DNA of 64,000 bases from Chloroflexota bacterium. Its GTDB lineage: Bacteria; Chloroflexota; Anaerolineae; Anaerolineales; UBA4823. This document shows, one piece after another, positions 1 through 64,000 of the stretch (its first letter is position 1; every line of letters begins with the position of its first letter). The stretch lies in the NCBI GenBank assembly GCA_029265355.1, contig JAJUJL010000017.1, forward strand, positions 1 through 64,000, written 5' to 3'. Below the pieces are notes generated by a model, which worked only from the letters and a program-made list of their open reading frames with translations, was not told the DNA's origin and did no database searches. Made by a program: the position numbers and the translations under genes.

Positions 1-117
1 ACCACCCCGCCAATTCCCTGGTACTCACACCGTATAACCGGGTCTTTTTCGTGGCTTTCTGAAACCAGCTACTTAACGCGGTAATGCCATTATAACTAAC
101 CCTAAAATACAAAATGT

Positions 118-154
118 TTGGGGTGTTGCGGGGTTGCACGCCCCAACACCCCAA
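118..154. terminator. Strong inverted repeat downstream of the minus-strand operon
   Basis: An 11-base perfect stem (TTGGGGTGTTG at 118-128, complement at 144-154) continues inward with a G-rich/C-rich run, making a long hairpin about 30 bases beyond the stop of the minus-strand PP2C gene. The position fits a transcription terminator. There is no clear T-run on the minus-strand side, so it could instead be a dispersed palindromic repeat. The rest of 1-183 holds nothing I can support; plus-strand frame 1 is open from the edge to a stop at 82-84 but is too short to judge. Confidence 0.5.
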
Positions 155-183
155 TCCTCTTCGGATAGATGCGGAGGCCTCGA

Positions 184-1353
184 TCAAGGCGGAGCGATCG
201 TGTTCGTTGGCCAGGGTGTGTATGTGGGCTCGAAAGCGGGTGGAAGGGTGGCTTGAGATTCTCTAGCTGGTAGAACAGGCACGGTAACAACCGGTGTCGC
301 CACATCCGCCGGCTGTGTCGCAAGCGGCGTGGCAAATGGCTGCGCCTGTACTGGAAGCGATGTTTCCTGAGGCTCAGGCGCCGGCGTAATGTCAGGCCTC
401 AGGAATGAGGCCAGGTACGCTCCTCCGGCAATCAACCCCAAAACAAACAATAGTCCGGCAGCTCCTAGCCAAAATACTGGCCAGCGTTTTTTGCGAGATG
501 GCGCCATCGGTAAAGGTTTTACAGATGGGATGGTTGGCTTTGGCGGAGGAGGCACGCGCAAGGCAACGATTGTGATGTTATCATGCCCTCCACGGATATT
601 CGCTAAATCGACCATCTGCTTGAGGGCGCTCGACAAAGGTGCATCCTTTGCCAGGCGCAAGATCTCTTCATCTTCTACCAGGTCGGTTAGCCCATCGCTG
701 CACAGCAACAACGTATCTCCAACACGCAGTGGATAGCCCTGGTTGTTCTCTGAATTGAGACCGCCCTCCTGGGCTGTCACATGCAAGCGCAGGTCTGGCA
801 CCACGGGATAGCGAGAGCCCAGGTACCGCCGGATGACATGCGCATTGGGATGATCTCGAGATTGGCCAGGCTTGATCAAACCCTGCTCGATCGCCTCCTG
901 GATCCAGGTATGATCGGTTGTCAGTTGGTGAATTTCTCCGTCGCGGATCAAGTAGATGCGCGAGTCGCCCACCGAGACAGTGTACAAACGATCGCCAATC
1001 ACCCATGCACAGGCGCAGGTGGCGCCCATGCCTTGCCGCTCCGGCTGAGATTCGGCGGCCTCATAGATACGATAGCCCGCCTCGATAACAGCCTGCCGTA
1101 ATATTTCGACCGGGCGCAAACCCTCGCTGGCAGCGACGATTTCACTAATCGTTTCGACCGCCAGCTCGGCTGCCACCTCGCCTGCCCGGTGGCCTCCGAT
1201 GCCATCTGCCACGACAGCCAGCACAGACGGGGTCTCCAGCTCTTTCCCCAGGCGATGCGCCGAAACGGCAAAGCGATCCTCATTGCCTTTGCCGCTCATC
1301 CCCGGGTGGCTCACGGCATTGACGGCGAGATGAGCATGTTTCGCTGAGATCAT
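184..1353 (-). CDS. PP2C-family serine/threonine protein phosphatase with C-terminal membrane anchor
   Basis: 389 aa. Metal-dependent phosphatase that would remove phosphate from Ser/Thr residues. PP2C motifs occur in order: ADGIGGHRAGE near residue 50, SVGDSRIY near 125, LLCSDGLTDL near 215 and GGHDNITIV near 255; the Asp residues are the expected metal ligands. A membrane segment near residues 290-315 is followed by a Pro/Thr-rich tail, so the catalytic domain is probably cytoplasmic and the tail outside. The ATG overlaps the upstream VWA-FHA stop as ATGA, so the pair is probably translationally coupled. PP2C with an FHA partner usually means Hanks-type kinase signalling; no kinase is in the window. 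Confidence 0.93.
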   Translation of the reverse strand: MISAKHAHLAVNAVSHPGMSGKGNEDRFAVSAHRLGKELETPSVLAVVADGIGGHRAGEVAAELAVETISEIVAASEGLRPVEILRQAVIEAGYRIYEAAESQPERQGMGATCACAWVIGDRLYTVSVGDSRIYLIRDGEIHQLTTDHTWIQEAIEQGLIKPGQSRDHPNAHVIRRYLGSRYPVVPDLRLHVTAQEGGLNSENNQGYPLRVGDTLLLCSDGLTDLVEDEEILRLAKDAPLSSALKQMVDLANIRGGHDNITIVALRVPPPPKPTIPSVKPLPMAPSRKKRWPVFWLGAAGLLFVLGLIAGGAYLASFLRPDITPAPEPQETSLPVQAQPFATPLATQPADVATPVVTVPVLPARESQATLPPAFEPTYTPWPTNTIAPP

Positions 1354-3320
1354 GCCTTAATCCCCCGCTCGTAAGCTTTTTCAGTGAGCACATACGTGCG
1401 CGCTGGCTGGCGAAGCTGAAAGCGAAAACAAACCTTGCCCAGGTGAATGTGATCGCCATGCTCGAGGACTGTGCCAGTCTCCGCTACGGGCGTGTAATTG
1501 ACCCATGTTCCGGCTACCGAACCTTGATCCAGGATGCGGTAACAGCCGTCTTCTTCTCTCACCAGCCTGGCATGCAGGTTTTCAACTGAGGCGTCATCCA
1601 GCAAGAGCGTCGCCAGGCTGCGATCTTTCCCCAGGGTCACCTCATCGGTTGTGATCGGTATGGGCGAGAGGCTGTCTGCCTGCTCATCTTCAACAACAGG
1701 AACCAAAAAAGCATCCGCTTTCGGAGTTAATCGCCGCTGGGGCCAGCGCAGCCGGTTAACCCAACCTGCAATTCGATCACGCGACCCCATCGAAATCGCC
1801 GGCATCGCCTGGGCGCCGGCGGGTTTTAGCGCCGGCTGCGGTTTCTGGTTCAGGCGCTTGTTGCCGGGCAGCGCTCGCAGTGCATGCGGACGAATCCGCC
1901 CGCTAAAAAGCAAGATCAACGTGACCAAAGCGAGGAGCAGCAATCCCGCTAATCCAGCAACCAGGGGAGCATTCAACACCAGTCCAGCCCAGGGATTCAA
2001 CTGCGGGAGTTCAACAGACAGGTCAACCACCGTCTCATTGCTAATACCCACCAAACCAAACGCATCGGTGGCTTCTACGTGCACCAGATGACGCCCGGGT
2101 TGGGTATAGGAGCTCAAGTCCCATGTGAAACGATCGAAGGGAGGCGCCGTGTTTTCATCCACCACCTGCCCATCCACAATCAAGGCCGTTCTCACCAGAG
2201 GGCGGGTGCGCCCATCTGGAAAAACCACCAAAATCTGGAATTCTTGCTCCTTGGGAGCGAGATCGCCCTGGTCTGGCTGTTCTCCAAATGCTGTGCGCGT
2301 CTCGAAAGGCGCCTGGCGCACAATCTGCGCCGGCGGTGTGAGAAATATGGGGGTCGGCGGTTGCAAATCTATGTTCAGCGGGTATGCCTGGGTGCGCAGC
2401 GAAATCAGGCTGGTGGCAATCTCAGCTATCAACTCGTGCTCCCCAGCCTGTCGAATTTGCGACTGGTACACCAGCTCATAAATATCGCGCAGCGCCTCAA
2501 AATAGCTCTCTGGATCTGGCAATCCCTCGATACCCGAGAAAGCATGGTATCTCCCACCGCTCTGTTCGCTCAGCGCCTGCAGGCTTCTGGCAGCAGGCAA
2601 TTCAAAAGCATCCTCAGAAGCTATCAACCAGGTAAATATTCTGACACCTTGCTGTTGCGCGAGCGAGAGCAGGTTCTCCGAACTGGAAGCCAGGTCGCCT
2701 CCGGGCAGCGCCGTAATAAACAAAACCGCCCTCTCCATGCCGGGCCGGGGCGTAGCATCCGAAGCAATCTCCACAGCCCGGAACAGCAGATCGAGCGTCG
2801 GGCGCTCGGTTTCCAGGTCAGGAGTTGTCTGCTGCAACACCTCCATCAATTCACTGGCCTGGCTGACATGCGAACGCTCAGATCCAAGCCCGACCAACAG
2901 GCTTAAGTCATCCAGGGTAGTTCCCTGGCGCCTCTGAGACCAATCCTCAAGAGCACTCACCACTTGATCGTAGCGAGAAACCCCTTGCGAGTCCCGGATA
3001 GCAAATGCTCGCCCCGTATTCAAGGCGAAAACCACCTGAAGGCCAGCTCTGATTTCCCGTAATACCTGAACAGGCAATTGTTGGCCATTTTCCAACAAAC
3101 GAACATCTGGTATTTGCAGTCCGTGCACAAAACGCTCATTGGCGTCATGCACATCCAGGTAAAGGCGCATCTCTGGAAATGCGCTCGAATCCACAGGCAA
3201 GAGCTCAGCCCGGCCGCCAGCCTGCGCCGCAACCTGCGCCGTCGTCTGCCCCGCGATCAACGCCGCGATCAACGTCCCAACCAACCACAACCATGCCCGC
3301 CAGGGCTTCAATGATTGCAT
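1350..3320 (-). CDS. Membrane protein with extracytoplasmic VWA-like domain and cytoplasmic FHA domain
   Basis: 656 aa. An N-terminal hydrophobic segment (residues about 10-30) looks like a signal peptide. A VWA-like region follows (about 40-290, including the LFITALPGG strand). A membrane segment of Leu/Ala-rich residues lies near 445-470. The C-terminus (about 555-640) is an FHA domain with the expected Ser-x-x-His (VENLHARL) and GTWVN signatures, which bind phosphothreonine. The start has no obvious Shine-Dalgarno site. It is the first gene of a two-gene operon with PP2C and is divergent from the polysaccharide locus. Likely role: linking an external or envelope signal to phospho-signalling; the ligand is unknown. 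Confidence 0.85.
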   Translation of the reverse strand: MQSLKPWRAWLWLVGTLIAALIAGQTTAQVAAQAGGRAELLPVDSSAFPEMRLYLDVHDANERFVHGLQIPDVRLLENGQQLPVQVLREIRAGLQVVFALNTGRAFAIRDSQGVSRYDQVVSALEDWSQRRQGTTLDDLSLLVGLGSERSHVSQASELMEVLQQTTPDLETERPTLDLLFRAVEIASDATPRPGMERAVLFITALPGGDLASSSENLLSLAQQQGVRIFTWLIASEDAFELPAARSLQALSEQSGGRYHAFSGIEGLPDPESYFEALRDIYELVYQSQIRQAGEHELIAEIATSLISLRTQAYPLNIDLQPPTPIFLTPPAQIVRQAPFETRTAFGEQPDQGDLAPKEQEFQILVVFPDGRTRPLVRTALIVDGQVVDENTAPPFDRFTWDLSSYTQPGRHLVHVEATDAFGLVGISNETVVDLSVELPQLNPWAGLVLNAPLVAGLAGLLLLALVTLILLFSGRIRPHALRALPGNKRLNQKPQPALKPAGAQAMPAISMGSRDRIAGWVNRLRWPQRRLTPKADAFLVPVVEDEQADSLSPIPITTDEVTLGKDRSLATLLLDDASVENLHARLVREEDGCYRILDQGSVAGTWVNYTPVAETGTVLEHGDHIHLGKVCFRFQLRQPARTYVLTEKAYERGIKA

Positions 3321-3387
3321 AAATGGAATTGTAACAAATAATTAGGGAGTCGATGATCAGGTCGTTGCCAGCGCTCCTGCGAGGCAA

Positions 3388-3414
3388 ATCATAATTGGTC
3401 TCATCGGTTATAAT
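3388..3414. promoter_or_regulatory. Divergent intergenic region with candidate -10 elements
   Basis: The gap 3321-3486 separates the minus-strand signalling operon from the plus-strand glycan locus. It holds a perfect TATAAT at 3409-3414 on the plus strand (about 70 bases before the GT2 start) but no good -35 at 16-18 bases. On the minus strand TATGAT reads from 3393 to 3388, also with a poor -35. The region must hold divergent promoters, but these boxes are tentative. Confidence 0.35.
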
Positions 3415-3486
3415 GTTCGCACACTGTCCTGAAATGAAATCTTTTCATCAACTTGATGAGTCAGTAGAAATATCACAGAGCATAAT

Positions 3487-4473
3487 ATGAAGATTTCCGT
3501 TGTCATTCCTGTATACAACGAGGAAGAAAACCTGATCCCCTTGTACCAGGCTTTGCAAGCAGCATTGGATGGCTCCCCAGATTTTGAGTGGGAGGCGGTG
3601 TTAGTCAACGATGGCAGCTCCGACTCCAGCCTGCAAGTTCTCACCAAACTCGCCCAAGAGAATCCCCAACATTTGTGCGTGGTTTCTCTGCGCCGCAATT
3701 TCGGCCAGACAGCCGCCATCGCCGCTGGCATCGACCACGCCAACGGCGAGGTGATCGTCCTGATGGATGCCGACCTGCAAAATGATCCAGCCGACATCCC
3801 GGCGATGCTGAAAAAGATAGAAGAAGGCTACGATGTGGTCAGTGGGTGGCGAATTCGGCGCAAAGACACCTTCCTGACCCGCACATTGCCATCACGCATT
3901 GCGAACTGGCTGATTTCAGTGGTCACAGGCGTCCACCTGCACGATTACGGCTGCACGCTCAAAGCCTACCGGCGAGAGGTTATTACCGGCTTTAGACTTT
4001 ACGGCGAGATGCATCGCTTCATCCCCGCTTATGCCAGCAGTGTAGGCGCTCGCATCCTGGAGGTGCCGGTCAACCACCACCCGCGCAGATTTGGTAAGAC
4101 CAAGTATGGCCTGAACCGCACGATCAAGGTTATCCTCGACCTGTTTACCGTGAAGTTTTTACTGAGCTACTCGAACAAACCCATCTATTTGTTTGGTGGA
4201 ACTGGCATTGTATTAATCCTGGTCAGCCTGGCCACGCTCGTCTTTCTTGCTTTACGAAAAATCATTTACACGACCTCCGTGTTCGACTCGCCCCTTTTTC
4301 AGATGAGCACCATGTTCATCATCCTGGGCTTTCAATCCATCTTAATGGGATTCATCGCTGAGCTGCTTGTGCGAACCTATCATGAGTCTCAGCAGAAACC
4401 AACCTACATCGTTCACAAAGTCATCAACAACCAAATACCCGAAAATAGTCTGCCCATCGAACAGCAGGTTTGA
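3487..4473 (+). CDS. Family 2 glycosyltransferase, GtrB/ArnC/DPM-like, with two C-terminal membrane segments
   Basis: 328 aa, first gene of the plus-strand locus. The GT-A domain begins VVIPVYNEEENL and carries DADLQNDPADIP, the metal/nucleotide-binding motif typical of polyprenyl-phosphate glycosyltransferases (GtrB, ArnC, dolichol-phosphate-mannose synthase). The HRFIPAYA and PRRFGKTKYG motifs of that subfamily follow, then two membrane segments near 230-255 and 270-295. It likely moves a sugar from a nucleotide donor to undecaprenyl phosphate, giving a lipid-linked donor for polytopic GT-C-type enzymes such as those downstream. The stop overlaps the next start (TTGA). Confidence 0.88.
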   Translation: MKISVVIPVYNEEENLIPLYQALQAALDGSPDFEWEAVLVNDGSSDSSLQVLTKLAQENPQHLCVVSLRRNFGQTAAIAAGIDHANGEVIVLMDADLQNDPADIPAMLKKIEEGYDVVSGWRIRRKDTFLTRTLPSRIANWLISVVTGVHLHDYGCTLKAYRREVITGFRLYGEMHRFIPAYASSVGARILEVPVNHHPRRFGKTKYGLNRTIKVILDLFTVKFLLSYSNKPIYLFGGTGIVLILVSLATLVFLALRKIIYTTSVFDSPLFQMSTMFIILGFQSILMGFIAELLVRTYHESQQKPTYIVHKVINNQIPENSLPIEQQV

Positions 4474-5603
4474 CATTGCGCATTTTAGTGATTACACATG
4501 AATACCCTCCAGTTGGCGGCGGTGGAGGTAAAGTTGCGGCAGACTTAAACGAACGGCTAAGCTTGGCCAATCATGAGATCCGGGTGATCACCTCTCACAT
4601 CAAAGGCCTGCCTCGCTCACAGCGCCTGAATGGGGTAACCGTCATCCGCCTTCCCTGCTTCCGCACACAACCGTACCAGGCCAGTTTCTTATCTATGGCA
4701 GTTTATGTGATAATTGGCGCAGTGTATTGCATGCGTATGGTGCGTAACTGGCGTCCAGATCTCATCCATGTGCATTTCGCGGTGCCAGGTGGGGCCCTGG
4801 CAAGGTTCATTTCACGATCAACGCAAGTACCCTACGTGCTAACGATACACCTGGGAGACGTGCCGGGCGGTGTGCCGTCCAAAACCGAACAGTGGTTCCG
4901 CCTGGTTTACCCTTTCACCCACCAAATCTGGAGAGAAGCAAAGCGAGTGATCGCAGTGAGCGATTTCACTCGTCAGCTCGCCCTCATCCATTATCCGGTT
5001 CCCATTCAAGTCATCCCCAACGGTGTTGACCTGGATCAATTGAATCCGGGCCTGATCCGAACGAATGAAATTCCTCAAATTGTATTCGCTGGACGATTGG
5101 TCGAACAGAAAAACCCGCTCCAGGTCGTTCGCACGCTGTATCAGCTCAAAGATCTGGTATGGCACTGCACAATCATTGGCGATGGCCCCCTGCGAGAGGA
5201 TTTGCAGCGGGAGATTGCTCAACTCGACCTGCAGAGTCGCTGCACACTGACTGGCTGGAAGACACCCGAAGAAGTGATCGAATATTTCAAACGCAGCGAT
5301 ATCCTGTTCATGCCTTCTCTTTCGGAAGGTTTTCCGGTAACGGGTGTACAAGCCTCCGCCCTTGGCTTGGCTTTGGTCGTGAGTCGCGCCGGGGGTTTTC
5401 CAGAAATTGTCGTTCACGGCGAAAATGGTTTTGTCATCGACGCCTACGACACGCTCGCCATGCAGGCAGCTTTGCACGAGCTGCTCGTTGATCCTCAAAA
5501 ATTGCTCAAGGCCCGTTTACGAAGCCGAGAATTGGCTTCCCGCTATGATCTCAATCTGATTTCGAGAAAATACCTGCAAATATTTCAAGAGGTCATTGCA
5601 TGA
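4470..5603 (+). CDS. Family 4 glycosyltransferase (GT-B fold)
   Basis: 377 aa. The N-terminal domain begins RILVITHEYPPVGGGGGKVA, a glycine-rich acceptor-side loop typical of GT4 enzymes. The C-terminal donor domain has VIPNGVDLDQLNPG, VFAGRLVEQKN and the EGFP motif (FMPSLSEGFPVTGVQASA) that contacts the nucleotide sugar. The start is a TTG at 4470 overlapping the previous stop by four bases; a second TTG at 4476 is possible. Predicted to be cytoplasmic and retaining. Donor and acceptor cannot be told from sequence. Confidence 0.87.
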   Translation: MTLRILVITHEYPPVGGGGGKVAADLNERLSLANHEIRVITSHIKGLPRSQRLNGVTVIRLPCFRTQPYQASFLSMAVYVIIGAVYCMRMVRNWRPDLIHVHFAVPGGALARFISRSTQVPYVLTIHLGDVPGGVPSKTEQWFRLVYPFTHQIWREAKRVIAVSDFTRQLALIHYPVPIQVIPNGVDLDQLNPGLIRTNEIPQIVFAGRLVEQKNPLQVVRTLYQLKDLVWHCTIIGDGPLREDLQREIAQLDLQSRCTLTGWKTPEEVIEYFKRSDILFMPSLSEGFPVTGVQASALGLALVVSRAGGFPEIVVHGENGFVIDAYDTLAMQAALHELLVDPQKLLKARLRSRELASRYDLNLISRKYLQIFQEVIA

Positions 5604-6805
5604 GCAATTATGTGTTGCCTCGCGTCATTTTGGGAAATCGCGGCGACCTGGCCAGCAGGTGGGGAGTTCTAAAAACCCTGCACCAGCTTGGCAAACAGCA
5701 GGTAACGATCTTTTGTCGCGGGATAGAAGATATTCCGGCATTGCCTTACCCAAGCGTGCCCTATGGTCCAATCAGAAATTTTTACCACACTCGCACAGGT
5801 TGGCAGGCGTTGATGCAGGCAGATACGGTGCTCTGGTCGGTCGGCCTGGATCTGCAAGATGACTCAAGCCTTGCAAAAATTTTTTACCTGCTCTTGAATT
5901 TCTTGAAATTTCGCTTGTTGGGATTGAAAATCATCATCCTGTTCCAGGGAGCCGGGCCGCTGACCACGCCGATCGGACGAGCTGTAACAAAGCTGTTACT
6001 CGGTCTGGTCGACACATTCGTCGCCCGGGATCCAGGAACCTATCGGCTTATCCAGGAGCTCGCGCCACGCACAAAGCGCCTCCTGGCGCATGATGCCATA
6101 TTTTTGCCCGGTTTCGAGGAAGAAATCGAGTCTGTCAAGAACAGCAATTCGCCTGCCTTGCAAAAGTACCTCCTGGACAGCTCCCAACCGGCGATTGGCA
6201 TCAATCTCCGCCAATGGTACCATTTCTCCTCCAGCATTCTACCTTACCAGTTCTCGAAAGAATCCTATCGCACAAGATCTCTGGCAAAGATGCAGCAAGT
6301 GCTCGCCGCCTACAAGCACTTGATACAGCAATTGCTCAATGGCTTAGATGCGAACGTTTTGCTCATCTCGGCATACCAACCCGGGATCGTCCCCTGGGAG
6401 GACGACCTGGATTGGCTGGCCCAAGTGAAAGAGGGATTTTCGAACAACGAGCGCGTTTTACTGTTGGATGGCCCACTGACGATGCCAGAATATTACTACC
6501 TTATGTCACGCCTCGATCTGATGATTGGTATGCGCCTGCATTCATCTCTGACTGCTTTGCGCTTTGCGGTGCCGTCCTTGAACATTAGCTACACGCTGAA
6601 GGGAGGCGATATTCTCAACCACTTGAGTCTATCCGATAGCGTGATACCTTTGTCCGAATTCTTAAGTGAGCCCAGGGTGTTGTTTGACCGGAGCACGGCA
6701 ATTTTTCAACGCCAGGCAGCCGAGAAAGAACGCATCGCCAAAATCGTTGAGCAGGCAATTCAGACAAACGTGAGCGCCTTGCAAACAGTCCTCTCACCCG
6801 AATAG
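5600..6805 (+). CDS. Polysaccharide pyruvyl transferase family protein (CsaB-like)
   Basis: 401 aa; the start overlaps the GT4 stop as ATGA. It begins VILGNRGDLASRWG, and the C-terminal half has GMRLHSSLTALRFAVPSLNI followed by YTLKGG. This GMRLH...P...Y..K pattern is the signature of the pyruvyl transferase family, which transfers pyruvate from phosphoenolpyruvate to form a ketal on a sugar. Known members act on cell-wall polymers (CsaB) and exopolysaccharides. It probably adds an acidic pyruvyl group to the product of this locus. Some family members do other chemistry, so the exact reaction is inferred. Confidence 0.8.
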   Translation: MSNYVLPRVILGNRGDLASRWGVLKTLHQLGKQQVTIFCRGIEDIPALPYPSVPYGPIRNFYHTRTGWQALMQADTVLWSVGLDLQDDSSLAKIFYLLLNFLKFRLLGLKIIILFQGAGPLTTPIGRAVTKLLLGLVDTFVARDPGTYRLIQELAPRTKRLLAHDAIFLPGFEEEIESVKNSNSPALQKYLLDSSQPAIGINLRQWYHFSSSILPYQFSKESYRTRSLAKMQQVLAAYKHLIQQLLNGLDANVLLISAYQPGIVPWEDDLDWLAQVKEGFSNNERVLLLDGPLTMPEYYYLMSRLDLMIGMRLHSSLTALRFAVPSLNISYTLKGGDILNHLSLSDSVIPLSEFLSEPRVLFDRSTAIFQRQAAEKERIAKIVEQAIQTNVSALQTVLSPE

Positions 6806-6819
6806 CGTGAGTCTGAACG

Positions 6820-7788
6820 ATGAGCTCCACCCTCTTCAATAAAGGTAAGCTGCAAACCTGGATTAGAGTTGCGGGCACCCTGCTCTCTGGAGGGCTGTTT
6901 ATTTGGCTGGTTGCCAGGCAAGACTGGGTTAGCGTGGCAGTTCATCTCAAGAAAATGCCAATCTGGACACTGCTTCTCGCCACATTGCTCATCCTGTGCG
7001 GGCAATTCGCCAATGCCTGGCGCTGGCATGTGCTACTACATTCGCAACGCATCCAAGCGCCGCTGATTAAGATCATTCACATTGTCTTCGCTGGCGCCTT
7101 TGCCTCTAACTTCTTGCCCTCAACGATTGGCGGAGATGCCCTGAGAGTCTTGAGCATCATCCAATACACCGAAGACCGGGCGCTGGGAGTCAGCTCTGTG
7201 GTCATCGACCGGCTATTGAATGTCATTGGAATGCTTTTTTTCCTGCCCATCACTGCGGTTGTGTTTGGCGCCAATGTTCTTGAATGGCTTGCCTCTCAAG
7301 CAATGGGCATGGCAGGCGCAAGCTTCTCGCCGCTGCTCATGGTAGGCCAGAAAGCAAAGGATATCTGGAAGCAATCGCTGCAGCAGCCGGTGCAGAAAAC
7401 CCTCAAACTGTGGCTGAGCCAGCCGCTGGCTTTGTTCTTTGCGCTGATCATTTCCTGGATGTCTGTGCTGGTTGTCTTCCTCGGGATATGGGTCAATGCA
7501 CAAGGGATTGGCATCTCGGTGACCTTCTACCAGGTTGTAGCCATCTCAGCCCTGGTCTATCTGTTGACCTTGCTGCCAGTATCCATCAATGGCTATGGCG
7601 TGCGCGAAGTCGCAGTCACAGCCTTGTATATGCGGCTGGGCGCCAGCCTGGAGCAGGCGACAACCCTGGCAATTGTGACCAGACTGCTGTCGCTATTATC
7701 CACGCTGCCCGGGGCAATCTGGCTCTCTGCGCTGCTGGCTTCGATTCCCCCAATTACCGCAACAAGTTCACAGAATGGACACGGGTAA
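6820..7788 (+). CDS. YbhN/AglD-type integral membrane protein (LPG synthase TM family), copy 1
   Basis: 322 aa with about seven or eight hydrophobic segments. It shows the family pattern: Trp-rich first loop (ANAWRWHVLL), GAFASNFLPSTIGGDALR and VSINGYGVREVAV near the C-terminus. The family includes the membrane half of lysyl-phosphatidylglycerol synthases and AglD-like proteins; stand-alone members in glycan loci are thought to act on lipid-linked intermediates, possibly as flippases. It overlaps the next gene by 14 bases. Together they form a module repeated at 9787-12868 (the shared FASNFLP..-GGD and PVSINGYG motifs are nearly identical). Confidence 0.82.
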   Translation: MSSTLFNKGKLQTWIRVAGTLLSGGLFIWLVARQDWVSVAVHLKKMPIWTLLLATLLILCGQFANAWRWHVLLHSQRIQAPLIKIIHIVFAGAFASNFLPSTIGGDALRVLSIIQYTEDRALGVSSVVIDRLLNVIGMLFFLPITAVVFGANVLEWLASQAMGMAGASFSPLLMVGQKAKDIWKQSLQQPVQKTLKLWLSQPLALFFALIISWMSVLVVFLGIWVNAQGIGISVTFYQVVAISALVYLLTLLPVSINGYGVREVAVTALYMRLGASLEQATTLAIVTRLLSLLSTLPGAIWLSALLASIPPITATSSQNGHG

Positions 7789-9727
7789 GATTAACATCCA
7801 TCACCTCGATCGATTTATTCCCGGAGCAATTTGCGCCTATTGGTGCCTCTTATCCTACGGAGTTTATCAAACCATTCCATTGGCAATTTCTCCCAGGCAA
7901 GAGCTGGTGCTGAAGCTTGGCTGGGTAGCTGGTTTGCTGGTCTTACTGCCCGTCTTTATCCTCAGTTTGTTTCAGAAGTCGCTGCTATCCAGGCTGATCC
8001 AGGTCGCGCTCACCTTCATGCTCAGCCTAAACATCTGGATCAAAGCCCTATCGTTCCTGACGGTCATTCTACTTCCAAGCCTGCTCGTCTACACCCGGCT
8101 GGACCGCGGGATGCTGACAAATGATTGGCTGATGTGGAGTCTCATACTGCCTCTCTTGCTGTTTGGCGCACTTGTCTCGCCCTTCAAACAACTCCAGGGA
8201 ACAGGCAGCAAAGTGGCTTTCAGTCTGCTCAGCATGGCGTTTGTCATGCTTGTGGCAGGACAATTCAGCACGGTGAACAGCTATCCATTTTCAATTGGCT
8301 GGTCAGAGGGGAACCGGTTTTACGATTATTCACTCGTCTTTGGGAAACGATTGTACCAATCTGCGACTCCGATTGAGTTCCCTTACGGAGCGCCCGGCCG
8401 TTACGGATTGTGGGGCATCTGGTTCTTGTTTGGTGATTTTCCAATCGAGTTTCATCGCGCCTGGAATGCATTTCTTTGGTTTGCTCCCTCTCTGCTGTTT
8501 GGCTGGTTCACCACGCAGCAGATCGGATCATGGCTGTTGCGCATGGCAATCAGCTTCTGGGTAGTGCTCTTTTTGGATCAAGGTCCAATCTACGCCCCAT
8601 TGTTGATCGCAGCCATCCTGGTCGTGCTGCCCATGCACCAGCGCAGCTTCTGGATACGAGCATCGTTCCTGGCGCTGGCTGGCTGGTATGTCGGTTTGAG
8701 CCGCTGGACCTGGGCAATTGTCCCAGGCGCCTGGGGCGTGTTAGTTGACTTGTATCTCCACTACCCGGACCGCCAGGGTAACCCATTCCGGCGCTTGCTA
8801 CCAACAACTCTCCTTGGATTAGCAGGCATTGCGCCCGGAATACTGGTCAATCTGCACCGCATACTGGCGCCGCAAGCGACGACTTTATCGCTTTCTCAAC
8901 CATTGCTGTGGGAGCGACTGCTTCCCAATGCCACTTATCCCCCTGGCATCTTGCTCGGTTTAGCAACTGCGGTCGGCCCCTTGACGCTGATCCTGGCATG
9001 GTGGGTTGGCAGCAAACGCATCCGATTGGACCCTTTTCAGTGGTTGGCAACGATTGGATCCCTACTGGCATTCCTGGCGGCCGGATTGGTTGCGAGTATT
9101 AAGATCGGCGGGGGTAGCAATCTGCATAACCTGGACATGTTCCTGGTCACTCTGTTGCTCATCTTCTTAATCTGGCTGGCAAAAGAGGCGGCATTCAAAC
9201 CTGAGCAATGGCCTTTCTCCGTAAGGTTATTATTGTGCCTGGTAATAATGATGCCTGCGAATTGGGTATTTGTTTCCAGCGTTGCACCCAAAATACTTCC
9301 CGACAAGGCGACCATCGAAGATGCGCTGGAAAAGATCCAGGCTCAGGTAGCTGCGGCAAAAATCAGCGGCGATGTTCTGTTTATGGATCAGCGACAGCTC
9401 CTGACTTTTGGCCGTATCCAGAACGTAGAGCTAGTCGCTGACTATGAGAAAAAATACATCATGGATCAGGCGATGGCTGGGAATTCCGCATATTTCGAAA
9501 TCTTCTATAACGACCTGAAGAACCAGCGCTTTTCACTAATTGTCTCCGAACCTCTCTTCACCAATCTACAGGATGAATCTGATAATTTTGGGAAGGAGAA
9601 CAATGCCTGGGTAACATGGGTTTCGAAACCCATTCTGTGTTTCTACACACCCAAAACGACGCTTAAACAAGTTGGAGTACAATTGTTGATACCTCGTGAA
9701 AACCCTGAAAACTGCCAATTGCCTTGA
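7775..9727 (+). CDS. Polytopic GT-C-like membrane protein, copy 1
   Basis: 650 aa. Roughly the first 490 residues are many hydrophobic segments; a soluble C-terminal domain of about 150 residues follows. An acidic loop after an early helix (IGWSEGNRFYDYS) resembles the first-loop acidic site of lipid-sugar-dependent GT-C enzymes. The paralog at 10793 shares TLDWSEASRYY at the same place, KIGGGSNLHNLD, QLLTFG and an almost colinear C-terminal domain. I infer a glycosyltransferase using a polyprenyl-linked sugar outside the membrane, possibly the one made by the GtrB-like enzyme at 3487. No named family recognised with certainty. Confidence 0.65.
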   Translation: MDTGKINIHHLDRFIPGAICAYWCLLSYGVYQTIPLAISPRQELVLKLGWVAGLLVLLPVFILSLFQKSLLSRLIQVALTFMLSLNIWIKALSFLTVILLPSLLVYTRLDRGMLTNDWLMWSLILPLLLFGALVSPFKQLQGTGSKVAFSLLSMAFVMLVAGQFSTVNSYPFSIGWSEGNRFYDYSLVFGKRLYQSATPIEFPYGAPGRYGLWGIWFLFGDFPIEFHRAWNAFLWFAPSLLFGWFTTQQIGSWLLRMAISFWVVLFLDQGPIYAPLLIAAILVVLPMHQRSFWIRASFLALAGWYVGLSRWTWAIVPGAWGVLVDLYLHYPDRQGNPFRRLLPTTLLGLAGIAPGILVNLHRILAPQATTLSLSQPLLWERLLPNATYPPGILLGLATAVGPLTLILAWWVGSKRIRLDPFQWLATIGSLLAFLAAGLVASIKIGGGSNLHNLDMFLVTLLLIFLIWLAKEAAFKPEQWPFSVRLLLCLVIMMPANWVFVSSVAPKILPDKATIEDALEKIQAQVAAAKISGDVLFMDQRQLLTFGRIQNVELVADYEKKYIMDQAMAGNSAYFEIFYNDLKNQRFSLIVSEPLFTNLQDESDNFGKENNAWVTWVSKPILCFYTPKTTLKQVGVQLLIPRENPENCQLP

Positions 9728-9786
9728 TAAATCAATCACCCTGCAAAAAATGTTGAGTAAATCGCTAACGTGTAGTGAGAGAACGT

Positions 9787-10779
9787 ATGAACCCGGCTGA
9801 AGAACATAACGCTGGCGAGATGACTGACCGCAGACAGAAAATCCTTCGTTTTAGCGGGACAGTGCTCGCTTTGAGCTTATTGATTTACCTGCTTAGCCAG
9901 CAGGGTTGGCACGAGATCTTGGGAGCTTTGCGACAGATACCCACCTGGTACCTGTTCGTGGTTTTGGGGATCACTTTCGTTTCTCGCTTAGCGGTTGCAG
10001 CTCGCTGGCATTTATTGCTCCGCTCAGCGGAATTGGATGCCTCATTCTTTGACAGCATCCGCCTGACATTCGCAGGACTGTTTGCTTCAAACTTCCTGCC
10101 CACTACGGTAGGAGGCGATGTGGTACGCCTGGCTGGCGCAATACAACTCAAGTACGATGCCACTGTCAGCGCAGCCTCGTTGGTGGTAGATCGCCTGATC
10201 GGTATGGCCGGTATGGCCATGGCAATACCTTTGGGTTTGCCGAGCTTCTGGGAAGCATTCACTTCAAATAACAGCAGCAGCTTGATCTCACCACTGGCTT
10301 CTCTCACCTGGCTACCAGCAGGTTTGCAGGAACGCGCCCAGCGCGCCGGGAAGCGGCTCAAGGATGCCCTGCAGGCCTGGATCAGGCAACCGCGCGCCCT
10401 GCTGGCTTCATTCGTCTCCACATTGGTGCATATGTTATGCATCTATGCCTCGATCATACTTTTGCTATCTGGCATGGGCGAGCGGATGAGCGTCTGGCTG
10501 ATCGCCGGTCTCTGGAGCATCGTTTATTTTTTTACGCTATTGCCGGTTTCCATAAATGGGTATGGATTGCAGGAAATATCCATTGCATACACCTTTACCC
10601 ATGTGGGGGGCATCTCGGAGCCCGCTGCCTTGACGCTGGCGCTGTTGCTACGCACTCTGACGATGATTGCCAGCTTGCCTGGCGCCGCCTTCGTGCCCGG
10701 TATACTGGCAGCCGAGCGTAGCTTGCAGCCAGTGGAGCCAACCAAGGACAGAAGCCAGGATTCCTCCGATAGATCATAA
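9787..10779 (+). CDS. YbhN/AglD-type integral membrane protein (LPG synthase TM family), copy 2
   Basis: 330 aa from the ATG at 9787, which has GAGAG just upstream; a GTG at 9775 would add four residues. Same family and topology as the protein at 6820: VAARWHLLLRS, GLFASNFLPTTVGGDVVR and PVSINGYGLQEIS align one for one with that copy. A short hydrophilic, charged tail follows the last helix. It is the first half of the second copy of the module, separated from the first by 59 bases. Probable role in handling a lipid-linked glycan at the membrane (inference). Confidence 0.82.
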   Translation: MNPAEEHNAGEMTDRRQKILRFSGTVLALSLLIYLLSQQGWHEILGALRQIPTWYLFVVLGITFVSRLAVAARWHLLLRSAELDASFFDSIRLTFAGLFASNFLPTTVGGDVVRLAGAIQLKYDATVSAASLVVDRLIGMAGMAMAIPLGLPSFWEAFTSNNSSSLISPLASLTWLPAGLQERAQRAGKRLKDALQAWIRQPRALLASFVSTLVHMLCIYASIILLLSGMGERMSVWLIAGLWSIVYFFTLLPVSINGYGLQEISIAYTFTHVGGISEPAALTLALLLRTLTMIASLPGAAFVPGILAAERSLQPVEPTKDRSQDSSDRS

Positions 10780-10792
10780 CCACGCCAGAAAC

Positions 10793-12868
10793 ATGCACGC
10801 TCCAACCAAGGCAAGTCATTCACAAAAAATAGCTATACGCTCCATTCTTGCGTTCACTTTCCTGCTAACCGCCTTAGGGCTTTATCAGTTTGCAAGCCAG
10901 GCTTATCAAGCGGGTTTGCTATTCCTCTCACGGCGTTATTTGCTGGTATTTTCCGCTGCTTTGGTGCTCTGCCTTGCAGTTTTCGGCATCTTGATCGCCA
11001 GCTTTACACCTTCCTGGCATCGCCTCAACAGATTGGCTTCTCGCGGAATCTATAGCCTCGCCCGCTTGCGTTATATCAACCTGATCCTGTTTGCTTTGCT
11101 GCTGATAGGATATTGCTACCTGATCTTATACCGGCATCAAACAACGCTCCCGTTGATGATGCGCCTCAGCCTGTTCTGGCTGACAAGCCTGGCAGGATAT
11201 GTCCTGTTGAAGGCTGCCTGGCTGGGCACAAAGCAAAGTCAATCTTTGGATGCGGAAACAGAAGGTGCGCTTTTTATTTTCGCCCTTTTGATCAGCGCTG
11301 CCATTTACCGCATTGCCGTTTATCTGACCGAAGTCAACAATTACCCCTTTACCCTGGATTGGTCTGAGGCAAGCCGTTATTATTACGCTTCCCTGTATTT
11401 TTCGAAGCAGATCTACGGAATTGAGGTGCCCCCGACCGTCTTGCATCCCAGCCGGTATTTAATGCAAGCGCTGCCATTCTTGCTGCCAGGCAGCCCGCTC
11501 TGGCTGCACCGGTTGTGGCAGGTGCTGCTGTGGGTGGGTGTTACCACCCTGACAGGCTGGCTGTTAGCGCGGCGCTTGAACCTGGTTGAAGCGCACAAAC
11601 GCTGGGCATTCATTTGCTGGACTTTTCTATTTCTGCTGGTTGGACCGGTTTATTATCACCTGCAGGTAGCCGCCATAATTGTGCTTGCTGGATTTCGCAA
11701 AGACCGATTTTGGCTCACTACCGCCTGTGTGCTGCTGGGGTCGTTGTGGGCCGGGATCAGCCGCATCAACTGGTTTCCAGTGCCTGGTATCATCGCGGCC
11801 ACGCTGTATTTTTTAGAGACGCCAATCCATCCGCAGCTAAACTCGACTGGCTCAGCGCACACCAATCAATGGCGCACGCTCTGGCGTTACTTGCGGCCTC
11901 CCCTCGTTTGGGGGCTGCTCGGGACCATCACGGCGTTTGTTTCCCAAGCAATCTATATCTCCTGGTCTGGCAACGCCACAGAGCAGTTCGCCAGCAGTTT
12001 CTCTTCCAACTTACTGTGGTATCGCCTGCTGCCTAATCCAACCTATCCAATGGGGGTCTTGCCGGGAGCTATTTTGTTGTGTCTGCCGATGGTGGCTCTG
12101 ATTTACCTGAGCATCCGGGCAGCCCAGGGAATTTATCACTGGCTACGCCTGGCAGCGATCATCGGGATGCTATTGGTACTGTTTGCAGGCGGGCTGGTCG
12201 TGAGCACCAAAATCGGCGGTGGGAGCAACCTCCACAACCTGGATGCCTTTCTCACTCTGTTGATGATCATCCTCGGCTATACTTTTTTTGGGAAACAAGT
12301 ACCGGACGCCAGCGCCGAATCTCCCCAGGCAGGCAAGCAGCAAGGCGAGGCGCACTCCATTTGGCATCTGCTGGCAATTGCCACTGTATTGTTGGTCAGT
12401 ATCTATCCCAACATCACCAATCGCGGGTTGCGAGAACTGCCTTCCCAGGCTGAAATCGATGAGTCTTTGCAGCGCATTATTCGAGCCGTTGAATCGGCTA
12501 CTCAGAAGCAAGATGAGGTGTTGTTCATCGGCGAGCGACAATTGCTCACCTTTGGTGTGATCCGTGGGGTGAAACTGGTGCCCGACTACGAACGGGTATT
12601 CTTGATGGAAATGGTAATGTCTGGCAATCAGAATTACCTGAACCGCTTTCACCAGGATTTGAAATCTCAGCGCTTTGACGTCATCATTAGCGAACCGCTA
12701 TATACGCGCTACAAAGGCAATACAGAGAGCTTTGGTGAAGAAAACGACGCCTGGGTGCGCTACGTCTCTGAGCCGATACTGTGTTATTACGAAGTCGATC
12801 GCAATCTGCGCAGCATCCCATTGCAAATCCTCGCACCACGACAGGAAGCTCTTCCTGATTGCCCATAA
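10793..12868 (+). CDS. Polytopic GT-C-like membrane protein, copy 2
   Basis: 691 aa from the ATG at 10793, 13 bases after the previous stop. The frame is open from 10667, but that part lies inside the preceding gene and reads as shadow. Multiple membrane segments with TLDWSEASRYYYA in an early loop, then TKIGGGSNLHNLDAF and a soluble tail with GERQLLTFGVIRGVKLVPDY. These align with the 650-aa protein at 7775 across the whole length, though the two are clearly diverged, so the duplication is old. Function as for copy 1: probable lipid-sugar-dependent glycosyltransferase. Confidence 0.65.
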   Translation: MHAPTKASHSQKIAIRSILAFTFLLTALGLYQFASQAYQAGLLFLSRRYLLVFSAALVLCLAVFGILIASFTPSWHRLNRLASRGIYSLARLRYINLILFALLLIGYCYLILYRHQTTLPLMMRLSLFWLTSLAGYVLLKAAWLGTKQSQSLDAETEGALFIFALLISAAIYRIAVYLTEVNNYPFTLDWSEASRYYYASLYFSKQIYGIEVPPTVLHPSRYLMQALPFLLPGSPLWLHRLWQVLLWVGVTTLTGWLLARRLNLVEAHKRWAFICWTFLFLLVGPVYYHLQVAAIIVLAGFRKDRFWLTTACVLLGSLWAGISRINWFPVPGIIAATLYFLETPIHPQLNSTGSAHTNQWRTLWRYLRPPLVWGLLGTITAFVSQAIYISWSGNATEQFASSFSSNLLWYRLLPNPTYPMGVLPGAILLCLPMVALIYLSIRAAQGIYHWLRLAAIIGMLLVLFAGGLVVSTKIGGGSNLHNLDAFLTLLMIILGYTFFGKQVPDASAESPQAGKQQGEAHSIWHLLAIATVLLVSIYPNITNRGLRELPSQAEIDESLQRIIRAVESATQKQDEVLFIGERQLLTFGVIRGVKLVPDYERVFLMEMVMSGNQNYLNRFHQDLKSQRFDVIISEPLYTRYKGNTESFGEENDAWVRYVSEPILCYYEVDRNLRSIPLQILAPRQEALPDCP

Positions 12869-12928
12869 AGCCCGGCCTTTTGCTCAAATCTTCAGAAGTC
12901 TACATCATAATTTCACGCAATTGCACCC

Positions 12929-12956
12929 TTGACCCATTGAACGTGAGGGTTATAAT
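12929..12956 (+). promoter_or_regulatory. Near-consensus sigma-70-type promoter for the wHTH regulator
   Basis: TTGACC at 12929-12934 and a perfect TATAAT at 12951-12956 are separated by 16 bases. Transcription would begin near 12963, giving a leader of only about 20 bases before the regulator start. It is one of the two clearest promoters in the window and probably also feeds the biosynthesis genes that follow. Confidence 0.72.
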
Positions 12957-12982
12957 TCAGCAGTTGAATTTTGGAAATGTTC

Positions 12983-13501
12983 ATGGAAACTTCCTCAGAA
13001 ACCGCCCGCGATATCAGCCTTTTAGAGCAAATTGAGCACGACCCGGATGTGACGCAAGCATCCCTGGCAGCGCAATTGGGCGTTGCTGTGGGTACGGTAA
13101 ACTGGCATTTGAAACGCTTGATTGCCAAGGGCTACGTCAAGGTCAAGCGCGCCCAACGTCGCAAGCTGCGCTATATCATCACGCCAGAGGGAATAGCCTT
13201 CCGCGCTCGCTTGACGGTGAACTATATCGAATCCTCCCTGCGTCTCTACCGCCGGACACGGCAACGCGTGCGCGATTTGCTGGGCGAGATCAAACAAGCC
13301 GGCTATGAGCGCGTGATCATCCGGGGCGAGGGCGACATTGCCGATATTTGTCGGCTGACCTGCCTGGAGCAAAATATTCGCGTGGTCGAGGACGGCGCAC
13401 GAACAGACAGCCTGCCCATACTGGAAGTGCGCGATATGCGCGTGCACCTCATCCTGGATAAAAAGTCAACTACACTGGAGGGCGAATTAACCGCCCCGTA
13501 A
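12983..13501 (+). CDS. Winged-helix transcriptional regulator (MarR-type, EPS-locus-associated)
   Basis: 172 aa from ATG 12983, preceded by GGAA; in-frame TTG 12971 and ATG 12977 are alternatives. Residues about 8-70 form a wHTH: VTQASLAAQLGVAVGTVNWHLKRL is the helix-turn-helix, followed by the KRAQRRKLRYIITPEG wing. This resembles the short MarR-like regulators often found in exopolysaccharide clusters. A C-terminal extension of about 60 residues (GYERVIIRGEGDIADICRL) looks like an alpha/beta segment that could sense a small ligand. It sits at the boundary before the nucleotide-sugar and export genes and probably regulates them; it may also regulate itself, given the very short leader. Confidence 0.8.
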   Translation: METSSETARDISLLEQIEHDPDVTQASLAAQLGVAVGTVNWHLKRLIAKGYVKVKRAQRRKLRYIITPEGIAFRARLTVNYIESSLRLYRRTRQRVRDLLGEIKQAGYERVIIRGEGDIADICRLTCLEQNIRVVEDGARTDSLPILEVRDMRVHLILDKKSTTLEGELTAP

Positions 13502-13569
13502 AAACTGACCCAGGAAGAAATATGTGACACGCGATTGTGCGCATCGTTGGGAGAAGATGATGAAGCTAA

Positions 13570-14556
<987 letters not shown>

Positions 14557-14566
14557 TAAAGACCGT

Positions 14567-15430
14567 ATGTCACGCACCTCTACCAGCAAGCAGGCCAACA
14601 CACTGGCCACTGAAGAAGTGATCATCCTGCGCCCCACACGCGGCTGGGCGGCATTGAATCTGCGCGACCTGTGGCGCTTTCGGGAGTTGGCCTTCTTCCT
14701 CACCTGGCGGGATGTCATCGTACGCTACAAACAAACCGTGCTGGGCGCCGGCTGGGCCATCCTGCAACCACTGATCAATATGATTGTCCTGTCGGTGATC
14801 TTTGGTAATTTTGCCAAGATGCCCACCGAAGGCATTCCGCGACCGGTGTTTACCTTCGCCGCTCTGCTGCCCTGGGGATTGTTCTCCAAAGCGCTCTCGG
14901 ATGCCGGCCGCTCGATGCTTTCCAACCGCAATATGATCACCAAAGTGTATTTTCCACGCTTGATCATCCCCCTTTCGTCGGTGCTGGGAGGCGTGGTGGA
15001 TTTTGCAATCCAGTTCGTCATCCTCCTGGGGATGATGTTGTATTACCAGATCTACCCAACCCCTGCTGTCTGGACACTGCCGCTTTTCTTGCTGCTGGCG
15101 CTGGTCACCGCGCTGGGATTCGGCCTGTGGATCTCCTCCTTGAACGTGATGTACCGGGATGTCAACTATGTCCTGCCTTTCCTCACCCAGTTATGGTTGT
15201 TGGTGACGCCCGTCGCGTATTCGGCGCGGGTGGTTCCGGAGCAATGGCAATTTCTATATGCCCTGAATCCCATGGTGGGTGTGGTGGAAGGCTTTCGATG
15301 GGCGCTGCTGGGCGCAGAGACGCCTCCCGGACCCAATCTTATGATCTCCTCCGTGATCGCTGTCCTTGTGCTGGTAACGGGTATGTTCTACTTCCGGCGC
15401 ATGGAACGAACCTTTGCGGACATGGTGTAG
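14567..15430 (+). CDS. wzm: ABC transporter permease for polysaccharide export (Wzm-like)
   Basis: 287 aa from ATG 14567. The frame is open upstream to 14438, but that part overlaps the preceding gene in another frame. The N-terminal amphipathic segment ends in FFLTWRDVIVRYKQTVLGAG, the hallmark entry of ABC-2 polysaccharide permeases, followed by about six membrane helices. It forms the channel that, with the ATPase encoded six bases downstream, exports a lipid-linked polymer across the membrane. Its presence, with no Wzx/Wzy pair visible, argues for ABC-dependent export of the product. Confidence 0.9.
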   Translation: MSRTSTSKQANTLATEEVIILRPTRGWAALNLRDLWRFRELAFFLTWRDVIVRYKQTVLGAGWAILQPLINMIVLSVIFGNFAKMPTEGIPRPVFTFAALLPWGLFSKALSDAGRSMLSNRNMITKVYFPRLIIPLSSVLGGVVDFAIQFVILLGMMLYYQIYPTPAVWTLPLFLLLALVTALGFGLWISSLNVMYRDVNYVLPFLTQLWLLVTPVAYSARVVPEQWQFLYALNPMVGVVEGFRWALLGAETPPGPNLMISSVIAVLVLVTGMFYFRRMERTFADMV

Positions 15431-15436
15431 CAGCAA

Positions 15437-16804
15437 ATGAGCGATCTGGCAATCCGCGTCGAGCATCTGAGCAAACAATACCGCATCGGTGCGCAGATAG
15501 AGCGCTACCGGACGCTGCGCGATTCGCTGACGAACATCGTATCCTGGCCAAAGCGGCTGTTGCGCGGTGAATTGGCGCTGGGCAGTGAAACAATCTGGGC
15601 GCTGGATGACATCTCTTTCGAGGTCAAGAAGGGCGACGTATTGGGCGTCATCGGGCGCAACGGCGCTGGTAAAAGCACGCTGCTGAAAATCCTCTCCCGC
15701 GTCACCGAGCCGACGCGCGGCTACGCCGAGATTCACGGGCGGGTTGGCTCGCTGCTCGAGGTCGGAACGGGTTTCCACCCCGAGCTCACTGGCCGTGAGA
15801 ACATTGCCCTGAATGGGGCCATACTGGGCATGAAGCGCGCCGAGATCGAGCGCAAGTTCGACGAGATCGTCGCTTTTTCCGGTGTGGAAAAATTCATCGA
15901 CACGCCCGTGAAACGCTATTCGAGCGGCATGTACCTGCGGCTGGCTTTCGCAGTCGCCGCGCACCTGGAACCCGAAATCCTGGTGGTGGATGAAGTGCTG
16001 GCTGTGGGCGACGCTGAATTCCAGCGCAAATGCCTGGGAAAAATGAGCGATGTCGCTCGCCAGGGACGCACGGTGCTATTTGTCAGCCACAATATGTCTG
16101 CCATCCTGCGCCTGACCGAAGAGACCATCGTCTTAGAGAAAGGCCGCCTGGCGCTGCGTGCACCCTCCCAACAGGCTGTGGACTACTACCTCACTTCGGG
16201 TTTCGGGCAAACCGGCGAGCACTACTGGCAACCGGATGAGATCCCGGCTGACGCGGCGCCCTTCCATCCCATCGCCTTGCGCGTCCTCGATACCCAAAAC
16301 CGCGTGGTGGACACCGTTCGCTCCGTCGAACCCACCACGGTCGAGATCGAATATCGTTTGGACGCGCCCATCACCGGGTTACGGGTGGGCATCTACCTGT
16401 TATCGGCGCATGGCGAGCTGATTTTCACCTCCTTCGATACCGATGACCAGGCGCAGTTCGAGCGCATTGGCAACCGCCCTGCCGGGCATTATCTCAGCCG
16501 TTGCACCATACCGGCCGATCTGCTCAATGAGGGTCGCTATGTGGTGGGCGTCAACGCCAGCGCCTACCGCGTGCGCCGCTACTTCCAGGACGAGAGTGCC
16601 CTGGCGTTCAGCGTAGACGCCGCCGGCGCCCCAGGTATGCAGTGGATGGAGCCGCGCCTGGGACCCATCCGCCCGCGCCTGGAATGGCAGATTGAACACG
16701 CCAACGAAGCTGGCTCCTCATCGCTCAGCGCCAAAAACGCCTGGAATTTCCCGGGCAGGGGAGCGCAGGGCGGTGCTGAAAAACCGACTGAGGGGAAGCT
16801 GTGA
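15437..16804 (+). CDS. wzt: ABC transporter ATP-binding protein with Wzt-type C-terminal carbohydrate-binding domain
   Basis: 455 aa. Walker A GRNGAGKST is near residue 75, the signature segment KRYSSGMYLRLAFAVAAHLEPE precedes Walker B ILVVDEVLAVGD, and the switch His is in FVSHNM. Residues about 250-425 form a beta-rich domain like the Wzt C-terminal domain, which in O-antigen systems recognises the modified end of the polymer before export. Since this locus encodes many terminal-modification enzymes, this domain may read a capped end (inference). The 3' end overlaps the next gene start (TGATG). Confidence 0.92.
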   Translation: MSDLAIRVEHLSKQYRIGAQIERYRTLRDSLTNIVSWPKRLLRGELALGSETIWALDDISFEVKKGDVLGVIGRNGAGKSTLLKILSRVTEPTRGYAEIHGRVGSLLEVGTGFHPELTGRENIALNGAILGMKRAEIERKFDEIVAFSGVEKFIDTPVKRYSSGMYLRLAFAVAAHLEPEILVVDEVLAVGDAEFQRKCLGKMSDVARQGRTVLFVSHNMSAILRLTEETIVLEKGRLALRAPSQQAVDYYLTSGFGQTGEHYWQPDEIPADAAPFHPIALRVLDTQNRVVDTVRSVEPTTVEIEYRLDAPITGLRVGIYLLSAHGELIFTSFDTDDQAQFERIGNRPAGHYLSRCTIPADLLNEGRYVVGVNASAYRVRRYFQDESALAFSVDAAGAPGMQWMEPRLGPIRPRLEWQIEHANEAGSSSLSAKNAWNFPGRGAQGGAEKPTEGKL

Positions 16805-18423
16805 TGGTGTTCAATAAGCAGGCCATCAAGAATTTCCTGGGCGAGCTGCCTTACACGGCAGAACTGTATTGGCAGTTCCGCCAGGGTGGCAAACCGCTCA
16901 GCAAATCCTTCTCGCTGCGCCGCACCGAGAAGCGCCTGCCGCTGTGGAAGGCGCAGGCTCAGGCCGCAGCCCAGGCCCATCAGCCCGAGCAACCGCGACG
17001 CATCGCCATCTTCACCACCCTGCGCTACTGGATCGAGCATGGTGTGCTCTTGGGGATGGCGGCCGCTGGCTTAGGTCACCAACCCACGTTGGCTTATTTG
17101 CCGTATGCCAACTTCAAAGCGCGCCTCAATCGCTTCGACCTGCGCCGTCACAATGCATACGCTCAAACGGTGCTGCGGCAAGCTGCGCCGCTGCTCAAAA
17201 CCGTTTCTTTGTATGATCTCATCCTGGAGCAAACGCCCGGCAATCAACTCCCCCAGGAACTCAGATCAGCGCTCGAGGCGTTGTCCTTGCGCGATGTTCA
17301 GTATAGCCTTAATCGCGAAGAGGTTGACAACCGCAGCGAGCTCTACCGCCTGCGGCTGGAGCGTAATACCCAGGCAGCGCAGGTGGCGTTATCCTGGCTG
17401 GAGAGAAATCGCCCGGATATTTTGCTCACCCCCAATGGCAGCATCTTGGAGATGGGGGCGGTGTACCTGGTTGCTCGCCACCTGGAGATCCCGGTCATCA
17501 CCTATGAGTTCGGCGAGCAGCGCGATCGCATCTGGCTGGCGCACAACGATGAGGTGATGCGCCAGGACACCGACGCAATGTGGCAGGCGCGCGGTGCCGA
17601 GCCGCTGAACGATGAGCAGCAACGACAGGTGCGCGAATTGTTTGCTTCTCGCCAACGGGCTGACCTGTGGCAAAACTTCTCGCGGCGCTGGCAAGGCCTG
17701 CCCAGCCAGGGCGGCGAGCAAGCTCGCCGGACGCTGGGGCTCGACCAGCGACCCATCATCTTGCTGGCAGCCAACGTGATCGGTGACAGCCTGACGCTGA
17801 ACCGGCAGATATTCACCCAGAGTATGACCGATTGGCTGCAACGTACCGTTCGTTTCTTTTACGACCTGCAAAATGTCCAACTGGTGGTGCGCATCCACCC
17901 CGGCGAGCGCTACACCCAGGGCCCATCGGTAGCCGAAGTGGTCCGACAGGCGCTGCCCGACATCCCCCAACACATTCACCTGGTGGCGGCTGATGCTCCC
18001 CTGAACACCTACGACCTGATGGAGATCGCCGACGCCGGGCTGGTATACACCACTACCGTCGGCATGGAGATGGCCATGAGCGGCGTGCCAGCCATTGTTG
18101 CCGGTCAAACCCATTATCGCGGGCGAGGCTTTACCCTGGATCCAAAATCCTGGCAGGAATACGAACAGGCAGTCGCCGGCCTGCTGGCCGATCCTTCGAA
18201 GAGACGCCTGAGCCAACCGCAGGTGGAAATCGCCTGGCGCTATGCCTACCGTTTCTTTTTCGAATACCCCCGCCCGTTTCCCTGGCATCTGCTGCATTTT
18301 TGGAATCAGTTGGAGCCATGGAGCATATCACGTGCTTTATCCGAGGAAGGCCTATCGCAATTCGGAGGCACTTTCGCTGAACTATTCGAAGGACAACCGC
18401 GGCGCTGGTCGATTGCTGCTTAA
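16804..18423 (+). CDS. Capsule-polysaccharide-biosynthesis-like protein (GT-B fold, putative glycosyltransferase)
   Basis: 539 aa from ATG 16804, with GAGGGGAAG upstream; a GTG at 16801 is possible. The second half has LVVRIHPGERYTQGP and TYDLMEIADAGLVYTTTVG then MEMAMSGVPAIVAG. This is the pattern of capsule synthesis (KpsC/KpsS-like) and CDP-glycerol-transferase-like GT-B proteins, in which a conserved His and the TTVG/MEMA segment bind a nucleotide-activated donor, often a CMP-sugar. Located directly after wzm/wzt. A related but divergent protein is at 42796. Donor not predicted, though a CMP-activated sugar would fit the locus. Confidence 0.65.
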   Translation: MVFNKQAIKNFLGELPYTAELYWQFRQGGKPLSKSFSLRRTEKRLPLWKAQAQAAAQAHQPEQPRRIAIFTTLRYWIEHGVLLGMAAAGLGHQPTLAYLPYANFKARLNRFDLRRHNAYAQTVLRQAAPLLKTVSLYDLILEQTPGNQLPQELRSALEALSLRDVQYSLNREEVDNRSELYRLRLERNTQAAQVALSWLERNRPDILLTPNGSILEMGAVYLVARHLEIPVITYEFGEQRDRIWLAHNDEVMRQDTDAMWQARGAEPLNDEQQRQVRELFASRQRADLWQNFSRRWQGLPSQGGEQARRTLGLDQRPIILLAANVIGDSLTLNRQIFTQSMTDWLQRTVRFFYDLQNVQLVVRIHPGERYTQGPSVAEVVRQALPDIPQHIHLVAADAPLNTYDLMEIADAGLVYTTTVGMEMAMSGVPAIVAGQTHYRGRGFTLDPKSWQEYEQAVAGLLADPSKRRLSQPQVEIAWRYAYRFFFEYPRPFPWHLLHFWNQLEPWSISRALSEEGLSQFGGTFAELFEGQPRRWSIAA

Positions 18424-18447
18424 TCGGATTGTTCGAGGAATTTGTGC

Positions 18448-19356
18448 ATGGGAGCTGAAATAAAGCAGGAAGTTCGCCAGTTCTACGATCAGATAGGCTG
18501 GCAACAAGTGGCCGAGGGGCTTTACCAGAATGCGCACTACGAAGACCTGCGCCCGGTCTCGCGCGATTACATCCAGCGTTGCCACGGGCGCGTGGCTCGC
18601 TGCCTGCACAGCAGCGGGCAATACTTGCTGGATGCTGGCTCCGGCCCCATCCAATACGCCGATTACCTGGCTTACTCACGTTCCTATAGGTATCGCGTCT
18701 GCGCCGATATCTCGATCGTTGCGCTGCAAGAGGCGCGCAAGCGCATTGGCGATCACGGGCTGTACGTGGTAGCCGATGTGGCGCACCTGCCTTTCAAACC
18801 CGGCGTTTTTGACGGTGTCGTGTCGCTGCACACCATTCACCACCTGCCCGAAGACGAGCACCTGCTAGCGTATGGCGAGCTGTACCGGGTGCTGCGCCCG
18901 GGACGCAGCGCTGCGGTGGTCAATGGCTGGCCCTCCAGCCGCCTGATGAAGCTGGCAGAGCCATTCATCCGCCTCAGCCAGCGCAGCCGGCGGCTCGCTG
19001 CCCGGTTGGTGGGGCGCGCCAGCGCAGATAGTCAAATGTCCCAACGCAAGTCCGCCTCCGATCAGGATACCCAGCAGGGGAATGGCGCAAACCAGAAAGG
19101 GACAACCCTGAAAGGGACATTCACCAGCCGGCACGACGCTCAGTGGATGCGCACACAAGTTGGCGCGCAAATGCCGCTGGAAATTTACCCCTGGCGCAGC
19201 GTCAGCGTACGCTTCATGCGCAACCTGATCCATCCCTGGATGGCCGGGCGCCTGTGGCTGCGTTTGCTGTACCTGCTGGAGGAGCGCTTTCCACGCTTTT
19301 TCGGCGAAAATGGTCAGTACCCGCTGATCGTGATCCGCAAACCAGACAAACCTTAG
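18448..19356 (+). CDS. Class I SAM-dependent methyltransferase with an in-frame insertion
   Basis: 302 aa from ATG 18448, with GAGGAA seven bases upstream. SAM-binding motif I is LLDAGSGPIQYADYL near residue 58, then VCADIS, VADVAHLPFKPGVFDGV and LHTIHHLPEDEHL, as in Methyltransf_11 proteins. Between the catalytic core and the C-terminal basic region lies a hydrophilic, Gln/Ser/Lys-rich stretch at about residues 192-230 unlike the rest; its DNA (19035-19121) contains inverted and direct repeats and may be an inserted small element. Probably O-methylates a sugar of the glycan, perhaps as an end cap. Confidence 0.8.
   Translation: MGAEIKQEVRQFYDQIGWQQVAEGLYQNAHYEDLRPVSRDYIQRCHGRVARCLHSSGQYLLDAGSGPIQYADYLAYSRSYRYRVCADISIVALQEARKRIGDHGLYVVADVAHLPFKPGVFDGVVSLHTIHHLPEDEHLLAYGELYRVLRPGRSAAVVNGWPSSRLMKLAEPFIRLSQRSRRLAARLVGRASADSQMSQRKSASDQDTQQGNGANQKGTTLKGTFTSRHDAQWMRTQVGAQMPLEIYPWRSVSVRFMRNLIHPWMAGRLWLRLLYLLEERFPRFFGENGQYPLIVIRKPDKP
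19035..19121. repeat. Repeat-bearing insert within the methyltransferase gene
   Basis: AATGTCCC at 19035-19042 is the inverse complement of GGGACATT at 19114-19121, and AAAGGGACA occurs twice (19096-19104 and 19111-19119). The segment encodes the hydrophilic, low-complexity stretch of the host gene in frame. AATGTCCC/GGGACATT arms resemble the palindromes associated with IS200/Y1-type transposases, so this may be a small non-autonomous element that inserted without breaking the frame. Chance cannot be excluded. Confidence 0.4.
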
Positions 19357-19373
19357 TTGAGTCGAGGGTCAAA

Positions 19374-20375
19374 ATGAATTGGTCAGAACAGGTTATCCTG
19401 GTCACCGGTGGAACCGGTTCCTTTGGAAAGAAGTTTATCGAGGTGATGCTGCACGAGTATCACCCCGCCAAGCTGATCATCTTCAGCCGGGATGAATTGA
19501 AACAGCACGAGATGCGGGTAAGCGGCTTCAATCACCCCAGCCTGCGCTACTTTATCGGCGATGTGCGCGACGTGGACCGCTTGCGACGCGCCATGCACGG
19601 TGTGGATTTGGTGGTGCACGCCGCAGCTCTCAAGCAGGTGCCAGCCTGTGAGTACAATCCCATGGAAGCGATCAAGACCAATATCCTGGGCAGTAGCAAT
19701 GTCATCGAGGCTGCGCTGGATATGGGCGTGAAAAAAGTCATGGCTTTGAGCACCGATAAAGCCGTCAACCCGGTCAACCTGTACGGCACAACCAAGCTGG
19801 CCGCCGAAAAGCTATTCGTACAGAGCAATGCCTATGCTGCTGGCACTGCCACTTCCTTTAGCTGCGTTCGCTATGGGAACGTCGTCGGCAGCCGGGGCAG
19901 CGTTGTACCCATCTTCATTCAACAGCGCAAGAACGGCAAATTATCGATCACCGATGAGCGCATGACCCGCTTCTGGCTGACGCTGGAACAAGGCGTTCGA
20001 TTTGTCATTCGCTGCATCGAGCAGATGAGCGGCGGGGAGGTGTTCGTGCCCAAGATCCCCAGCACGCGCATCGTCGACCTGGCGAAAGCCATCGCCCCTG
20101 AAGCAAAGCTCGAGGTGGTTGGCATCCGCCCAGGTGAAAAGCTGCACGAGGTGTTGGTGCACGAAGACGAAGCGCGCAGCACCATCGAACTGGATGACAT
20201 GTTCGTTGTCCAGCCAGCCACAGAGTTATGGTTTGCCCGCCGCTGGCAGGATAAAGGGCGCCCCCTGCCAGACGGTTTCCGTTATGCCAGCGACACCAAC
20301 CCACAGTGGCTGTCGTTGGAAGACATCCGCAAAATGGTGGCGCCCTTTGAAAACGATGCGACCGTGACGCCCTGA
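19374..20375 (+). CDS. pseB: UDP-N-acetylglucosamine 4,6-dehydratase (inverting), PseB-like
   Basis: 333 aa from ATG 19374, with GAGGG upstream; the open frame before that lies within the methyltransferase. VTGGTGSFGKKF binds NADP, ALSTDKAVNPVNLYGTTK carries the Asp-Lys and Tyr-x3-Lys catalytic residues of PseB, and the C-terminus (PDGFRYASDTNPQWLS) matches PseB better than RmlB. PseB dehydrates and epimerises UDP-GlcNAc as the first step to pseudaminic acid and related sugars; FnlA/CapE-type enzymes are close relatives. The next PseB partner (aminotransferase PseC) is not in the window; instead an RmlD-like reductase follows, so the product could be a UDP-6-deoxy-N-acetylhexosamine rather than a pseudaminate precursor. 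Confidence 0.8.
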   Translation: MNWSEQVILVTGGTGSFGKKFIEVMLHEYHPAKLIIFSRDELKQHEMRVSGFNHPSLRYFIGDVRDVDRLRRAMHGVDLVVHAAALKQVPACEYNPMEAIKTNILGSSNVIEAALDMGVKKVMALSTDKAVNPVNLYGTTKLAAEKLFVQSNAYAAGTATSFSCVRYGNVVGSRGSVVPIFIQQRKNGKLSITDERMTRFWLTLEQGVRFVIRCIEQMSGGEVFVPKIPSTRIVDLAKAIAPEAKLEVVGIRPGEKLHEVLVHEDEARSTIELDDMFVVQPATELWFARRWQDKGRPLPDGFRYASDTNPQWLSLEDIRKMVAPFENDATVTP

Positions 20376-20444
20376 CGCGAAACGGCCGCGGCCCACCCGG
20401 AGCTTGCTCCAGATGAGCGAGCTTTCCGGCACGGAGAGGCGTGA

Positions 20445-21374
20445 ATGCGCATCCTCGTCACGGGGGCCAGCGGCTTGCTCGGTCTGAACCTGGCGCTGGA
20501 AGCCGCCAAGGACCACCAGGTCTTCGGCGTCGTCCACCGCAACAGCCTGAGAACACAGGCTTTCCAGGTGATCCAGGCCGATCTGAGGCCGCAGGCCGCT
20601 CCCAGCGCAGTGGAGCGCCTGATCGACCAGGTACAACCCGATTGGGTTATCCACTGCGCCGCCCAGGCCAACGTCGACGCCTGCGAAGCCGACCCGGCCC
20701 TGGCGGAACAATTGAACAGCTTGCTGCCCGAAAAACTGGCTCAATATGTCGCCAGGGGCGGAGCGCGCCTGCTGCATGTATCCACCGATGCAGTTTTCGA
20801 TGGCGCTCGAGGACAATACACCGAAAGCGACGAACCCAACCCCTTGAGTGTGTATGCCCGCACCAAGCTAGAAGGCGAACGCCGCGTTGCCGCCCAGGAC
20901 CCATCCGCCCTCATTGCGCGCGTCAATCTGTTCGGCTGGAGCCTGGGCGGGCAGCGCAGCCTGGCAGAGTTCTTTTTCAACCACCTGAGCGCTGGCAAGC
21001 GCGTGATGGGCTTCACAGATGTGTACTTTTGCCCATTGCTGGTCAACGATATCGCCAGGGTTTTCCTGGAGATGCTGGAGCGCGGACTGCAGGGTCTCTA
21101 TCATGTGGTAAGCAATGAATGCCTCACCAAATATGCCTTTGGCGTGCGCCTGGCGCAGGCCTTCAACCTGGACCCCAGCCTGATCCAGCCCACTTCCGTG
21201 CAGGAAGCCGGGCTGAAAGCTGCCCGCTCACCCCGCCTGACTTTGCGCACCGAAAAGCTCAGCGCGGCCTTGGGACACCCAGCGCCAGATACCACCAGCG
21301 GCATTCGCCGTTTTTACGAGCTTTACCGGCAGGGCTACCCGCAAAGGCTGCGTGAGATGCACACCAACCCATAG
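20445..21374 (+). CDS. RmlD-like nucleotide-sugar 4-ketoreductase (extended SDR)
   Basis: 309 aa. RILVTGASGLLGLNLALEAA binds the dinucleotide, WVIHCAAQANVDACE and LLHVSTDAVFDGARGQYTE follow, and VYARTKLEGE supplies Tyr-x3-Lys: the RmlD substrate-binding family. RmlD reduces dTDP-4-keto-rhamnose; the position directly after the PseB-like 4,6-dehydratase suggests reduction of that enzyme's 4-keto product, as FnlB/CapF-type reductases do. The 69-base gap before it contains a small GGAGC/GCTCC hairpin (20399-20410). No RmlA, B or C is present here, so a dTDP-rhamnose role is less likely. Confidence 0.78.
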   Translation: MRILVTGASGLLGLNLALEAAKDHQVFGVVHRNSLRTQAFQVIQADLRPQAAPSAVERLIDQVQPDWVIHCAAQANVDACEADPALAEQLNSLLPEKLAQYVARGGARLLHVSTDAVFDGARGQYTESDEPNPLSVYARTKLEGERRVAAQDPSALIARVNLFGWSLGGQRSLAEFFFNHLSAGKRVMGFTDVYFCPLLVNDIARVFLEMLERGLQGLYHVVSNECLTKYAFGVRLAQAFNLDPSLIQPTSVQEAGLKAARSPRLTLRTEKLSAALGHPAPDTTSGIRRFYELYRQGYPQRLREMHTNP

Positions 21375-21426
21375 CTTTGACAATTTTCATCACCTCGCAC
21401 AAAAGAAATCGGAAACTGGAGGCTAT

Positions 21427-22494
21427 ATGGAAATCCAAATTGGACAGCGCCTGATTGGCCTGGCTCATCCAACCTATTTCATCGCGGATATTGCCGCCAA
21501 CCACGATGGCGACCTGGAACGCGCCAGGCTGCTCATTCGCCTGGCAAAAGAAGCCGGTGCAGACGCCGCCAAATTCCAAAACTTCCGCGCTCCAAAGATC
21601 GTATCTGACTATGGATTTCGACACATGGGCGGTCAGGTCTCCCACCAGGCAAGCTGGAAAAAATCGGTCTTCGAGGTGTACCAGGCAGCTTCGATCCCCT
21701 TCGAGTGGACTGAGATATTGAAAGAGGAGTGCGACAAAGTCGGCATTGAATATTTCTCAGCACCCTATGATTTCGAAGCAATCGACATGCTCGACCCCTA
21801 CGTGCGCGTTTACAAAGCTGGCTCAGGCGAAATCGACTGGCTGGAGGCGCTCGAGCGCATGGCAAGCAAGGGCAAGCCGTTCTTCGTTGCCACCGGCGCG
21901 GCCACCATCGGTGAGGTGCAGCGAGCCGTGCACACCATCCTGGCGATCAACCCACAACTGGTATTGATGCAGTGCAATACCAATTACACCGCCAGCCCGG
22001 ACAACTATGATCACCTGCACCTCAATGTGCTCAAGACCTACGCCACCATGTTCCCCAACGTCATTTTGGGGCTGTCAGACCACACTCACGCAGTGGCGCC
22101 CGTGCTGGGCGCAGTAACATTGGGGGCGCGGGTGATCGAGCGCCACTTCACCGATAGCAATGACCGGGAAGGGCCGGACCACAAATTTGCCATGAACCCG
22201 GATAACTGGGCCAGGATGGTTGAAGAAACTCGCCTGCTGGAGCGCGCCTTGGGTTCATCGGACAAATTCATCGCCCAAAACGAAATCGAAACTGCCGTTG
22301 TTCAACGCCGCTGCTTGCGCGCCGCACGCGATATCAAGGCTGGCGAGGTGTTCACCCGCGAGATGATCGATGTGCTCCGCCCGGCGACCCCAGGCGCGAT
22401 TCTGCCCCCGCATATCCCTGAGGTGATAGGCACGCGCGCCCTGCACGATATCCCAAAAGGCAAAGAATTGCGCTGGACAGACCTGGGTGATTGA
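21427..22494 (+). CDS. NeuB-family nonulosonate synthase with SAF domain
   Basis: 355 aa from ATG 21427, with GGAG upstream. TIM-barrel synthase condensing phosphoenolpyruvate with an aldose (or its 6-phosphate). Motifs: YFIADIAANHDGDLERAR near residue 15, DAAKFQNF, VYKAGSGEIDW, MQCNTNYTA, LGLSDHTH and IERHFTDSN, giving the metal-binding His residues. The SAF (antifreeze-like) domain occupies about 290-355 (RRCLRAARDIKAGEVFTREM). It has Asn-His-Asp-Gly where the other two synthases here have Asn-His-Asn-Gly, and an insert around residues 60-75, so it forms its own branch, possibly with a different substrate. Confidence 0.88.
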   Translation: MEIQIGQRLIGLAHPTYFIADIAANHDGDLERARLLIRLAKEAGADAAKFQNFRAPKIVSDYGFRHMGGQVSHQASWKKSVFEVYQAASIPFEWTEILKEECDKVGIEYFSAPYDFEAIDMLDPYVRVYKAGSGEIDWLEALERMASKGKPFFVATGAATIGEVQRAVHTILAINPQLVLMQCNTNYTASPDNYDHLHLNVLKTYATMFPNVILGLSDHTHAVAPVLGAVTLGARVIERHFTDSNDREGPDHKFAMNPDNWARMVEETRLLERALGSSDKFIAQNEIETAVVQRRCLRAARDIKAGEVFTREMIDVLRPATPGAILPPHIPEVIGTRALHDIPKGKELRWTDLGD

Positions 22495-22539
22495 CAACGC
22501 TCGGATTACCAGGGTGTATCACGATCTGCCCCCAAGCCG

Positions 22540-23631
22540 ATGGCACGCATCCTCTACTTTTCGCGCGATTACACCACCCACGACCACCGCTTTTTGAGCG
22601 CACTGGCAACCGAACACCAGGTCTATTTTTTGCGCCTGGAGAAGCATCCCCGCCAGTTGGAAGACCGCCCGCTGCCGCCAGGTGTGACGATCGTGCCCTG
22701 GGCTGGCGGTGCAGGCGCAGCCCGCCTGAGCGACGGGCCGCGCCTGTTGGGCGACCTGCGGCGCGTCCTGCGCCAGGTGCAGCCCGATCTGGTTCAGGCC
22801 GGACCGATCCAGCGCTCAGCTTTTTTAGTCGCCCTCAGCGGCTTCACCCCTCTGGCAAGCATGTCCTGGGGTTACGACTTGATCCATGACGCCAGGCGCA
22901 ACTTCTTGTGGCGCTGGGCGACCCGCTTCACCCTGCGCCGCAGTCGGCTGATGATCGGTGACTGCCAGGCGATCCGCGCCCTGGCGCGCCAGTACGGAAT
23001 GCGCGATGAAGATATGGTGATCTTCCCCTGGGGGATCGACCTGGAACAGTTCCCTTACGCCCCGCCACCAGACGGCGCCGCCTTCACCCTGCTCTCCACC
23101 CGTTCCTGGGAGCCAATCTACGGCGTGGATGTAATCGCCCAGGCGTTTGCCAGCGCAGCACGCCAGGTTCCCGAACTGCACCTGGTGATGCTCGGAGGAG
23201 GCTCGCAAGCCAACCTGCTGCGCACCATTTTCAGCCAGGCGGGTGTGCTCGACCGGGTGCACTTCCCTGGTCAGGTAAGCCAGGCTGACCTGCCGCGCTT
23301 TCACCGCATGGCAAACCTGTATATCAGCGCCTCACACAGCGATGGCACATCCATTTCCTTGCTCGAGGCGCTGGCAACTGGACGCCCGGCCCTGGTTTCC
23401 GACATTTACGGCAACCGCGAGTGGGTGCGACCGGCTGAAACGGGTTGGCTGTTCCCGGATGGCGACGCCGGCGCTTTATCACAGGCGATCGTGGAAGCTG
23501 TCCACCAGCGCCAGAAATTGCTCGACATGGGGCGGGCAGCGCGCCGGCTCGCCGAAGAGCGCGCCGACTGGCGCAAAAACTTCCCTGTTCTGCTCAACGC
23601 CTACCGGTCGGTCTTATCCGTTGCACAATAA
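22540..23631 (+). CDS. Family 4 glycosyltransferase (GT-B fold)
   Basis: 363 aa. N-terminal ILYFSRDYTTHDHRFLSAL; donor-domain strands IFPWGIDLEQFPY and LLSTRSWEPIYGVDV; SHSDGTSISLLEALATGRPA is the E-x7-E-type GT4 motif with Glu in SLLEAL. Retaining glycosyltransferase, cytoplasmic, sugar unknown. It sits between a NeuB-type synthase and an SpsF-like cytidylyltransferase, with 45 and 30 base gaps, so the three are likely co-expressed. Confidence 0.85.
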   Translation: MARILYFSRDYTTHDHRFLSALATEHQVYFLRLEKHPRQLEDRPLPPGVTIVPWAGGAGAARLSDGPRLLGDLRRVLRQVQPDLVQAGPIQRSAFLVALSGFTPLASMSWGYDLIHDARRNFLWRWATRFTLRRSRLMIGDCQAIRALARQYGMRDEDMVIFPWGIDLEQFPYAPPPDGAAFTLLSTRSWEPIYGVDVIAQAFASAARQVPELHLVMLGGGSQANLLRTIFSQAGVLDRVHFPGQVSQADLPRFHRMANLYISASHSDGTSISLLEALATGRPALVSDIYGNREWVRPAETGWLFPDGDAGALSQAIVEAVHQRQKLLDMGRAARRLAEERADWRKNFPVLLNAYRSVLSVAQ

Positions 23632-23661
23632 TTTTCAAATTCGGCAGGACACCTCGACCCA

Positions 23662-24552
23662 ATGCCACCTCTGAAAACACTAGCCATCATCCAGGCCCGC
23701 ATGGCCTCCTCACGGCTGCCCAACAAAGTCCTGCTGGACATCGCTGGTAAGCCCATGCTGGCCCACGTGCTGGAACGCACCCGGCTGGCGCAAACCGTCA
23801 ACGCCGTCCTCGTCGCGACCACCACCGATCCTGGCGACGATGCCATCGAAGCCTTCTGCCGCTCGCAGGGTTATCCCTGCTTTCGCGGCAGCGCTTATGA
23901 TGTGCTGGACCGCTATTACCAGGCTGCCCGGAGCTACTTATCCCCTGTAAACTCAGAAACAGCGTTGATTGTGCGCATCACGGCAGACTGCCCGCTGATC
24001 GATCCCCAATTGATCGATCGCACGGTGTGCCTGTTCTTGGGCCTGCCCGAGGCCTGTTCCAAAGCCGCTGCGCCCGCCTCGCTTCCGTACGATTTTGCCG
24101 CCAACCGCCTGCCGCCTCCCTGGGGACGCACCTATCCCATCGGGCTGGATACCGAAGTCACCACCTTTGCCAACCTGGAGACTGCCTGGAAAGAGGCTCA
24201 CCTTCCGCACCAGCGCGAGCACGTCATGCCATTCTTCTACGAACAACCCGAACGCTTCCGCATTCTGCTGGTCAACCATGATGTGGATTACGGCAAATTG
24301 CGCTGGACGGTGGACACCCCTGAAGACCTGCAGCTTGTGCGGCAGATCTTTGCCTATCTGGCGCCTGCCCGGCGCCAGGATTTCTCCTGGCTGGATGTGC
24401 TCGAGGTGGTGCAGCGCCATCCGGAGCTCAACCTGATCAATTCAAAGGTGCAACACAAACACTACCGCGATGTGGATCGGCGCGCAGATAGTGCAGGGCA
24501 TGCCCAGCCCACCTCCTCGCGTGCGGATGCCGCTTCCGAGCACTCGAAATGA
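23662..24552 (+). CDS. SpsF-like cytidylyltransferase family protein
   Basis: 296 aa. It begins LAIIQARMASSRLPNKVLLD, the nucleotide-binding motif of the SpsF/PseF branch of cytidylyltransferases, with ITADCPLIDPQLID and a C-terminal RWTVDTPEDLQLV. Such enzymes activate a nonulosonic acid as a CMP derivative (PseF) or act in spore-coat glycan loci (SpsF). Lying close after a NeuB-family synthase, it is the natural activating enzyme for that synthase's product. A hydrophilic tail follows the conserved core. It overlaps the next gene as ATGA. Confidence 0.8.
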   Translation: MPPLKTLAIIQARMASSRLPNKVLLDIAGKPMLAHVLERTRLAQTVNAVLVATTTDPGDDAIEAFCRSQGYPCFRGSAYDVLDRYYQAARSYLSPVNSETALIVRITADCPLIDPQLIDRTVCLFLGLPEACSKAAAPASLPYDFAANRLPPPWGRTYPIGLDTEVTTFANLETAWKEAHLPHQREHVMPFFYEQPERFRILLVNHDVDYGKLRWTVDTPEDLQLVRQIFAYLAPARRQDFSWLDVLEVVQRHPELNLINSKVQHKHYRDVDRRADSAGHAQPTSSRADAASEHSK

Positions 24553-26282
24553 ACGCTTTTGCCGGCAGTTGGAAACTTTTACCAACTAAGCTGCCCACCT
24601 GGGAAACCCTGCCTGCATGGTTGCGCCTGGTTTTATCCCTGGGCTGGTGGGTGGGAGTGGCCGTCGTATTCGGATTGGCCTACACCCAAACGCCGCTGTA
24701 TGAAGGCAACCAAAATACCAAATTCTTGCATGGGCTGGCGCAAGCTGGCTTTGGCTACCTGCATGAAGACTGGCTGGCGAACACAGCCGATCCCCTGCCG
24801 CTCTTCTCCTTGCTGGTGAACCTGACCGCCCGCATCAACCCGGATCTTTTTTACATTTACTATTTCATTTTGTTTGGCGTCTATTGTTACAGCCTGTGGG
24901 GAATCGCCTCGCAGGTCTTCGGCGTCAATCGTTCCTTGAACCGCACCCTGTTGTTCCTGGCGGGTATCCTGGCTGTGCATGCCCGTTGGCTGATCATGCG
25001 CCTGGAGGTGCGCCAGGGGCTGAACATCGAATTCCTGCAAAATGGGCTGGCTGGGCAGTACCTGCTCGGGCTGGAGTTTCAAAACAGCTCATTTGGTGTG
25101 CTGTTACTGCTCTCAATTTACGCCTTCCTGAGACGAAAATACATCTCGGCGATCGCCAGTCTGGTTATCGCCTGCCTGTTCCACTCAGCCTACCTGTTCA
25201 GCGCTGCCCTGATCACGCTGGCATACCTGCTGGTGATACTTTTCGAAGAGCTGCAATCGCAGCTTTCGGTTGCGCCAAAGGTTACGCTCGCTGCGGCACG
25301 CAGCGCAAAGAAGCCGCTCAGCTTTGCAGACCTGCTTCAAGCTGCGCGGCGACCATTCTGGCTGGGTTTAACGACTTTGCTGTTGGTTGCGCCGCTGGTG
25401 TGGTACAACCAGGCTTTTCTTGGAGCAAGCTCTGCCGAAAGCCAGGCGCAGGCGTTGTCCATCCTGGTGCACGAGCGTATCCCCCACCACACCCAACCAG
25501 CGCAGTTTCTTAACCGCACTGCTGATCTGCAGATGGTTCTCATCCTGGTTGGTGTGCTGCTGACCCTCCGCAGCCGCCTCTTCGCCGTCATGGCCTGCCT
25601 GGCCTGCGGTGGGCTGATCTTCTCCGCGGTGCAGATTTGGACTGGCAGTGACAGCCTGGCGCTGCTGGGTCCCTGGCGGGTTTCGGTATTGCTTGTACCG
25701 CTTTCCACCAGCCTGATCCTGGCGGCAATCATTGCCGGTATCGCACGCCTGTTGAGCATCCCCCGGCGCGCGTCACAAAATGCCCCGCTGGCGCTCCTCG
25801 ACCATCCGCTGCTCTTGCTGGTGATCGCGCCGCTGGTGTTCAATTTCTCCTCTCGCGCTGTGCGGCGTGGCATGGACATCCAAAGCGAGTATGGCGCCAG
25901 CTTCCGGCAAAATCAACTGGTCGAAATGATGGATTTCGTGCGCGCCCACCTTGCCTCTGGGCAAGTCTACATGGTGGAGCCGCGGGAGGCCGAGTTCGAT
26001 GACTTCCGCCTGTATACCGGCGCTCCTATTATGATCAACTGGAAATCTCACCCCTACAAAGACAGCGATGTGTTGGAATGGTACCAGCGCGTCCAGCAAG
26101 CGGATGCTTTTTATAACGCCCCTGGAGAAATCGAGAAGTGTGCGATCTTGAAGGAGATCAATGCACGCTATGGCGTGACACACGTGCTGGTCAAGAAGCG
26201 TGACGCCGGCTTGAACTGTGGATTCAACCAGGCAATCTTTCAATCAACCCGCTACACCATCTTTGCGCTTTCCCTGCCATGA
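24549..26282 (+). CDS. Polytopic membrane protein with soluble C-terminal domain, GT-C-like
   Basis: 577 aa. About ten hydrophobic segments span residues 20-430; the C-terminal 140 residues are soluble and include YMVEPREAEFDDFRLYTGAP and NWKSHPYKDSDVLEWYQRV. The overall plan resembles large bacterial membrane proteins in glycan loci (some annotated DUF6798-type) whose function is unknown. It could be a polymerase, a lipid-sugar-dependent transferase or a ligase. Overlaps at both ends (ATGA) place it in a tightly coupled set with the cytidylyltransferase and a methyltransferase. Confidence 0.6.
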   Translation: MNAFAGSWKLLPTKLPTWETLPAWLRLVLSLGWWVGVAVVFGLAYTQTPLYEGNQNTKFLHGLAQAGFGYLHEDWLANTADPLPLFSLLVNLTARINPDLFYIYYFILFGVYCYSLWGIASQVFGVNRSLNRTLLFLAGILAVHARWLIMRLEVRQGLNIEFLQNGLAGQYLLGLEFQNSSFGVLLLLSIYAFLRRKYISAIASLVIACLFHSAYLFSAALITLAYLLVILFEELQSQLSVAPKVTLAAARSAKKPLSFADLLQAARRPFWLGLTTLLLVAPLVWYNQAFLGASSAESQAQALSILVHERIPHHTQPAQFLNRTADLQMVLILVGVLLTLRSRLFAVMACLACGGLIFSAVQIWTGSDSLALLGPWRVSVLLVPLSTSLILAAIIAGIARLLSIPRRASQNAPLALLDHPLLLLVIAPLVFNFSSRAVRRGMDIQSEYGASFRQNQLVEMMDFVRAHLASGQVYMVEPREAEFDDFRLYTGAPIMINWKSHPYKDSDVLEWYQRVQQADAFYNAPGEIEKCAILKEINARYGVTHVLVKKRDAGLNCGFNQAIFQSTRYTIFALSLP

Positions 26283-27208
26283 GCCGATCAGAAAGCAGCC
26301 CGAACGCCTCTCCAATCCCCTGTCCGTTGTGCGGCAGCCGAAAAAGCGCGCTGTTCGATCAGCGCAGCTTCCGGGGTATTCCTGTAACCAATCGCCTGTG
26401 CCAGGACTGCGGCCTGGTGTACCAATCCCCGCGCATGTCTGAAGCACAGCTCAATGCGTTCTACGAGAGCGAATACCGGCAGCTCTACCAGGGAAGCCAG
26501 GGTCCGGACCGCAAAGACCTGGCGGTGCAAGAGGGGCGCGCAGCGGCATTGCTCGAGTTCACTCGCCCGTACATCAAGGAAATTAAGCGCCACCTGGATA
26601 TCGGCTGCTCCGCCGGGCTGCTGCTGCAAAGCTTCCGAGGAGCCTTCGCCTGCCAGTCGGTGGGCATCGAGCCGGGCACCGCTTACCGGGATTACGCCCG
26701 CCAGCTCGGCTTGCAGGTGTATGCCAGCCTGGATGAATTGCATGCAGCCCAAGAAGCTCCCTTCGACCTGGTCAGCCTGGCGCATGTCCTGGAACACCTG
26801 CCCGATCCGGTGGATTACCTGCACCGCCTGCGCACAGACCTGTTAGCAAAGCATGGCAGGCTGTTGCTGGAGGTGCCAAACCTGTATGCCCACGACAGCT
26901 TCGAGGTGGCGCACCTGGTTTCGTACAGTGAACACAGCTTGCAGCAGGTGCTGCGCAAGGCGGGCTTCGAAACCCTGGCGCTGCAGGCTCACGGCAGGCC
27001 GCGTTCTCACCTCATCCCGCTGTATCTGACCGCCATTGCCATCCCGGCGGAACCGCAGGATGGCTACCATCTGGAACCCGAAAAACGGGTGGTGTGGAAA
27101 CGCCGCGCTGGCATGCTGCGACGCTGGCTGCTCACCCGTTTACAGCCGGACCGCGCCTGGATACCTGCCGAAAAAGCAGCCGCCGGCGCGGGGGAGCGCA
27201 GCGCATGA
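26279..27208 (+). CDS. Class I SAM-dependent methyltransferase with N-terminal zinc ribbon
   Basis: 309 aa. Residues 14-50 carry CPLCGSRKSALFD and LCQDCGLVYQSPRMSE, a four-Cys zinc ribbon. The methyltransferase core follows: HLDIGCSAGLLLQSF (motif I), VGIEPGTAYRDYA and FDLVSLAHVLEHLPDPVDYL. This arrangement is common in sugar C- or O-methyltransferases of surface-glycan loci. It overlaps both neighbours as ATGA. Target sugar unknown. Confidence 0.83.
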   Translation: MSRSESSPNASPIPCPLCGSRKSALFDQRSFRGIPVTNRLCQDCGLVYQSPRMSEAQLNAFYESEYRQLYQGSQGPDRKDLAVQEGRAAALLEFTRPYIKEIKRHLDIGCSAGLLLQSFRGAFACQSVGIEPGTAYRDYARQLGLQVYASLDELHAAQEAPFDLVSLAHVLEHLPDPVDYLHRLRTDLLAKHGRLLLEVPNLYAHDSFEVAHLVSYSEHSLQQVLRKAGFETLALQAHGRPRSHLIPLYLTAIAIPAEPQDGYHLEPEKRVVWKRRAGMLRRWLLTRLQPDRAWIPAEKAAAGAGERSA

Positions 27209-28110
27209 GCGAATTGACCATTTTCTCGGCGCCAAAGCCGTTCACGAACCCGCACATCAACATCATCCAGCGCAACGCCATCCAGTCGTGGACGCTTCTC
27301 GGGCCGCAGGTGCAGGTGCTGCTGGTCGGTTCAGAAGATGGGTTGGCGGAGGTTGCCGCCGAGTTCAATGTTCCGCTGCTGCAAGAAGTGGAGCGCAATG
27401 AGAGCGGCACCCCGCTGGTCAGCTCGATCTTCCAGCTCGCCCGCCAGGCCAGCCAGAGCCCGCTGTTGGCATACGTCAACGCTGATGTGCTGCTGCTGCC
27501 AGATTTTGTCCAGGCAGCGCTGCAGGTGGCAGGTCAACTGCAACGCTTCCTGATCATCGGGCAGCGCTGGGACCTGGACGTTCGCACGCGGCTGGATTTT
27601 TCCGACGGTTGGCAGCAGCGCTTACTGCAGGAACTACAGCAGCGCGGCCGTCTGCACCTGCCGGCAGGCAGCGATTATTTCATTTTCCCAAGGGCGCTGT
27701 TTGCCGATATGCCAAAATTCGCCATCGGGCGAGCCGGCTGGGATAATTGGATGATTTATCACGCGCGCTGCCAGCGCTGGCCGGTAGTGGATGGCACCCC
27801 CTCGATAAACGTGATTCACCAGGATCACGACTACTCCCATCTGCCTGGCGGTAGACCGCACTACGAGATGCCCGAATCGCGGGTCAATGAAGCCCTGGCA
27901 GGCGGCAGTGCAAACCTGTACATGGTGCTGGATAGCGATCACCAGCTCATCCAAGGCAAAGTTCGGCGCCCGCGCTGGACATGGCTGCGCGCCCTGCGCC
28001 GCATGGAAACCCGGCTCACCCCGCCGGATGGCAGCCGCAAAGGCTGGCGCTGGCAACTGGCGCGCCAGGCGCGCCGTCTGCGCCGCCGCCTGACCGGATC
28101 CTTAAATTAG
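27205..28110 (+). CDS. GT-A-fold glycosyltransferase-like protein
   Basis: 301 aa from ATG 27205 (ATGA overlap); the open frame to 27094 is inside the previous gene. It begins ELTIFSAPKPFTNPHINIIQ and contains LLAYVNADVLLLPDFVQAAL, where Asn-Ala-Asp takes the place of the DXD metal motif. GRAGWDNWMIY supplies an aromatic acceptor-side segment, and the C-terminus is very basic. This matches a poorly described GT-A group common in environmental surface-glycan loci; the sugar cannot be assigned. Confidence 0.65.
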   Translation: MSELTIFSAPKPFTNPHINIIQRNAIQSWTLLGPQVQVLLVGSEDGLAEVAAEFNVPLLQEVERNESGTPLVSSIFQLARQASQSPLLAYVNADVLLLPDFVQAALQVAGQLQRFLIIGQRWDLDVRTRLDFSDGWQQRLLQELQQRGRLHLPAGSDYFIFPRALFADMPKFAIGRAGWDNWMIYHARCQRWPVVDGTPSINVIHQDHDYSHLPGGRPHYEMPESRVNEALAGGSANLYMVLDSDHQLIQGKVRRPRWTWLRALRRMETRLTPPDGSRKGWRWQLARQARRLRRRLTGSLN

Positions 28111-28113
28111 ATT

Positions 28114-29049
28114 ATGCGCCTCGGTCAAAACCCTGCTAAGTCCATCGATCACGTCGCCCAGCCTGCCCGGGTGACGGTCGCGATCGTCACTTATATCCCC
28201 TTCCTGAGCGGCTACTACGCCCAAAGTCTGCAAGTGCTCAAAGCCTGCCTGGAGAGCCTCTGGCAAAATACCGGCGAGGCCTATGATCTGCTGGTGTTTG
28301 ACAATGCTTCGTGCAGCGAGGTGCGCAGCTACCTGGTGCAGCAGCAGGCCCAGGAGCGCATCCAGTACCTGGTGCTTGCGGACAAAAACATCGGCAAGGG
28401 CGGCGCCTGGAATTTCATCTTCCAGGCCGCGCCGGGCGAGATTATCGCCTATGCTGACAGCGACGTGCGCTTCAACCCAGGCTGGTTGTCGCAAACTTTG
28501 AAAATCCTGGAGGCCTTTCCTCGCGCCGGCATGGTTACGGCGCGACCGCTGCGCACGCCTGAAGAGTTCTACACCAGCACGCTGGCATGGGCTCAATCCA
28601 ACCCCAGCGTGCACTTCGAGAAAGAGCGCTTCATACCCTGGGAGACTTACCTGGAGCACGTGCTCAGCCTGGGCACCGACGAAGCCCAGGCGCGCCAGTG
28701 GTACGAGTCGCGCCTGGATTACCGCCTGACGCTCGACGGCGTACAGGCTTACATCGGGGCAGCGCATTTCCAGTTTTCTGCTCCCAAAGCTGTGCTGGCG
28801 CAATTCCTCCCCTTCCAAATGGATCGCCCGATGGGACAAGTGCGCGCCCTGGATGAGCGGATGAATGCCGCTGGCTATTTGCGGCTGTGCACCTGCCAGC
28901 CGCTGGTCAAGCACATGGGCAACCGTTTGGATTTCACCCCGCTCCCGGCTGCCAACGCGGTGCGCAAGCCGCGCCTGGTGGATCTACCGCTGGTGCGCAG
29001 ATCCCTGCTCTGGCTGTATGATCGCATCTTCGACCTGTATCACAAATAG
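28114..29049 (+). CDS. Family 2 glycosyltransferase, tandem paralog 1
   Basis: 311 aa. VTVAIVTYIPFLSGYYAQSL, then DLLVFDNASCSEV, NIGKGGAWNFIFQAA and IIAYADSDVRFNPGWL (Asp-Ser-Asp is the DXD metal motif). The next gene has the same layout and almost the same first nine residues (MRLGQNPAK here, MRTGKNPAK there), so the two arose by tandem duplication. Cytoplasmic inverting GT2; donor unknown. Confidence 0.83.
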   Translation: MRLGQNPAKSIDHVAQPARVTVAIVTYIPFLSGYYAQSLQVLKACLESLWQNTGEAYDLLVFDNASCSEVRSYLVQQQAQERIQYLVLADKNIGKGGAWNFIFQAAPGEIIAYADSDVRFNPGWLSQTLKILEAFPRAGMVTARPLRTPEEFYTSTLAWAQSNPSVHFEKERFIPWETYLEHVLSLGTDEAQARQWYESRLDYRLTLDGVQAYIGAAHFQFSAPKAVLAQFLPFQMDRPMGQVRALDERMNAAGYLRLCTCQPLVKHMGNRLDFTPLPAANAVRKPRLVDLPLVRRSLLWLYDRIFDLYHK

Positions 29050-29057
29050 AGAAACAA

Positions 29058-30107
29058 GTGCGCACTGGTAAAAATCCCGCTAAAACCGGACTGCCCGCTT
29101 ACTCGCCCAACCGGCTGGGCGTGGCATTGATCCTGTATATTCCCTTCACCGAGGGTTATTTCGAAAACTCGCTGGAAATTTTCCGCTACCAGGTAGAAAG
29201 CCTGCGCGCCGCCACCAGCCAGCCGTTCGACTTGCTGGTATTCGATAACGGCAGTTGCGCGCCGGTGGTTGCTGAGCTGCAAGCGATGCACGCCCGGGGC
29301 TGGATCGACTGGCTGCTGCTCTCGCGCCACAACATGGGTAAAGCTGGCGCCTGGAACTGGATTTTTTCCGCGATGCCCAACGAACTCATCTGCTACGCCG
29401 ACTCTGATGTGCTCTTTCGCCCGGGTTGGTTGGAGGCCTCCTTGGAAGTGTTGGAAGCCTTTCCTCAAGCGGGGATGGTCGCCGCCCAGCCCAATTTCTA
29501 CGATGTCTTGGAAGGAAAGGGAAAGGCGCACACAGCTCTCCTGCAGGATGATAACTTCGTGCTGGGTGAATACCACCCGGCGCCGGAGATCGTGGACGAA
29601 TACTGCCTGGGTATCAACGCAGACCCGGAGCTGGCAGCCCGCTTCCATGCTAACCCCCTGCCTGCCGTGACCAACCGCCAGAAGAGCGTGCAGGCGGTCT
29701 TGGGCGCTTCGCACATGCAGTTCATCATTCCTCGCCGGGTGGCGCGCCAGGTGACGCCGCTGCCCGCCACGCGCGGCCTGCTGCGCAAAGAGACCATGTC
29801 GCTGGACTACCGCACCGATGAGCTTGGTTACCTGCATCTGTCGGTGCTCAAACCCTACGTGTTTCACATGGGCAATACGATAAACGAGCGCTTGCTCGTG
29901 GAAGTGGCCCAGATCACCGGAAAGTCTGGCAACAGGCGCCTGGGCTTCTCACCAGGCGCGCCGCGTGCCCATAAGCCTGCCCAGAAGCTCTCCCCAGCCA
30001 TGCGCGGCGCCCTGGCGCTTTCCAAAAGACCGCGCTTTCAGCGCCTGTTCTTGCGCCTGTACGATTTCCTGTTCCGGGTCTTGTACACCGAGGGGCAGAA
30101 GCGATGA
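29058..30107 (+). CDS. Family 2 glycosyltransferase, tandem paralog 2
   Basis: 349 aa, GTG start. VALILYIPFTEGYFENSLEI, DLLVFDNGSCAPVV, NMGKAGAWNWIFSA and LICYADSDVLFRPGWL align colinearly with the gene just upstream, with a longer central loop (residues about 150-200) and a longer basic C-terminus. A duplicated pair like this usually adds successive similar sugars. The stop overlaps the next start as ATGA. Confidence 0.82.
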   Translation: MRTGKNPAKTGLPAYSPNRLGVALILYIPFTEGYFENSLEIFRYQVESLRAATSQPFDLLVFDNGSCAPVVAELQAMHARGWIDWLLLSRHNMGKAGAWNWIFSAMPNELICYADSDVLFRPGWLEASLEVLEAFPQAGMVAAQPNFYDVLEGKGKAHTALLQDDNFVLGEYHPAPEIVDEYCLGINADPELAARFHANPLPAVTNRQKSVQAVLGASHMQFIIPRRVARQVTPLPATRGLLRKETMSLDYRTDELGYLHLSVLKPYVFHMGNTINERLLVEVAQITGKSGNRRLGFSPGAPRAHKPAQKLSPAMRGALALSKRPRFQRLFLRLYDFLFRVLYTEGQKR

Positions 30108-30982
30108 AAGCCGGGCTGCTGGAACGGCTGGTGTGCGTGGCTTGCGGTGGAGAGCTTGCGCCAACCTCCAACCGAGAATTGGTTTGCCGAGCCTGCGGGC
30201 GACAAACGCCTGTGCATATCGGCGAAGAGTCGCGCGAAATCCCCATCTTCACACCCCCGCCGCCAGGTTTGCAGCCCTCCCCGCGCCTGGCGCGCGGTCC
30301 TGAGCTGGGCACACCCTGGCGGCGCGCCAACTGGCGTTTTCTGGAAGCCGAAGCAAATCACCTGCCAGCGGAAGCCGCCCTGCTCGATGTGGGCGCCGGG
30401 CGCGGTGATTTCGCCGACCTGTTCAGCGGACGGAACTATTACGCCCTGGATGTTTACCCCTATCCCGAAGTCGATCTGGTCTGCGACCTGTCGCACACCA
30501 ACCCCCTGCGCGCTGCAAGCTTCGACGCCGTGTTGTTAATGAATGTGCTGGAGCACGTCTATGACGGGCGCAGTCTGCTGCGCAGCCTGGCCCACATCTT
30601 GAAGCCCGGCGGGGTCCTGATCGTCGCCATACCCTTCATGGTCAAGATGCACCAGGTGCCGGTTGATTTTGCCCGCTACACCCATTACGCTCTGCAGCGC
30701 ATGGGAGAGGACAGCGGGCTGGCGCTGGACAAGCTGGAGGGCTTTTACGACCCGGTTTCCCTGCTGGGGGAAGGGATCGGAAATCTAAAAAATGCGGTGC
30801 TGCCTACGCTGCACGGCTGGCGGCGCTATGCTGGCAAAGCGTTGGCGCTGGGGTTGGCGGCGCTCTCCGCTGGATTGCGGGGAGTGCTCGGCCCAGGCAA
30901 GCTGAGACCTCCGGCGGAGGCGCGCAGCCTGGCTCCAACTGGTTATCACCTGGTCTATCGAAAAATTCCACCCGCGGATTAA
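30104..30982 (+). CDS. Class I SAM-dependent methyltransferase with N-terminal zinc ribbon
   Basis: 292 aa. The N-terminal 35 residues hold VCVACGGEL and VCRACGRQ, a Trm112-like ribbon. The core has LLDVGAGRGDFADLF (motif I), LDVYPYPEVDLVCDLS, FDAVLLMNVLEHVYDGRSLL and LKPGGVLIVAIPFMVKMHQV. This is the second zinc-ribbon methyltransferase of the locus. Start overlaps the previous stop as ATGA. It likely methylates a sugar or an acyl-linked group of the glycan. Confidence 0.83.
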   Translation: MKAGLLERLVCVACGGELAPTSNRELVCRACGRQTPVHIGEESREIPIFTPPPPGLQPSPRLARGPELGTPWRRANWRFLEAEANHLPAEAALLDVGAGRGDFADLFSGRNYYALDVYPYPEVDLVCDLSHTNPLRAASFDAVLLMNVLEHVYDGRSLLRSLAHILKPGGVLIVAIPFMVKMHQVPVDFARYTHYALQRMGEDSGLALDKLEGFYDPVSLLGEGIGNLKNAVLPTLHGWRRYAGKALALGLAALSAGLRGVLGPGKLRPPAEARSLAPTGYHLVYRKIPPAD

Positions 30983-31037
30983 AAACGCGAGCCGAGCAGA
31001 GAACCACCCAAACAAACAGGAGCTTTTTAAACTTTCG

Positions 31038-32501
31038 ATGTTGCCATCTAAACGAGTGTTCATCTGCGCCGACCACGGCCTGGCTGTTTTCTACTTCCTG
31101 CAGAGTGACATCATCCCTACCCTGCTAGAAGCGGGCGCCGAAGTGATCGTGCTCACCGAAGACGCCAGCAAAGAGCTGATTGCAGAAAAATACGGGCGAC
31201 CGGGCGTCGCTTTCGAAGGTCTGCGATTGGAAAAAGTGAACCAATACACACGCCGCGTCTCTCCGACCCTGCAATGGTGGTTGGACTTTCTGCGCCGCGC
31301 CGGCGCGGCCGGCGGCACCAATCTTGCGGTGGTTGACAGCTACATCCAGCAGGTGAAAAGCGAAGCGCACGCCCGCCGGCGGCAGCTCTTCCCCTTGATG
31401 GAGAGCGTCGCACGCCTGATGCGCTCATCACGGCTCATGCGCCGTATGCTGCGCTTCGCACAGCGGCGCTTCACACCTTCGATTTACACTGACCTGTTCG
31501 AAAAATACCAGCCCGACCTGGTGATTGCTGGCTCGCCCGGCTTCCGCCAGGATCGTTACCTGCTACGCGAGGCGGCAAAGCGCAAGATCACCACCGCCGC
31601 AGCCATTATCAGTTGGGACAGCTCGTCCAGTTACGGCCTGCCCGGCGCAGATGTGGACTGGATCACCTGCTGGTCGGATGTTCAAAAGCAGGAGCTGGTC
31701 GGCGGCGGCGATTGGCGCCCAGAACGGGTCCACGTGGCGGGCATGCCGCCTTATGATGGCTATGTGCGCGGCGAATGGCTGTTGTCCCGGGAGGAGTATT
31801 TTCGCCTGCACAACCTCGACCCACAGCGTAAGCTGCTCGCCTATGCCAGCAGCTTCGTGAGCTGGTCGCCGAATATTCAAAACGTAGAAGCGCTGGCTCG
31901 CCTGGTCAGCCAGGAGCGCCTGGTCGAACCCACCCAGCTTTTGGTGCGTCTGCATCCCATTCACATGAGCGGTCACTATGTCCAGGAAGCCGAGCGCATT
32001 CGCCAACTCGCTCGAGAGCTGCCCAACATTCACGTGGTCGAACCGGTGCCCCTGGGCGCTTTGGGACACTATTCCGGCGAAGATATGGCAGAAAAGACCT
32101 CCATGATGGCGCATGCAGATATTTTCTTGACCGTGTATTCCACGATGTGCGTTGAGGCTTCTTTTCAGCAACGTCCTATCGTCAGCGTGTGCATCGACTC
32201 GCAGGAAGGCTACCCCGGAAAATACTGGGTGCCCATGTCGCAGATCGGCGTTTGGCCCACGCATTCGCGCTTTCGCACTTCAGGAGCGGGTATCGTGGCG
32301 CTGGATGAGGAAAGCTTGCGCCAGGCTCTGAACGTCTACCTGGTCGAACCGCAGCGTGATCAGGAAGCGCAGCGCCGCTTCCTTCTTCAAGAATGCACCT
32401 ATATCGATGGTACTGCCGGCAGGCGCACCGGCGAGTTTTTTGCCTCTCTGCTCAACAGCAACCGCACCCATCCCAATGGAGCCTCCCATGCCCGGCATTA
32501 G
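31038..32501 (+). CDS. GT-B-like protein, possible CDP-alcohol or nucleotide-sugar phosphotransferase
   Basis: 487 aa. N-terminal RVFICADHGLAVFYFLQSDI; VIAGSPGFRQDRYLLREAAK and AAIISWDSSSSYG in the middle; the C-terminal half has LLVRLHPIHMSGHY and MMAHADIFLTVYSTMCVEAS followed by QRPIVSVCID. The pattern of a conserved HP dipeptide and a STMCVEA loop is shared with CDP-glycerol glycerophosphotransferases and UDP-GlcNAc-epimerase-like GT-B proteins. It probably transfers a nucleotide-activated group onto the glycan. The 55-base gap before it has no recognisable promoter. Confidence 0.6.
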   Translation: MLPSKRVFICADHGLAVFYFLQSDIIPTLLEAGAEVIVLTEDASKELIAEKYGRPGVAFEGLRLEKVNQYTRRVSPTLQWWLDFLRRAGAAGGTNLAVVDSYIQQVKSEAHARRRQLFPLMESVARLMRSSRLMRRMLRFAQRRFTPSIYTDLFEKYQPDLVIAGSPGFRQDRYLLREAAKRKITTAAAIISWDSSSSYGLPGADVDWITCWSDVQKQELVGGGDWRPERVHVAGMPPYDGYVRGEWLLSREEYFRLHNLDPQRKLLAYASSFVSWSPNIQNVEALARLVSQERLVEPTQLLVRLHPIHMSGHYVQEAERIRQLARELPNIHVVEPVPLGALGHYSGEDMAEKTSMMAHADIFLTVYSTMCVEASFQQRPIVSVCIDSQEGYPGKYWVPMSQIGVWPTHSRFRTSGAGIVALDEESLRQALNVYLVEPQRDQEAQRRFLLQECTYIDGTAGRRTGEFFASLLNSNRTHPNGASHARH

Positions 32502-33552
32502 CCAACGCCTCAAGATCGCTGCTCGCGCCCTGCTCGGGCAGGCGCCTAAACTGGATACCCAACAACACCTCAGGCGCAGCCCAATGCCTGCCATCACCGC
32601 CGAGCAGGTGGTTGAGGCCCGCCAATTCTTTCCGCTGGATAAGTTCTTTATCTACGGTCATGCCCGCTCCGGCACCACGCTGCTGACCCGCCTGGTGCGA
32701 TTGCACCCCCATGTGCATTGCAACTACCAGGCGCATTTCTTCACCCGCCAGCCGCTGCTGCAAGCGCTGGTGGCTGATGAAGAGGTCGCTTCCTGGCTGT
32801 CGCGACGCAGTAATCGCTGGAACCGCGGGCAAGACCTCTCGCCGCTGGTGCTGCGCGCTGTGGCCGACTTTATCATGGAGCGGGACGCGCGCTACGCAGG
32901 CAAAGGCGGGCCGGGCTGCGTGGTGGGCGATAAAAGTCCCAACAGCCTGCTGGATGGCGAGGCGGTGCGCCACATGTGTCAGGTCTACCCAGACGCCAGG
33001 CTGGTCTTCATCGTGCGCGATGGGCGCGACGCAGCCGTGTCACACCGCTTCCAGACATTCATCGACCGCCCGCAGCACCTGGATGCGGAAGGGCGGCGCA
33101 TCCGCGAAGATTTCGCTCGCAACCCCGAGCCGTACCTGAAAGGTCAGCGCTCCATCTTCAGCGAAAAAGCGCTGCGCCAGGCAGCAGAGGGCTGGGCGCA
33201 CAACGTCGAGGATACCCACCGCACCGCACAGCAATTGATACCGGCGCAGTATCACACTCTGCGCTATGAAGACATGCTGGCGCGTCCCGGGGAAGTCATG
33301 CGGAGCCTGTGGCGCTTCCTGGGCGTGGATGCCAGCCTGCCCGGGTTGGAAGAGGCGCTGCAAGCCGAGCTGCAGCAGAACCCTGATGCTGATTGGCAGC
33401 AAGAGAAAGCGGGCGAAATCGCCAGCGCACTGACCAAGGGCAAACGCGGCACCTGGCAGGAGCTGTTCACGGCACGCGATCGGGAAATCTTCAAACAAGC
33501 CGCTGGCGAGACCTTGGTGGCGTGGGGCTACGAGAAAGACCTGGAGTGGTAG
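32488..33552 (+). CDS. PAPS-dependent sulfotransferase
   Basis: 354 aa from ATG 32488 (ATG 32476 also possible); the frame is open back to 32356 but overlaps the previous gene. GHARSGTTLL at residues 57-66 is the 5'-phosphosulfate-binding loop, and VRDGRDAAVSH at 176-186 is the 3'-phosphate-binding motif, as in Sulfotransfer_3 proteins. It would transfer sulfate from PAPS to a sugar hydroxyl. The ATP sulfurylase-APS kinase fusion at 36774 can supply the PAPS. It differs in sequence from the paired sulfotransferases at 49865 and 50743, so it probably modifies another position. Confidence 0.85.
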   Translation: MPGISQRLKIAARALLGQAPKLDTQQHLRRSPMPAITAEQVVEARQFFPLDKFFIYGHARSGTTLLTRLVRLHPHVHCNYQAHFFTRQPLLQALVADEEVASWLSRRSNRWNRGQDLSPLVLRAVADFIMERDARYAGKGGPGCVVGDKSPNSLLDGEAVRHMCQVYPDARLVFIVRDGRDAAVSHRFQTFIDRPQHLDAEGRRIREDFARNPEPYLKGQRSIFSEKALRQAAEGWAHNVEDTHRTAQQLIPAQYHTLRYEDMLARPGEVMRSLWRFLGVDASLPGLEEALQAELQQNPDADWQQEKAGEIASALTKGKRGTWQELFTARDREIFKQAAGETLVAWGYEKDLEW

Positions 33553-33562
33553 GCGGAACCTG

Positions 33563-34609
33563 ATGCGTTTTTTGATCGTTGGCCTGGGTTCGATTGGGCG
33601 GCGCCATCTGCAAAACCTGCTGGCGCTGGGTGAGCGCGATGTGGTTCTGCTGCGCACTTTCCGCAGCACGCTCCCCGATGACGACCTGGCCGTTTTCCCC
33701 ACCGAAACCAGGCTGGAAGACGCCCTGGCGCACCGTCCCGACGCGGTGATCATTGCCAACCCAACCGCGCTGCATCTGCAAGTTGCCATTCCGGCCGCGC
33801 GCCAGGGTTGCCACCTGCTGTTGGAAAAACCGATTTCTCATTCCCTGCACGGCGTGGATGAGCTGCAGCGCGCTGTGCAACAGGGAGGCGGCCAGGTGCT
33901 CACCGCCTTTCAATTCCGCTTTCATCCCGGCCTGCAAACCGCCGCCCGGCTGCTATCAGAAGGCGCGATTGGCAGGCCGCTCTCGGTGCGCGCCCATTGG
34001 GGTGAATACCTGCCTGGCTGGCACCCCTGGGAAGACTATCGCCGCAGTTACAGTGCTCGCTCCGATCTGGGAGGCGGGGTCATCCTGACCCTTTGCCATC
34101 CCCTGGATTATCTGCGCTGGATGCTGGGAGAAGTGCAGGCTTTGTGGGCATTCGCTGGTCGTTTGGGAGATCTTGAGTTGGATGTGGAAGACACCGCCGA
34201 AATCGGGCTGCGCTTCCAAAACGGAGCGCTCGGCAGCGTGCATCTCGATTACAATCAAAGGCCCGAAAGCGCGCATTGGCTGGAGCTGATCGGCGCTCAG
34301 GGAACCCTGCGCTGGGACAACCGGGATGGCTCCGTTGAGCTTCGTCATATTGATAAATCTGCCAGCTTGCCTGGCCTTCGCCGCATCGAAAGAGAGAACC
34401 ATCCCGCCGGGCAAGGCGCGATCCTGAGATACGAGCCGCCGGCGGGTTTCGAGCGCAACGATTTGTTCCTGGATGAGATGCGCCATTTTATTCATGTTGC
34501 GCGCGGCGAAGCGCAACCGGTGTGCACATTACAGGATGGGTTGCGCGCCCTCGAACTGGCGCTGGCCGCCCACCGGTCTGCTGAACAGGATGAGGTGATA
34601 CGATGGTAG
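33563..34609 (+). CDS. Gfo/Idh/MocA-family oxidoreductase
   Basis: 348 aa. FLIVGLGSIGRRHLQNLLAL binds NAD(P); CHLLLEKPISHSLHGVDEL has the Glu-Lys-Pro catalytic signature, and LGGGVILTLCHPLDYLRWML holds the His-x3-Asp-type active-site residues. Such enzymes oxidise, reduce or epimerise sugars or nucleotide sugars. Relatives next to NeuA/NeuB genes make nonulosonate precursors or modify the nonulosonic acid. The next gene starts seven bases before its end, linking it to the NeuA-HAD/NeuB pair. Confidence 0.85.
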   Translation: MRFLIVGLGSIGRRHLQNLLALGERDVVLLRTFRSTLPDDDLAVFPTETRLEDALAHRPDAVIIANPTALHLQVAIPAARQGCHLLLEKPISHSLHGVDELQRAVQQGGGQVLTAFQFRFHPGLQTAARLLSEGAIGRPLSVRAHWGEYLPGWHPWEDYRRSYSARSDLGGGVILTLCHPLDYLRWMLGEVQALWAFAGRLGDLELDVEDTAEIGLRFQNGALGSVHLDYNQRPESAHWLELIGAQGTLRWDNRDGSVELRHIDKSASLPGLRRIERENHPAGQGAILRYEPPAGFERNDLFLDEMRHFIHVARGEAQPVCTLQDGLRALELALAAHRSAEQDEVIRW

Positions 34610-35805
34610 CGAAAAACGTTGCAGAGCAAACCGCCCTTCAGGTGCTGGCGATCATTCCAGCGCGCGGCGGGTCGAAGGGCATTCCCCGCAAGAACGTGCG
34701 CAGCCTGGCCGGGCATCCGTTGATCGCCCACAACATACGCCAGGCAAGGCAGGCGCGCCTGGTGAACCGGGTGGTTGTTTCAACTGACGATCCCGAAATT
34801 GCCGCTGTCTCACAGGCGTATGGAGCGGAAGTTGTCTGGCGCCCGGCTGAAATCAGCGGCGATACAGCTTCATCGGAGCTGGCGCTGCTGCATGCTCTGG
34901 AGCACCTGGCGCAGAGCGAAGGGTACCATCCCGACTTGCTGGTCTTCTTGCAATGCACCTCCCCGCTGACAGCAGCGCAAGACATCGATGGAACCGTACA
35001 GGCTTTGCTGGACGAGGCAGCGGATAGCGCTCTAGCGGTTATCCCGTTCCACTACTTCTTGTGGCGCCGCCAGGCGGATGGCGATGCAACCGGAATCAAT
35101 CATGATAAACGCGTGCGCCCGCTGCGCCAGGAGCGCGAGCCGCAGTACTTGGAGACCGGGGCAGTGTACGTGATGCGCGTGCCCGGCTTTCTCCAGCACC
35201 GCCACCGTTTCTTTGGAAAAACAGCGCTGTATGAGATGCCCGCCGAGCGCCGCCTGGAGATCGACGACCCGGTCGACTTTCAAGTTGCTGAGGTGCTCAT
35301 CCGCTCCCAGGAGCGCGCCAGCCGCGCCGAGCTTTTACCTGAGAAACTCGCTGCCCTGGTGTTGGACTTCGACGGCGTATTCACCGATGACAAGGTGATT
35401 GTGCTGCAAGATGGGCGCGAAGCCATCGTCGCCAGCCGCAGCGATGGTTGGGGCATTTCCCAGCTTAAGAAGACTGGTCTGCCGATCTTGATCCTGTCGC
35501 GGGAGGTGAACCCAGTGGTGCAAGCGCGCGCCGATAAACTGGGTTTACCCTGCTTGCATGGCGTAGAGGAAAAGTGGGAAATTCTGAGCCACTGGCTGAG
35601 CCTGCAAGAAATTGACCCCCGAGATGTGATTTACGTCGGCAATGACCTGAACGACCTGTCCTGCATGCAGCGGGTGGGCTGCCCGGTGGCGGTTGCCGAT
35701 GCCCATCCCACCATCCGCAACCAGGCGCGCATCGTGCTTTCGCATAACGGCGGCAACGGCGCGATCCGGGAAATTTGTGAATTGATACTGGAATCGAGAG
35801 GCTAG
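34603..35805 (+). CDS. neuA: Bifunctional acylneuraminate cytidylyltransferase / KdsC-type HAD phosphatase
   Basis: 400 aa fusion. Residues about 10-235 are a NeuA-type CMP-sugar synthetase (AIIPARGGSKGIPRKNV, FLQCTSPLTAAQDID, RLEIDDPVDF). Residues about 245-400 are a HAD phosphatase of the KdsC/NeuA-C type: VLDFDGVFTDDKVI (nucleophile Asp), ILSREVNPVVQARA and YVGNDLNDLSCMQ. In animals and some Bacteroides the same pairing occurs where the NeuB product is a 9-phosphate that must be dephosphorylated before CMP transfer. It overlaps the oxidoreductase upstream and is six bases before a NeuB gene, so all three likely form one pathway unit. Possible product: CMP-KDN or another CMP-nonulosonate (inference). 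Confidence 0.88.
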   Translation: MVAKNVAEQTALQVLAIIPARGGSKGIPRKNVRSLAGHPLIAHNIRQARQARLVNRVVVSTDDPEIAAVSQAYGAEVVWRPAEISGDTASSELALLHALEHLAQSEGYHPDLLVFLQCTSPLTAAQDIDGTVQALLDEAADSALAVIPFHYFLWRRQADGDATGINHDKRVRPLRQEREPQYLETGAVYVMRVPGFLQHRHRFFGKTALYEMPAERRLEIDDPVDFQVAEVLIRSQERASRAELLPEKLAALVLDFDGVFTDDKVIVLQDGREAIVASRSDGWGISQLKKTGLPILILSREVNPVVQARADKLGLPCLHGVEEKWEILSHWLSLQEIDPRDVIYVGNDLNDLSCMQRVGCPVAVADAHPTIRNQARIVLSHNGGNGAIREICELILESRG

Positions 35806-35811
35806 AAGAGT

Positions 35812-38558
<2,747 letters not shown>

Positions 38559-38570
38559 CAGCACACCTTC

Positions 38571-38608
38571 TGGGTGTTGGCTGCGATAAGGCTTGCAGCC
38601 AGCACCCA
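38571..38608. repeat. Long intergenic hairpin between the PAPS synthase and SDR genes
   Basis: GGGTGTTGGCTGC (38572-38584) pairs with GCAGCCAGCACCC (38595-38607) around a 10-base loop, with one G-T wobble and one extra T-A pair outside. It starts 13 bases after the stop of the PAPS synthase and ends 15 bases before the SDR start. There is no T-run on the plus strand, so it may stabilise the upstream mRNA end or reduce read-through rather than act as a full terminator. Confidence 0.55.
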
Positions 38609-38622
38609 ACCAGACTGGATAT

Positions 38623-39480
38623 ATGACAGAACTCTCAAAAATGTTCGATTTGACCGGCAGAACGGCGGTTGTTACGGGCGGCGCTGGTCTGCTGGGCAAA
38701 GAATTCTGCCGCACCCTGGTACAGGCTGGTGCATCGGTCGTCGTGGCCGACATCTCGGCCGCGGCAGCCGAGCAGACCGCGCAGGAGATCGCCGCTGATG
38801 CAGCCGGCTCTCCAGCGCGAGCGCTGGCAATCGCTTGCGATGTCGCCAGCCCACAGTCGGTGCAGGCCATGGTCACCCAGACCCGTCGCGTATTCGGAAG
38901 CCTGGATATTTTGGTGAACAGCGCGGCGATGGACCCCAAGGTCGATTCGCAAGCCAATTTGCAAGATGGGCTGTCCCAGCATGGCGAGCGCACGAACGCC
39001 TTTGAGGATTACCCCCTGCAAGCCTGGAACCAGGCTTTGGAGGTCAACCTGACTGGAGCCTTTTTGTGCTGCCAGGCTGCCGGGCGTGTCATGCTGGAGC
39101 AAGGACGCGGTGTGATCATTAACCTGTCTTCCATCTACGGACTGACCGCCCCAGACCAGCGCCTGTACCAGAGGGAAGGCAGACCACCCCAGTACAAGCC
39201 CGTGTATTACACAGTGACCAAAGCTGGCATCATCGGGCTGACCAGCTACCTGGCCGCTTACTACGCTGGCAAGAACATTCGCGTCAACGCTCTCACGCCC
39301 GGCGGCGTATTCAATGGTCACGACGCAGCTTTCGTCCAGGCCTACTCCGCCAGAGCAATTCTGGGGCGCATGGCAGACAAGCGTGATATGAACGGCGCGC
39401 TGCTGTTCCTGGCATCCGATGCCTCTGCTTACATGACCGGGGCAAACCTGATCGTTGATGGAGGTTGGACAACTTGGTAA
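38623..39480 (+). CDS. Short-chain dehydrogenase/reductase
   Basis: 285 aa from ATG 38623 (an in-frame ATG at 38593 lies inside the hairpin region and is unlikely). VVTGGAGLLGKEFCRTLVQA binds NAD(P); ILVNSAAMDPK is the N-A-A/G strand; NLSSIYGLTAPDQRLYQREG supplies the catalytic Ser; and PVYYTVTKAG gives Tyr-x3-Lys. VNALTPGG and GANLIVDGGWTTW complete a classical SDR. Similar SDRs beside NeuA/NeuB genes in flagellin-glycosylation loci reduce or oxidise sugar intermediates. The next gene overlaps it. Confidence 0.85.
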   Translation: MTELSKMFDLTGRTAVVTGGAGLLGKEFCRTLVQAGASVVVADISAAAAEQTAQEIAADAAGSPARALAIACDVASPQSVQAMVTQTRRVFGSLDILVNSAAMDPKVDSQANLQDGLSQHGERTNAFEDYPLQAWNQALEVNLTGAFLCCQAAGRVMLEQGRGVIINLSSIYGLTAPDQRLYQREGRPPQYKPVYYTVTKAGIIGLTSYLAAYYAGKNIRVNALTPGGVFNGHDAAFVQAYSARAILGRMADKRDMNGALLFLASDASAYMTGANLIVDGGWTTW

Positions 39481-40097
39481 AATCGCCCAAGGGTGTTTCC
39501 AGCGGCTTGCCGCGCACCGGACATTTCAGTTTCACACGCCCGGCAGAGCCGGGTGATTACTGCATCCTGCTGACGCCCGCGCAGGATGCCTATCTGGAGC
39601 GACTGCGCCGGCACCAAATGGATCTACAGATGCTGTTCGGCGGGCGGCTGCCGGAGCCCACCCATCTCACCTGCAACCGCTTTGAGGTGCCAGACAAGAA
39701 AAACCTCGACCTGTTGCAAAAAGCGCTCATCCACCGGTTATCAAAAGTAACCCCATTCACCCTGAAACCGATCGCCTACATCCCTCAATACTCGCCGCTG
39801 CGCTTCACCCACATTCTCAAGTGGCAGGTCGAAGAAGATGACAATCTGCGCAACCTGCACAGGTTAATCGAAGAGGCGCTGGAAGTTTCTAGCTCGACCT
39901 CGATGTATCCTCGTGGCTGGACCTCCACGCTGGTAACCGCATTGGAGGAAATCCAACCCGTCAAACTCAACTCGCACGCGATTTCGATACCGTTTTGTGA
40001 CCCGCTCTTCACTGTCGGCGAAGTGCTGATCACCCATATTCGCGGCAAGAACGATTTCCAACCCATTGCCTGGATTCCCCTCTCAGGTGCTCCATGA
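39474..40097 (+). CDS. Uncharacterised protein, possibly a degenerate 2H-phosphoesterase-like fold
   Basis: 207 aa. I chose TTG 39474, nine bases after GGAGG at 39460-39464; TTG 39465 is too close to that site. A THLTCNRFEV motif near residue 63 resembles the first His-x-Thr of 2H (RNA-ligase/cyclic-phosphodiesterase-like) proteins, but at the expected second site the sequence reads GWTSTLVTALEE, without His. If the fold is right, catalysis of the usual kind is unlikely. It lies between an SDR and a NeuA gene and overlaps both, so it is probably part of the nonulosonate or modification pathway. Function unknown. Confidence 0.6.
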   Translation: MVKSPKGVSSGLPRTGHFSFTRPAEPGDYCILLTPAQDAYLERLRRHQMDLQMLFGGRLPEPTHLTCNRFEVPDKKNLDLLQKALIHRLSKVTPFTLKPIAYIPQYSPLRFTHILKWQVEEDDNLRNLHRLIEEALEVSSSTSMYPRGWTSTLVTALEEIQPVKLNSHAISIPFCDPLFTVGEVLITHIRGKNDFQPIAWIPLSGAP

Positions 40098-40831
40098 AAA
40101 CGCTGGCCTTGATCCCCGCCCGCGGGGGTTCAAAAAGCATTCCACATAAGAATATCCGCAATTTCGCCGGGCACCCATTGATCGCGTTCAGCATCGCCGC
40201 AGCGCTGGCCTGCGAGTCGATCGAGCGGGTGATTGTATCCACCGACGATGCTCAAATCGCGGCCGTGGCTCGCCAGTACGGCGCTGAGACGCCTTTCCTT
40301 CGCCCAGCCGAATTTGCCCAGGATCACACCCCTGACTTGCCGGTTTTTCAGCATGCCTTGCGCTGGCTGAGCGATCAAGAAGGCTACCACCCCGATATCG
40401 TCGTGCAGTTGCGTCCCACATCTCCCCTGCGCCGGGTGCAGCACATCGATGGTGCAGTTTATCGCTTGATGGAGAGACCAGATGCTGACTCGGTGCGCAC
40501 GGTGTGCGTTCCCTTTCAAAACCCATTCAAAATGTGGCGCATCGGCGCGGATGGCCTGATGCAGCCGCTGTTGCAAACCGAATTCAAAGAAGCTTACAAC
40601 ATGCCCCGCCAGGCGTTGCCAGAGGTCTACTGGCAAACCGGCTATGTGGATGCCGCCTGGGCGGAAACCATTCTTGAGAAAAATTCTATGACCGGAGAGC
40701 GCATACTGCCCCTGGTGATCGATCCGAGCGAGTGGATCGATATCGATTCGCCCGACGATTGGCGCCGGGCGGAGCGCATGCTCGAAAATCATGAGATCAC
40801 CTGGGACGATTTAGGCTTCAGCTTAGGCTGA
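40094..40831 (+). CDS. neuA: Acylneuraminate cytidylyltransferase (CMP-nonulosonate synthetase)
   Basis: 245 aa. LALIPARGGSKSIPHKNIRN is the CTP-binding motif; VQLRPTSPLRRVQHIDGAV and YWQTGYVDAAW follow, with WIDIDSPDDWRRAE at the end. No HAD domain is attached, unlike the enzyme at 34603, so it probably acts on a free (non-phosphorylated) acid. ATGA overlap upstream; 38 bases downstream begins the NeuB-SAF-TIM fusion, its likely partner. Confidence 0.88.
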   Translation: MKTLALIPARGGSKSIPHKNIRNFAGHPLIAFSIAAALACESIERVIVSTDDAQIAAVARQYGAETPFLRPAEFAQDHTPDLPVFQHALRWLSDQEGYHPDIVVQLRPTSPLRRVQHIDGAVYRLMERPDADSVRTVCVPFQNPFKMWRIGADGLMQPLLQTEFKEAYNMPRQALPEVYWQTGYVDAAWAETILEKNSMTGERILPLVIDPSEWIDIDSPDDWRRAERMLENHEITWDDLGFSLG

Positions 40832-40869
40832 GGTCTCTGCTTCAGCCCATCAGTCCTGGCGGAGGAAAA

Positions 40870-42777
40870 ATGCCTGTCATCAAAATTGGAGATCGCCTGG
40901 TAGGCGATGGACAACCCACTTACATCATCGCCGAGATCGGCGTAAACCACAACGGAATTCTGGACCTGGCCATCGAATTGATCGACGCCTCGGTGGATGC
41001 CGGTGCGGATGCGGTCAAGTTTCAAAAACGGCAGCTCGACCAGTTGTACTCGAAGAAGTACCTGGATAACGCCAACGCCGGGGAGAAGACGCTGCGCTAC
41101 CTGCTGCCCATTCTGCAGCGCGTGGAGCTGCCCGACGAAGCCTACTATCGTATTCTGGATTATTGCAAGAAAAAAGGCATCACCTTTATGTGCTCTGCCT
41201 TCGATCCCGTCAGCGCCGATTTCCTGGCCGAGCTGGGTGTACCGGCGTACAAAGTGGCCTCGGCTGACTTGACCAATATTCCGCTGCTCGATCACCTGGC
41301 CAGCAAGGGCAAGCCCTTGATTCTCTCAACCGGTATGTCGCGCATCGAGGAAGTGGAATTTACCGTCAACTTCCTGAAACAGCGCCAGGTCGATTTTGCG
41401 CTGCTGCACTGCAACAGCACCTACCCGGCGGCCTTCGAAGACATCAACCTGCGCTTTATGGAGCAATTGCGCCGCTTTGGCGTACCGGTGGGTTATTCTG
41501 GGCACGAGCGCGGCATCGCTGTTTCGACCGTGGCCTCTGCGCTCGGCGCCAGCATCATCGAACGCCACATCACCCTCGATCGCACCATGGACGGCCCCGA
41601 CCATGCTGCCAGCCTGGAACCACACGGCTTCAAGAAGATGGTGCGCGACATCCGCCAGGTAGCGATGGCGCTTGGCACCGGTGAGGAGAAATTCATCTCC
41701 CGCGGCGAAATTCTGAACCGGGAGGTACTGGGCAAGAGCCTGGTTGCCACCCGGCGAATCGAGCCTGGTGAACCGATCACAGCCAGCCTGATCCGGGTCA
41801 AAGGCCCTGCACTCGGACTTTCGCCCCAGCGCTATCCAGAGCTGGTTGGGCGCATCGCTGAGCGGGTGATCGAAGAGGACGAGCCATTCCTCGAACGCGA
41901 CCTGGGACTGGAGATTCGCCTGGATGTCGAGCATACCCTACCGATGGAATATGGTTTCACCGTGCGCTTCCGAGATTACGACGAAATGCTGGCATACCAG
42001 CCGAAGATGCTGGAATTCCACTTCACCGACCAGGACCTTGATGAAACTTACCCGGGCACACAGCACAATCTCAAGCTGGTGGTGCACGCTCCCGAGTTCT
42101 GGGAGCGCACCCTGGTAGACCTGTGTTCCCTGGACGAGCGCCAGCGGCAAGACTCGGTCGCCTTGATGCAAAAATCCATCAACCTGACCCGCACCATCGC
42201 CCCCTATTTCGTGGGCACGCCCAAGGTGATCATCCATCCGGGTGCAATGAGCCTGGATCATCCCATCACCGATCGCCAGCGGCTGTACGATAACCTGCGC
42301 CGCTCGGTGCAGGAGCTGGATTACCAGGGTGTGGAGCTGCTGCTCGAGAACTTGCCGCCGCACCCCTGGTATTTTGGCGGGCAGTGGTTGACCAACGCCT
42401 TTATGGATGCTTACGAAATCCGCGAGTTTATCACCTCGTTGGGCCTGAATATGTGCTTCGACACCTCCCACTCGAAGCTGTATTGCAACTGGGCGCACGT
42501 CGATTTCTACGAGCAAGTGCGCGTGCTGCTGCCCTATGTGCGCCACCTGCACCTGGCGGACGGCGCTGGTTTAGATGGCGAGGGGTTACAAATTGGCGAA
42601 GGCACCATTGATTGGGTGCACTTCTTCGAGGTGATTGGGGACTATCACGGCACCATGATCCCTGAAATCTGGCGAGGGCACCAGCGCCAGGGCGAAGGGT
42701 TTCTGATTGCCATCCAACGTCTCTCTGACGCTTATTTCAAAGCGCACCAGAAGTTGGGTCAATCCGCGCAGGCCTGA
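40870..42777 (+). CDS. neuB: Fusion of NeuB-type nonulosonate synthase, SAF domain and xylose-isomerase-like TIM barrel
   Basis: 635 aa, nearly twice the usual length; GGAGG precedes the ATG. Residues 1-285 are a NeuB barrel ([77 protein letters not shown]). Residues about 285-350 are the SAF domain (KSLVATRRIEPGEPITASLI). From about 355 to 635 is a second TIM barrel of the sugar-phosphate isomerase/AP-endonuclease-2 type: LKLVVHAPEF, VIIHPGAMS, LLLENLPPHPWYFGG, LNMCFDTSHSKL and VRHLHLADGAGLDGEG, with His/Glu/Asp metal ligands apparent. The second barrel may isomerise or epimerise the synthase substrate or product, so that one polypeptide couples two steps. Confidence 0.88.
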   Translation: MPVIKIGDRLVGDGQPTYIIAEIGVNHNGILDLAIELIDASVDAGADAVKFQKRQLDQLYSKKYLDNANAGEKTLRYLLPILQRVELPDEAYYRILDYCKKKGITFMCSAFDPVSADFLAELGVPAYKVASADLTNIPLLDHLASKGKPLILSTGMSRIEEVEFTVNFLKQRQVDFALLHCNSTYPAAFEDINLRFMEQLRRFGVPVGYSGHERGIAVSTVASALGASIIERHITLDRTMDGPDHAASLEPHGFKKMVRDIRQVAMALGTGEEKFISRGEILNREVLGKSLVATRRIEPGEPITASLIRVKGPALGLSPQRYPELVGRIAERVIEEDEPFLERDLGLEIRLDVEHTLPMEYGFTVRFRDYDEMLAYQPKMLEFHFTDQDLDETYPGTQHNLKLVVHAPEFWERTLVDLCSLDERQRQDSVALMQKSINLTRTIAPYFVGTPKVIIHPGAMSLDHPITDRQRLYDNLRRSVQELDYQGVELLLENLPPHPWYFGGQWLTNAFMDAYEIREFITSLGLNMCFDTSHSKLYCNWAHVDFYEQVRVLLPYVRHLHLADGAGLDGEGLQIGEGTIDWVHFFEVIGDYHGTMIPEIWRGHQRQGEGFLIAIQRLSDAYFKAHQKLGQSAQA

Positions 42778-42795
42778 AACCCGCGACCGCAAGAC

Positions 42796-44490
42796 ATGCC
42801 AACCCCCCAAAAACTGCTCAACCGACTGAGCCAGCGCGCCTCTGGCTGGCGTAACCAGCTCCGGCAACGCCGCCGCATCGCCCAGCTCGCCCGCCAGGTG
42901 GCTGAAAACGCCCCGCCGCCGACACAGTCAGCGCCGGTGGTAGTATTCAACGCCTCCACACGCCTCTCCGACTTGAGCCTGAATGCCGCCTTCTCGCTGC
43001 TGACCTCTTGGAGCTTGCGCTTGAGCGGCGTGCCGGTGGTGCAATTCAACTGCCAGCGCGGTATGAGCCAGTGCGTACTGGGCAGCGCCTATGCCTTGAG
43101 TACTCGCCTGCAAGATTACCCCGGGCCGCCGCCGTGCGACACTTGCATCGCACAATCCAAGCGCCTGTACGCTGGCGGAGACGTGCACGCCTTCCATTAC
43201 CGGGTTGACCAGGATTTGGCGGCGAAACTGGCGGAACTGGATGTGCCCGCCCTGAGCAATTTCGAATATCTGGCTGAAGGAGAGTTCTCCGCGCCAGCTC
43301 CCCTCGGGCGCCTGGTGCTACCCTCCATCCGCTGGGCCTTGCGCCGCCATACGCTCCCAGACGACGAACCCACACGCTACCTGCTGCGTGAGTACATCCA
43401 ATCAGCCTACCAGGTGGCAAGGCAGTTTGCCGAACTCATACGGCGCATCCAGCCGCAGTGCGCGGTGATCTTCAACGGCGTGATGTATCCAGAAGCAGCC
43501 GCCCGCTGGGCCGCGCGCCAGCTTGGGTTGCCCACCGTTGCCCATGAGGTTGGTTTTACTCAGTATTCAACCTTCTTCACCGCAGGCGAGCCAACTGCCT
43601 ATCCAATACACCTGCCCAGCGATTTCGAGCTCAACGCCGAGCAAAACGCCCGCCTGGACGACTACCTGAGCAAGCGCTTCCAGGGCAAGTTCACCATGGC
43701 AGGCATCCAGTTTTGGCCTGAAATGCGCGGCCTGGATGCTGCCTTCCTGGAAAAAGCGGCTCGCTTTCGGCAAATCGTGCCGGTCTTTACCAACGTGGTG
43801 TACGACACCAGCCAGGTACACGCCAATGTCATCTTTCCCCACATGTTTGCCTGGCTCGACCTGGTGCTGAAAGTGATCCGCGATCATCCGCATACGCTGT
43901 TTGTGATCCGCGCTCACCCTGACGAGATGCGCCCTGGCACAGCCAAGCAATCCAACGAGAGCGTGCGCCAGTGGGTGCAGACGAACCGGGTGGACCAGAT
44001 GGATAACGTGGTCTTTATCGACTCGCAGGAGTACATCAGCTCATACGAGTTGATCCAGCGCGCCAAATTTGTCATGGTCTATAATTCCTCGATCGGTATG
44101 GAAGCAGCGCTGATGCACAAGGCTGTCTTATGCGGCGGGAAAGCGCGCTACACGCAGTATCCGATCGTTTTCTTCCCGCACAGCCCCGAAGCGTACGAAC
44201 AGCAAGCGCAAGCATTTCTGCAGGCTGAGCAGGTGATTGTCCCAACAGAATTCACGCGCAATGCCCGCCGCTTTTTGTATTACCAGCTCTATCGCGCCTC
44301 TTTGCCGATGAGCAATTACCTGCAAGTTGCGCAGCGCAAAGGTTTTGTGGAGCTGCGCGACTTCTCCTGGCAAGACTTACTGCCAGAACGCTCGCCCACC
44401 ATGCAAGTGCTGCACGCCGGCATTCTGCATGGGCAGCCTTTCCTGATGCCGGAAGAAGACTTGCAGCAGAGCGAGCCCCGTTCCGCCTAG
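42796..44490 (+). CDS. Capsule-polysaccharide-biosynthesis-like protein (GT-B fold)
   Basis: 564 aa. It begins with a very basic, possibly membrane-associated segment. GYxxQ-type motifs are absent, but CDTCIAQSKRLYAGG (two Cys), NGVMYPEAAARWAARQLG, LFVIRAHPDEMRPG and AKFVMVYNSSIGMEAALMHK are present. The last two are the His-Pro and SSIGMEA donor-site motifs shared by capsule GT-B enzymes, as in the protein at 16804. It follows the NeuB fusion by 18 bases; since this superfamily includes enzymes using CMP-sugars, it could transfer the nonulosonic acid (inference). Confidence 0.62.
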   Translation: MPTPQKLLNRLSQRASGWRNQLRQRRRIAQLARQVAENAPPPTQSAPVVVFNASTRLSDLSLNAAFSLLTSWSLRLSGVPVVQFNCQRGMSQCVLGSAYALSTRLQDYPGPPPCDTCIAQSKRLYAGGDVHAFHYRVDQDLAAKLAELDVPALSNFEYLAEGEFSAPAPLGRLVLPSIRWALRRHTLPDDEPTRYLLREYIQSAYQVARQFAELIRRIQPQCAVIFNGVMYPEAAARWAARQLGLPTVAHEVGFTQYSTFFTAGEPTAYPIHLPSDFELNAEQNARLDDYLSKRFQGKFTMAGIQFWPEMRGLDAAFLEKAARFRQIVPVFTNVVYDTSQVHANVIFPHMFAWLDLVLKVIRDHPHTLFVIRAHPDEMRPGTAKQSNESVRQWVQTNRVDQMDNVVFIDSQEYISSYELIQRAKFVMVYNSSIGMEAALMHKAVLCGGKARYTQYPIVFFPHSPEAYEQQAQAFLQAEQVIVPTEFTRNARRFLYYQLYRASLPMSNYLQVAQRKGFVELRDFSWQDLLPERSPTMQVLHAGILHGQPFLMPEEDLQQSEPRSA

Positions 44491-44519
44491 AGCGCATATC
44501 GTTCATGGATGGAGATCTG

Positions 44520-45458
44520 ATGGGTATGGCAATCCCTCCCAACACCGCCCAGGCCGACAGGTTGAAAGACCGAATCGAGATCCTTTCTGTAGAGCTGCTC
44601 GAGCAGCAGCGCCCACTGGTGACGCGGCTGCGTCGCCTGGCGCGCTCACTGCACCTGGAGTTCGGCTGGCATTATCTGCTCGACCTGAGCTGGATTCTCT
44701 CGCAGGTGGGCAACACCCGCAGCGCCAGCAGCGCTCCGCTGCGCATCCTCGACGCTGGCGCTGGCACCGGACTGATCCAGTGGTACCTGGCAGAGCAAGG
44801 CGCTGAAGTGATCAGCGTCGACCGCATGAGCCGGGCGCACTTACCCTTGCGCTTCCGCCAGCGCTTTCGCGTCCAGGGCCTGCGCAAGCAGGATCTTGCC
44901 CCCACCCGCCAGGTCTTCCAGAATAATTGGAAAGGGGCGGGCAAACTACAGGTTAAGCTCGTCAACCAGCTCAAGGAGCTGAGCAGCCTGGCGAATCTGC
45001 ACCGCTCGGCCGGCAAGGTGTTTATTTACAACCAGGATCTGCGCAACCTGGCAGATATCCCCGACAACAGCATCGATGTGGTGGTATCTGTGTCCGCCCT
45101 GGAGCACAACCCGCCGGAAGACCTTCCCCTGGTGCGAGCGGAACTGCTGCGCGTGCTGCGTCCCGGCGGCGCGCTGCTGGCAACCTTGTGCGCCGCAGAG
45201 CAACAGGACTGGTTTCACCAGCCCTCGCAGGGCTGGTGCTACACCGACGCCAGCCTGCGACGGTTGTTTGCCCTTGCAGAAGATGTCCCATCCAATTACG
45301 ACCGCTATGCCGAGCTATTCCAGGCATTGCGCGGCTGCGAAGAGCTGCGCAAAAACCTGGCGCGTTTTTACTACCGCTCCGGGGAAGGTGGTATGCCCTG
45401 GGGAGTTTGGGATCCTAAATACCAGCCGGTGGGTGTTTGCAAAACCAAGGCCGGGTAG
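44520..45458 (+). CDS. Class I SAM-dependent methyltransferase
   Basis: 312 aa from ATG 44520, with GGAG at 44510-44513 upstream; ATG 44505 and 44526 are alternatives. RILDAGAGTGLIQWYLAEQG is motif I, VISVDRMSRAHLP motif II, and IPDNSIDVVVSVSALEHNPP motif IV; LRVLRPGGALLATL follows. An extra helical region lies between motifs II and IV (about residues 125-165). A stop-overlapping palindrome follows the gene, and then the carrier-protein gene begins 72 bases downstream, so it may or may not share that operon. Confidence 0.82.
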   Translation: MGMAIPPNTAQADRLKDRIEILSVELLEQQRPLVTRLRRLARSLHLEFGWHYLLDLSWILSQVGNTRSASSAPLRILDAGAGTGLIQWYLAEQGAEVISVDRMSRAHLPLRFRQRFRVQGLRKQDLAPTRQVFQNNWKGAGKLQVKLVNQLKELSSLANLHRSAGKVFIYNQDLRNLADIPDNSIDVVVSVSALEHNPPEDLPLVRAELLRVLRPGGALLATLCAAEQQDWFHQPSQGWCYTDASLRRLFALAEDVPSNYDRYAELFQALRGCEELRKNLARFYYRSGEGGMPWGVWDPKYQPVGVCKTKAG

Positions 45459-45479
45459 GACAAGCTTTTTGCTTGCCCC
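45456..45479. repeat. Stop-codon-overlapping palindrome, copy 1
   Basis: Directly at the stop TAG of the methyltransferase: GGACAAGC (45458-45465), five-base loop TTTTT, GCTTGCCC (45471-45478); the stem has one A-C mismatch. Same plan, loop length and position relative to TAG as the elements at 53303 and 54346. Confidence 0.6.
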
Positions 45480-45530
45480 ATCTAGACCGGATGGCAGCTC
45501 ATCCCAACCGTTTTTTGAGGAGATCATAGC

Positions 45531-45782
45531 ATGGACGATATAAAAACAGCCCTGACCAGGCAAATCCAAAACTTGCTGGTGGAGGCCTTGAAAGCCTCGC
45601 CAGAGATGGTCACGCCGGAGTTGTCGTTTGGCGACCTGCCGCAGTGGGATTCGATGGGCCACATGGAGGTCATGTTGGCGTTGGAGCTGCACTACGGTGT
45701 GGAGATCAATGCCGACACCATCGCCAACCTGGTCAGTATCCCCGCCATCTGCAGCTACCTGGAGGCGAACGGACATGCCTGA
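45531..45782 (+). CDS. Acyl/aminoacyl carrier protein
   Basis: 83 aa, the usual size for a carrier protein. The phosphopantetheine-attachment motif is WDSMGHMEVM, with Asp40-Ser41-Met42; the Ser would carry the 4'-phosphopantetheine arm. The flanking pattern (FGDLPQWDS; VEINADTIANL) is that of a stand-alone carrier domain. It overlaps the amino acid:[carrier protein] ligase gene by eight bases, so the two are made together, and that ligase is the likely source of its cargo. An adjacent phosphopantetheinyl transferase was not found. Confidence 0.9.
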   Translation: MDDIKTALTRQIQNLLVEALKASPEMVTPELSFGDLPQWDSMGHMEVMLALELHYGVEINADTIANLVSIPAICSYLEANGHA

Positions 45783-47028
45783 AATCACGCTCGAGATTGT
45801 GCCAGCAGTTGTCATCCCAACCCACCTGACCGGCGAGGTGCAGTCCAAGCTGGCGTATGTGGACCAGGGGATCGCAAAAGCGGTTGTATCGGCAGATGGT
45901 TTGCACATCACCCTGCACCTGCATCAGCAGCCAAATAGCGCCGAACGCTCTCGTCTGGAAGAAAAAGTGCAGCGCGTGGTTACCAGCCTGGCGCGCGGCG
46001 CCATCCAGCCCAAAGTGCAGGTGCTGGAAGACTTCATGGATAGGCCGGTTCGATACCACCAGGATCCAAACGATGTTCTTTTGGCGCGCGGTGAAATGAG
46101 CCAGGAAGCCCAGGGGATCTTCACCCTGGGTCCGTTGGTCACCCGGCTCATCGAGTTCTTCGAAAATCAATTCCTGGGACTGGCAGCCTCCTTCAATGCT
46201 GCGCCATACCGCTTCCCGACGCTCATTCCGGCGCGCTACCTGGAGCGCGTCAACTACTTTCGCGCCTTCCCCCATTCGCTCAGCTTTGCCACCCACCTGC
46301 GCGAGGACCTGGATGTGATCGATGATTTTGCCCAGCACGCTGCCTGCGATCATGAACACCTCCTCGGAGCTTTGAACACGTCGGCTGAATCGTTCGCCCC
46401 TATTCAAACGCTGCTTTCACCAGCGGTGTGCTACCACCTGTACTTCTCCCTGGCAGACAAACCGCTGCCAGGCGGGCAACTTGTTGCTACCGCGGTGGGC
46501 AACTGCTTCCGCTATGAATCCTTCAACCTGCGTTCATTGGAGCGCCTGTGGAATTTCACCATGCGCGAGATCATCTTCGTTGGTTCGAAGGATTTCGTGC
46601 TGCAAAACCGCGAGCTTGCCCGCCAGGAAATGGCGCAGCGCCTGGAAAAAATCGGCCTGGCGTACCGGGTGGAAAGCGCCAACGATCCTTTCTTCATCGG
46701 TGAATTCCGCAAGCAGGCCGCTTTCCAATCTGCCTTCCAACTCAAGTACGAGATCCGCGCCAGCTTGCCGTTCAAAAACGCCACCCTGGCGGTTGGTTCG
46801 TATAACTACCACCAGGATTTCTTCGGTCGCAACCTGAACATCAGCCTGCCGGACGGGTCGGGCGCGCCCGCCGGGGCGCCCGTGCACACCGGCTGCGTCG
46901 CCTTCGGCCTGGAGCGCATGGCCTACGCCTTCCTGGCGCAGTTCGGGCCGGAACCTGCAAACTGGCCGGCAGTGGTGCGCGATTGGATTAAAACCAGCGC
47001 CGCTCCCCAAAACCCTGGAGGCGCTTGA
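45775..47028 (+). CDS. Amino acid:[carrier protein] ligase, class II aminoacyl-tRNA synthetase-like
   Basis: 417 aa from ATG 45775, nine bases after GGAGG; the frame runs open to 45628 inside the carrier-protein gene. Residues about 110-400 resemble the catalytic core of atypical seryl-tRNA synthetases and of the amino acid:[carrier protein] ligases described in Bradyrhizobium. Motif 2 is NCFRYESF (Arg246, Glu248) and motif 3 is HTGCVAFGLERMAYAFLAQF (Arg381). Cys219 (SPAVCYHLY), Glu248 and Cys374 fall where those enzymes bind zinc. There is no tRNA-binding coiled-coil arm; the N-terminal 110 residues are a different domain. It should activate a small amino acid (Gly or Ala in known cases) and load it on the adjacent carrier protein. 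Confidence 0.85.
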   Translation: MPEITLEIVPAVVIPTHLTGEVQSKLAYVDQGIAKAVVSADGLHITLHLHQQPNSAERSRLEEKVQRVVTSLARGAIQPKVQVLEDFMDRPVRYHQDPNDVLLARGEMSQEAQGIFTLGPLVTRLIEFFENQFLGLAASFNAAPYRFPTLIPARYLERVNYFRAFPHSLSFATHLREDLDVIDDFAQHAACDHEHLLGALNTSAESFAPIQTLLSPAVCYHLYFSLADKPLPGGQLVATAVGNCFRYESFNLRSLERLWNFTMREIIFVGSKDFVLQNRELARQEMAQRLEKIGLAYRVESANDPFFIGEFRKQAAFQSAFQLKYEIRASLPFKNATLAVGSYNYHQDFFGRNLNISLPDGSGAPAGAPVHTGCVAFGLERMAYAFLAQFGPEPANWPAVVRDWIKTSAAPQNPGGA

Positions 47029-47540
47029 TGGCAGAACCGGTCCAGACGGTCTCGTACCGGGAAGCAACGGAAGCCGATTTCCCGGTCATTAAAGGCATGT
47101 ACGAGCAGCTCAACAGCTACTTTTACCAGGTGGGCTACCGCCTGCCGCACCCGGAGAATGTGGGCGAGATCTGGCTGGATTCTTTTCGCCGCACGCTGGG
47201 TCGATTCAGCAATGTGCATGTCGCCGAGATGGAAATCGATGGACAAAAACAGGTGGTTGGGTTCATGCTGTGCCGGCTGAAGCGCGTGCCAGCTTACATG
47301 GGAGGCGTCATAGTGGGCGAGTTGAGCGACATGTGGATCGATGGGCGCGCCCGGCGCATGGGCATCGGCGATAAGCTCTCCCGCCTGGCAATCGAATGGA
47401 TGCGCCAGCAAGGCGCACATTCGATTGAGATCCAGGTGCTGAAGGATAACGAGGCCAGTTGGAAGCTGTACGAGCGCATGGGCTTCAAACTGGAATTTCG
47501 TGTTGGCAGGCTGTTGTGGGACGAGTATGAAGAAGGTTGA
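47028..47540 (+). CDS. GNAT-family acyltransferase
   Basis: 170 aa from ATG 47028, sharing bases with the ligase stop (TGATG). VSYREATEADFPVIKGMYEQ opens the fold; SDMWIDGRARRMGIGDKLSR is the motif A cofactor loop (Arg-x-x-Gly-x-Gly/Asp-type), and LKDNEASWKLYERMGFKLEF is motif B. GNAT enzymes acylate amines with acyl-CoA. Here, in direct line with an aminoacyl-carrier-protein system, it may take the aminoacyl group from the carrier, or N-acetylate the amino acid once attached (both inference). Confidence 0.82.
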   Translation: MAEPVQTVSYREATEADFPVIKGMYEQLNSYFYQVGYRLPHPENVGEIWLDSFRRTLGRFSNVHVAEMEIDGQKQVVGFMLCRLKRVPAYMGGVIVGELSDMWIDGRARRMGIGDKLSRLAIEWMRQQGAHSIEIQVLKDNEASWKLYERMGFKLEFRVGRLLWDEYEEG

Positions 47541-48333
47541 AGTAGCCCAGGCACTCGCTGCGCTGAAGGCTGTCGGTGTGCAGCCAGGCGATGGACTGCT
47601 GGTGCATTCTGCCATCCAGTTCCTGGGATTGCCGCAGGGCGGGACAGGCCTGTATTACCAGGCGCTGTGGTCGCTCCTGGAAGACAAGCCCCTTGGCAGC
47701 GACCTGCCGCAGCCGCTCGAACAAGGCACCCTCGCCGCCCCGACCTTCAATTTTGCTTTTGCCCGCGGCGAACCCTACGATCCCCAAAACACGCCATCGC
47801 AAGGCATGGGCGCTTTCTCCGAATACCTGCGCCAGCTCCCATTTGCTCTGCGCACGCCTCATCCCATGCAATCCCTGGCAGTCATCGGACGTTACGCGCA
47901 TGACCTGGCAAGCCGGGATACCCTCTCAGCATTCGATCCTGGTTCGGCATTTGAGCGCATGCTGGCGTTGGACTTCAAGTTGCTGCTGTTGGGCGCAGAT
48001 ATCCAGGCCGTCTCGATGCTGCACTACAGCGAGCAGCGCTGCGCCGTGCCTTACCGTTACTGGAAGGATTTCACAGCCCCTTACCGGACCCCACAGGGCT
48101 GGCAGTCCCGCACTTACCGCATGTTCGTTCGTGACTTGAGCATTGATCCGCAGCGTGGCGGGCCGCGCATCGAGCTTTACCCGGTGCAGGCGGTCCTGGA
48201 ACAGCGCCGGCTGTGGCGCTCTGTCACATTGAATTACGGGCAAGTCGCGGTATGCCATCTGCGGGATTTTGTGACAGTGCTGGATGAATTCCTACAGGCA
48301 GACCCCTGGTCGCTGGTGACCAACCGCCCGTAG
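47527..48333 (+). CDS. AAC(3)-family N-acyltransferase
   Basis: 268 aa from ATG 47527; overlaps the GNAT gene by 14 bases. GDGLLVHSAIQFLG, GTLAAPTFNFAFARGEPYDP, TPHPMQSLAVIGRYAHDL and LLLGADIQAVSMLHYSEQRC correspond to the conserved segments of aminoglycoside 3-N-acetyltransferases. Many members in surface-glycan loci are not resistance enzymes but acylate amino groups of sugars. In this operon the acyl donor could be an aminoacyl- or acyl-carrier protein rather than acetyl-CoA. Substrate not determined; no reason to read it as a resistance gene. Confidence 0.82.
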   Translation: MKKVEVAQALAALKAVGVQPGDGLLVHSAIQFLGLPQGGTGLYYQALWSLLEDKPLGSDLPQPLEQGTLAAPTFNFAFARGEPYDPQNTPSQGMGAFSEYLRQLPFALRTPHPMQSLAVIGRYAHDLASRDTLSAFDPGSAFERMLALDFKLLLLGADIQAVSMLHYSEQRCAVPYRYWKDFTAPYRTPQGWQSRTYRMFVRDLSIDPQRGGPRIELYPVQAVLEQRRLWRSVTLNYGQVAVCHLRDFVTVLDEFLQADPWSLVTNRP

Positions 48334-48404
48334 AACAATCGGTTAGCATGCTGATAACACAGACTGGGCAGGCTGACAGCCTGGCCAACAACAGGAAAGA
48401 ACAC

Positions 48405-49868
48405 TTGAGCCACTCAAATTCGAGCAGCATGATGGAGCTGATCCAGGAGTTGTGGTACCTGAAACGCGATATTGTCTCTGATGGGTATGATCAAGCGTTG
48501 GAGCGACTCGCTGGCGAAGCCGCCCGTCGCAACCTGCCGCCGGTGCGCATGCACACCTATCCCACCGGCGAGGCCTGCTGGACCTGGCGTGTGCCCGAGA
48601 AATGGACTTGCCAGGAAGCCTACCTGGAAACCTTGACTGGGCAGCGCCTGCTGGATTACGCAGACCACCCATTGCACGTCATTTCTTACTCCCTGCCATT
48701 CGAGGGTGTCGTCAGCCGCCAGGAGCTGCTCGAACATCTGCACGTCCATCCCCATCTGCCGGAGGCTATCCCATTCGTTTTCAAATACTATGAGCGCGAT
48801 TGGGGACTTTGCTGCTCAAGGACTCTGCGTGACAGCCTGCTGGAGGACGCATACCGGGTGGTCATCCGCACCCGCTTCGAACCGGGCAGCGCCAAAGTGG
48901 CGGAGATCGTGCTTCCTGGAGAAAGCGAGCAGAGCTTTATCCTGGCGGCGCACCTGTGCCACCCGGCCATGGTCAACGATGACCTGACCGGCGTGGTGGT
49001 GGGTCTGCAGGCGATCACCGCTCTGAACGCCCTGCCCCGGCGCTACACCTACCGGCTTCTCATCTTGCCAGAGACCATCGGTTCGGTGGCTTACCTCAGC
49101 CACAACGAAGACTTGATCCCCAAGATGGTGGGGGGATTGTTTCTCGAGATGCTGGGCAATGACTCCCCGCATGCCCTGCAGGCATCCTTTCAACCGAACA
49201 GCCAGGTGGATCGCATCTTGAGCGCCGCTTTCCCTGAACTGGAGCCCGACGGATACCAGGCCCCCTACCGCAGCATCATCGATAACGATGAGCGCCAGTT
49301 CAACGCCCCAGGGGTGCGCGTGCCGATGCTCTCTCTGTCTCGGGTGGAGGCGCCCAAGGCCTCCGGGCGCCCGCCTTATGCACAGTACCACTCCAGCCAG
49401 GATACACCCGAGATCGTCAACCAGGAGCGCCTGGAACGATCCTGCCGCACTGCACTGGGACTGATCAACGCCTGGGAACGCCAGGCTGACTCCCAGCGCC
49501 GCTCCCCAGAGATTGCCGGCGCACCCGCTCTTAAAAACCGCCGCCACCCCGAGCTGCAGCTCACAACCCGCGCCGGGGAGCGCGCTCCCCGCGAGAGCGC
49601 CTATGTCGTCAATCTGTTCAAAGGCGAAATTTTTTGCTCAGGCTACGGCATCTGGATCGATTACCGCACCAACCCGCAAGGTCATCGCCAGCTTTTCCAG
49701 ATCATGGAGCGCTGCGACGGCGAACACACGGCGACCGATATCGCTGCTGAGCTGCAAATTGATTTCGACGCGGTTTGGAGCGTCATCAGTTTGCTGCACG
49801 AAAAAGGGCTGGTTGCCTTCAGCCCAGCGCCGCAGCCCACAGATCCGCACAAACTACCTCTACCATGA
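48405..49868 (+). CDS. DUF4910 aminopeptidase-like (M28-type fold) protein with C-terminal winged helix
   Basis: 487 aa from TTG 48405, six bases after AGGAAAG; ATG 48348 and ATG 48429 are alternatives. The DUF4910/DUF2172 group has a zinc-aminopeptidase-like fold: AAHLCHPAMVNDDLTGVVVG (His, Asp ligands), ILPETIGSVAYL (Glu pair), GLFLEMLGND and YAQYHSSQDTPEIV (His). All expected metal residues appear present, so it may be catalytic. The last 80 residues (MERCDGEHTATDIAAELQI) form a winged helix/PqqD-like domain. Next to the aminoacyl-carrier genes, it may hydrolyse or transfer an aminoacyl amide on a sugar (inference). It overlaps the following sulfotransferase as ATGA. Confidence 0.8.
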   Translation: MSHSNSSSMMELIQELWYLKRDIVSDGYDQALERLAGEAARRNLPPVRMHTYPTGEACWTWRVPEKWTCQEAYLETLTGQRLLDYADHPLHVISYSLPFEGVVSRQELLEHLHVHPHLPEAIPFVFKYYERDWGLCCSRTLRDSLLEDAYRVVIRTRFEPGSAKVAEIVLPGESEQSFILAAHLCHPAMVNDDLTGVVVGLQAITALNALPRRYTYRLLILPETIGSVAYLSHNEDLIPKMVGGLFLEMLGNDSPHALQASFQPNSQVDRILSAAFPELEPDGYQAPYRSIIDNDERQFNAPGVRVPMLSLSRVEAPKASGRPPYAQYHSSQDTPEIVNQERLERSCRTALGLINAWERQADSQRRSPEIAGAPALKNRRHPELQLTTRAGERAPRESAYVVNLFKGEIFCSGYGIWIDYRTNPQGHRQLFQIMERCDGEHTATDIAAELQIDFDAVWSVISLLHEKGLVAFSPAPQPTDPHKLPLP

Positions 49869-50728
49869 ACGCCTACTACACCGTCAAATCGTGGGGCAAG
49901 CTGGCGCGCTGGCAGCTTCGCCGCCTATCCACCGCCCGCCGCTGGGGCTGGCGCGAAATGCAGCGCATGCCCGCTGTCTTGGGCAATGCCATGCCCAAGT
50001 CTGGCTCACACCTGATCATCCAGGTTCTGCAGGGGTTGACGCGCCTGGGGCCTTTCACCAATCCAGGTTTCCCACCGGTTACCCGCGGTGAAGATAATCA
50101 CAAACTCAGCGAGGCTGAAATCTTAGCGAATATCCAGCGCATGCGCCCTGGGGATATTGGCTACGGATATATCAGCGCCCAGGAACCTTTTCTCACTGCG
50201 CTGTCTGGCAGCGGGAGAGCGACCATTTTTGTCTACCGCGACCCTCGCGACATGATCGTATCCCATATCTTCTACGCCACGCAAATGCACCCCAGGCACT
50301 GGATGCGGCGCTATTACACCGAACAGCTTTCCACGATGGAAGAGCGCATCGACGCCGCCATCAAAGGCGTGCAAGAGCCTGGCTCAGAGCTCACGCCCAT
50401 CCGGCAGCGCTACCTGGGCTACCTGGGCTGGCTGGAACAGCCGGGAGTGCTGAGCCTGCGCTTCGAAGACCTGATCCTGGAGCGCAGCGCGGCTTTTGGG
50501 CAGCTCTTGGATTACCTGGAGGAGCGCGGCTTCAGCCCCCGCCTGCCGCGCAGCCAGGCAATCTCCATCCTGGAGCAGGCCATCGCCCCCAAAAAATCCG
50601 GCACATTTCGCAAAGGCAAACCCGGCAACTGGCGCGAGCACTTTACGGATCGCAACATCGCCACCTTCAAAGAGCACACCGGCGATCTGCTGCTGCGCCT
50701 GGGATACGAAAACAGCCTGGATTGGTAG
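49865..50728 (+). CDS. PAPS-dependent sulfotransferase, tandem paralog 1
   Basis: 287 aa from ATG 49865 (ATGA overlap); the frame open from 49775 is inside the previous gene. PKSGSHL at residues 44-50 is the PAPS 5'-loop and VYRDPRDMIVSH at about 123-134 the 3'-phosphate site. YLGWLEQPGVLSLRFEDLIL and KKSGTFRKGKPGNWREHF are the substrate-side and C-terminal PAPS-binding (RKGxxGxW) motifs of the Sulfotransfer_1 family. The following gene is a clear paralog. Likely sulfates a sugar or lipid hydroxyl. Confidence 0.87.
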   Translation: MNAYYTVKSWGKLARWQLRRLSTARRWGWREMQRMPAVLGNAMPKSGSHLIIQVLQGLTRLGPFTNPGFPPVTRGEDNHKLSEAEILANIQRMRPGDIGYGYISAQEPFLTALSGSGRATIFVYRDPRDMIVSHIFYATQMHPRHWMRRYYTEQLSTMEERIDAAIKGVQEPGSELTPIRQRYLGYLGWLEQPGVLSLRFEDLILERSAAFGQLLDYLEERGFSPRLPRSQAISILEQAIAPKKSGTFRKGKPGNWREHFTDRNIATFKEHTGDLLLRLGYENSLDW

Positions 50729-50742
50729 ACACTCTGCCGGTT

Positions 50743-51615
50743 ATGATCTCACTGCCATCCAAGTTAAGCCTGCAAGCCCGACTCGTGCGCCGTAACCTGC
50801 GCCGCACGGCGCAGGCGCTGCGCTACCGGCGCTTATCACTGTCGGGCGTGCCGGTGCTGTTCGCAAACTCCTTCCCCAAGAGCGGCACGCACTTGCTCAC
50901 CCAGGTTTTAGCCGGCTTCACGCGCCTCGGCCCGGCGGTGAACAGCGGTTTACCGGCTGTGGTCACCTACGAAGGCAGCAGCGGCAGAGAACGCACCCCA
51001 GCGGAGATCCTTGGCGATCTGGCGCGCCTGCAACCCGGCGATATCGCTTACGGTCACTTGCATGCCCAACCCGAAACGATCGAGTTCTTGACGCAGCCCG
51101 GTTTTACAACTTACTTTATCCTGCGCGACCCGCGCGACGTGGTGGTCTCCCACGTGCACTATGTCACCGAGATGGAGCCAGGGCACATTTTGCACGCCTA
51201 CTATACCCAGGAGCTGCACAGCTTCGAAGAGCGGCTGCGCACCAGCATTCTGGGTCTGCCGGAGAGCAGTTTCTCCTTTCCGGACATTCGCCAGCGCTTC
51301 GAGCCATTCCTGGGATGGCTAGAACAACCGCAGGTCTTGACCCTGCAATATGAAGAACTGATACTGGAACGCAGTCGCGGGCTGGAACGCATCCTCGAAC
51401 ATGCTGTGCGGGGAGGCTTTTTCCTATCCATTAGCCGGCAAGACGCCCTGAAGATTTTGGAGAACAGCATCGATCCCCAACGCTCGCCCACCTTCCGCAG
51501 TGGAAAGGTGGGTGGCTGGCAGAAACATTTTTCCCCAGAGAACCGCCGCCTTTTCAAAGAAGTCTCTGGCGACCTGCTGATCCGCCTGGGGTATGAATCT
51601 GGCTATGACTGGTAG
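50743..51615 (+). CDS. PAPS-dependent sulfotransferase, tandem paralog 2
   Basis: 290 aa from ATG 50743 (a TTG at 50722 would overlap the previous stop). PKSGTHLL at 45-52, ILRDPRDVVVSH, FLGWLEQPQVLTLQYEELIL and RSPTFRSGKVGGWQKHF align along the full length with the enzyme upstream, so the pair is a tandem duplication, diverged enough for different acceptor positions. In the last motif the first basic residue after Arg is Ser (FRSGKVGGW against FRKGKPGNW), a mild change in the PAPS-binding site. Confidence 0.86.
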   Translation: MISLPSKLSLQARLVRRNLRRTAQALRYRRLSLSGVPVLFANSFPKSGTHLLTQVLAGFTRLGPAVNSGLPAVVTYEGSSGRERTPAEILGDLARLQPGDIAYGHLHAQPETIEFLTQPGFTTYFILRDPRDVVVSHVHYVTEMEPGHILHAYYTQELHSFEERLRTSILGLPESSFSFPDIRQRFEPFLGWLEQPQVLTLQYEELILERSRGLERILEHAVRGGFFLSISRQDALKILENSIDPQRSPTFRSGKVGGWQKHFSPENRRLFKEVSGDLLIRLGYESGYDW

Positions 51616-52582
51616 TTCCACTCCGGTTGCAAGCATCGTTATTCGCGCCTACAACGAGGAAAAGCACATCGGGCGGCTGTTGGAGGGCATCCTGCAACAA
51701 ACCCTGTACCGGCATCAGCCTCGACTGGTAGAGATCATCCTGGTCGATTCTGGCTCCAGCGACGCCACCCTCGCCATCGCCAGCCGCTACCCGGTTCAAA
51801 TTGTGCATATCCGCCCCGAAGAATTCTCCTTCGGTCGCTCCTTGAACCGCGGCATCGCCCAGTCGCGGGGAGAGTTTATCGTGATCGCCAGCGCGCATGT
51901 CTACCCGGTTTATCCCGATTGGCTCGAACGTATGCTGGCGCCTTTCCAGGATGCGCAGGTGGCGCTGGTCTATGGCAAACAGCGCGGCAATGCCGACTCG
52001 CACTTTTCCGAGCAACAGATCTTCGCCCGCTGGTTTCCGGAAGAATCGATCCCGCGCCAGAGCCACCCTTTTTGCAACAACGCCAATGCCGCGATACGGC
52101 GCTCGCTGTGGCAACAGCGCCCGTACGATGAAAGCCTTTCCGGCCTGGAAGACCTGGAATGGGCGCACTGGGCGATGGAGCAGGGGTACGCCATCTCCTA
52201 CTCGGCTGAGGCGGAGATCATCCATGTGCACAATGAAACGCCAACCGCCGTGTTCAACCGCTACCGGCGGGAAGCCATGGCCTTCAAGCGCATCTTCCCG
52301 CAAGAACAATTCCACCTGTGGGATTTTGCACGCCTGTTTACCAGCAACGTCATCAACGACCTGGTACAGGCTGCCCGCCAAAGAAACCGCAAGGCTGGCC
52401 CTCTTTCCACCACCCGGCAAATCTTATGGTTTCGCTGGATGCAGTTTTGGGGCACCTACCAGGGCTACCGGCAATCTGGCCCGCTCACCTCGCAGCTTCG
52501 CCAGACGTTTTACTATCCCCAGGGCGCCCCGATCACCGCAAAAGAACCGCGGGATGTCGAGCCGATCCAATACCGCTCCTGA
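51605..52582 (+). CDS. Family 2 glycosyltransferase
   Basis: 325 aa from ATG 51605 (ATG 51593 also in frame), overlapping the sulfotransferase stop by 11 bases. SIVIRAYNEEKHIGRLLEGI, EIILVDSGSSDATLAIA and FSFGRSLNRGIAQSRGEFIV form the GT-A donor site; IVIASAHVYP replaces the DXD motif with Ser-Ala-His, a variation seen in rhamnosyltransferase-like GT2 enzymes. ESLSGLEDLEWAHWAMEQGY supplies the Glu-Asp catalytic segment. Cytoplasmic, inverting. Sugar unknown. Confidence 0.84.
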   Translation: MTGSSTPVASIVIRAYNEEKHIGRLLEGILQQTLYRHQPRLVEIILVDSGSSDATLAIASRYPVQIVHIRPEEFSFGRSLNRGIAQSRGEFIVIASAHVYPVYPDWLERMLAPFQDAQVALVYGKQRGNADSHFSEQQIFARWFPEESIPRQSHPFCNNANAAIRRSLWQQRPYDESLSGLEDLEWAHWAMEQGYAISYSAEAEIIHVHNETPTAVFNRYRREAMAFKRIFPQEQFHLWDFARLFTSNVINDLVQAARQRNRKAGPLSTTRQILWFRWMQFWGTYQGYRQSGPLTSQLRQTFYYPQGAPITAKEPRDVEPIQYRS

Positions 52583-52630
52583 ACGGCCTCGCCTCCCCCG
52601 CGTGAATCACTCAAAACAGGCAAGAGATTT

Positions 52631-53305
52631 ATGACACCACATATCGTCGCCCTTGTGCCCATGCGCCATCATTCCCAGCGCGTACCCGGCAAGAATTACC
52701 GCAACCTGGCAGGGAAGCCGCTCTACCAACACGTGGTCAGCACCCTGCTTGGTTGCCCAGACATTGCCCAGGTAGTGGTTGACACCGACAGCCCGGTGAT
52801 CATCGAGGGGCTGCAAAAGTCGTTTCCCCGGGTGCACATCATCGAGCGCCCCGAACACCTGCGCGCCGATCAAATCCCAATGAATGAAGTGCTGGTGTAC
52901 GACACCAGCCAGGTGCAGGCCGACCTGTATTTGCAGACTCACAGCACCAACCCGCTGCTCAGCGCACAGACTTACTCGCGGGCGATCCAGGCTCTATTGA
53001 ATCACTACCCAGCTTACGACTCCCTTTTTTCGGTCACTCGCCTGCAAACGCGCCTTTGGGATCAGCTTGGCCGGGCGATCAATCACAACCCGGCCATCCT
53101 GCTGCAAACCCAGGATCTACCCCCCGTATATGAAGAAAATTCATGTATTTATATCTTTCGCAAAGAGCACCTCGTCAACCGGCGCAACCGCCTGGGGGAA
53201 CGACCGCTGATGTTCGAGATCAGCGCCGAAGAAGCCTGGGATATCGATGACGAACTGGATTTCCTTGTGACCGAATACCTGCTGATGCGCAAGTCTCAAG
53301 TGTAG
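52631..53305 (+). CDS. NeuA-type cytidylyltransferase
   Basis: 224 aa. VALVPMRHHSQRVPGKNYRN is a variant CTP-binding motif (Met-Arg-His-His-Ser where NeuA has Ala-Arg-Gly-Gly-Ser); LYLQTHSTNPLLSAQTYSRA and EAWDIDDELDFLV follow. The changed loop suggests a separate substrate from the two other NeuA enzymes. No NeuB lies next to it; instead a 2-hydroxyacid dehydrogenase and an SDR follow, so it may activate a nonulosonate modified by them or another acid sugar. Confidence 0.82.
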   Translation: MTPHIVALVPMRHHSQRVPGKNYRNLAGKPLYQHVVSTLLGCPDIAQVVVDTDSPVIIEGLQKSFPRVHIIERPEHLRADQIPMNEVLVYDTSQVQADLYLQTHSTNPLLSAQTYSRAIQALLNHYPAYDSLFSVTRLQTRLWDQLGRAINHNPAILLQTQDLPPVYEENSCIYIFRKEHLVNRRNRLGERPLMFEISAEEAWDIDDELDFLVTEYLLMRKSQV

Positions 53306-53326
53306 GGCAAGCTGTTGGCTTGCCCC
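53303..53326. repeat. Stop-codon-overlapping palindrome, copy 2
   Basis: Starting in the stop TAG of the cytidylyltransferase gene: GGGCAAGC (53305-53312), loop TGTTG, GCTTGCCC (53318-53325), a perfect eight-base-pair stem. Same layout as the elements at 45456 and 54346. No T-run follows. Confidence 0.65.
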
Positions 53327-53370
53327 CGCCGGACAACCTCACAGTTGGAGCTACATACACGGAGAACTGC

Positions 53371-54348
53371 ATGCCCACGATCCTGCTATCCGCCCCTTAC
53401 ATGATCCCTTTCCGCCAGGCGTTCCAGCCGGTGTTCGAGCATTACGGCCTGGACATCCTGCAGGTAAAAGTCAACGAGCGCCTGGAGGAAGACGACCTGC
53501 TGGCGCTCGCCGGTCAGTTCGATGGCACACTATGCGGCGATGATCGCTACACCGCCCGTGTGCTGGAAGCCTGCGTTCCCCGCTTGAAAATCATTTCGAA
53601 GTGGGGCACCGGCATCGACTCCATCGACCAGGCTGCCTGCGCCCGCCTGGGAATCAAGATCGGGCGCACACCCAATGCCTTCACCTTGCCCGTTGCCGAT
53701 ACGGTACTGGGTTACATGTTGGCCTTTGCCCGTCGGCAACCCTGGATGGACCGCGCCATGAAATCCGGGCAGTGGCAAAAAATCCCTGGGCGTTCCCTGA
53801 GCGAATGCACCCTGGGCGTGATTGGCGTGGGCAACTGCGGCAAAGCGGTCATCCGCCGGGCGCGCGCCTTCGGCATGACCATCCTGGGCACAGATATCAT
53901 CGAGATCGCCCCGGACTTTATCCGGGAATACGGCGTCGAGATGACCACCCTCGAAGATCTGCTGCAGCGCGCCGACTTCGTCAGCCTGAACTGCGATCTC
54001 AATCCCACCAGCCAGCACCTGGTCAATGCGCACACCTTGAGCCTGATGAAGCCCGATGCGGTGCTGATCAACACCGCGCGCGGGCCAGTGGTGGATGAAA
54101 CAGCGCTGGTTTCTGCCCTGCAAAATGGCGTGATCGCAGGCGCGGCGCTGGATGTGTACGAGCAGGAGCCGCTGCCTTCCACTTCGCCGCTGCTCGAGAT
54201 GGACAATGTCCTGCTGGCGCCGCACAACGCCAATTCCAGCCCGGCAGCCTGGGAACGCGTGCACTGGAACACGTTGCGCAATCTGCTAGAAGGGCTGGGT
54301 ATAGCCTGCGCAGACCTGAGCGATTGGCGAAAACGTATCGCCTTGTAG
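53371..54348 (+). CDS. D-isomer-specific 2-hydroxyacid dehydrogenase
   Basis: 325 aa from ATG 53371, with GGAG upstream. LGVIGVGNCGKAVIRRARAF (Gly-x-Gly-x2-Gly) binds NAD; NTARGPVVDETALVSAL has the catalytic Arg, DVYEQEPLP the Glu, and LLAPHNANSS the His. Resembles phosphoglycerate dehydrogenase-like enzymes without the ACT domain. It could make or reduce a 2-keto or 2-hydroxy acid, such as a lactyl, glyceryl or ulosonic group used in the glycan; its position between a cytidylyltransferase and an SDR suggests this, but the substrate is not known. Confidence 0.83.
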   Translation: MPTILLSAPYMIPFRQAFQPVFEHYGLDILQVKVNERLEEDDLLALAGQFDGTLCGDDRYTARVLEACVPRLKIISKWGTGIDSIDQAACARLGIKIGRTPNAFTLPVADTVLGYMLAFARRQPWMDRAMKSGQWQKIPGRSLSECTLGVIGVGNCGKAVIRRARAFGMTILGTDIIEIAPDFIREYGVEMTTLEDLLQRADFVSLNCDLNPTSQHLVNAHTLSLMKPDAVLINTARGPVVDETALVSALQNGVIAGAALDVYEQEPLPSTSPLLEMDNVLLAPHNANSSPAAWERVHWNTLRNLLEGLGIACADLSDWRKRIAL

Positions 54349-54369
54349 GGCGAGCCGTTCGCTCGTCCC
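54346..54369. repeat. Stop-codon-overlapping palindrome, copy 3
   Basis: Starting in the stop TAG of the dehydrogenase gene: GGGCGAGC (54348-54355), loop CGTTC, GCTCGTCC (54361-54368), with one G-T wobble. It matches copies at 45456 and 53303 in stem length, loop length and position relative to TAG. The remainder of the 173-base gap up to 54521 holds no gene I can see; a GGAG Shine-Dalgarno site occurs just before the next start. Confidence 0.6.
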
Positions 54370-54521
54370 GAGCACCCTGGCGGGTCAGCAGAAGCCGCTC
54401 GCACGGTGTGGGCCAAGCAAAATGACCTGATCGGAGATTGGCACGACCAGCACAGGCGGGTAAAAACCACCCGACGCTGGTCTCGCAGTGACAGCTAAGA
54501 TCTAAAAAGGAGTATTCTCCA

Positions 54522-55319
54522 ATGAACGATACCATCCCGGGGGCTTCTGCCTCCCGCAGCTCTGATCCACGGGTTGTCTTAATTACGGGGGCGTCTGGCG
54601 GCATCGGGCGCGCCACGGTGGCCTTGTTTGCCAGCCAGGGCTGGCGAGTCATCGGCGTGGATCGCAACGATTTCGGCGCAGATTTTCCCCAGCCGGGTCG
54701 CTTTATCCAGGCCGATATCTCCCGAGGAGACCACCTGGAGCACATTTTCGAACAGGCATCCGCATTCAGCGGTTACTTGAATGCCCTGGTAAACAACGCC
54801 GCCTTGCAGGTATCCAAGCCGCTCCTGGAAACCAGCGTAGAAGAGTGGGACGCGGTGATGGCATCCAACCTGCGCTCGGTTTTCTTGAGCGTCAAGCTGG
54901 CTCATCCGCTCTTCAAAGCCGCCGACGGCGGAGCAATCGTCAATGTATCGTCGGTGCACGCCGTCGCCACTTCTGCCAACATCGCCGCTTATGCCGCCAG
55001 CAAAGGCGGCCTGCTGGCGCTGACCCGCGCCATGGCGATCGAATTTGCGCCGGATAATATTCGCGTCAATGCCATCTTGCCTGGCGCGGTGGATACGCCC
55101 ATGCTGCGCGCCGGGCTGGATCGCGGGCACCTCGGCGGCAGCACGATCACCCAACGCCTGGATAACCTGGCGCGCAAGACGGTCAACGGGCGCATCGGGC
55201 AGCCCGCAGAGATCGCTCATGCCATTTACTTCCTCGCCGACGCCACCCAATCTTCCTTTATGACTGGGCAGGCGCTGGTCGTAGATGGCGGCGCTACGGC
55301 TCGCTTGAGCACGGAATAA
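54522..55319 (+). CDS. Short-chain dehydrogenase/reductase
   Basis: 265 aa; AAGGAG upstream of the ATG. VVLITGASGGIGRATVALFA binds NAD(P), NALVNNAALQVSKPLLE is the NNA strand, AIVNVSSVHAVATS gives the catalytic Ser, and AAYAASKGGLLALTRAMAIE gives Tyr-x3-Lys; VNAILPGAVDTPML and FMTGQALVVDGGA finish a classical SDR. Paralogous in type to the SDR at 38623 but not a close copy. Probably modifies a sugar or acyl precursor of the glycan. Confidence 0.85.
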   Translation: MNDTIPGASASRSSDPRVVLITGASGGIGRATVALFASQGWRVIGVDRNDFGADFPQPGRFIQADISRGDHLEHIFEQASAFSGYLNALVNNAALQVSKPLLETSVEEWDAVMASNLRSVFLSVKLAHPLFKAADGGAIVNVSSVHAVATSANIAAYAASKGGLLALTRAMAIEFAPDNIRVNAILPGAVDTPMLRAGLDRGHLGGSTITQRLDNLARKTVNGRIGQPAEIAHAIYFLADATQSSFMTGQALVVDGGATARLSTE

Positions 55320-55330
55320 GCTGTGACGGT

Positions 55331-56140
55331 ATGGCCACATTCAAAGACAAGCTGAAACAGATCCTGCCACCCGCCTTGTGGCAAGCTGCCAGCGACACGC
55401 GCTACGCCCTCAACCGGGCGGCGCAGTGGCCGTCTGCCACGCTGCATCCCTGGCGGCGGGCCAGCATCCAGCACCTGGGTGCCCTGAAAGACATCCACCA
55501 CGGTCAGCGCTGCTTCATCATCGGCAACGGCCCCAGTCTAAAGAACACAGACCTGAGCCGGCTGAAGGACGAGTTCACCTTCGGCATGAACCGCATCTAC
55601 CTGCTGTTTCCAGAGCTGGGCTTTACCACCACCTATTACCTGTCGGTCAACAGCCTGGTGATCGAGCAATGCGCGGCAGACATCCGCGCCTTGCCGATCC
55701 CCCGCTTTCTCTCCTGGCGCTCGCACCGCCTGTACGGCTCGCCGGATGCCATATTCCTGCACACCACCTATTCCGGTCCGCGCTTCGGACGCGATGCGCG
55801 CAGTCGCTTGTGGGAAGGCGCAACCGTCACCTACGTGGCGCTGCAGCTTGCCTTCCACATGGGCTTCGAACAGGTCATCCTGATCGGTGTGGATCACAAT
55901 TTCAGCACCCAGGGCAAGCCCAATACAACCGTGGTCTCCCAGGGCGATGACCCCAACCATTTCCATGCCAACTATTTCGGCAAAGGCTTCCGTTGGCAGC
56001 TCCCCGACCTGGAGACCTCTGAACGCGCCTACCGGATGGCGCGTGACAGTTACCAGCGCGCTGGCCGGCAGGTGTTGGATGCCACCGTGGGCGGCAAACT
56101 GACGGTGTTTCCCAAGGTGGATTACAACAGCCTGTTCTAA
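55331..56140 (+). CDS. DUF115-domain protein (MptE-like fold)
   Basis: 269 aa. GQRCFIIGNGPSLKNTDLSR near residue 58, TFGMNRIYLLFPELGFTTTY and QVILIGVDHNFS near 180 are the DUF115 signatures (FIIGNGPSL, GVDHNF). DUF115 appears in 6-hydroxymethylpterin pyrophosphokinase MptE, in Maf flagellar-glycosylation proteins and in stand-alone forms in surface-glycan loci, where some are thought to transfer nonulosonic acids from CMP donors. That role would fit well here. Sequence alone cannot tell a transferase from a pyrophosphokinase. Confidence 0.8.
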   Translation: MATFKDKLKQILPPALWQAASDTRYALNRAAQWPSATLHPWRRASIQHLGALKDIHHGQRCFIIGNGPSLKNTDLSRLKDEFTFGMNRIYLLFPELGFTTTYYLSVNSLVIEQCAADIRALPIPRFLSWRSHRLYGSPDAIFLHTTYSGPRFGRDARSRLWEGATVTYVALQLAFHMGFEQVILIGVDHNFSTQGKPNTTVVSQGDDPNHFHANYFGKGFRWQLPDLETSERAYRMARDSYQRAGRQVLDATVGGKLTVFPKVDYNSLF

Positions 56141-56190
56141 GTGGGACGATTTTCGCACCGCTGAGCTGCTAACCGAGACCTCCTCTAAAC

Positions 56191-57783
56191 ATGGCTGATA
56201 TCCCTGCCGCCCAACAAGATCGTTCCACCCATGATCGAAATCTGCCCGCCCTGGCGCCAGCGACCCGGCTGCTGCCAGGATTGCTGGCAACCGCTCTGCT
56301 CATTTTTGGGCTGGCGCTGCGCCTGTACGATATCACCGACCAACCCATAGATTTCCATCCCACCCGCCAACTGCGCGGCGCCATCATCGCCCGCGGCATG
56401 TACTATGAGATGCTGAGCGGCGCCGATCCCGCCCAGCGCCAGCTAGCGATTGACTTCTGGCAGTCCACCGGGCAGTATGAACCATCCATCCTGGAGAAAC
56501 TCTCCGCCTACACCTACCTGCTGCTGGGCAGTGAGCAGAGCTGGGTGCCGGGTGCGTACAGCGCCATTTTCTGGATATTGGGCGGAATTGCTTTGCTGCA
56601 CCTGGCGCGCCGGTTCAGCTATGGGCGCTGGGCGCCAGCTTTGACCGCCCTGGCTTATTACCTGGTGCTGCCCTTTGGGGTGCAAGCCAGCCGCACGATC
56701 CAACCTGATCCGATGATGGTAATGTGGATTGTCTTCACCTTTTACGCGCTTTACCGCTGGTCTGAGTGGCAACCCGAGGCTGGAGGCGCTCCTTCCTGGA
56801 AATGGGCGCTGGCAGCCGGGATATCCGGTGGGATGGCTATCCTGACCAAAGTGGTCGCCGCCTATCCGATCGCTGGCGCAGCCATTGCCGTGGTACTGGC
56901 AGCCCTGGGATGGCGGCGTTTCTGGCGCAGCCCGCAGGTGTGGAGTATGGCGGGGCTGATGCTTTTGCCATCCGTCATTTACTACTTGAGCCGCGGCGCA
57001 CGGGCTTCGGAGTTCTTCTCCAGTTGGACGCTGTCGCTGGCGCATCTGCTGGCTGAGCCTTCCGTGTATGCGCGTTGGTTTAATCTGGTGCAGAGCCTGC
57101 TTGGTTTGACGGTCCTCCTGCTGGCGCTGGCTGGCATTGCCGTCTCTCACGCCAAAGCGCGCCCCTTGCTGCTGGGGATGTGGGCCGGGTATGGCGCCTA
57201 TGGGCTGTTCTTACCCTACCAGATGTACACGCACAATTATTATCATTTGATGCTTGTACCGATGACCGCCCTGGGGTTGGCGCCAGCACTGGCGCCGCTT
57301 CTAAAAAGGGTTTTTCAGCGTCCGTTCGTATTCGAGCGCCTTCTCTGGCAACTGTGGATCACTCTTCTCCTGTTGGTCGGTATTGGGCATTCCTCCTGGA
57401 CCTACCTGGTCGAACAAGCACGCGATGATTACTCAACCGAGGTGGCTTACTGGCAAGAAATCGCCTCGAAGATCCCCGCAGACGGCAAGACCATTGCGCT
57501 GACGCAGGATTATGGCTACCGTTTGATGTATTATGGCTGGCGCAAAGTGGTGTTGTGGCCGATTGTCGGCGAGCGCGAGCTTGCTAATCTGCGCGGGCGG
57601 GGCAAAGCGTTCGAGGATTTGTTTTACAATCGCATCGAAGGGAAGAATTATTTCCTGATCACGGCATTCAATCAATACGAGCGCCAGCCAGATCTGGAGC
57701 AAATGCTCGAATCGAATTATCCCCTGCTCGCCGATGGGCAGGGCTACCAGATTTACGACCTGGATCATCCGCTAGTACCCTAG
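56191..57783 (+). CDS. Glycosyltransferase family 39/ArnT-like membrane protein
   Basis: 530 aa. A first hydrophobic helix (about 28-48) leads into LRLYDITDQPIDFHPTRQLR, whose Asp-Phe-His motif corresponds to the catalytic Asp of GT39/GT83 PMT/ArnT-type enzymes. About ten more membrane segments follow, then a soluble 110-residue tail (ALTQDYGYRLMYYGWRKVV). These enzymes use polyprenyl-phosphate sugars outside the membrane, so the GtrB-like enzyme at 3487 could supply the donor. Acceptor unknown. Confidence 0.72.
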   Translation: MADIPAAQQDRSTHDRNLPALAPATRLLPGLLATALLIFGLALRLYDITDQPIDFHPTRQLRGAIIARGMYYEMLSGADPAQRQLAIDFWQSTGQYEPSILEKLSAYTYLLLGSEQSWVPGAYSAIFWILGGIALLHLARRFSYGRWAPALTALAYYLVLPFGVQASRTIQPDPMMVMWIVFTFYALYRWSEWQPEAGGAPSWKWALAAGISGGMAILTKVVAAYPIAGAAIAVVLAALGWRRFWRSPQVWSMAGLMLLPSVIYYLSRGARASEFFSSWTLSLAHLLAEPSVYARWFNLVQSLLGLTVLLLALAGIAVSHAKARPLLLGMWAGYGAYGLFLPYQMYTHNYYHLMLVPMTALGLAPALAPLLKRVFQRPFVFERLLWQLWITLLLLVGIGHSSWTYLVEQARDDYSTEVAYWQEIASKIPADGKTIALTQDYGYRLMYYGWRKVVLWPIVGERELANLRGRGKAFEDLFYNRIEGKNYFLITAFNQYERQPDLEQMLESNYPLLADGQGYQIYDLDHPLVP

Positions 57784-57823
57784 CGCTCGCCAGTACTCTG
57801 GCGCTCGCCAGTACTCTGGCGCT
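57771..57823. repeat. 18-base tandem repeat
   Basis: GCGCTCGCCAGTACTCTG occurs twice exactly (57783-57800 and 57801-57818), followed by a five-base partial copy; a degenerate copy (CGCTAGTACCCTA) precedes it inside the end of the GT39-like gene, so the array runs through the stop codon. It is 16 bases before the next start and includes no RBS-like sequence. Possible site of slipped-strand length variation. Confidence 0.7.
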
Positions 57824-57838
57824 GGCTTCAGTGAACCA

Positions 57839-58795
57839 ATGAACGCTCAATCAATCTCGAGCAATACCCCGCTGGTTTCGATCGTCACGCCATCTTTCAA
57901 CCAGGCGCCATACCTGGAACAAACCATGCTATCGGTTCTGGGGCAAAGTTTACCCCTCGAATACATAGTGGTCGATGGCGGCTCAACGGATGGCAGCCTG
58001 GGCATCATCCAGCGCTATGCCGGTCGGCTGGCATGGTGGGTATCTGAGCCGGATGCCGGGCAGGCGGAGGCGATCAACAAGGGTCTGCAGCGCGCCCGAG
58101 GCGAGTATGTCGCCTGGCTGAACTCAGATGATCTCTATCTGCCAGGTGCGGTAACCCAGGCGGTGCACGCTCTCCGAGAAAACCCAGAAGCCAGCATGGT
58201 CTTCGCCAACGCCATCACCATCGATGCCCAGGGTCGCAAACTGAATGACCTGGTCTTCGGGGATTGGGGCCTGGAGGAGCTGATGCGCTTTCGCATCATC
58301 TGCCAGCCAGCCGTGTTCATGCGCCGGGCAGCCCTGGAGCGAGCGGGCTATTTAGACTTGAGCTACCACTATCTTCTGGACCACCACCTGTGGTTGCGCC
58401 TGGCGCAGCAAGGCCCTGTGCGGCATGTGGCTGCCACCTGGGCTGCGGCGCGCCACCACCCACAGGCCAAGAACGTCTCCCAGGCGGCTGGCTTCGGCCG
58501 CGAGGCTTTCCGCATCCTGGAGTGGATGCGAAATCAGCCTGGCCTGGCGGAGCGCCTGCCAAGCATGCGCCGCCGCATCCTGGCTGGGGCGCACCGCCTG
58601 GATGGGCGCTATTTACTGGATGGCGATCAGCCGGCGCGGGCGCTGCGCGCTTACCTGCTCGCCCTGCGCTACGATCCTGCCTTTGCCCTGCAGCACTGGC
58701 ATCGCATGGCTTACGCCCTGGTTTACCTGCTTTTCGGACGGAATGCGGCGCAGTACGTGCGGCGCATTACCGGTCACGCCCCTGGCGCTGCCTGA
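57839..58795 (+). CDS. Family 2 glycosyltransferase
   Basis: 318 aa. LVSIVTPSFNQAPYLEQTML, YIVVDGGSTDGSL, WWVSEPDAGQAEAINKGLQR and YVAWLNSDDLYLPGAV (Asn-Ser-Asp-Asp is the DXD site) are closely matched by the GT2 at 59734. The C-terminal 90 residues are a basic helical tail (RAYLLALRYDPAFALQHWHR). It overlaps a sulfotransferase start (TGATG), giving a GT2-sulfotransferase-GT2 trio. Likely adds a hexose or hexosamine that is sulfated by the neighbour (inference). Confidence 0.85.
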   Translation: MNAQSISSNTPLVSIVTPSFNQAPYLEQTMLSVLGQSLPLEYIVVDGGSTDGSLGIIQRYAGRLAWWVSEPDAGQAEAINKGLQRARGEYVAWLNSDDLYLPGAVTQAVHALRENPEASMVFANAITIDAQGRKLNDLVFGDWGLEELMRFRIICQPAVFMRRAALERAGYLDLSYHYLLDHHLWLRLAQQGPVRHVAATWAAARHHPQAKNVSQAAGFGREAFRILEWMRNQPGLAERLPSMRRRILAGAHRLDGRYLLDGDQPARALRAYLLALRYDPAFALQHWHRMAYALVYLLFGRNAAQYVRRITGHAPGAA

Positions 58796-59721
58796 TGAAT
58801 GCTGATCGATCTCCCATCCTGGTCACAGGAGCACACCGCACAGGCACCACCTGGGTTGGTAAGATGCTGGCTGCCGGCGGGCAGGCGGCCTACATCAGCG
58901 AGCCGCTCAATGTGTGGCACCGTCCCGGCGTGATGGGCGCCTCAACAACCTATTGGTACCAGTACATTGACGAAAGTAACCAGGATGATTATCTAGAAGC
59001 GCTGAGCCAGACGCTGTCCTATAACTACCACCTGTTGGCAGAAATCCGATCCCTGCGCTCGCGCAAAGATTTTCTGCGCATGGTGCGGGATATGGGTATC
59101 TTTGCGCGCGGCCACCTTGCAAAACAGCGCCCATTGCTCAAAGATCCCTTTGCGGTCTTCTCGGCGCCGTGGTTCGCCGAACGCCTGGGCTGCAGGGTGG
59201 TGATCACCATTCGCCACCCCGCGGCCTTTGCCAGCAGCTTGAAGCGGCTCGACTGGCCCTTCGATTTCAGCAATTTGCTGCAACAACCTCGCCTGATGCA
59301 GCGCTGGCTTGAGCCTTTCCGGGAAGAGATGCTGGGTATGCACCCCGAGGATATTCTCGGGCAGGGAGCGCTGTTGTGGCGCATGGTTTACCAGGCCGTG
59401 GCTGCGATGTTGCAAGAATACCCACAGTTCATGCTCGTCCGGCACGAGGACCTCTCATTGGATCCGCTTGGGGGCTACAATAAACTGTACCAGGAGCTCG
59501 GACTCGATTTCACCGCGCGGGCTGAACAAGCCGTGCTGGCTTCCAGCAGCTCTGAAAACCCAAAGGAGCTTTCTAAGAAGCGCGTCCACGCTGTGCGCCT
59601 GGACAGCCGCTCGAACCTGCACAACTGGAAGCGCAGGCTCAGCCCTGAAGAGATTGAGCGCATCCGTCGGCAGACCGGCGACCTGGCTGCCCGGTTTTAT
59701 CCGGATATCGAGTGGGATTGA
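58795..59721 (+). CDS. Sulfotransferase family protein
   Basis: 308 aa from ATG 58795; the frame is open back to 58264 but overlaps the GT2. ILVTGAHRTGTTWVGKMLAA at residues 8-27 is the PAPS 5'-loop (His-Arg-Thr-Gly-Thr-Thr). RVVITIRHPAAFASSLKRL is a variant of the 3'-phosphate site with His-Pro instead of Asp-Pro-Arg-Asp. NWKRRLSPEEIERIRRQTGD marks the C-terminal part. It is a third subtype besides the enzymes at 32488 and 49865/50743. Target probably the sugar added by a flanking GT2. Confidence 0.82.
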   Translation: MNADRSPILVTGAHRTGTTWVGKMLAAGGQAAYISEPLNVWHRPGVMGASTTYWYQYIDESNQDDYLEALSQTLSYNYHLLAEIRSLRSRKDFLRMVRDMGIFARGHLAKQRPLLKDPFAVFSAPWFAERLGCRVVITIRHPAAFASSLKRLDWPFDFSNLLQQPRLMQRWLEPFREEMLGMHPEDILGQGALLWRMVYQAVAAMLQEYPQFMLVRHEDLSLDPLGGYNKLYQELGLDFTARAEQAVLASSSSENPKELSKKRVHAVRLDSRSNLHNWKRRLSPEEIERIRRQTGDLAARFYPDIEWD

Positions 59722-59733
59722 CCCGACTTTCCC

Positions 59734-60537
59734 ATGCACCCTCTCGTTTCCATCGTGACCCCCTCCTTCAACCAGGGAAAATACTTAGAAGAAACTATCC
59801 TCTCGGTGCTCGAGCAGGATTACCCCGACCTGGAATACCTGATCGCAGACGGCGGCTCGACCGACGATAGCCGCGCGATCATCGAAAAATACGCAAAAAT
59901 GGATGACCCAAAGCTGGGGCGCATCCGCTGGTGGGTCTCTGAACCTGACCGCGGACAGACCGACGCCATTAACAAGGGCTTTTCCCACGCCAGGGGGGAA
60001 ATCCTGGCCTGGTTGAACTCTGACGACACATATCTGCCAGGCGCGGTGAGTGAGGCGGTCGCTTATCTACAAGCCCATCCAGAAGCGGGCATGGTCTACG
60101 GGGACGCCAACCTGGTGGACGAGAGCGGCGCGGTGATCGGCAAATTCCCCGCTCGCCAGACCGATTACCGGCGCCTGCGGCGCGGCTATGTACACATCCC
60201 GCAGCAGGCGGCTTTCTTCAGAGCTGAGCTGTGGCAGCGGGTTGGCCCATTGGACCCCACCTTTTACTTCGCTATGGATTACGACCTGTGGGTGCGGCTG
60301 GCGCGGTTGGCAGAACTGCACTATCACCCGCGCCTGTGGGCAAATTTTCGCTTGCACGGCGGCGGCAAGTCGGTGATCGCCGATGACCGCTGCTGGCCCG
60401 AGATGCTGCGCGTGCATTACCGGGAAGGCGGCACCTGGTTTTCGCCCCTGGTTTTCAAAGCCCGCCTGCGCCCGCTGCTGTATGCCTGGCTGCCCTTAAG
60501 AGCGCGAGTATGGCTGCGCCGCTGGCTGCCCGTTTGA
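59734..60537 (+). CDS. Family 2 glycosyltransferase
   Basis: 267 aa. LVSIVTPSFNQGKYLEETIL, YLIADGGSTDDSRAIIEKYA, RWWVSEPDRGQTDAINKGFS and ILAWLNSDDTYLPGAV are the donor-site motifs; HIPQQAAFFRAELWQ and FYFAMDYDLWVRLARL the acceptor side. Paralogous to the GT2 at 57839, but without its basic tail. Last gene of the main biosynthetic run, before a 145-base gap with a new promoter. Confidence 0.85.
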   Translation: MHPLVSIVTPSFNQGKYLEETILSVLEQDYPDLEYLIADGGSTDDSRAIIEKYAKMDDPKLGRIRWWVSEPDRGQTDAINKGFSHARGEILAWLNSDDTYLPGAVSEAVAYLQAHPEAGMVYGDANLVDESGAVIGKFPARQTDYRRLRRGYVHIPQQAAFFRAELWQRVGPLDPTFYFAMDYDLWVRLARLAELHYHPRLWANFRLHGGGKSVIADDRCWPEMLRVHYREGGTWFSPLVFKARLRPLLYAWLPLRARVWLRRWLPV

Positions 60538-60618
60538 AGTCGCTCGAGGGCATCCACCAGCCAGCCGATGCGCCTCACAATCTTAATCAAATTGTTAGCT
60601 TCAAACAACCGTGCTTGC

Positions 60619-60647
60619 TTGACAGTCGTTATCGGTTATGAGAGAAT
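60619..60647 (+). promoter_or_regulatory. Candidate promoter for the glycosidase genes
   Basis: A perfect TTGACA at 60619-60624, 17 bases, then GAGAAT at 60642-60647 (4 of 6 to TATAAT). Transcription would start near 60654, about 30 bases before the ATG at 60683, whose AAGGAG lies eight bases upstream. It separates the secreted glycosidases from the biosynthetic run. Confidence 0.55.
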
Positions 60648-60682
60648 GCCGTTCTAGATTGGTGAATGTTAAGGAGATCGTA

Positions 60683-62227
60683 ATGCATATATCCCCAAAA
60701 TCCTGGCGTGCAGCCGTATTCCCGACCCTCATTCTGGCATTGCTGCTCGGCGCTGCTTATGGGAAGGTCCTGGGATCTGCGGTTACAGGTAATAGCCCCT
60801 CGGCCTCAAATTTGACGCCTGCTACCGCTCCGGATCAAACCGGAGAGGTGTTTTCCGTCTACCTGCCTAAGATGTATATCAGCCATCCCTGGACTGTGGC
60901 GTTCGGTATCGAATCCACCACCGCTCTTTGGGAAGGATCGACCGTGACGAACCGCACGATCGACACGCGCAGCGGATGGGTGCGCTACGGCTGGCAGATT
61001 TCATGGCGCGATATGCAGCCGGTTGAGGGCGGTGACATTAACTGGGACTACCTGGCAAGCTTCGAGAAAGAACTGCGCGATATGCGCAATTCGGGCACGC
61101 GCCCGGTGGTGGTGATCAAGGACTCACCGCATTGGGCAGTCGATCCAACCGCCCGCGACTCGGACGGCGTGCTGACCTCCTGCGGACCGATACTTCCCGA
61201 TTATTATGATGACTTCGCTGCTTTCGTCAGCCAGGTGGTCAACCACTACAAAACAGACGAATTCAACGTGCATGATTGGGAGATCGGCAACGAGCCAGAC
61301 GTCGATCCCGACCTGGTTCCGCCGGATTATATCTTTGGGTGCTGGGGTGATATCGATGACACCGCCTATTACGGCGGAGATGAATTCGGGCAAATGCTGA
61401 TTGTTGTCTCCCAGGCGATCAAGCAGGCCGATCCCACCGCCCGGGTCTGGATCGGTGGCTTGCTGTTAGCGCAGCCCAATACCACCAACCCTGCCCACGG
61501 CAAGCCAGAGAACTTCCTGCGCGGCATCCTGGCGGCTGGCGCAGCGCCGCATATCGATATCGTTGCCTACCATTGGCACTCTTCCTACTGGAATGCAACC
61601 GACGACTATGATAACTCTGCCAATGGACCCTGGGACGCCTGGGGCGGGGGTATCCTGGGCAAGGCGCGTTTCTTGCGCCAGATTATGGCAGATTATGGTG
61701 TTAGCAAGCCGGTATTTCTCAACGAATCCGGTTTCGGCTGTATCCCTTCTTCAGAGAACATCTTTTCCACTTGGTGCGAGCCGCCAGATGCCTTGTTCTT
61801 CGAAAACCAGGCTTATTACATTGTGCGCACCTACGTGCGCGGCTTAAGCGAAGACGTGATGGGTATGATCTGGTATTCGATCAACGGCCCTGGCTGGCGC
61901 AATACCGGTTTGCTGGATGCCCTGCAACTGCCTCGCCCGGCGTACAACGCTTACAAGCATTTGGTGCAGCGTGTGGGCAGCCTGACATACCAGTCAAAAC
62001 CAGATTACGGCGCTGGCATCGAGGCCTATAGCTTCAGCCGCCAGTCGCAACGCACAGATGTGCTCTGGGCAATCGAGGCCAGTGCATCTTTCACCGTTAC
62101 CGTGCCCAGCTCGGCCTTCATCGCCGCCTATGACCTGTTCGGCAATCCGATCGACAGCCAGCCGGTCGGCGACAGCCATCCAATCCCGGTCGGCTTTAGC
62201 CCAGTTTATATATTGAGGACGCCGTAG
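60683..62227 (+). CDS. Secreted clan GH-A glycoside hydrolase-like protein (GH39/GH5-like)
   Basis: 514 aa. Residues 10-26 form a signal peptide or anchor, followed by a Ser/Thr/Pro linker. The catalytic TIM barrel has VHDWEIGNEPDVDPD with the acid/base Glu204 in the Asn-Glu-Pro motif, and KPVFLNESGFGC with the likely nucleophile Glu348: the spacing and strands of clan GH-A. HWHSSYWNATDDYD lies between. A small beta-rich C-terminal region follows. Probably cleaves or trims a polysaccharide outside the cell, perhaps the product of this locus during export or turnover. Substrate not predictable. Confidence 0.82.
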   Translation: MHISPKSWRAAVFPTLILALLLGAAYGKVLGSAVTGNSPSASNLTPATAPDQTGEVFSVYLPKMYISHPWTVAFGIESTTALWEGSTVTNRTIDTRSGWVRYGWQISWRDMQPVEGGDINWDYLASFEKELRDMRNSGTRPVVVIKDSPHWAVDPTARDSDGVLTSCGPILPDYYDDFAAFVSQVVNHYKTDEFNVHDWEIGNEPDVDPDLVPPDYIFGCWGDIDDTAYYGGDEFGQMLIVVSQAIKQADPTARVWIGGLLLAQPNTTNPAHGKPENFLRGILAAGAAPHIDIVAYHWHSSYWNATDDYDNSANGPWDAWGGGILGKARFLRQIMADYGVSKPVFLNESGFGCIPSSENIFSTWCEPPDALFFENQAYYIVRTYVRGLSEDVMGMIWYSINGPGWRNTGLLDALQLPRPAYNAYKHLVQRVGSLTYQSKPDYGAGIEAYSFSRQSQRTDVLWAIEASASFTVTVPSSAFIAAYDLFGNPIDSQPVGDSHPIPVGFSPVYILRTP

Positions 62228-62245
62228 CTGTTCTCTTGAAAACGC

Positions 62246-64000
62246 ATGCCATCGATAGCAACTGGCCGCGCCTCCGCTAAAAAAGGTGCAGGCGCACTCT
62301 GGGCACCTTCTGCCTGGGTGGCGTTGAGCGTATTGTGCCTGGTTTACGCCCTTGTAAACCAGGCTCCCTTATTTTCCCAGCCAGCCAGTCTGCATGCTCT
62401 CAATGTAAACAGCAGCGTCTCCGCCATTCAGGCGCGCCTGCCCGTGGGAGTCGTCGCCGCTGCACCAGTCTCAGCCGTTTACCTTCCCTTTATCGCTGGG
62501 CGGTCGCTATTCTCCGATGATCCTGCCATTTGGTCCTCGCCGGTCACTCCAACGGCCTCGCCCCACTACCCACTGATCGATGAAGCATCTACCAGCCTGC
62601 GCGCAAGCGTCGAGACTCCCGGCGCTTCGCAGGTGACGCTTTTCAGGCACCGCTTTCAATTGGATGAAAAGCTCGACCAGGCAGAGCTGGTCATCTTTGC
62701 CGATACCCGCTACCAGGCCTGGCTGGACGGCAAATGGATTGGCCGCGGCCCAGCGCGTTTTTCCATGAGCTATCGGGAATACGATGTCTTGCCTTTGGGC
62801 GCCCTGACCGCCGGAGACCATGTGCTGGCTGTACTGGTACAATGGGCGCCAAATACCCGTCGTTCAGAATCGAGCTATCCCATGTTGCGGGCGCATGTGC
62901 AAGGCAGCGGCGCGTCTGGCGTGAGGCTGCTGGCGCGCACTGGCCCCGATTGGCTCACGCTGGAAACCAATGCCTGGCAGCCTCAGGCCGCGCCGGTGCA
63001 TAGCTGGAGCCTGATTGGCCCAACTGAGCTGCTGGATCTGCAGCAATTGCCTGACAATTGGTATGCGCCCGACTTCAACGATCTTGGTTGGGGCCAGGCT
63101 GTCATCACCGGCGATTCCGAGACAGGGACGACTTACGAACCGCGCTCGATACCCCCCCTGATCGAACAGCCTGTCACACCCGTTATCGCTGGCGTTGGCC
63201 TGCTCTCGCCAGGTTATCTCCTGGGAGAATTTATGCCCTCAGCCGTCTCCCAGACGATTCCATTGACAACCACTAGCAACCTGACGCTGACGCTGGAAAT
63301 CTTGAAGGAAACGCTGCCACCCACCGTGACGCTGGCTGTCGATGGAACGATACCCGACTGGCAGCCTGCCGGCGCAGCCCAGCGACCGGATGTTTCCACA
63401 GCCAGCCTGCCGCTGGCAGCCGGCACTCACCAGATATCGCTGGCCAATGTGCCGACCCTGGGAATGGCGTTAGCAATCCAGCAATCGCCCGATCTCGAAG
63501 TGAAGCTGCCTTTTCAGCAGGGTCTGCACGCAGGTCATCGCCTGCTGCTGGCAGACTATCAGCCAAACCCGACAGCAGTGGAGACGGTTCAGGATGCGGC
63601 GCTGAGTCTCTCCTTCGTGAGCCTGCCAGGCTACGCAATCCTGGACCTTGGCCGCACCATTCACGGCAGGATTGCCGCCCAGGTGAGCGGCCCGCCAGGC
63701 TCCATCCTGGACATGGGCTGGGATGAGCGCTTATCCGCCAATGGCATACCGCTGCCCTATCCTGGTTCGCTCCACCCCCAATGGAACCAGGTCGACTCTT
63801 GGGTGCTGGATGGACTCCCTCGCCAGATCACCACGCTGGACGCTCGCGCTGGGCGCTATCTCCTGATCGCCGCCTGGGGGAAAGGCCCCATCCAGCTTCA
63901 ACAGATCACCATCACAGAAGAGCGCTACCCCACCGTTCAGAGCGGAAGTTTTCATTCCTCAGATAGCCGGCTGAATACCATCTGGCAGACAGGTGTGGAG
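62246..64000 (+). CDS. Secreted GH78-like alpha-L-rhamnosidase, 3'-truncated by the window edge
   Basis: At least 585 aa, open to the last base with no in-frame stop. ATG 62246 is 19 bases after the previous stop. A hydrophobic N-terminus (WVALSVLCLVYALVNQAP, about residues 24-41) suggests secretion. FADTRYQAWLDGKWIGRGPA then YREYDVLPL match the rhamnosidase N-terminal beta domain. Near the end, AILDLGRTIHGRIAAQVSG, GWDERLSANG and FHSSDSRLNTIWQTG match the conserved run leading to the GH78 (alpha/alpha)6 barrel, which lies beyond the window. Hydrolyses alpha-L-rhamnosides in known members; here probably co-transcribed with the GH-A enzyme. Confidence 0.82.
   Translation, partial: MPSIATGRASAKKGAGALWAPSAWVALSVLCLVYALVNQAPLFSQPASLHALNVNSSVSAIQARLPVGVVAAAPVSAVYLPFIAGRSLFSDDPAIWSSPVTPTASPHYPLIDEASTSLRASVETPGASQVTLFRHRFQLDEKLDQAELVIFADTRYQAWLDGKWIGRGPARFSMSYREYDVLPLGALTAGDHVLAVLVQWAPNTRRSESSYPMLRAHVQGSGASGVRLLARTGPDWLTLETNAWQPQAAPVHSWSLIGPTELLDLQQLPDNWYAPDFNDLGWGQAVITGDSETGTTYEPRSIPPLIEQPVTPVIAGVGLLSPGYLLGEFMPSAVSQTIPLTTTSNLTLTLEILKETLPPTVTLAVDGTIPDWQPAGAAQRPDVSTASLPLAAGTHQISLANVPTLGMALAIQQSPDLEVKLPFQQGLHAGHRLLLADYQPNPTAVETVQDAALSLSFVSLPGYAILDLGRTIHGRIAAQVSGPPGSILDMGWDERLSANGIPLPYPGSLHPQWNQVDSWVLDGLPRQITTLDARAGRYLLIAAWGKGPIQLQQITITEERYPTVQSGSFHSSDSRLNTIWQTGVE

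Follow-up and report, generated by a model that had tools for sequence, protein, structure and literature searches.

The closest described relatives of the ligase considered here are the amino acid:[carrier protein] ligases of Bradyrhizobium and Agrobacterium (Bll0957; PDB 3mey and 4h2s), with which it has in common a class II core (30–32% core identity), a zinc triad and an adjacent carrier protein (CP). It differs from them in its extra N-terminal domain, in a score below the cut-off of the profile NF005479 and in its placement in a separate clade. Short-type ligases also have acyl-CoA dehydrogenase and DUF1839 partners (we take Atu2574, discussed below, to be a DUF1839 protein), whereas the window has neither. 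A second point of reference is provided by AlmEFG and DltABCD, responsible for glycylation of lipid A in Vibrio and for D-alanylation, respectively, which employ AMP-forming ligases of the ANL type and membrane transferases. The likeness is that an amino acid is placed on a dedicated carrier and used for surface decoration without tRNA, as is predicted for the genes described here; however, the ligase of the present set is a homolog of class II aminoacyl-tRNA synthetases (aaRS) and not of ANL enzymes, and an AAC(3)-fold enzyme would stand in place of the membrane transferase.

Two earlier proposals are also close. In a note in proof, Iyer and Aravind (2010, PMC2922099) predicted that a SerRS-paralog ligase and an ACP form an amide on a cell-surface amino sugar. 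The overall idea is the same as ours; the amide-former predicted in that note is Atu2574, whereas we propose for this role an AAC(3)-fold enzyme together with DUF4910, both encoded in a defined nonulosonate locus. Table 2 of Das (2014, PMC4000134) describes a CA_C2195-type locus comprising NeuB, a nucleotidyltransferase, a DUF4910 protein, an aminosugar N-acetyltransferase and an acyl carrier protein; the ligase there is of the ATP-grasp type, an aaRS-like ligase is not listed in that table, and the acyl donor and the reaction are left open in it. MshC of mycothiol synthesis, as described in PMC2922099, is an aaRS relative that links amino acid and amino sugar with no need of tRNA, but it has a class I fold, uses no carrier protein and contributes to a low-molecular-weight thiol rather than a surface glycan. 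As for the products, amino-acid amides on glycans are reported from many bacterial polysaccharides in PMC10609480, both aminoacyl and N-acetylaminoacyl, an example being the D-alanyl group carried by legionaminic acid of E. coli O161; N-acetylalanyl amino sugars appear in a list in PMC3210612, and the glutamyl-type legionaminic acid Leg5GluNMe7Ac receives mention in PMC13317340.

Given the texts of 2010 and 2014, the statement in an initial annotation of this DNA that such a set is not described was too strong: the idea itself is partly in print. The new elements are the cassette as a defined set, its candidate transferase pair and, in Chloroflexota and Pseudomonadota, a clade of long ligases. 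Among the matches listed in open-licence PMC literature, we found no aaRS-like carrier-protein ligase together with AAC(3) or DUF4910 in a glycan locus.

The cassette comprises five consecutive genes (CP, ligase, GNAT, AAC3 and DUF4910) at 45531–49868 of the window, that is, the whole 64,000-nt stretch of DNA analysed. It is set among the following features.

19143..24552, + strand: second nonulosonate locus (dehydratase-RmlD-NeuB-GT-cytidylyltransferase)
40094..40831, + strand: PseF-like CMP-sugar cytidylyltransferase (profile matches)
40870..42777, + strand: NeuB (nonulosonate synthase) with a fused AP_endonuc_2 domain, on the upstream side of the cassette (profile matches)
42796..44490, + strand: Capsule_synth-family protein, probable glycosyltransferase, left flank (Pfam)
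44505..45458, + strand: SAM methyltransferase, immediate left neighbour of the cassette (Pfam)
45531..45782, + strand: stand-alone carrier protein (CP), 83 aa, PP-binding, phosphopantetheine Ser41 in WDSM
45775..47028, + strand: long-type class II aaRS-like amino acid:[carrier protein] ligase, ATG start, 417 aa, zinc ligands C219/E248/C374
47028..47540 (alternative start TTG 47025), + strand: GNAT acyltransferase (Acetyltransf_1), whose orthologs track the ligase
47527..48333, + strand: AAC(3)-fold acyltransferase (AAC3), ATG start, candidate aminoacyl transferase (Antibiotic_NAT; H165, E168 conserved)
48429..49868 (ORF opens 48348), + strand: DUF4910/DUF2172 metallopeptidase-like protein with C-terminal wHTH, candidate sugar N-deacylase (Pfam)
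49865..50728, + strand: sulfotransferase 1, right flank (Pfam)
50722..51615, + strand: sulfotransferase 2, right flank (Pfam)
51593..53305, + strand: glycosyltransferase 2 and cytidylyltransferase, conserved right flank (locus comparison)

The layout given in the initial annotation was borne out. The reading frames of CP and ligase share 8 nt, and the remaining three genes follow consecutively: GNAT and AAC3 overlap by 14 nt, and the gap between AAC3 and DUF4910 is 14 or 95 nt, depending on the DUF4910 start, for which comparison with relatives makes the ATG at 48429 (MMELIQELW) the likelier choice. The surface-glycan setting is also evident, with NeuB, cytidylyltransferase and glycosyltransferase genes around the cassette. 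Pfam detects neither a dehydrogenase nor a condensation domain in the products of the five genes, and the 64,000 nt contain no tRNA gene.

The carrier matches Pfam PP-binding (E 2e-6), with W39, D40 and S41 invariant across 21 rows, and the GNAT matches Acetyltransf_1 (E 3e-17). AAC3 matches Antibiotic_NAT (PF02522) with E 3e-30 (106.1 bits against a gathering score of 25) and falls short of the aminoglycoside 3-N-acetyltransferase profile NF033082 (84.3 bits against 270); its H165 and E168 (numbered from 47530), a His-x-x-Glu that we take to be the catalytic motif, are invariant in 21 rows. The DUF4910 protein matches PF16254 (E 1e-57, 195.2 bits against a gathering score of 26.6) and PDB 3k9t (E 1.6e-53), carries a DUF2172 insert (97.8 bits against 27) and gives a score for HTH_47 (24.3 bits) that lies below the threshold of 27.1. 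Its H205, D211 and H348 (numbered from 48348) are invariant in 18 rows and align with the His/Asp/His zinc ligands of 3k9t. Because the DUF4910 site, according to Das (2014, PMC4000134), is without two catalytic peptidase residues, deacylation stays a candidate role.

The initial annotation had stipulated that its reading should fall if the neighbours did not co-occur with the ligase in other genomes. They do. Across 151 genomes, inferred to be of the window's order and with counts transcribed by hand, the ligase is present in 28. AAC3 orthologs (>200 bits) were found in 26 of these 28 and in none of the 123 ligase-negative genomes; the same figures hold for GNAT orthologs (>90 bits; 26/28 against 0/123, among the matches listed), while DUF4910 orthologs (>300 bits) occur in 25/28 and 1/123, respectively. 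Fisher p-values for association with the ligase (3e-27 for AAC3, 3e-27 for GNAT and 4e-24 for DUF4910) are uncorrected for kinship and, since the genomes are related, overstate independence. In 24 of the 26 genomes AAC3 lies on the contig and strand of the ligase, at most 2.6 kb away.

Inspection of 23 Chloroflexota loci gives further detail, with the proviso that choice of ORF by length is unreliable in GC-rich loci, for seven of which codon-position GC was added. CP is found in 20 (all 20 that are assessable: the sequences of L007 and L026 start only at or within the ligase gene, and L021 has a run of N), and AAC3 likewise in 20, the remaining three ending just past GNAT; wherever the contig allows a judgement, CP, ligase and AAC3 are thus all there. 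GNAT occurs in 18 loci and DUF4910 in 17, the latter not being found in L007 within 4.5 kb after AAC3. Conversely, all five cassette genes are missing from 5/5 ligase-negative versions of this same nonulosonate locus with enough contig, one in each of five genomes, the glycan flank genes being kept. The boundaries of the cassette are inexact, because in four of these five the methyltransferase is absent too. Together these data show that the five genes act as one optional cassette, gained or lost together, in some environmental Chloroflexota. The notion of a five-gene set stands insofar as its members co-occur, but they do so unequally, and AAC3 and DUF4910 are also met without the ligase.

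In relatives that lack the ligase, paralogs of AAC3 and DUF4910 are often found as a pair, for the most part within a different nonulosonate locus (the two are neighbours in 28/34, by hand count). In 11 of 18 ligase-negative loci examined the pair lies in nonulosonate loci, between GT and cytidylyltransferase; in the second nonulosonate locus of the window this position is without it. The pair is not bound to nonulosonates everywhere, because NeuB was not found in the examined stretch of five of the 18 (L111, L113, L116, L120 and L123). No carrier was detected beside the pair in the 18 loci, and AAC3 may accordingly draw on acyl-CoA, with some different enzyme unloading the carrier. AAC3 and DUF4910 can be read as an acyl-exchange pair acting on a sugar amine, to which carrier and ligase would add an aminoacyl donor.

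What we observe is the gene content, the zinc triad, the association of the genes across genomes, their presence or absence as a block at a single site of the glycan locus, and the ligase-free AAC3-DUF4910 pair. From this we infer a mechanism: which reactions take place, which amino acid and which sugar are involved, and that AAC3 rather than GNAT is the transferase. The cassette probably loads an amino acid on the carrier and then attaches it to a sialic-acid-like surface sugar. The ligase would adenylate Gly, Ala or Ser, all of them small amino acids, and pass the activated residue to the carrier's phosphopantetheine arm; the DUF4910 zinc protein would remove the resident acyl group from the sugar amine; the AAC(3)-fold enzyme would move the aminoacyl group from the carrier to the freed amine, giving an amide; and the GNAT, where present, would most likely acylate either the alpha-amine of the residue just added or a second amine. 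That the cassette is, with this mechanism, an optional decoration set of a nonulosonate (sialic-acid-like) surface-glycan pathway seems to us reasonably probable.

A different division of labour, in which GNAT is the aminoacyl transferase and AAC3 and DUF4910 merely swap an ordinary acyl group such as acetyl, supplied by CoA, on that same sugar, is unlikely, though it deserves weight. GNAT could be the real transferase because its orthologs are found only with the ligase (among the matches listed); in the window its gene is directly 3' of that of the ligase, and the AAC3-DUF4910 pair occurs without carrier or ligase. However, the five loci (of 23) in which GNAT is absent all retain CP, ligase and AAC3, and the AAC3 of ligase-positive genomes forms a distinct ortholog group (>200 bits, the next match having 110 bits).

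NeuB lies 1.9–10.5 kb upstream of the ligase, on the same contig and strand, in 25 of the 28 genomes (hand count); its mere presence is uninformative, at least 125 of the 151 genomes having NeuB, and only position beside the ligase counts. This position, the glycan flanks kept at empty sites, the partner pair in other nonulosonate loci (11/18 cases) and the five genes' want of a dehydrogenase or condensation domain make it most improbable that the cassette, as actinomycete loci do, yields either an aminoacyl product that is small and diffusible or a building block of aminoacyl origin, with glycan neighbours by chance. That possibility draws on the sister-clade ligases of Streptomyces, which are found in clusters of the NRPS type, next to acyl-CoA and 3-hydroxyacyl-CoA dehydrogenases, and on L020, where the five-gene set stands alone and is absent from the 20 kb around the nonulosonate genes of the same genome. 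The dehydrogenases beside the Streptomyces ligases would presumably suit Ser, by analogy with aminomalonyl-ACP pathways; this does not carry over to the window ligase. Its alignment showed no column that decides between Gly, Ala and Ser, so that the Gly or Ala of the initial annotation is not assignable as cargo, Ser being equally possible.

The ligase itself belongs to the broad amino acid:[carrier protein] ligase family by fold, zinc triad and paired carrier, loading being a prediction. Its best PDB sequence match is the Bradyrhizobium ligase 3mey (E 1e-35), followed, as the next distinct type, by archaeal type-2 SerRS 3w3s (E 4e-20); it scores 26.5 bits (E 8e-6) against Pfam tRNA-synt_2b, below the gathering score of 29.3. 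Structural comparison gives Z 25.0 with the Bradyrhizobium Gly:CP ligase 4h2s (4h2s_B; rmsd 3.2 over 270 residues, 32% identity) and Z 27.3 with Methanosarcina barkeri SerRS 2cj9 (rmsd 2.9 over 292 residues). The zinc ligands Cys219, Glu248 and Cys374 are as first annotated, and their columns are invariant in 67/67 aligned rows (which include the duplicate pairs L025/L072 and L003/L029 and some fragments) and align with 3mey. The proposed likeness to Bradyrhizobium ligases therefore holds for the class II fold and the triad and fails for the standard type: the score against the equivalog NF005479 is 155.5 bits (cut-off 357), and some 75 extra residues precede the core. These form a beta-alpha-beta-beta-alpha arrangement resembling a generic ferredoxin-like fold; the matches listed are weak and generic (Z up to 8.5), and the archaeal SerRS tRNA-binding domain is not among them, an absence that carries no weight either way; descent of these residues from that domain is unsupported but conceivable. 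A true SerRS is ruled out by the profile scores (82.8 bits against 489.55 for TIGR00415; 122.6 against 611 for NF002120) and by the best PDB sequence match. That the ligase still charges tRNA and the transferase uses aminoacyl-tRNA is highly improbable, for although its core is about as near archaeal type-2 SerRS as CP ligases in fold and one weak match of its extra domain is to the C-terminal domain of PheRS (Z about 7), it is nearer CP ligases in sequence, its gene is overlapped by that of the carrier, the extra domain looks generic and the window is without a tRNA gene.

In a tree of the ligases, the long type forms a clade separate from Bradyrhizobium-type ligases, with support of 97/97 for Chloroflexota plus Pseudomonadota and weak support (35/0) for the Chloroflexota group itself. 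The tree excludes L025, which duplicates L072, and three fragments (L026, L032 and L033); ligase extraction, with script-chosen start codons, left out L001, L034 and L036–L053 (copies of loci used elsewhere). The cassette may exemplify a transferable plug-in that replaces tRNA or CoA by aaRS chemistry and a carrier protein and turns a pre-existing nonulosonate deacylase/acyltransferase pair from ordinary acylation to aminoacylation. On this view the long clade would have become linked to surface glycans on two or more occasions, its partners being AAC3/DUF4910 in Chloroflexota and KASIII, MBOAT and AlgX-like proteins in Pseudomonadota. We judge the chances for and against this wider view to be evenly balanced.

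The interpretation offered by the initial annotation is, overall, partly supported. Since the cassette supplies a pathway, a place, a candidate transferase and natural cassette-free controls, the question becomes one of ordinary enzyme assay. If our reading is true, there would exist an aaRS-based, tRNA-free and carrier-based route to amino-acid amides on glycans; AAC3 would be, as far as is known, the first AAC(3)-fold enzyme to take its acyl group from a carrier protein; and the puzzling aaRS-derived carrier-protein ligases would gain a testable job, their first worked-out biological role.

Five consecutive genes on the forward strand form the cassette:

45531-45782, + strand: carrier protein, first of the five
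45775-47028, + strand: ligase, second
47028-47540, + strand: GNAT, third
47527-48333, + strand: AAC3 (AAC(3)-fold acyltransferase), fourth
48429-49868, + strand: DUF4910 protein, fifth

The initial annotation had assigned the second gene to the amino acid:[carrier protein] ligases on the basis of a zinc triad and motif 3, and the triad stands: C219, E248 and C374 are present, and an alignment of 67 ligase rows from several phyla shows no variation at these three positions. Among PDB sequences the protein matches the Bradyrhizobium ligase best (E 1e-35) and archaeal type-2 SerRS next (E 4e-20); its AlphaFold model (mean pLDDT 81) matches SerRS and carrier-protein-ligase cores at Z 25-27. The enzyme is not, however, the textbook ligase type: it scores 155.5 bits against NF005479, below the cut-off of 357, and carries ~75 additional residues at the N-terminus, a domain predicted to adopt a small ferredoxin-like fold, which gave generic matches only.

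In the ligase tree the long types of Pseudomonadota and Chloroflexota form one clade (97/97), beside a Streptomyces-type clade and a short type. Relatives occur in 44 of 398 genomes from the phylum of locus L025 (presumably Pseudomonadota), 14 of which carry the long type; a truncated long-type copy in locus L027 comes on top. A carrier gene was found near the ligase in 13 of 17 long-type loci; none was found in loci L074, L077, L078 and L079. In L079 a polysaccharide deacetylase (PF01522; 2874-3995) is encoded directly upstream of the ligase; L078 has an ORF of similar size upstream (6772-7869). Long-type loci L024, L027 and L086 encode a KASIII-like protein and an MBOAT, with an AlgX-like protein additionally in L024; with the ligase near a carrier, these three resemble Dlt- or alginate-type units for surface acylation that are equipped with an aaRS-like ligase. 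A conserved protein (~370-390 aa in the copies read) adjoins the ligase-carrier region in L083 (9387-10547, opposite strand) and seven more loci, and is GNAT-like by a single weak Pfam match, to the L078 copy. Short-type examples are accompanied by acyl-CoA dehydrogenase and DUF1839. Full-length related ligases also stand beside 3-hydroxyacyl-CoA and acyl-CoA dehydrogenases, a carrier protein and NRPS genes on two Streptomyces plasmids (L069, L070), and adjoin a weak acyl-CoA-dehydrogenase-like match in L100, settings that we take to resemble the aminomalonyl-ACP route with an aaRS-like enzyme replacing the adenylation domain.

A Pfam scan of 50 window ORFs places the cassette within a long glycan region with many glycosyltransferases, which includes:

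21352, 35812, 40870: three NeuB genes
23662, 34603, 40094, 52631: four cytidylyltransferases
36189-38558: ATP-sulfurylase/APS kinase
32356-33552 and 49865-51615: three sulfotransferases

With this sulfurylase/kinase and these sulfotransferases, the surface glycan is probably sulfated. Two proteins of the region (6820-7788 and 9775-10779) carry an LPG_synthase_TM membrane domain, and the 210-aa product of 39465-40097, encoded between an SDR gene and the PseF-like gene, matches nothing in Pfam or NCBIfam. None of the 50 ORFs matched a sugar aminotransferase, or the short-type partners DUF1839 and acyl-CoA dehydrogenase.

A scan of genome contigs returned 27 relatives. Chloroflexota account for 23 of these loci (L002-L023, L026); carrier and AAC3 were each detected in 20 of the 23, GNAT in 18 and DUF4910 in 17. 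Of the three carrier-less loci, L007 and L026 start at or inside the ligase and L021 is a run of N there; where AAC3 is missing (L006, L012, L014) the sequence ends right after GNAT. DUF4910 is absent from one locus with sufficient room, L007, the remaining five stopping too early, and is divergent in L002-L004 (~220 bits versus 600-700 elsewhere). All five GNAT-less loci (L002-L005, L010) keep carrier, ligase and AAC3.

The expectation that the neighbours co-occur with the ligase was borne out in 151 genomes of the window's order, 28 of which carry it. AAC3 orthologs (>200 bits; next match 110) occur in 26/28 ligase-positive versus 0/123 ligase-negative genomes, GNAT (>90 bits; next 41; among matches listed) in 26/28 versus 0/123, and DUF4910 (>300 bits; next 266) in 25/28 versus 1/123, the single exception being G1106, a 59% complete genome; the Fisher p values (3e-27, 3e-27 and 4e-24) are too small owing to genome relatedness. 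Ligase, AAC3, GNAT and DUF4910 are all present in 24 of the 28. AAC3 lies within 2.6 kb of the ligase, on the same contig and strand, in 24/26 genomes; the two genomes missing it are G1101, where the contig start cuts the ligase, and G1140 (locus L108), where the contig ends shortly past GNAT. NeuB, present in 125/151 genomes among matches listed, is by itself uninformative, but in 25/28 it shares contig and strand with the ligase and lies 1.9-10.5 kb upstream of it (exceptions G1112, G1121, G1140).

The window's fused NeuB occurs, among matches listed, in 18/28 ligase-positive and 13/123 ligase-negative genomes. Loci were fetched for seven of these 13; two end early, and the five usable ones (L101, L103-L106) keep the window order of fused NeuB, capsule-type gene, GT, cytidylyltransferase, 2-hydroxyacid dehydrogenase, SDR and MptE-like gene. 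No cassette gene was detected in any of the five. In L101, L103 and L105 nothing but one or two sulfotransferases separates the capsule-type gene from the GT; in L104 it is a single other ORF of 567 aa, in L106 the methyltransferase alone. The methyltransferase is also absent from four of these empty sites, and sulfotransferases from two. Conversely, locus L020 holds all five cassette genes together (8971-13007), followed by a phage-integrase-family gene, while none of the remaining 17 window genes used as queries (22 in all) had a match in its 20 kb. NeuB genes occur on a different contig of that genome, and the cassette genes were absent from the 20 kb read around them. Together, the empty sites and the lone L020 set show that the five genes behave as one optional cassette.

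AAC3 and DUF4910 also occur as a pair without the ligase. By hand count, 28 of 34 ligase-negative genomes with DUF4910 have AAC3 ~2.1 kb or less upstream on the same strand. In genome G248 the two form a single 708-aa ORF (L113, 7849-9975, reverse-complemented locus); equal open-frame lengths (708-718 aa across the three) suggest the same fusion in G028 and G255. Eighteen ligase-negative pair loci were fetched, and in none was carrier, ligase or GNAT detected. Eleven share the order NeuB, GT, AAC3, DUF4910, cytidylyltransferase, with dehydratase and RmlD preceding NeuB in ten; NeuB was not found in the fetched stretch of five (L111, L113, L116, L120, L123), and L121 and L124 are cut by contig ends. 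The window has a matching dehydratase-RmlD-NeuB-GT-cytidylyltransferase run (19143-24552) without the pair. Among matches listed, no ligase-positive genome (0/28) has a second pair, versus a pair in 28/123 ligase-negative genomes (two-sided Fisher p 0.002, genomes related).

We read AAC3 and DUF4910 as an acyl-exchange pair, deacylase and acyltransferase, that would swap the acyl group on a sugar amine. This amine would arrive acetylated, because no aminotransferase was seen; an aminoacyl donor for the cassette would come from carrier and ligase. AAC3 has conserved the AAC(3)-fold motif His-x-x-Glu (its H165 and E168 do not vary across 21 rows and align with FrbF), and all three 3k9t zinc ligands are retained in DUF4910 (as H205, D211 and H348; 18 rows); according to Das 2014 (PMC4000134), however, the DUF4910 family has substitutions at two catalytic residues of the peptidases. 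Since ligase-free AAC3s have no adjacent carrier, the usual donor of the fold here is probably CoA, which counts against AAC3 as the aminoacyl transferase. AAC3 is nevertheless a likelier candidate than GNAT, because GNAT-less loci retain it; GNAT may cap the new alpha-amine. Bacterial products of the proposed kind exist, as described in PMC10609480: legionaminic acid bearing D-alanyl in E. coli O161, an N-acetylglycyl substituent in Shigella dysenteriae D7 and a serine substituent in E. coli O114.

The initial annotation's claim that such a system is not described goes too far: aminoacylation of a cell-surface amino sugar by this ligase type was predicted in 2010 (PMC2922099), and a 2014 paper grouped DUF4910 with NeuB, ACP and an aminosugar acetyltransferase and proposed amino-sugar transacylation or deacylation (PMC4000134); a 2022 review still called the role unknown (PMC9437257). 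What is new here is a defined cassette that is present or absent jointly and has the AAC3-DUF4910 pair at its core, together with a long ligase clade.
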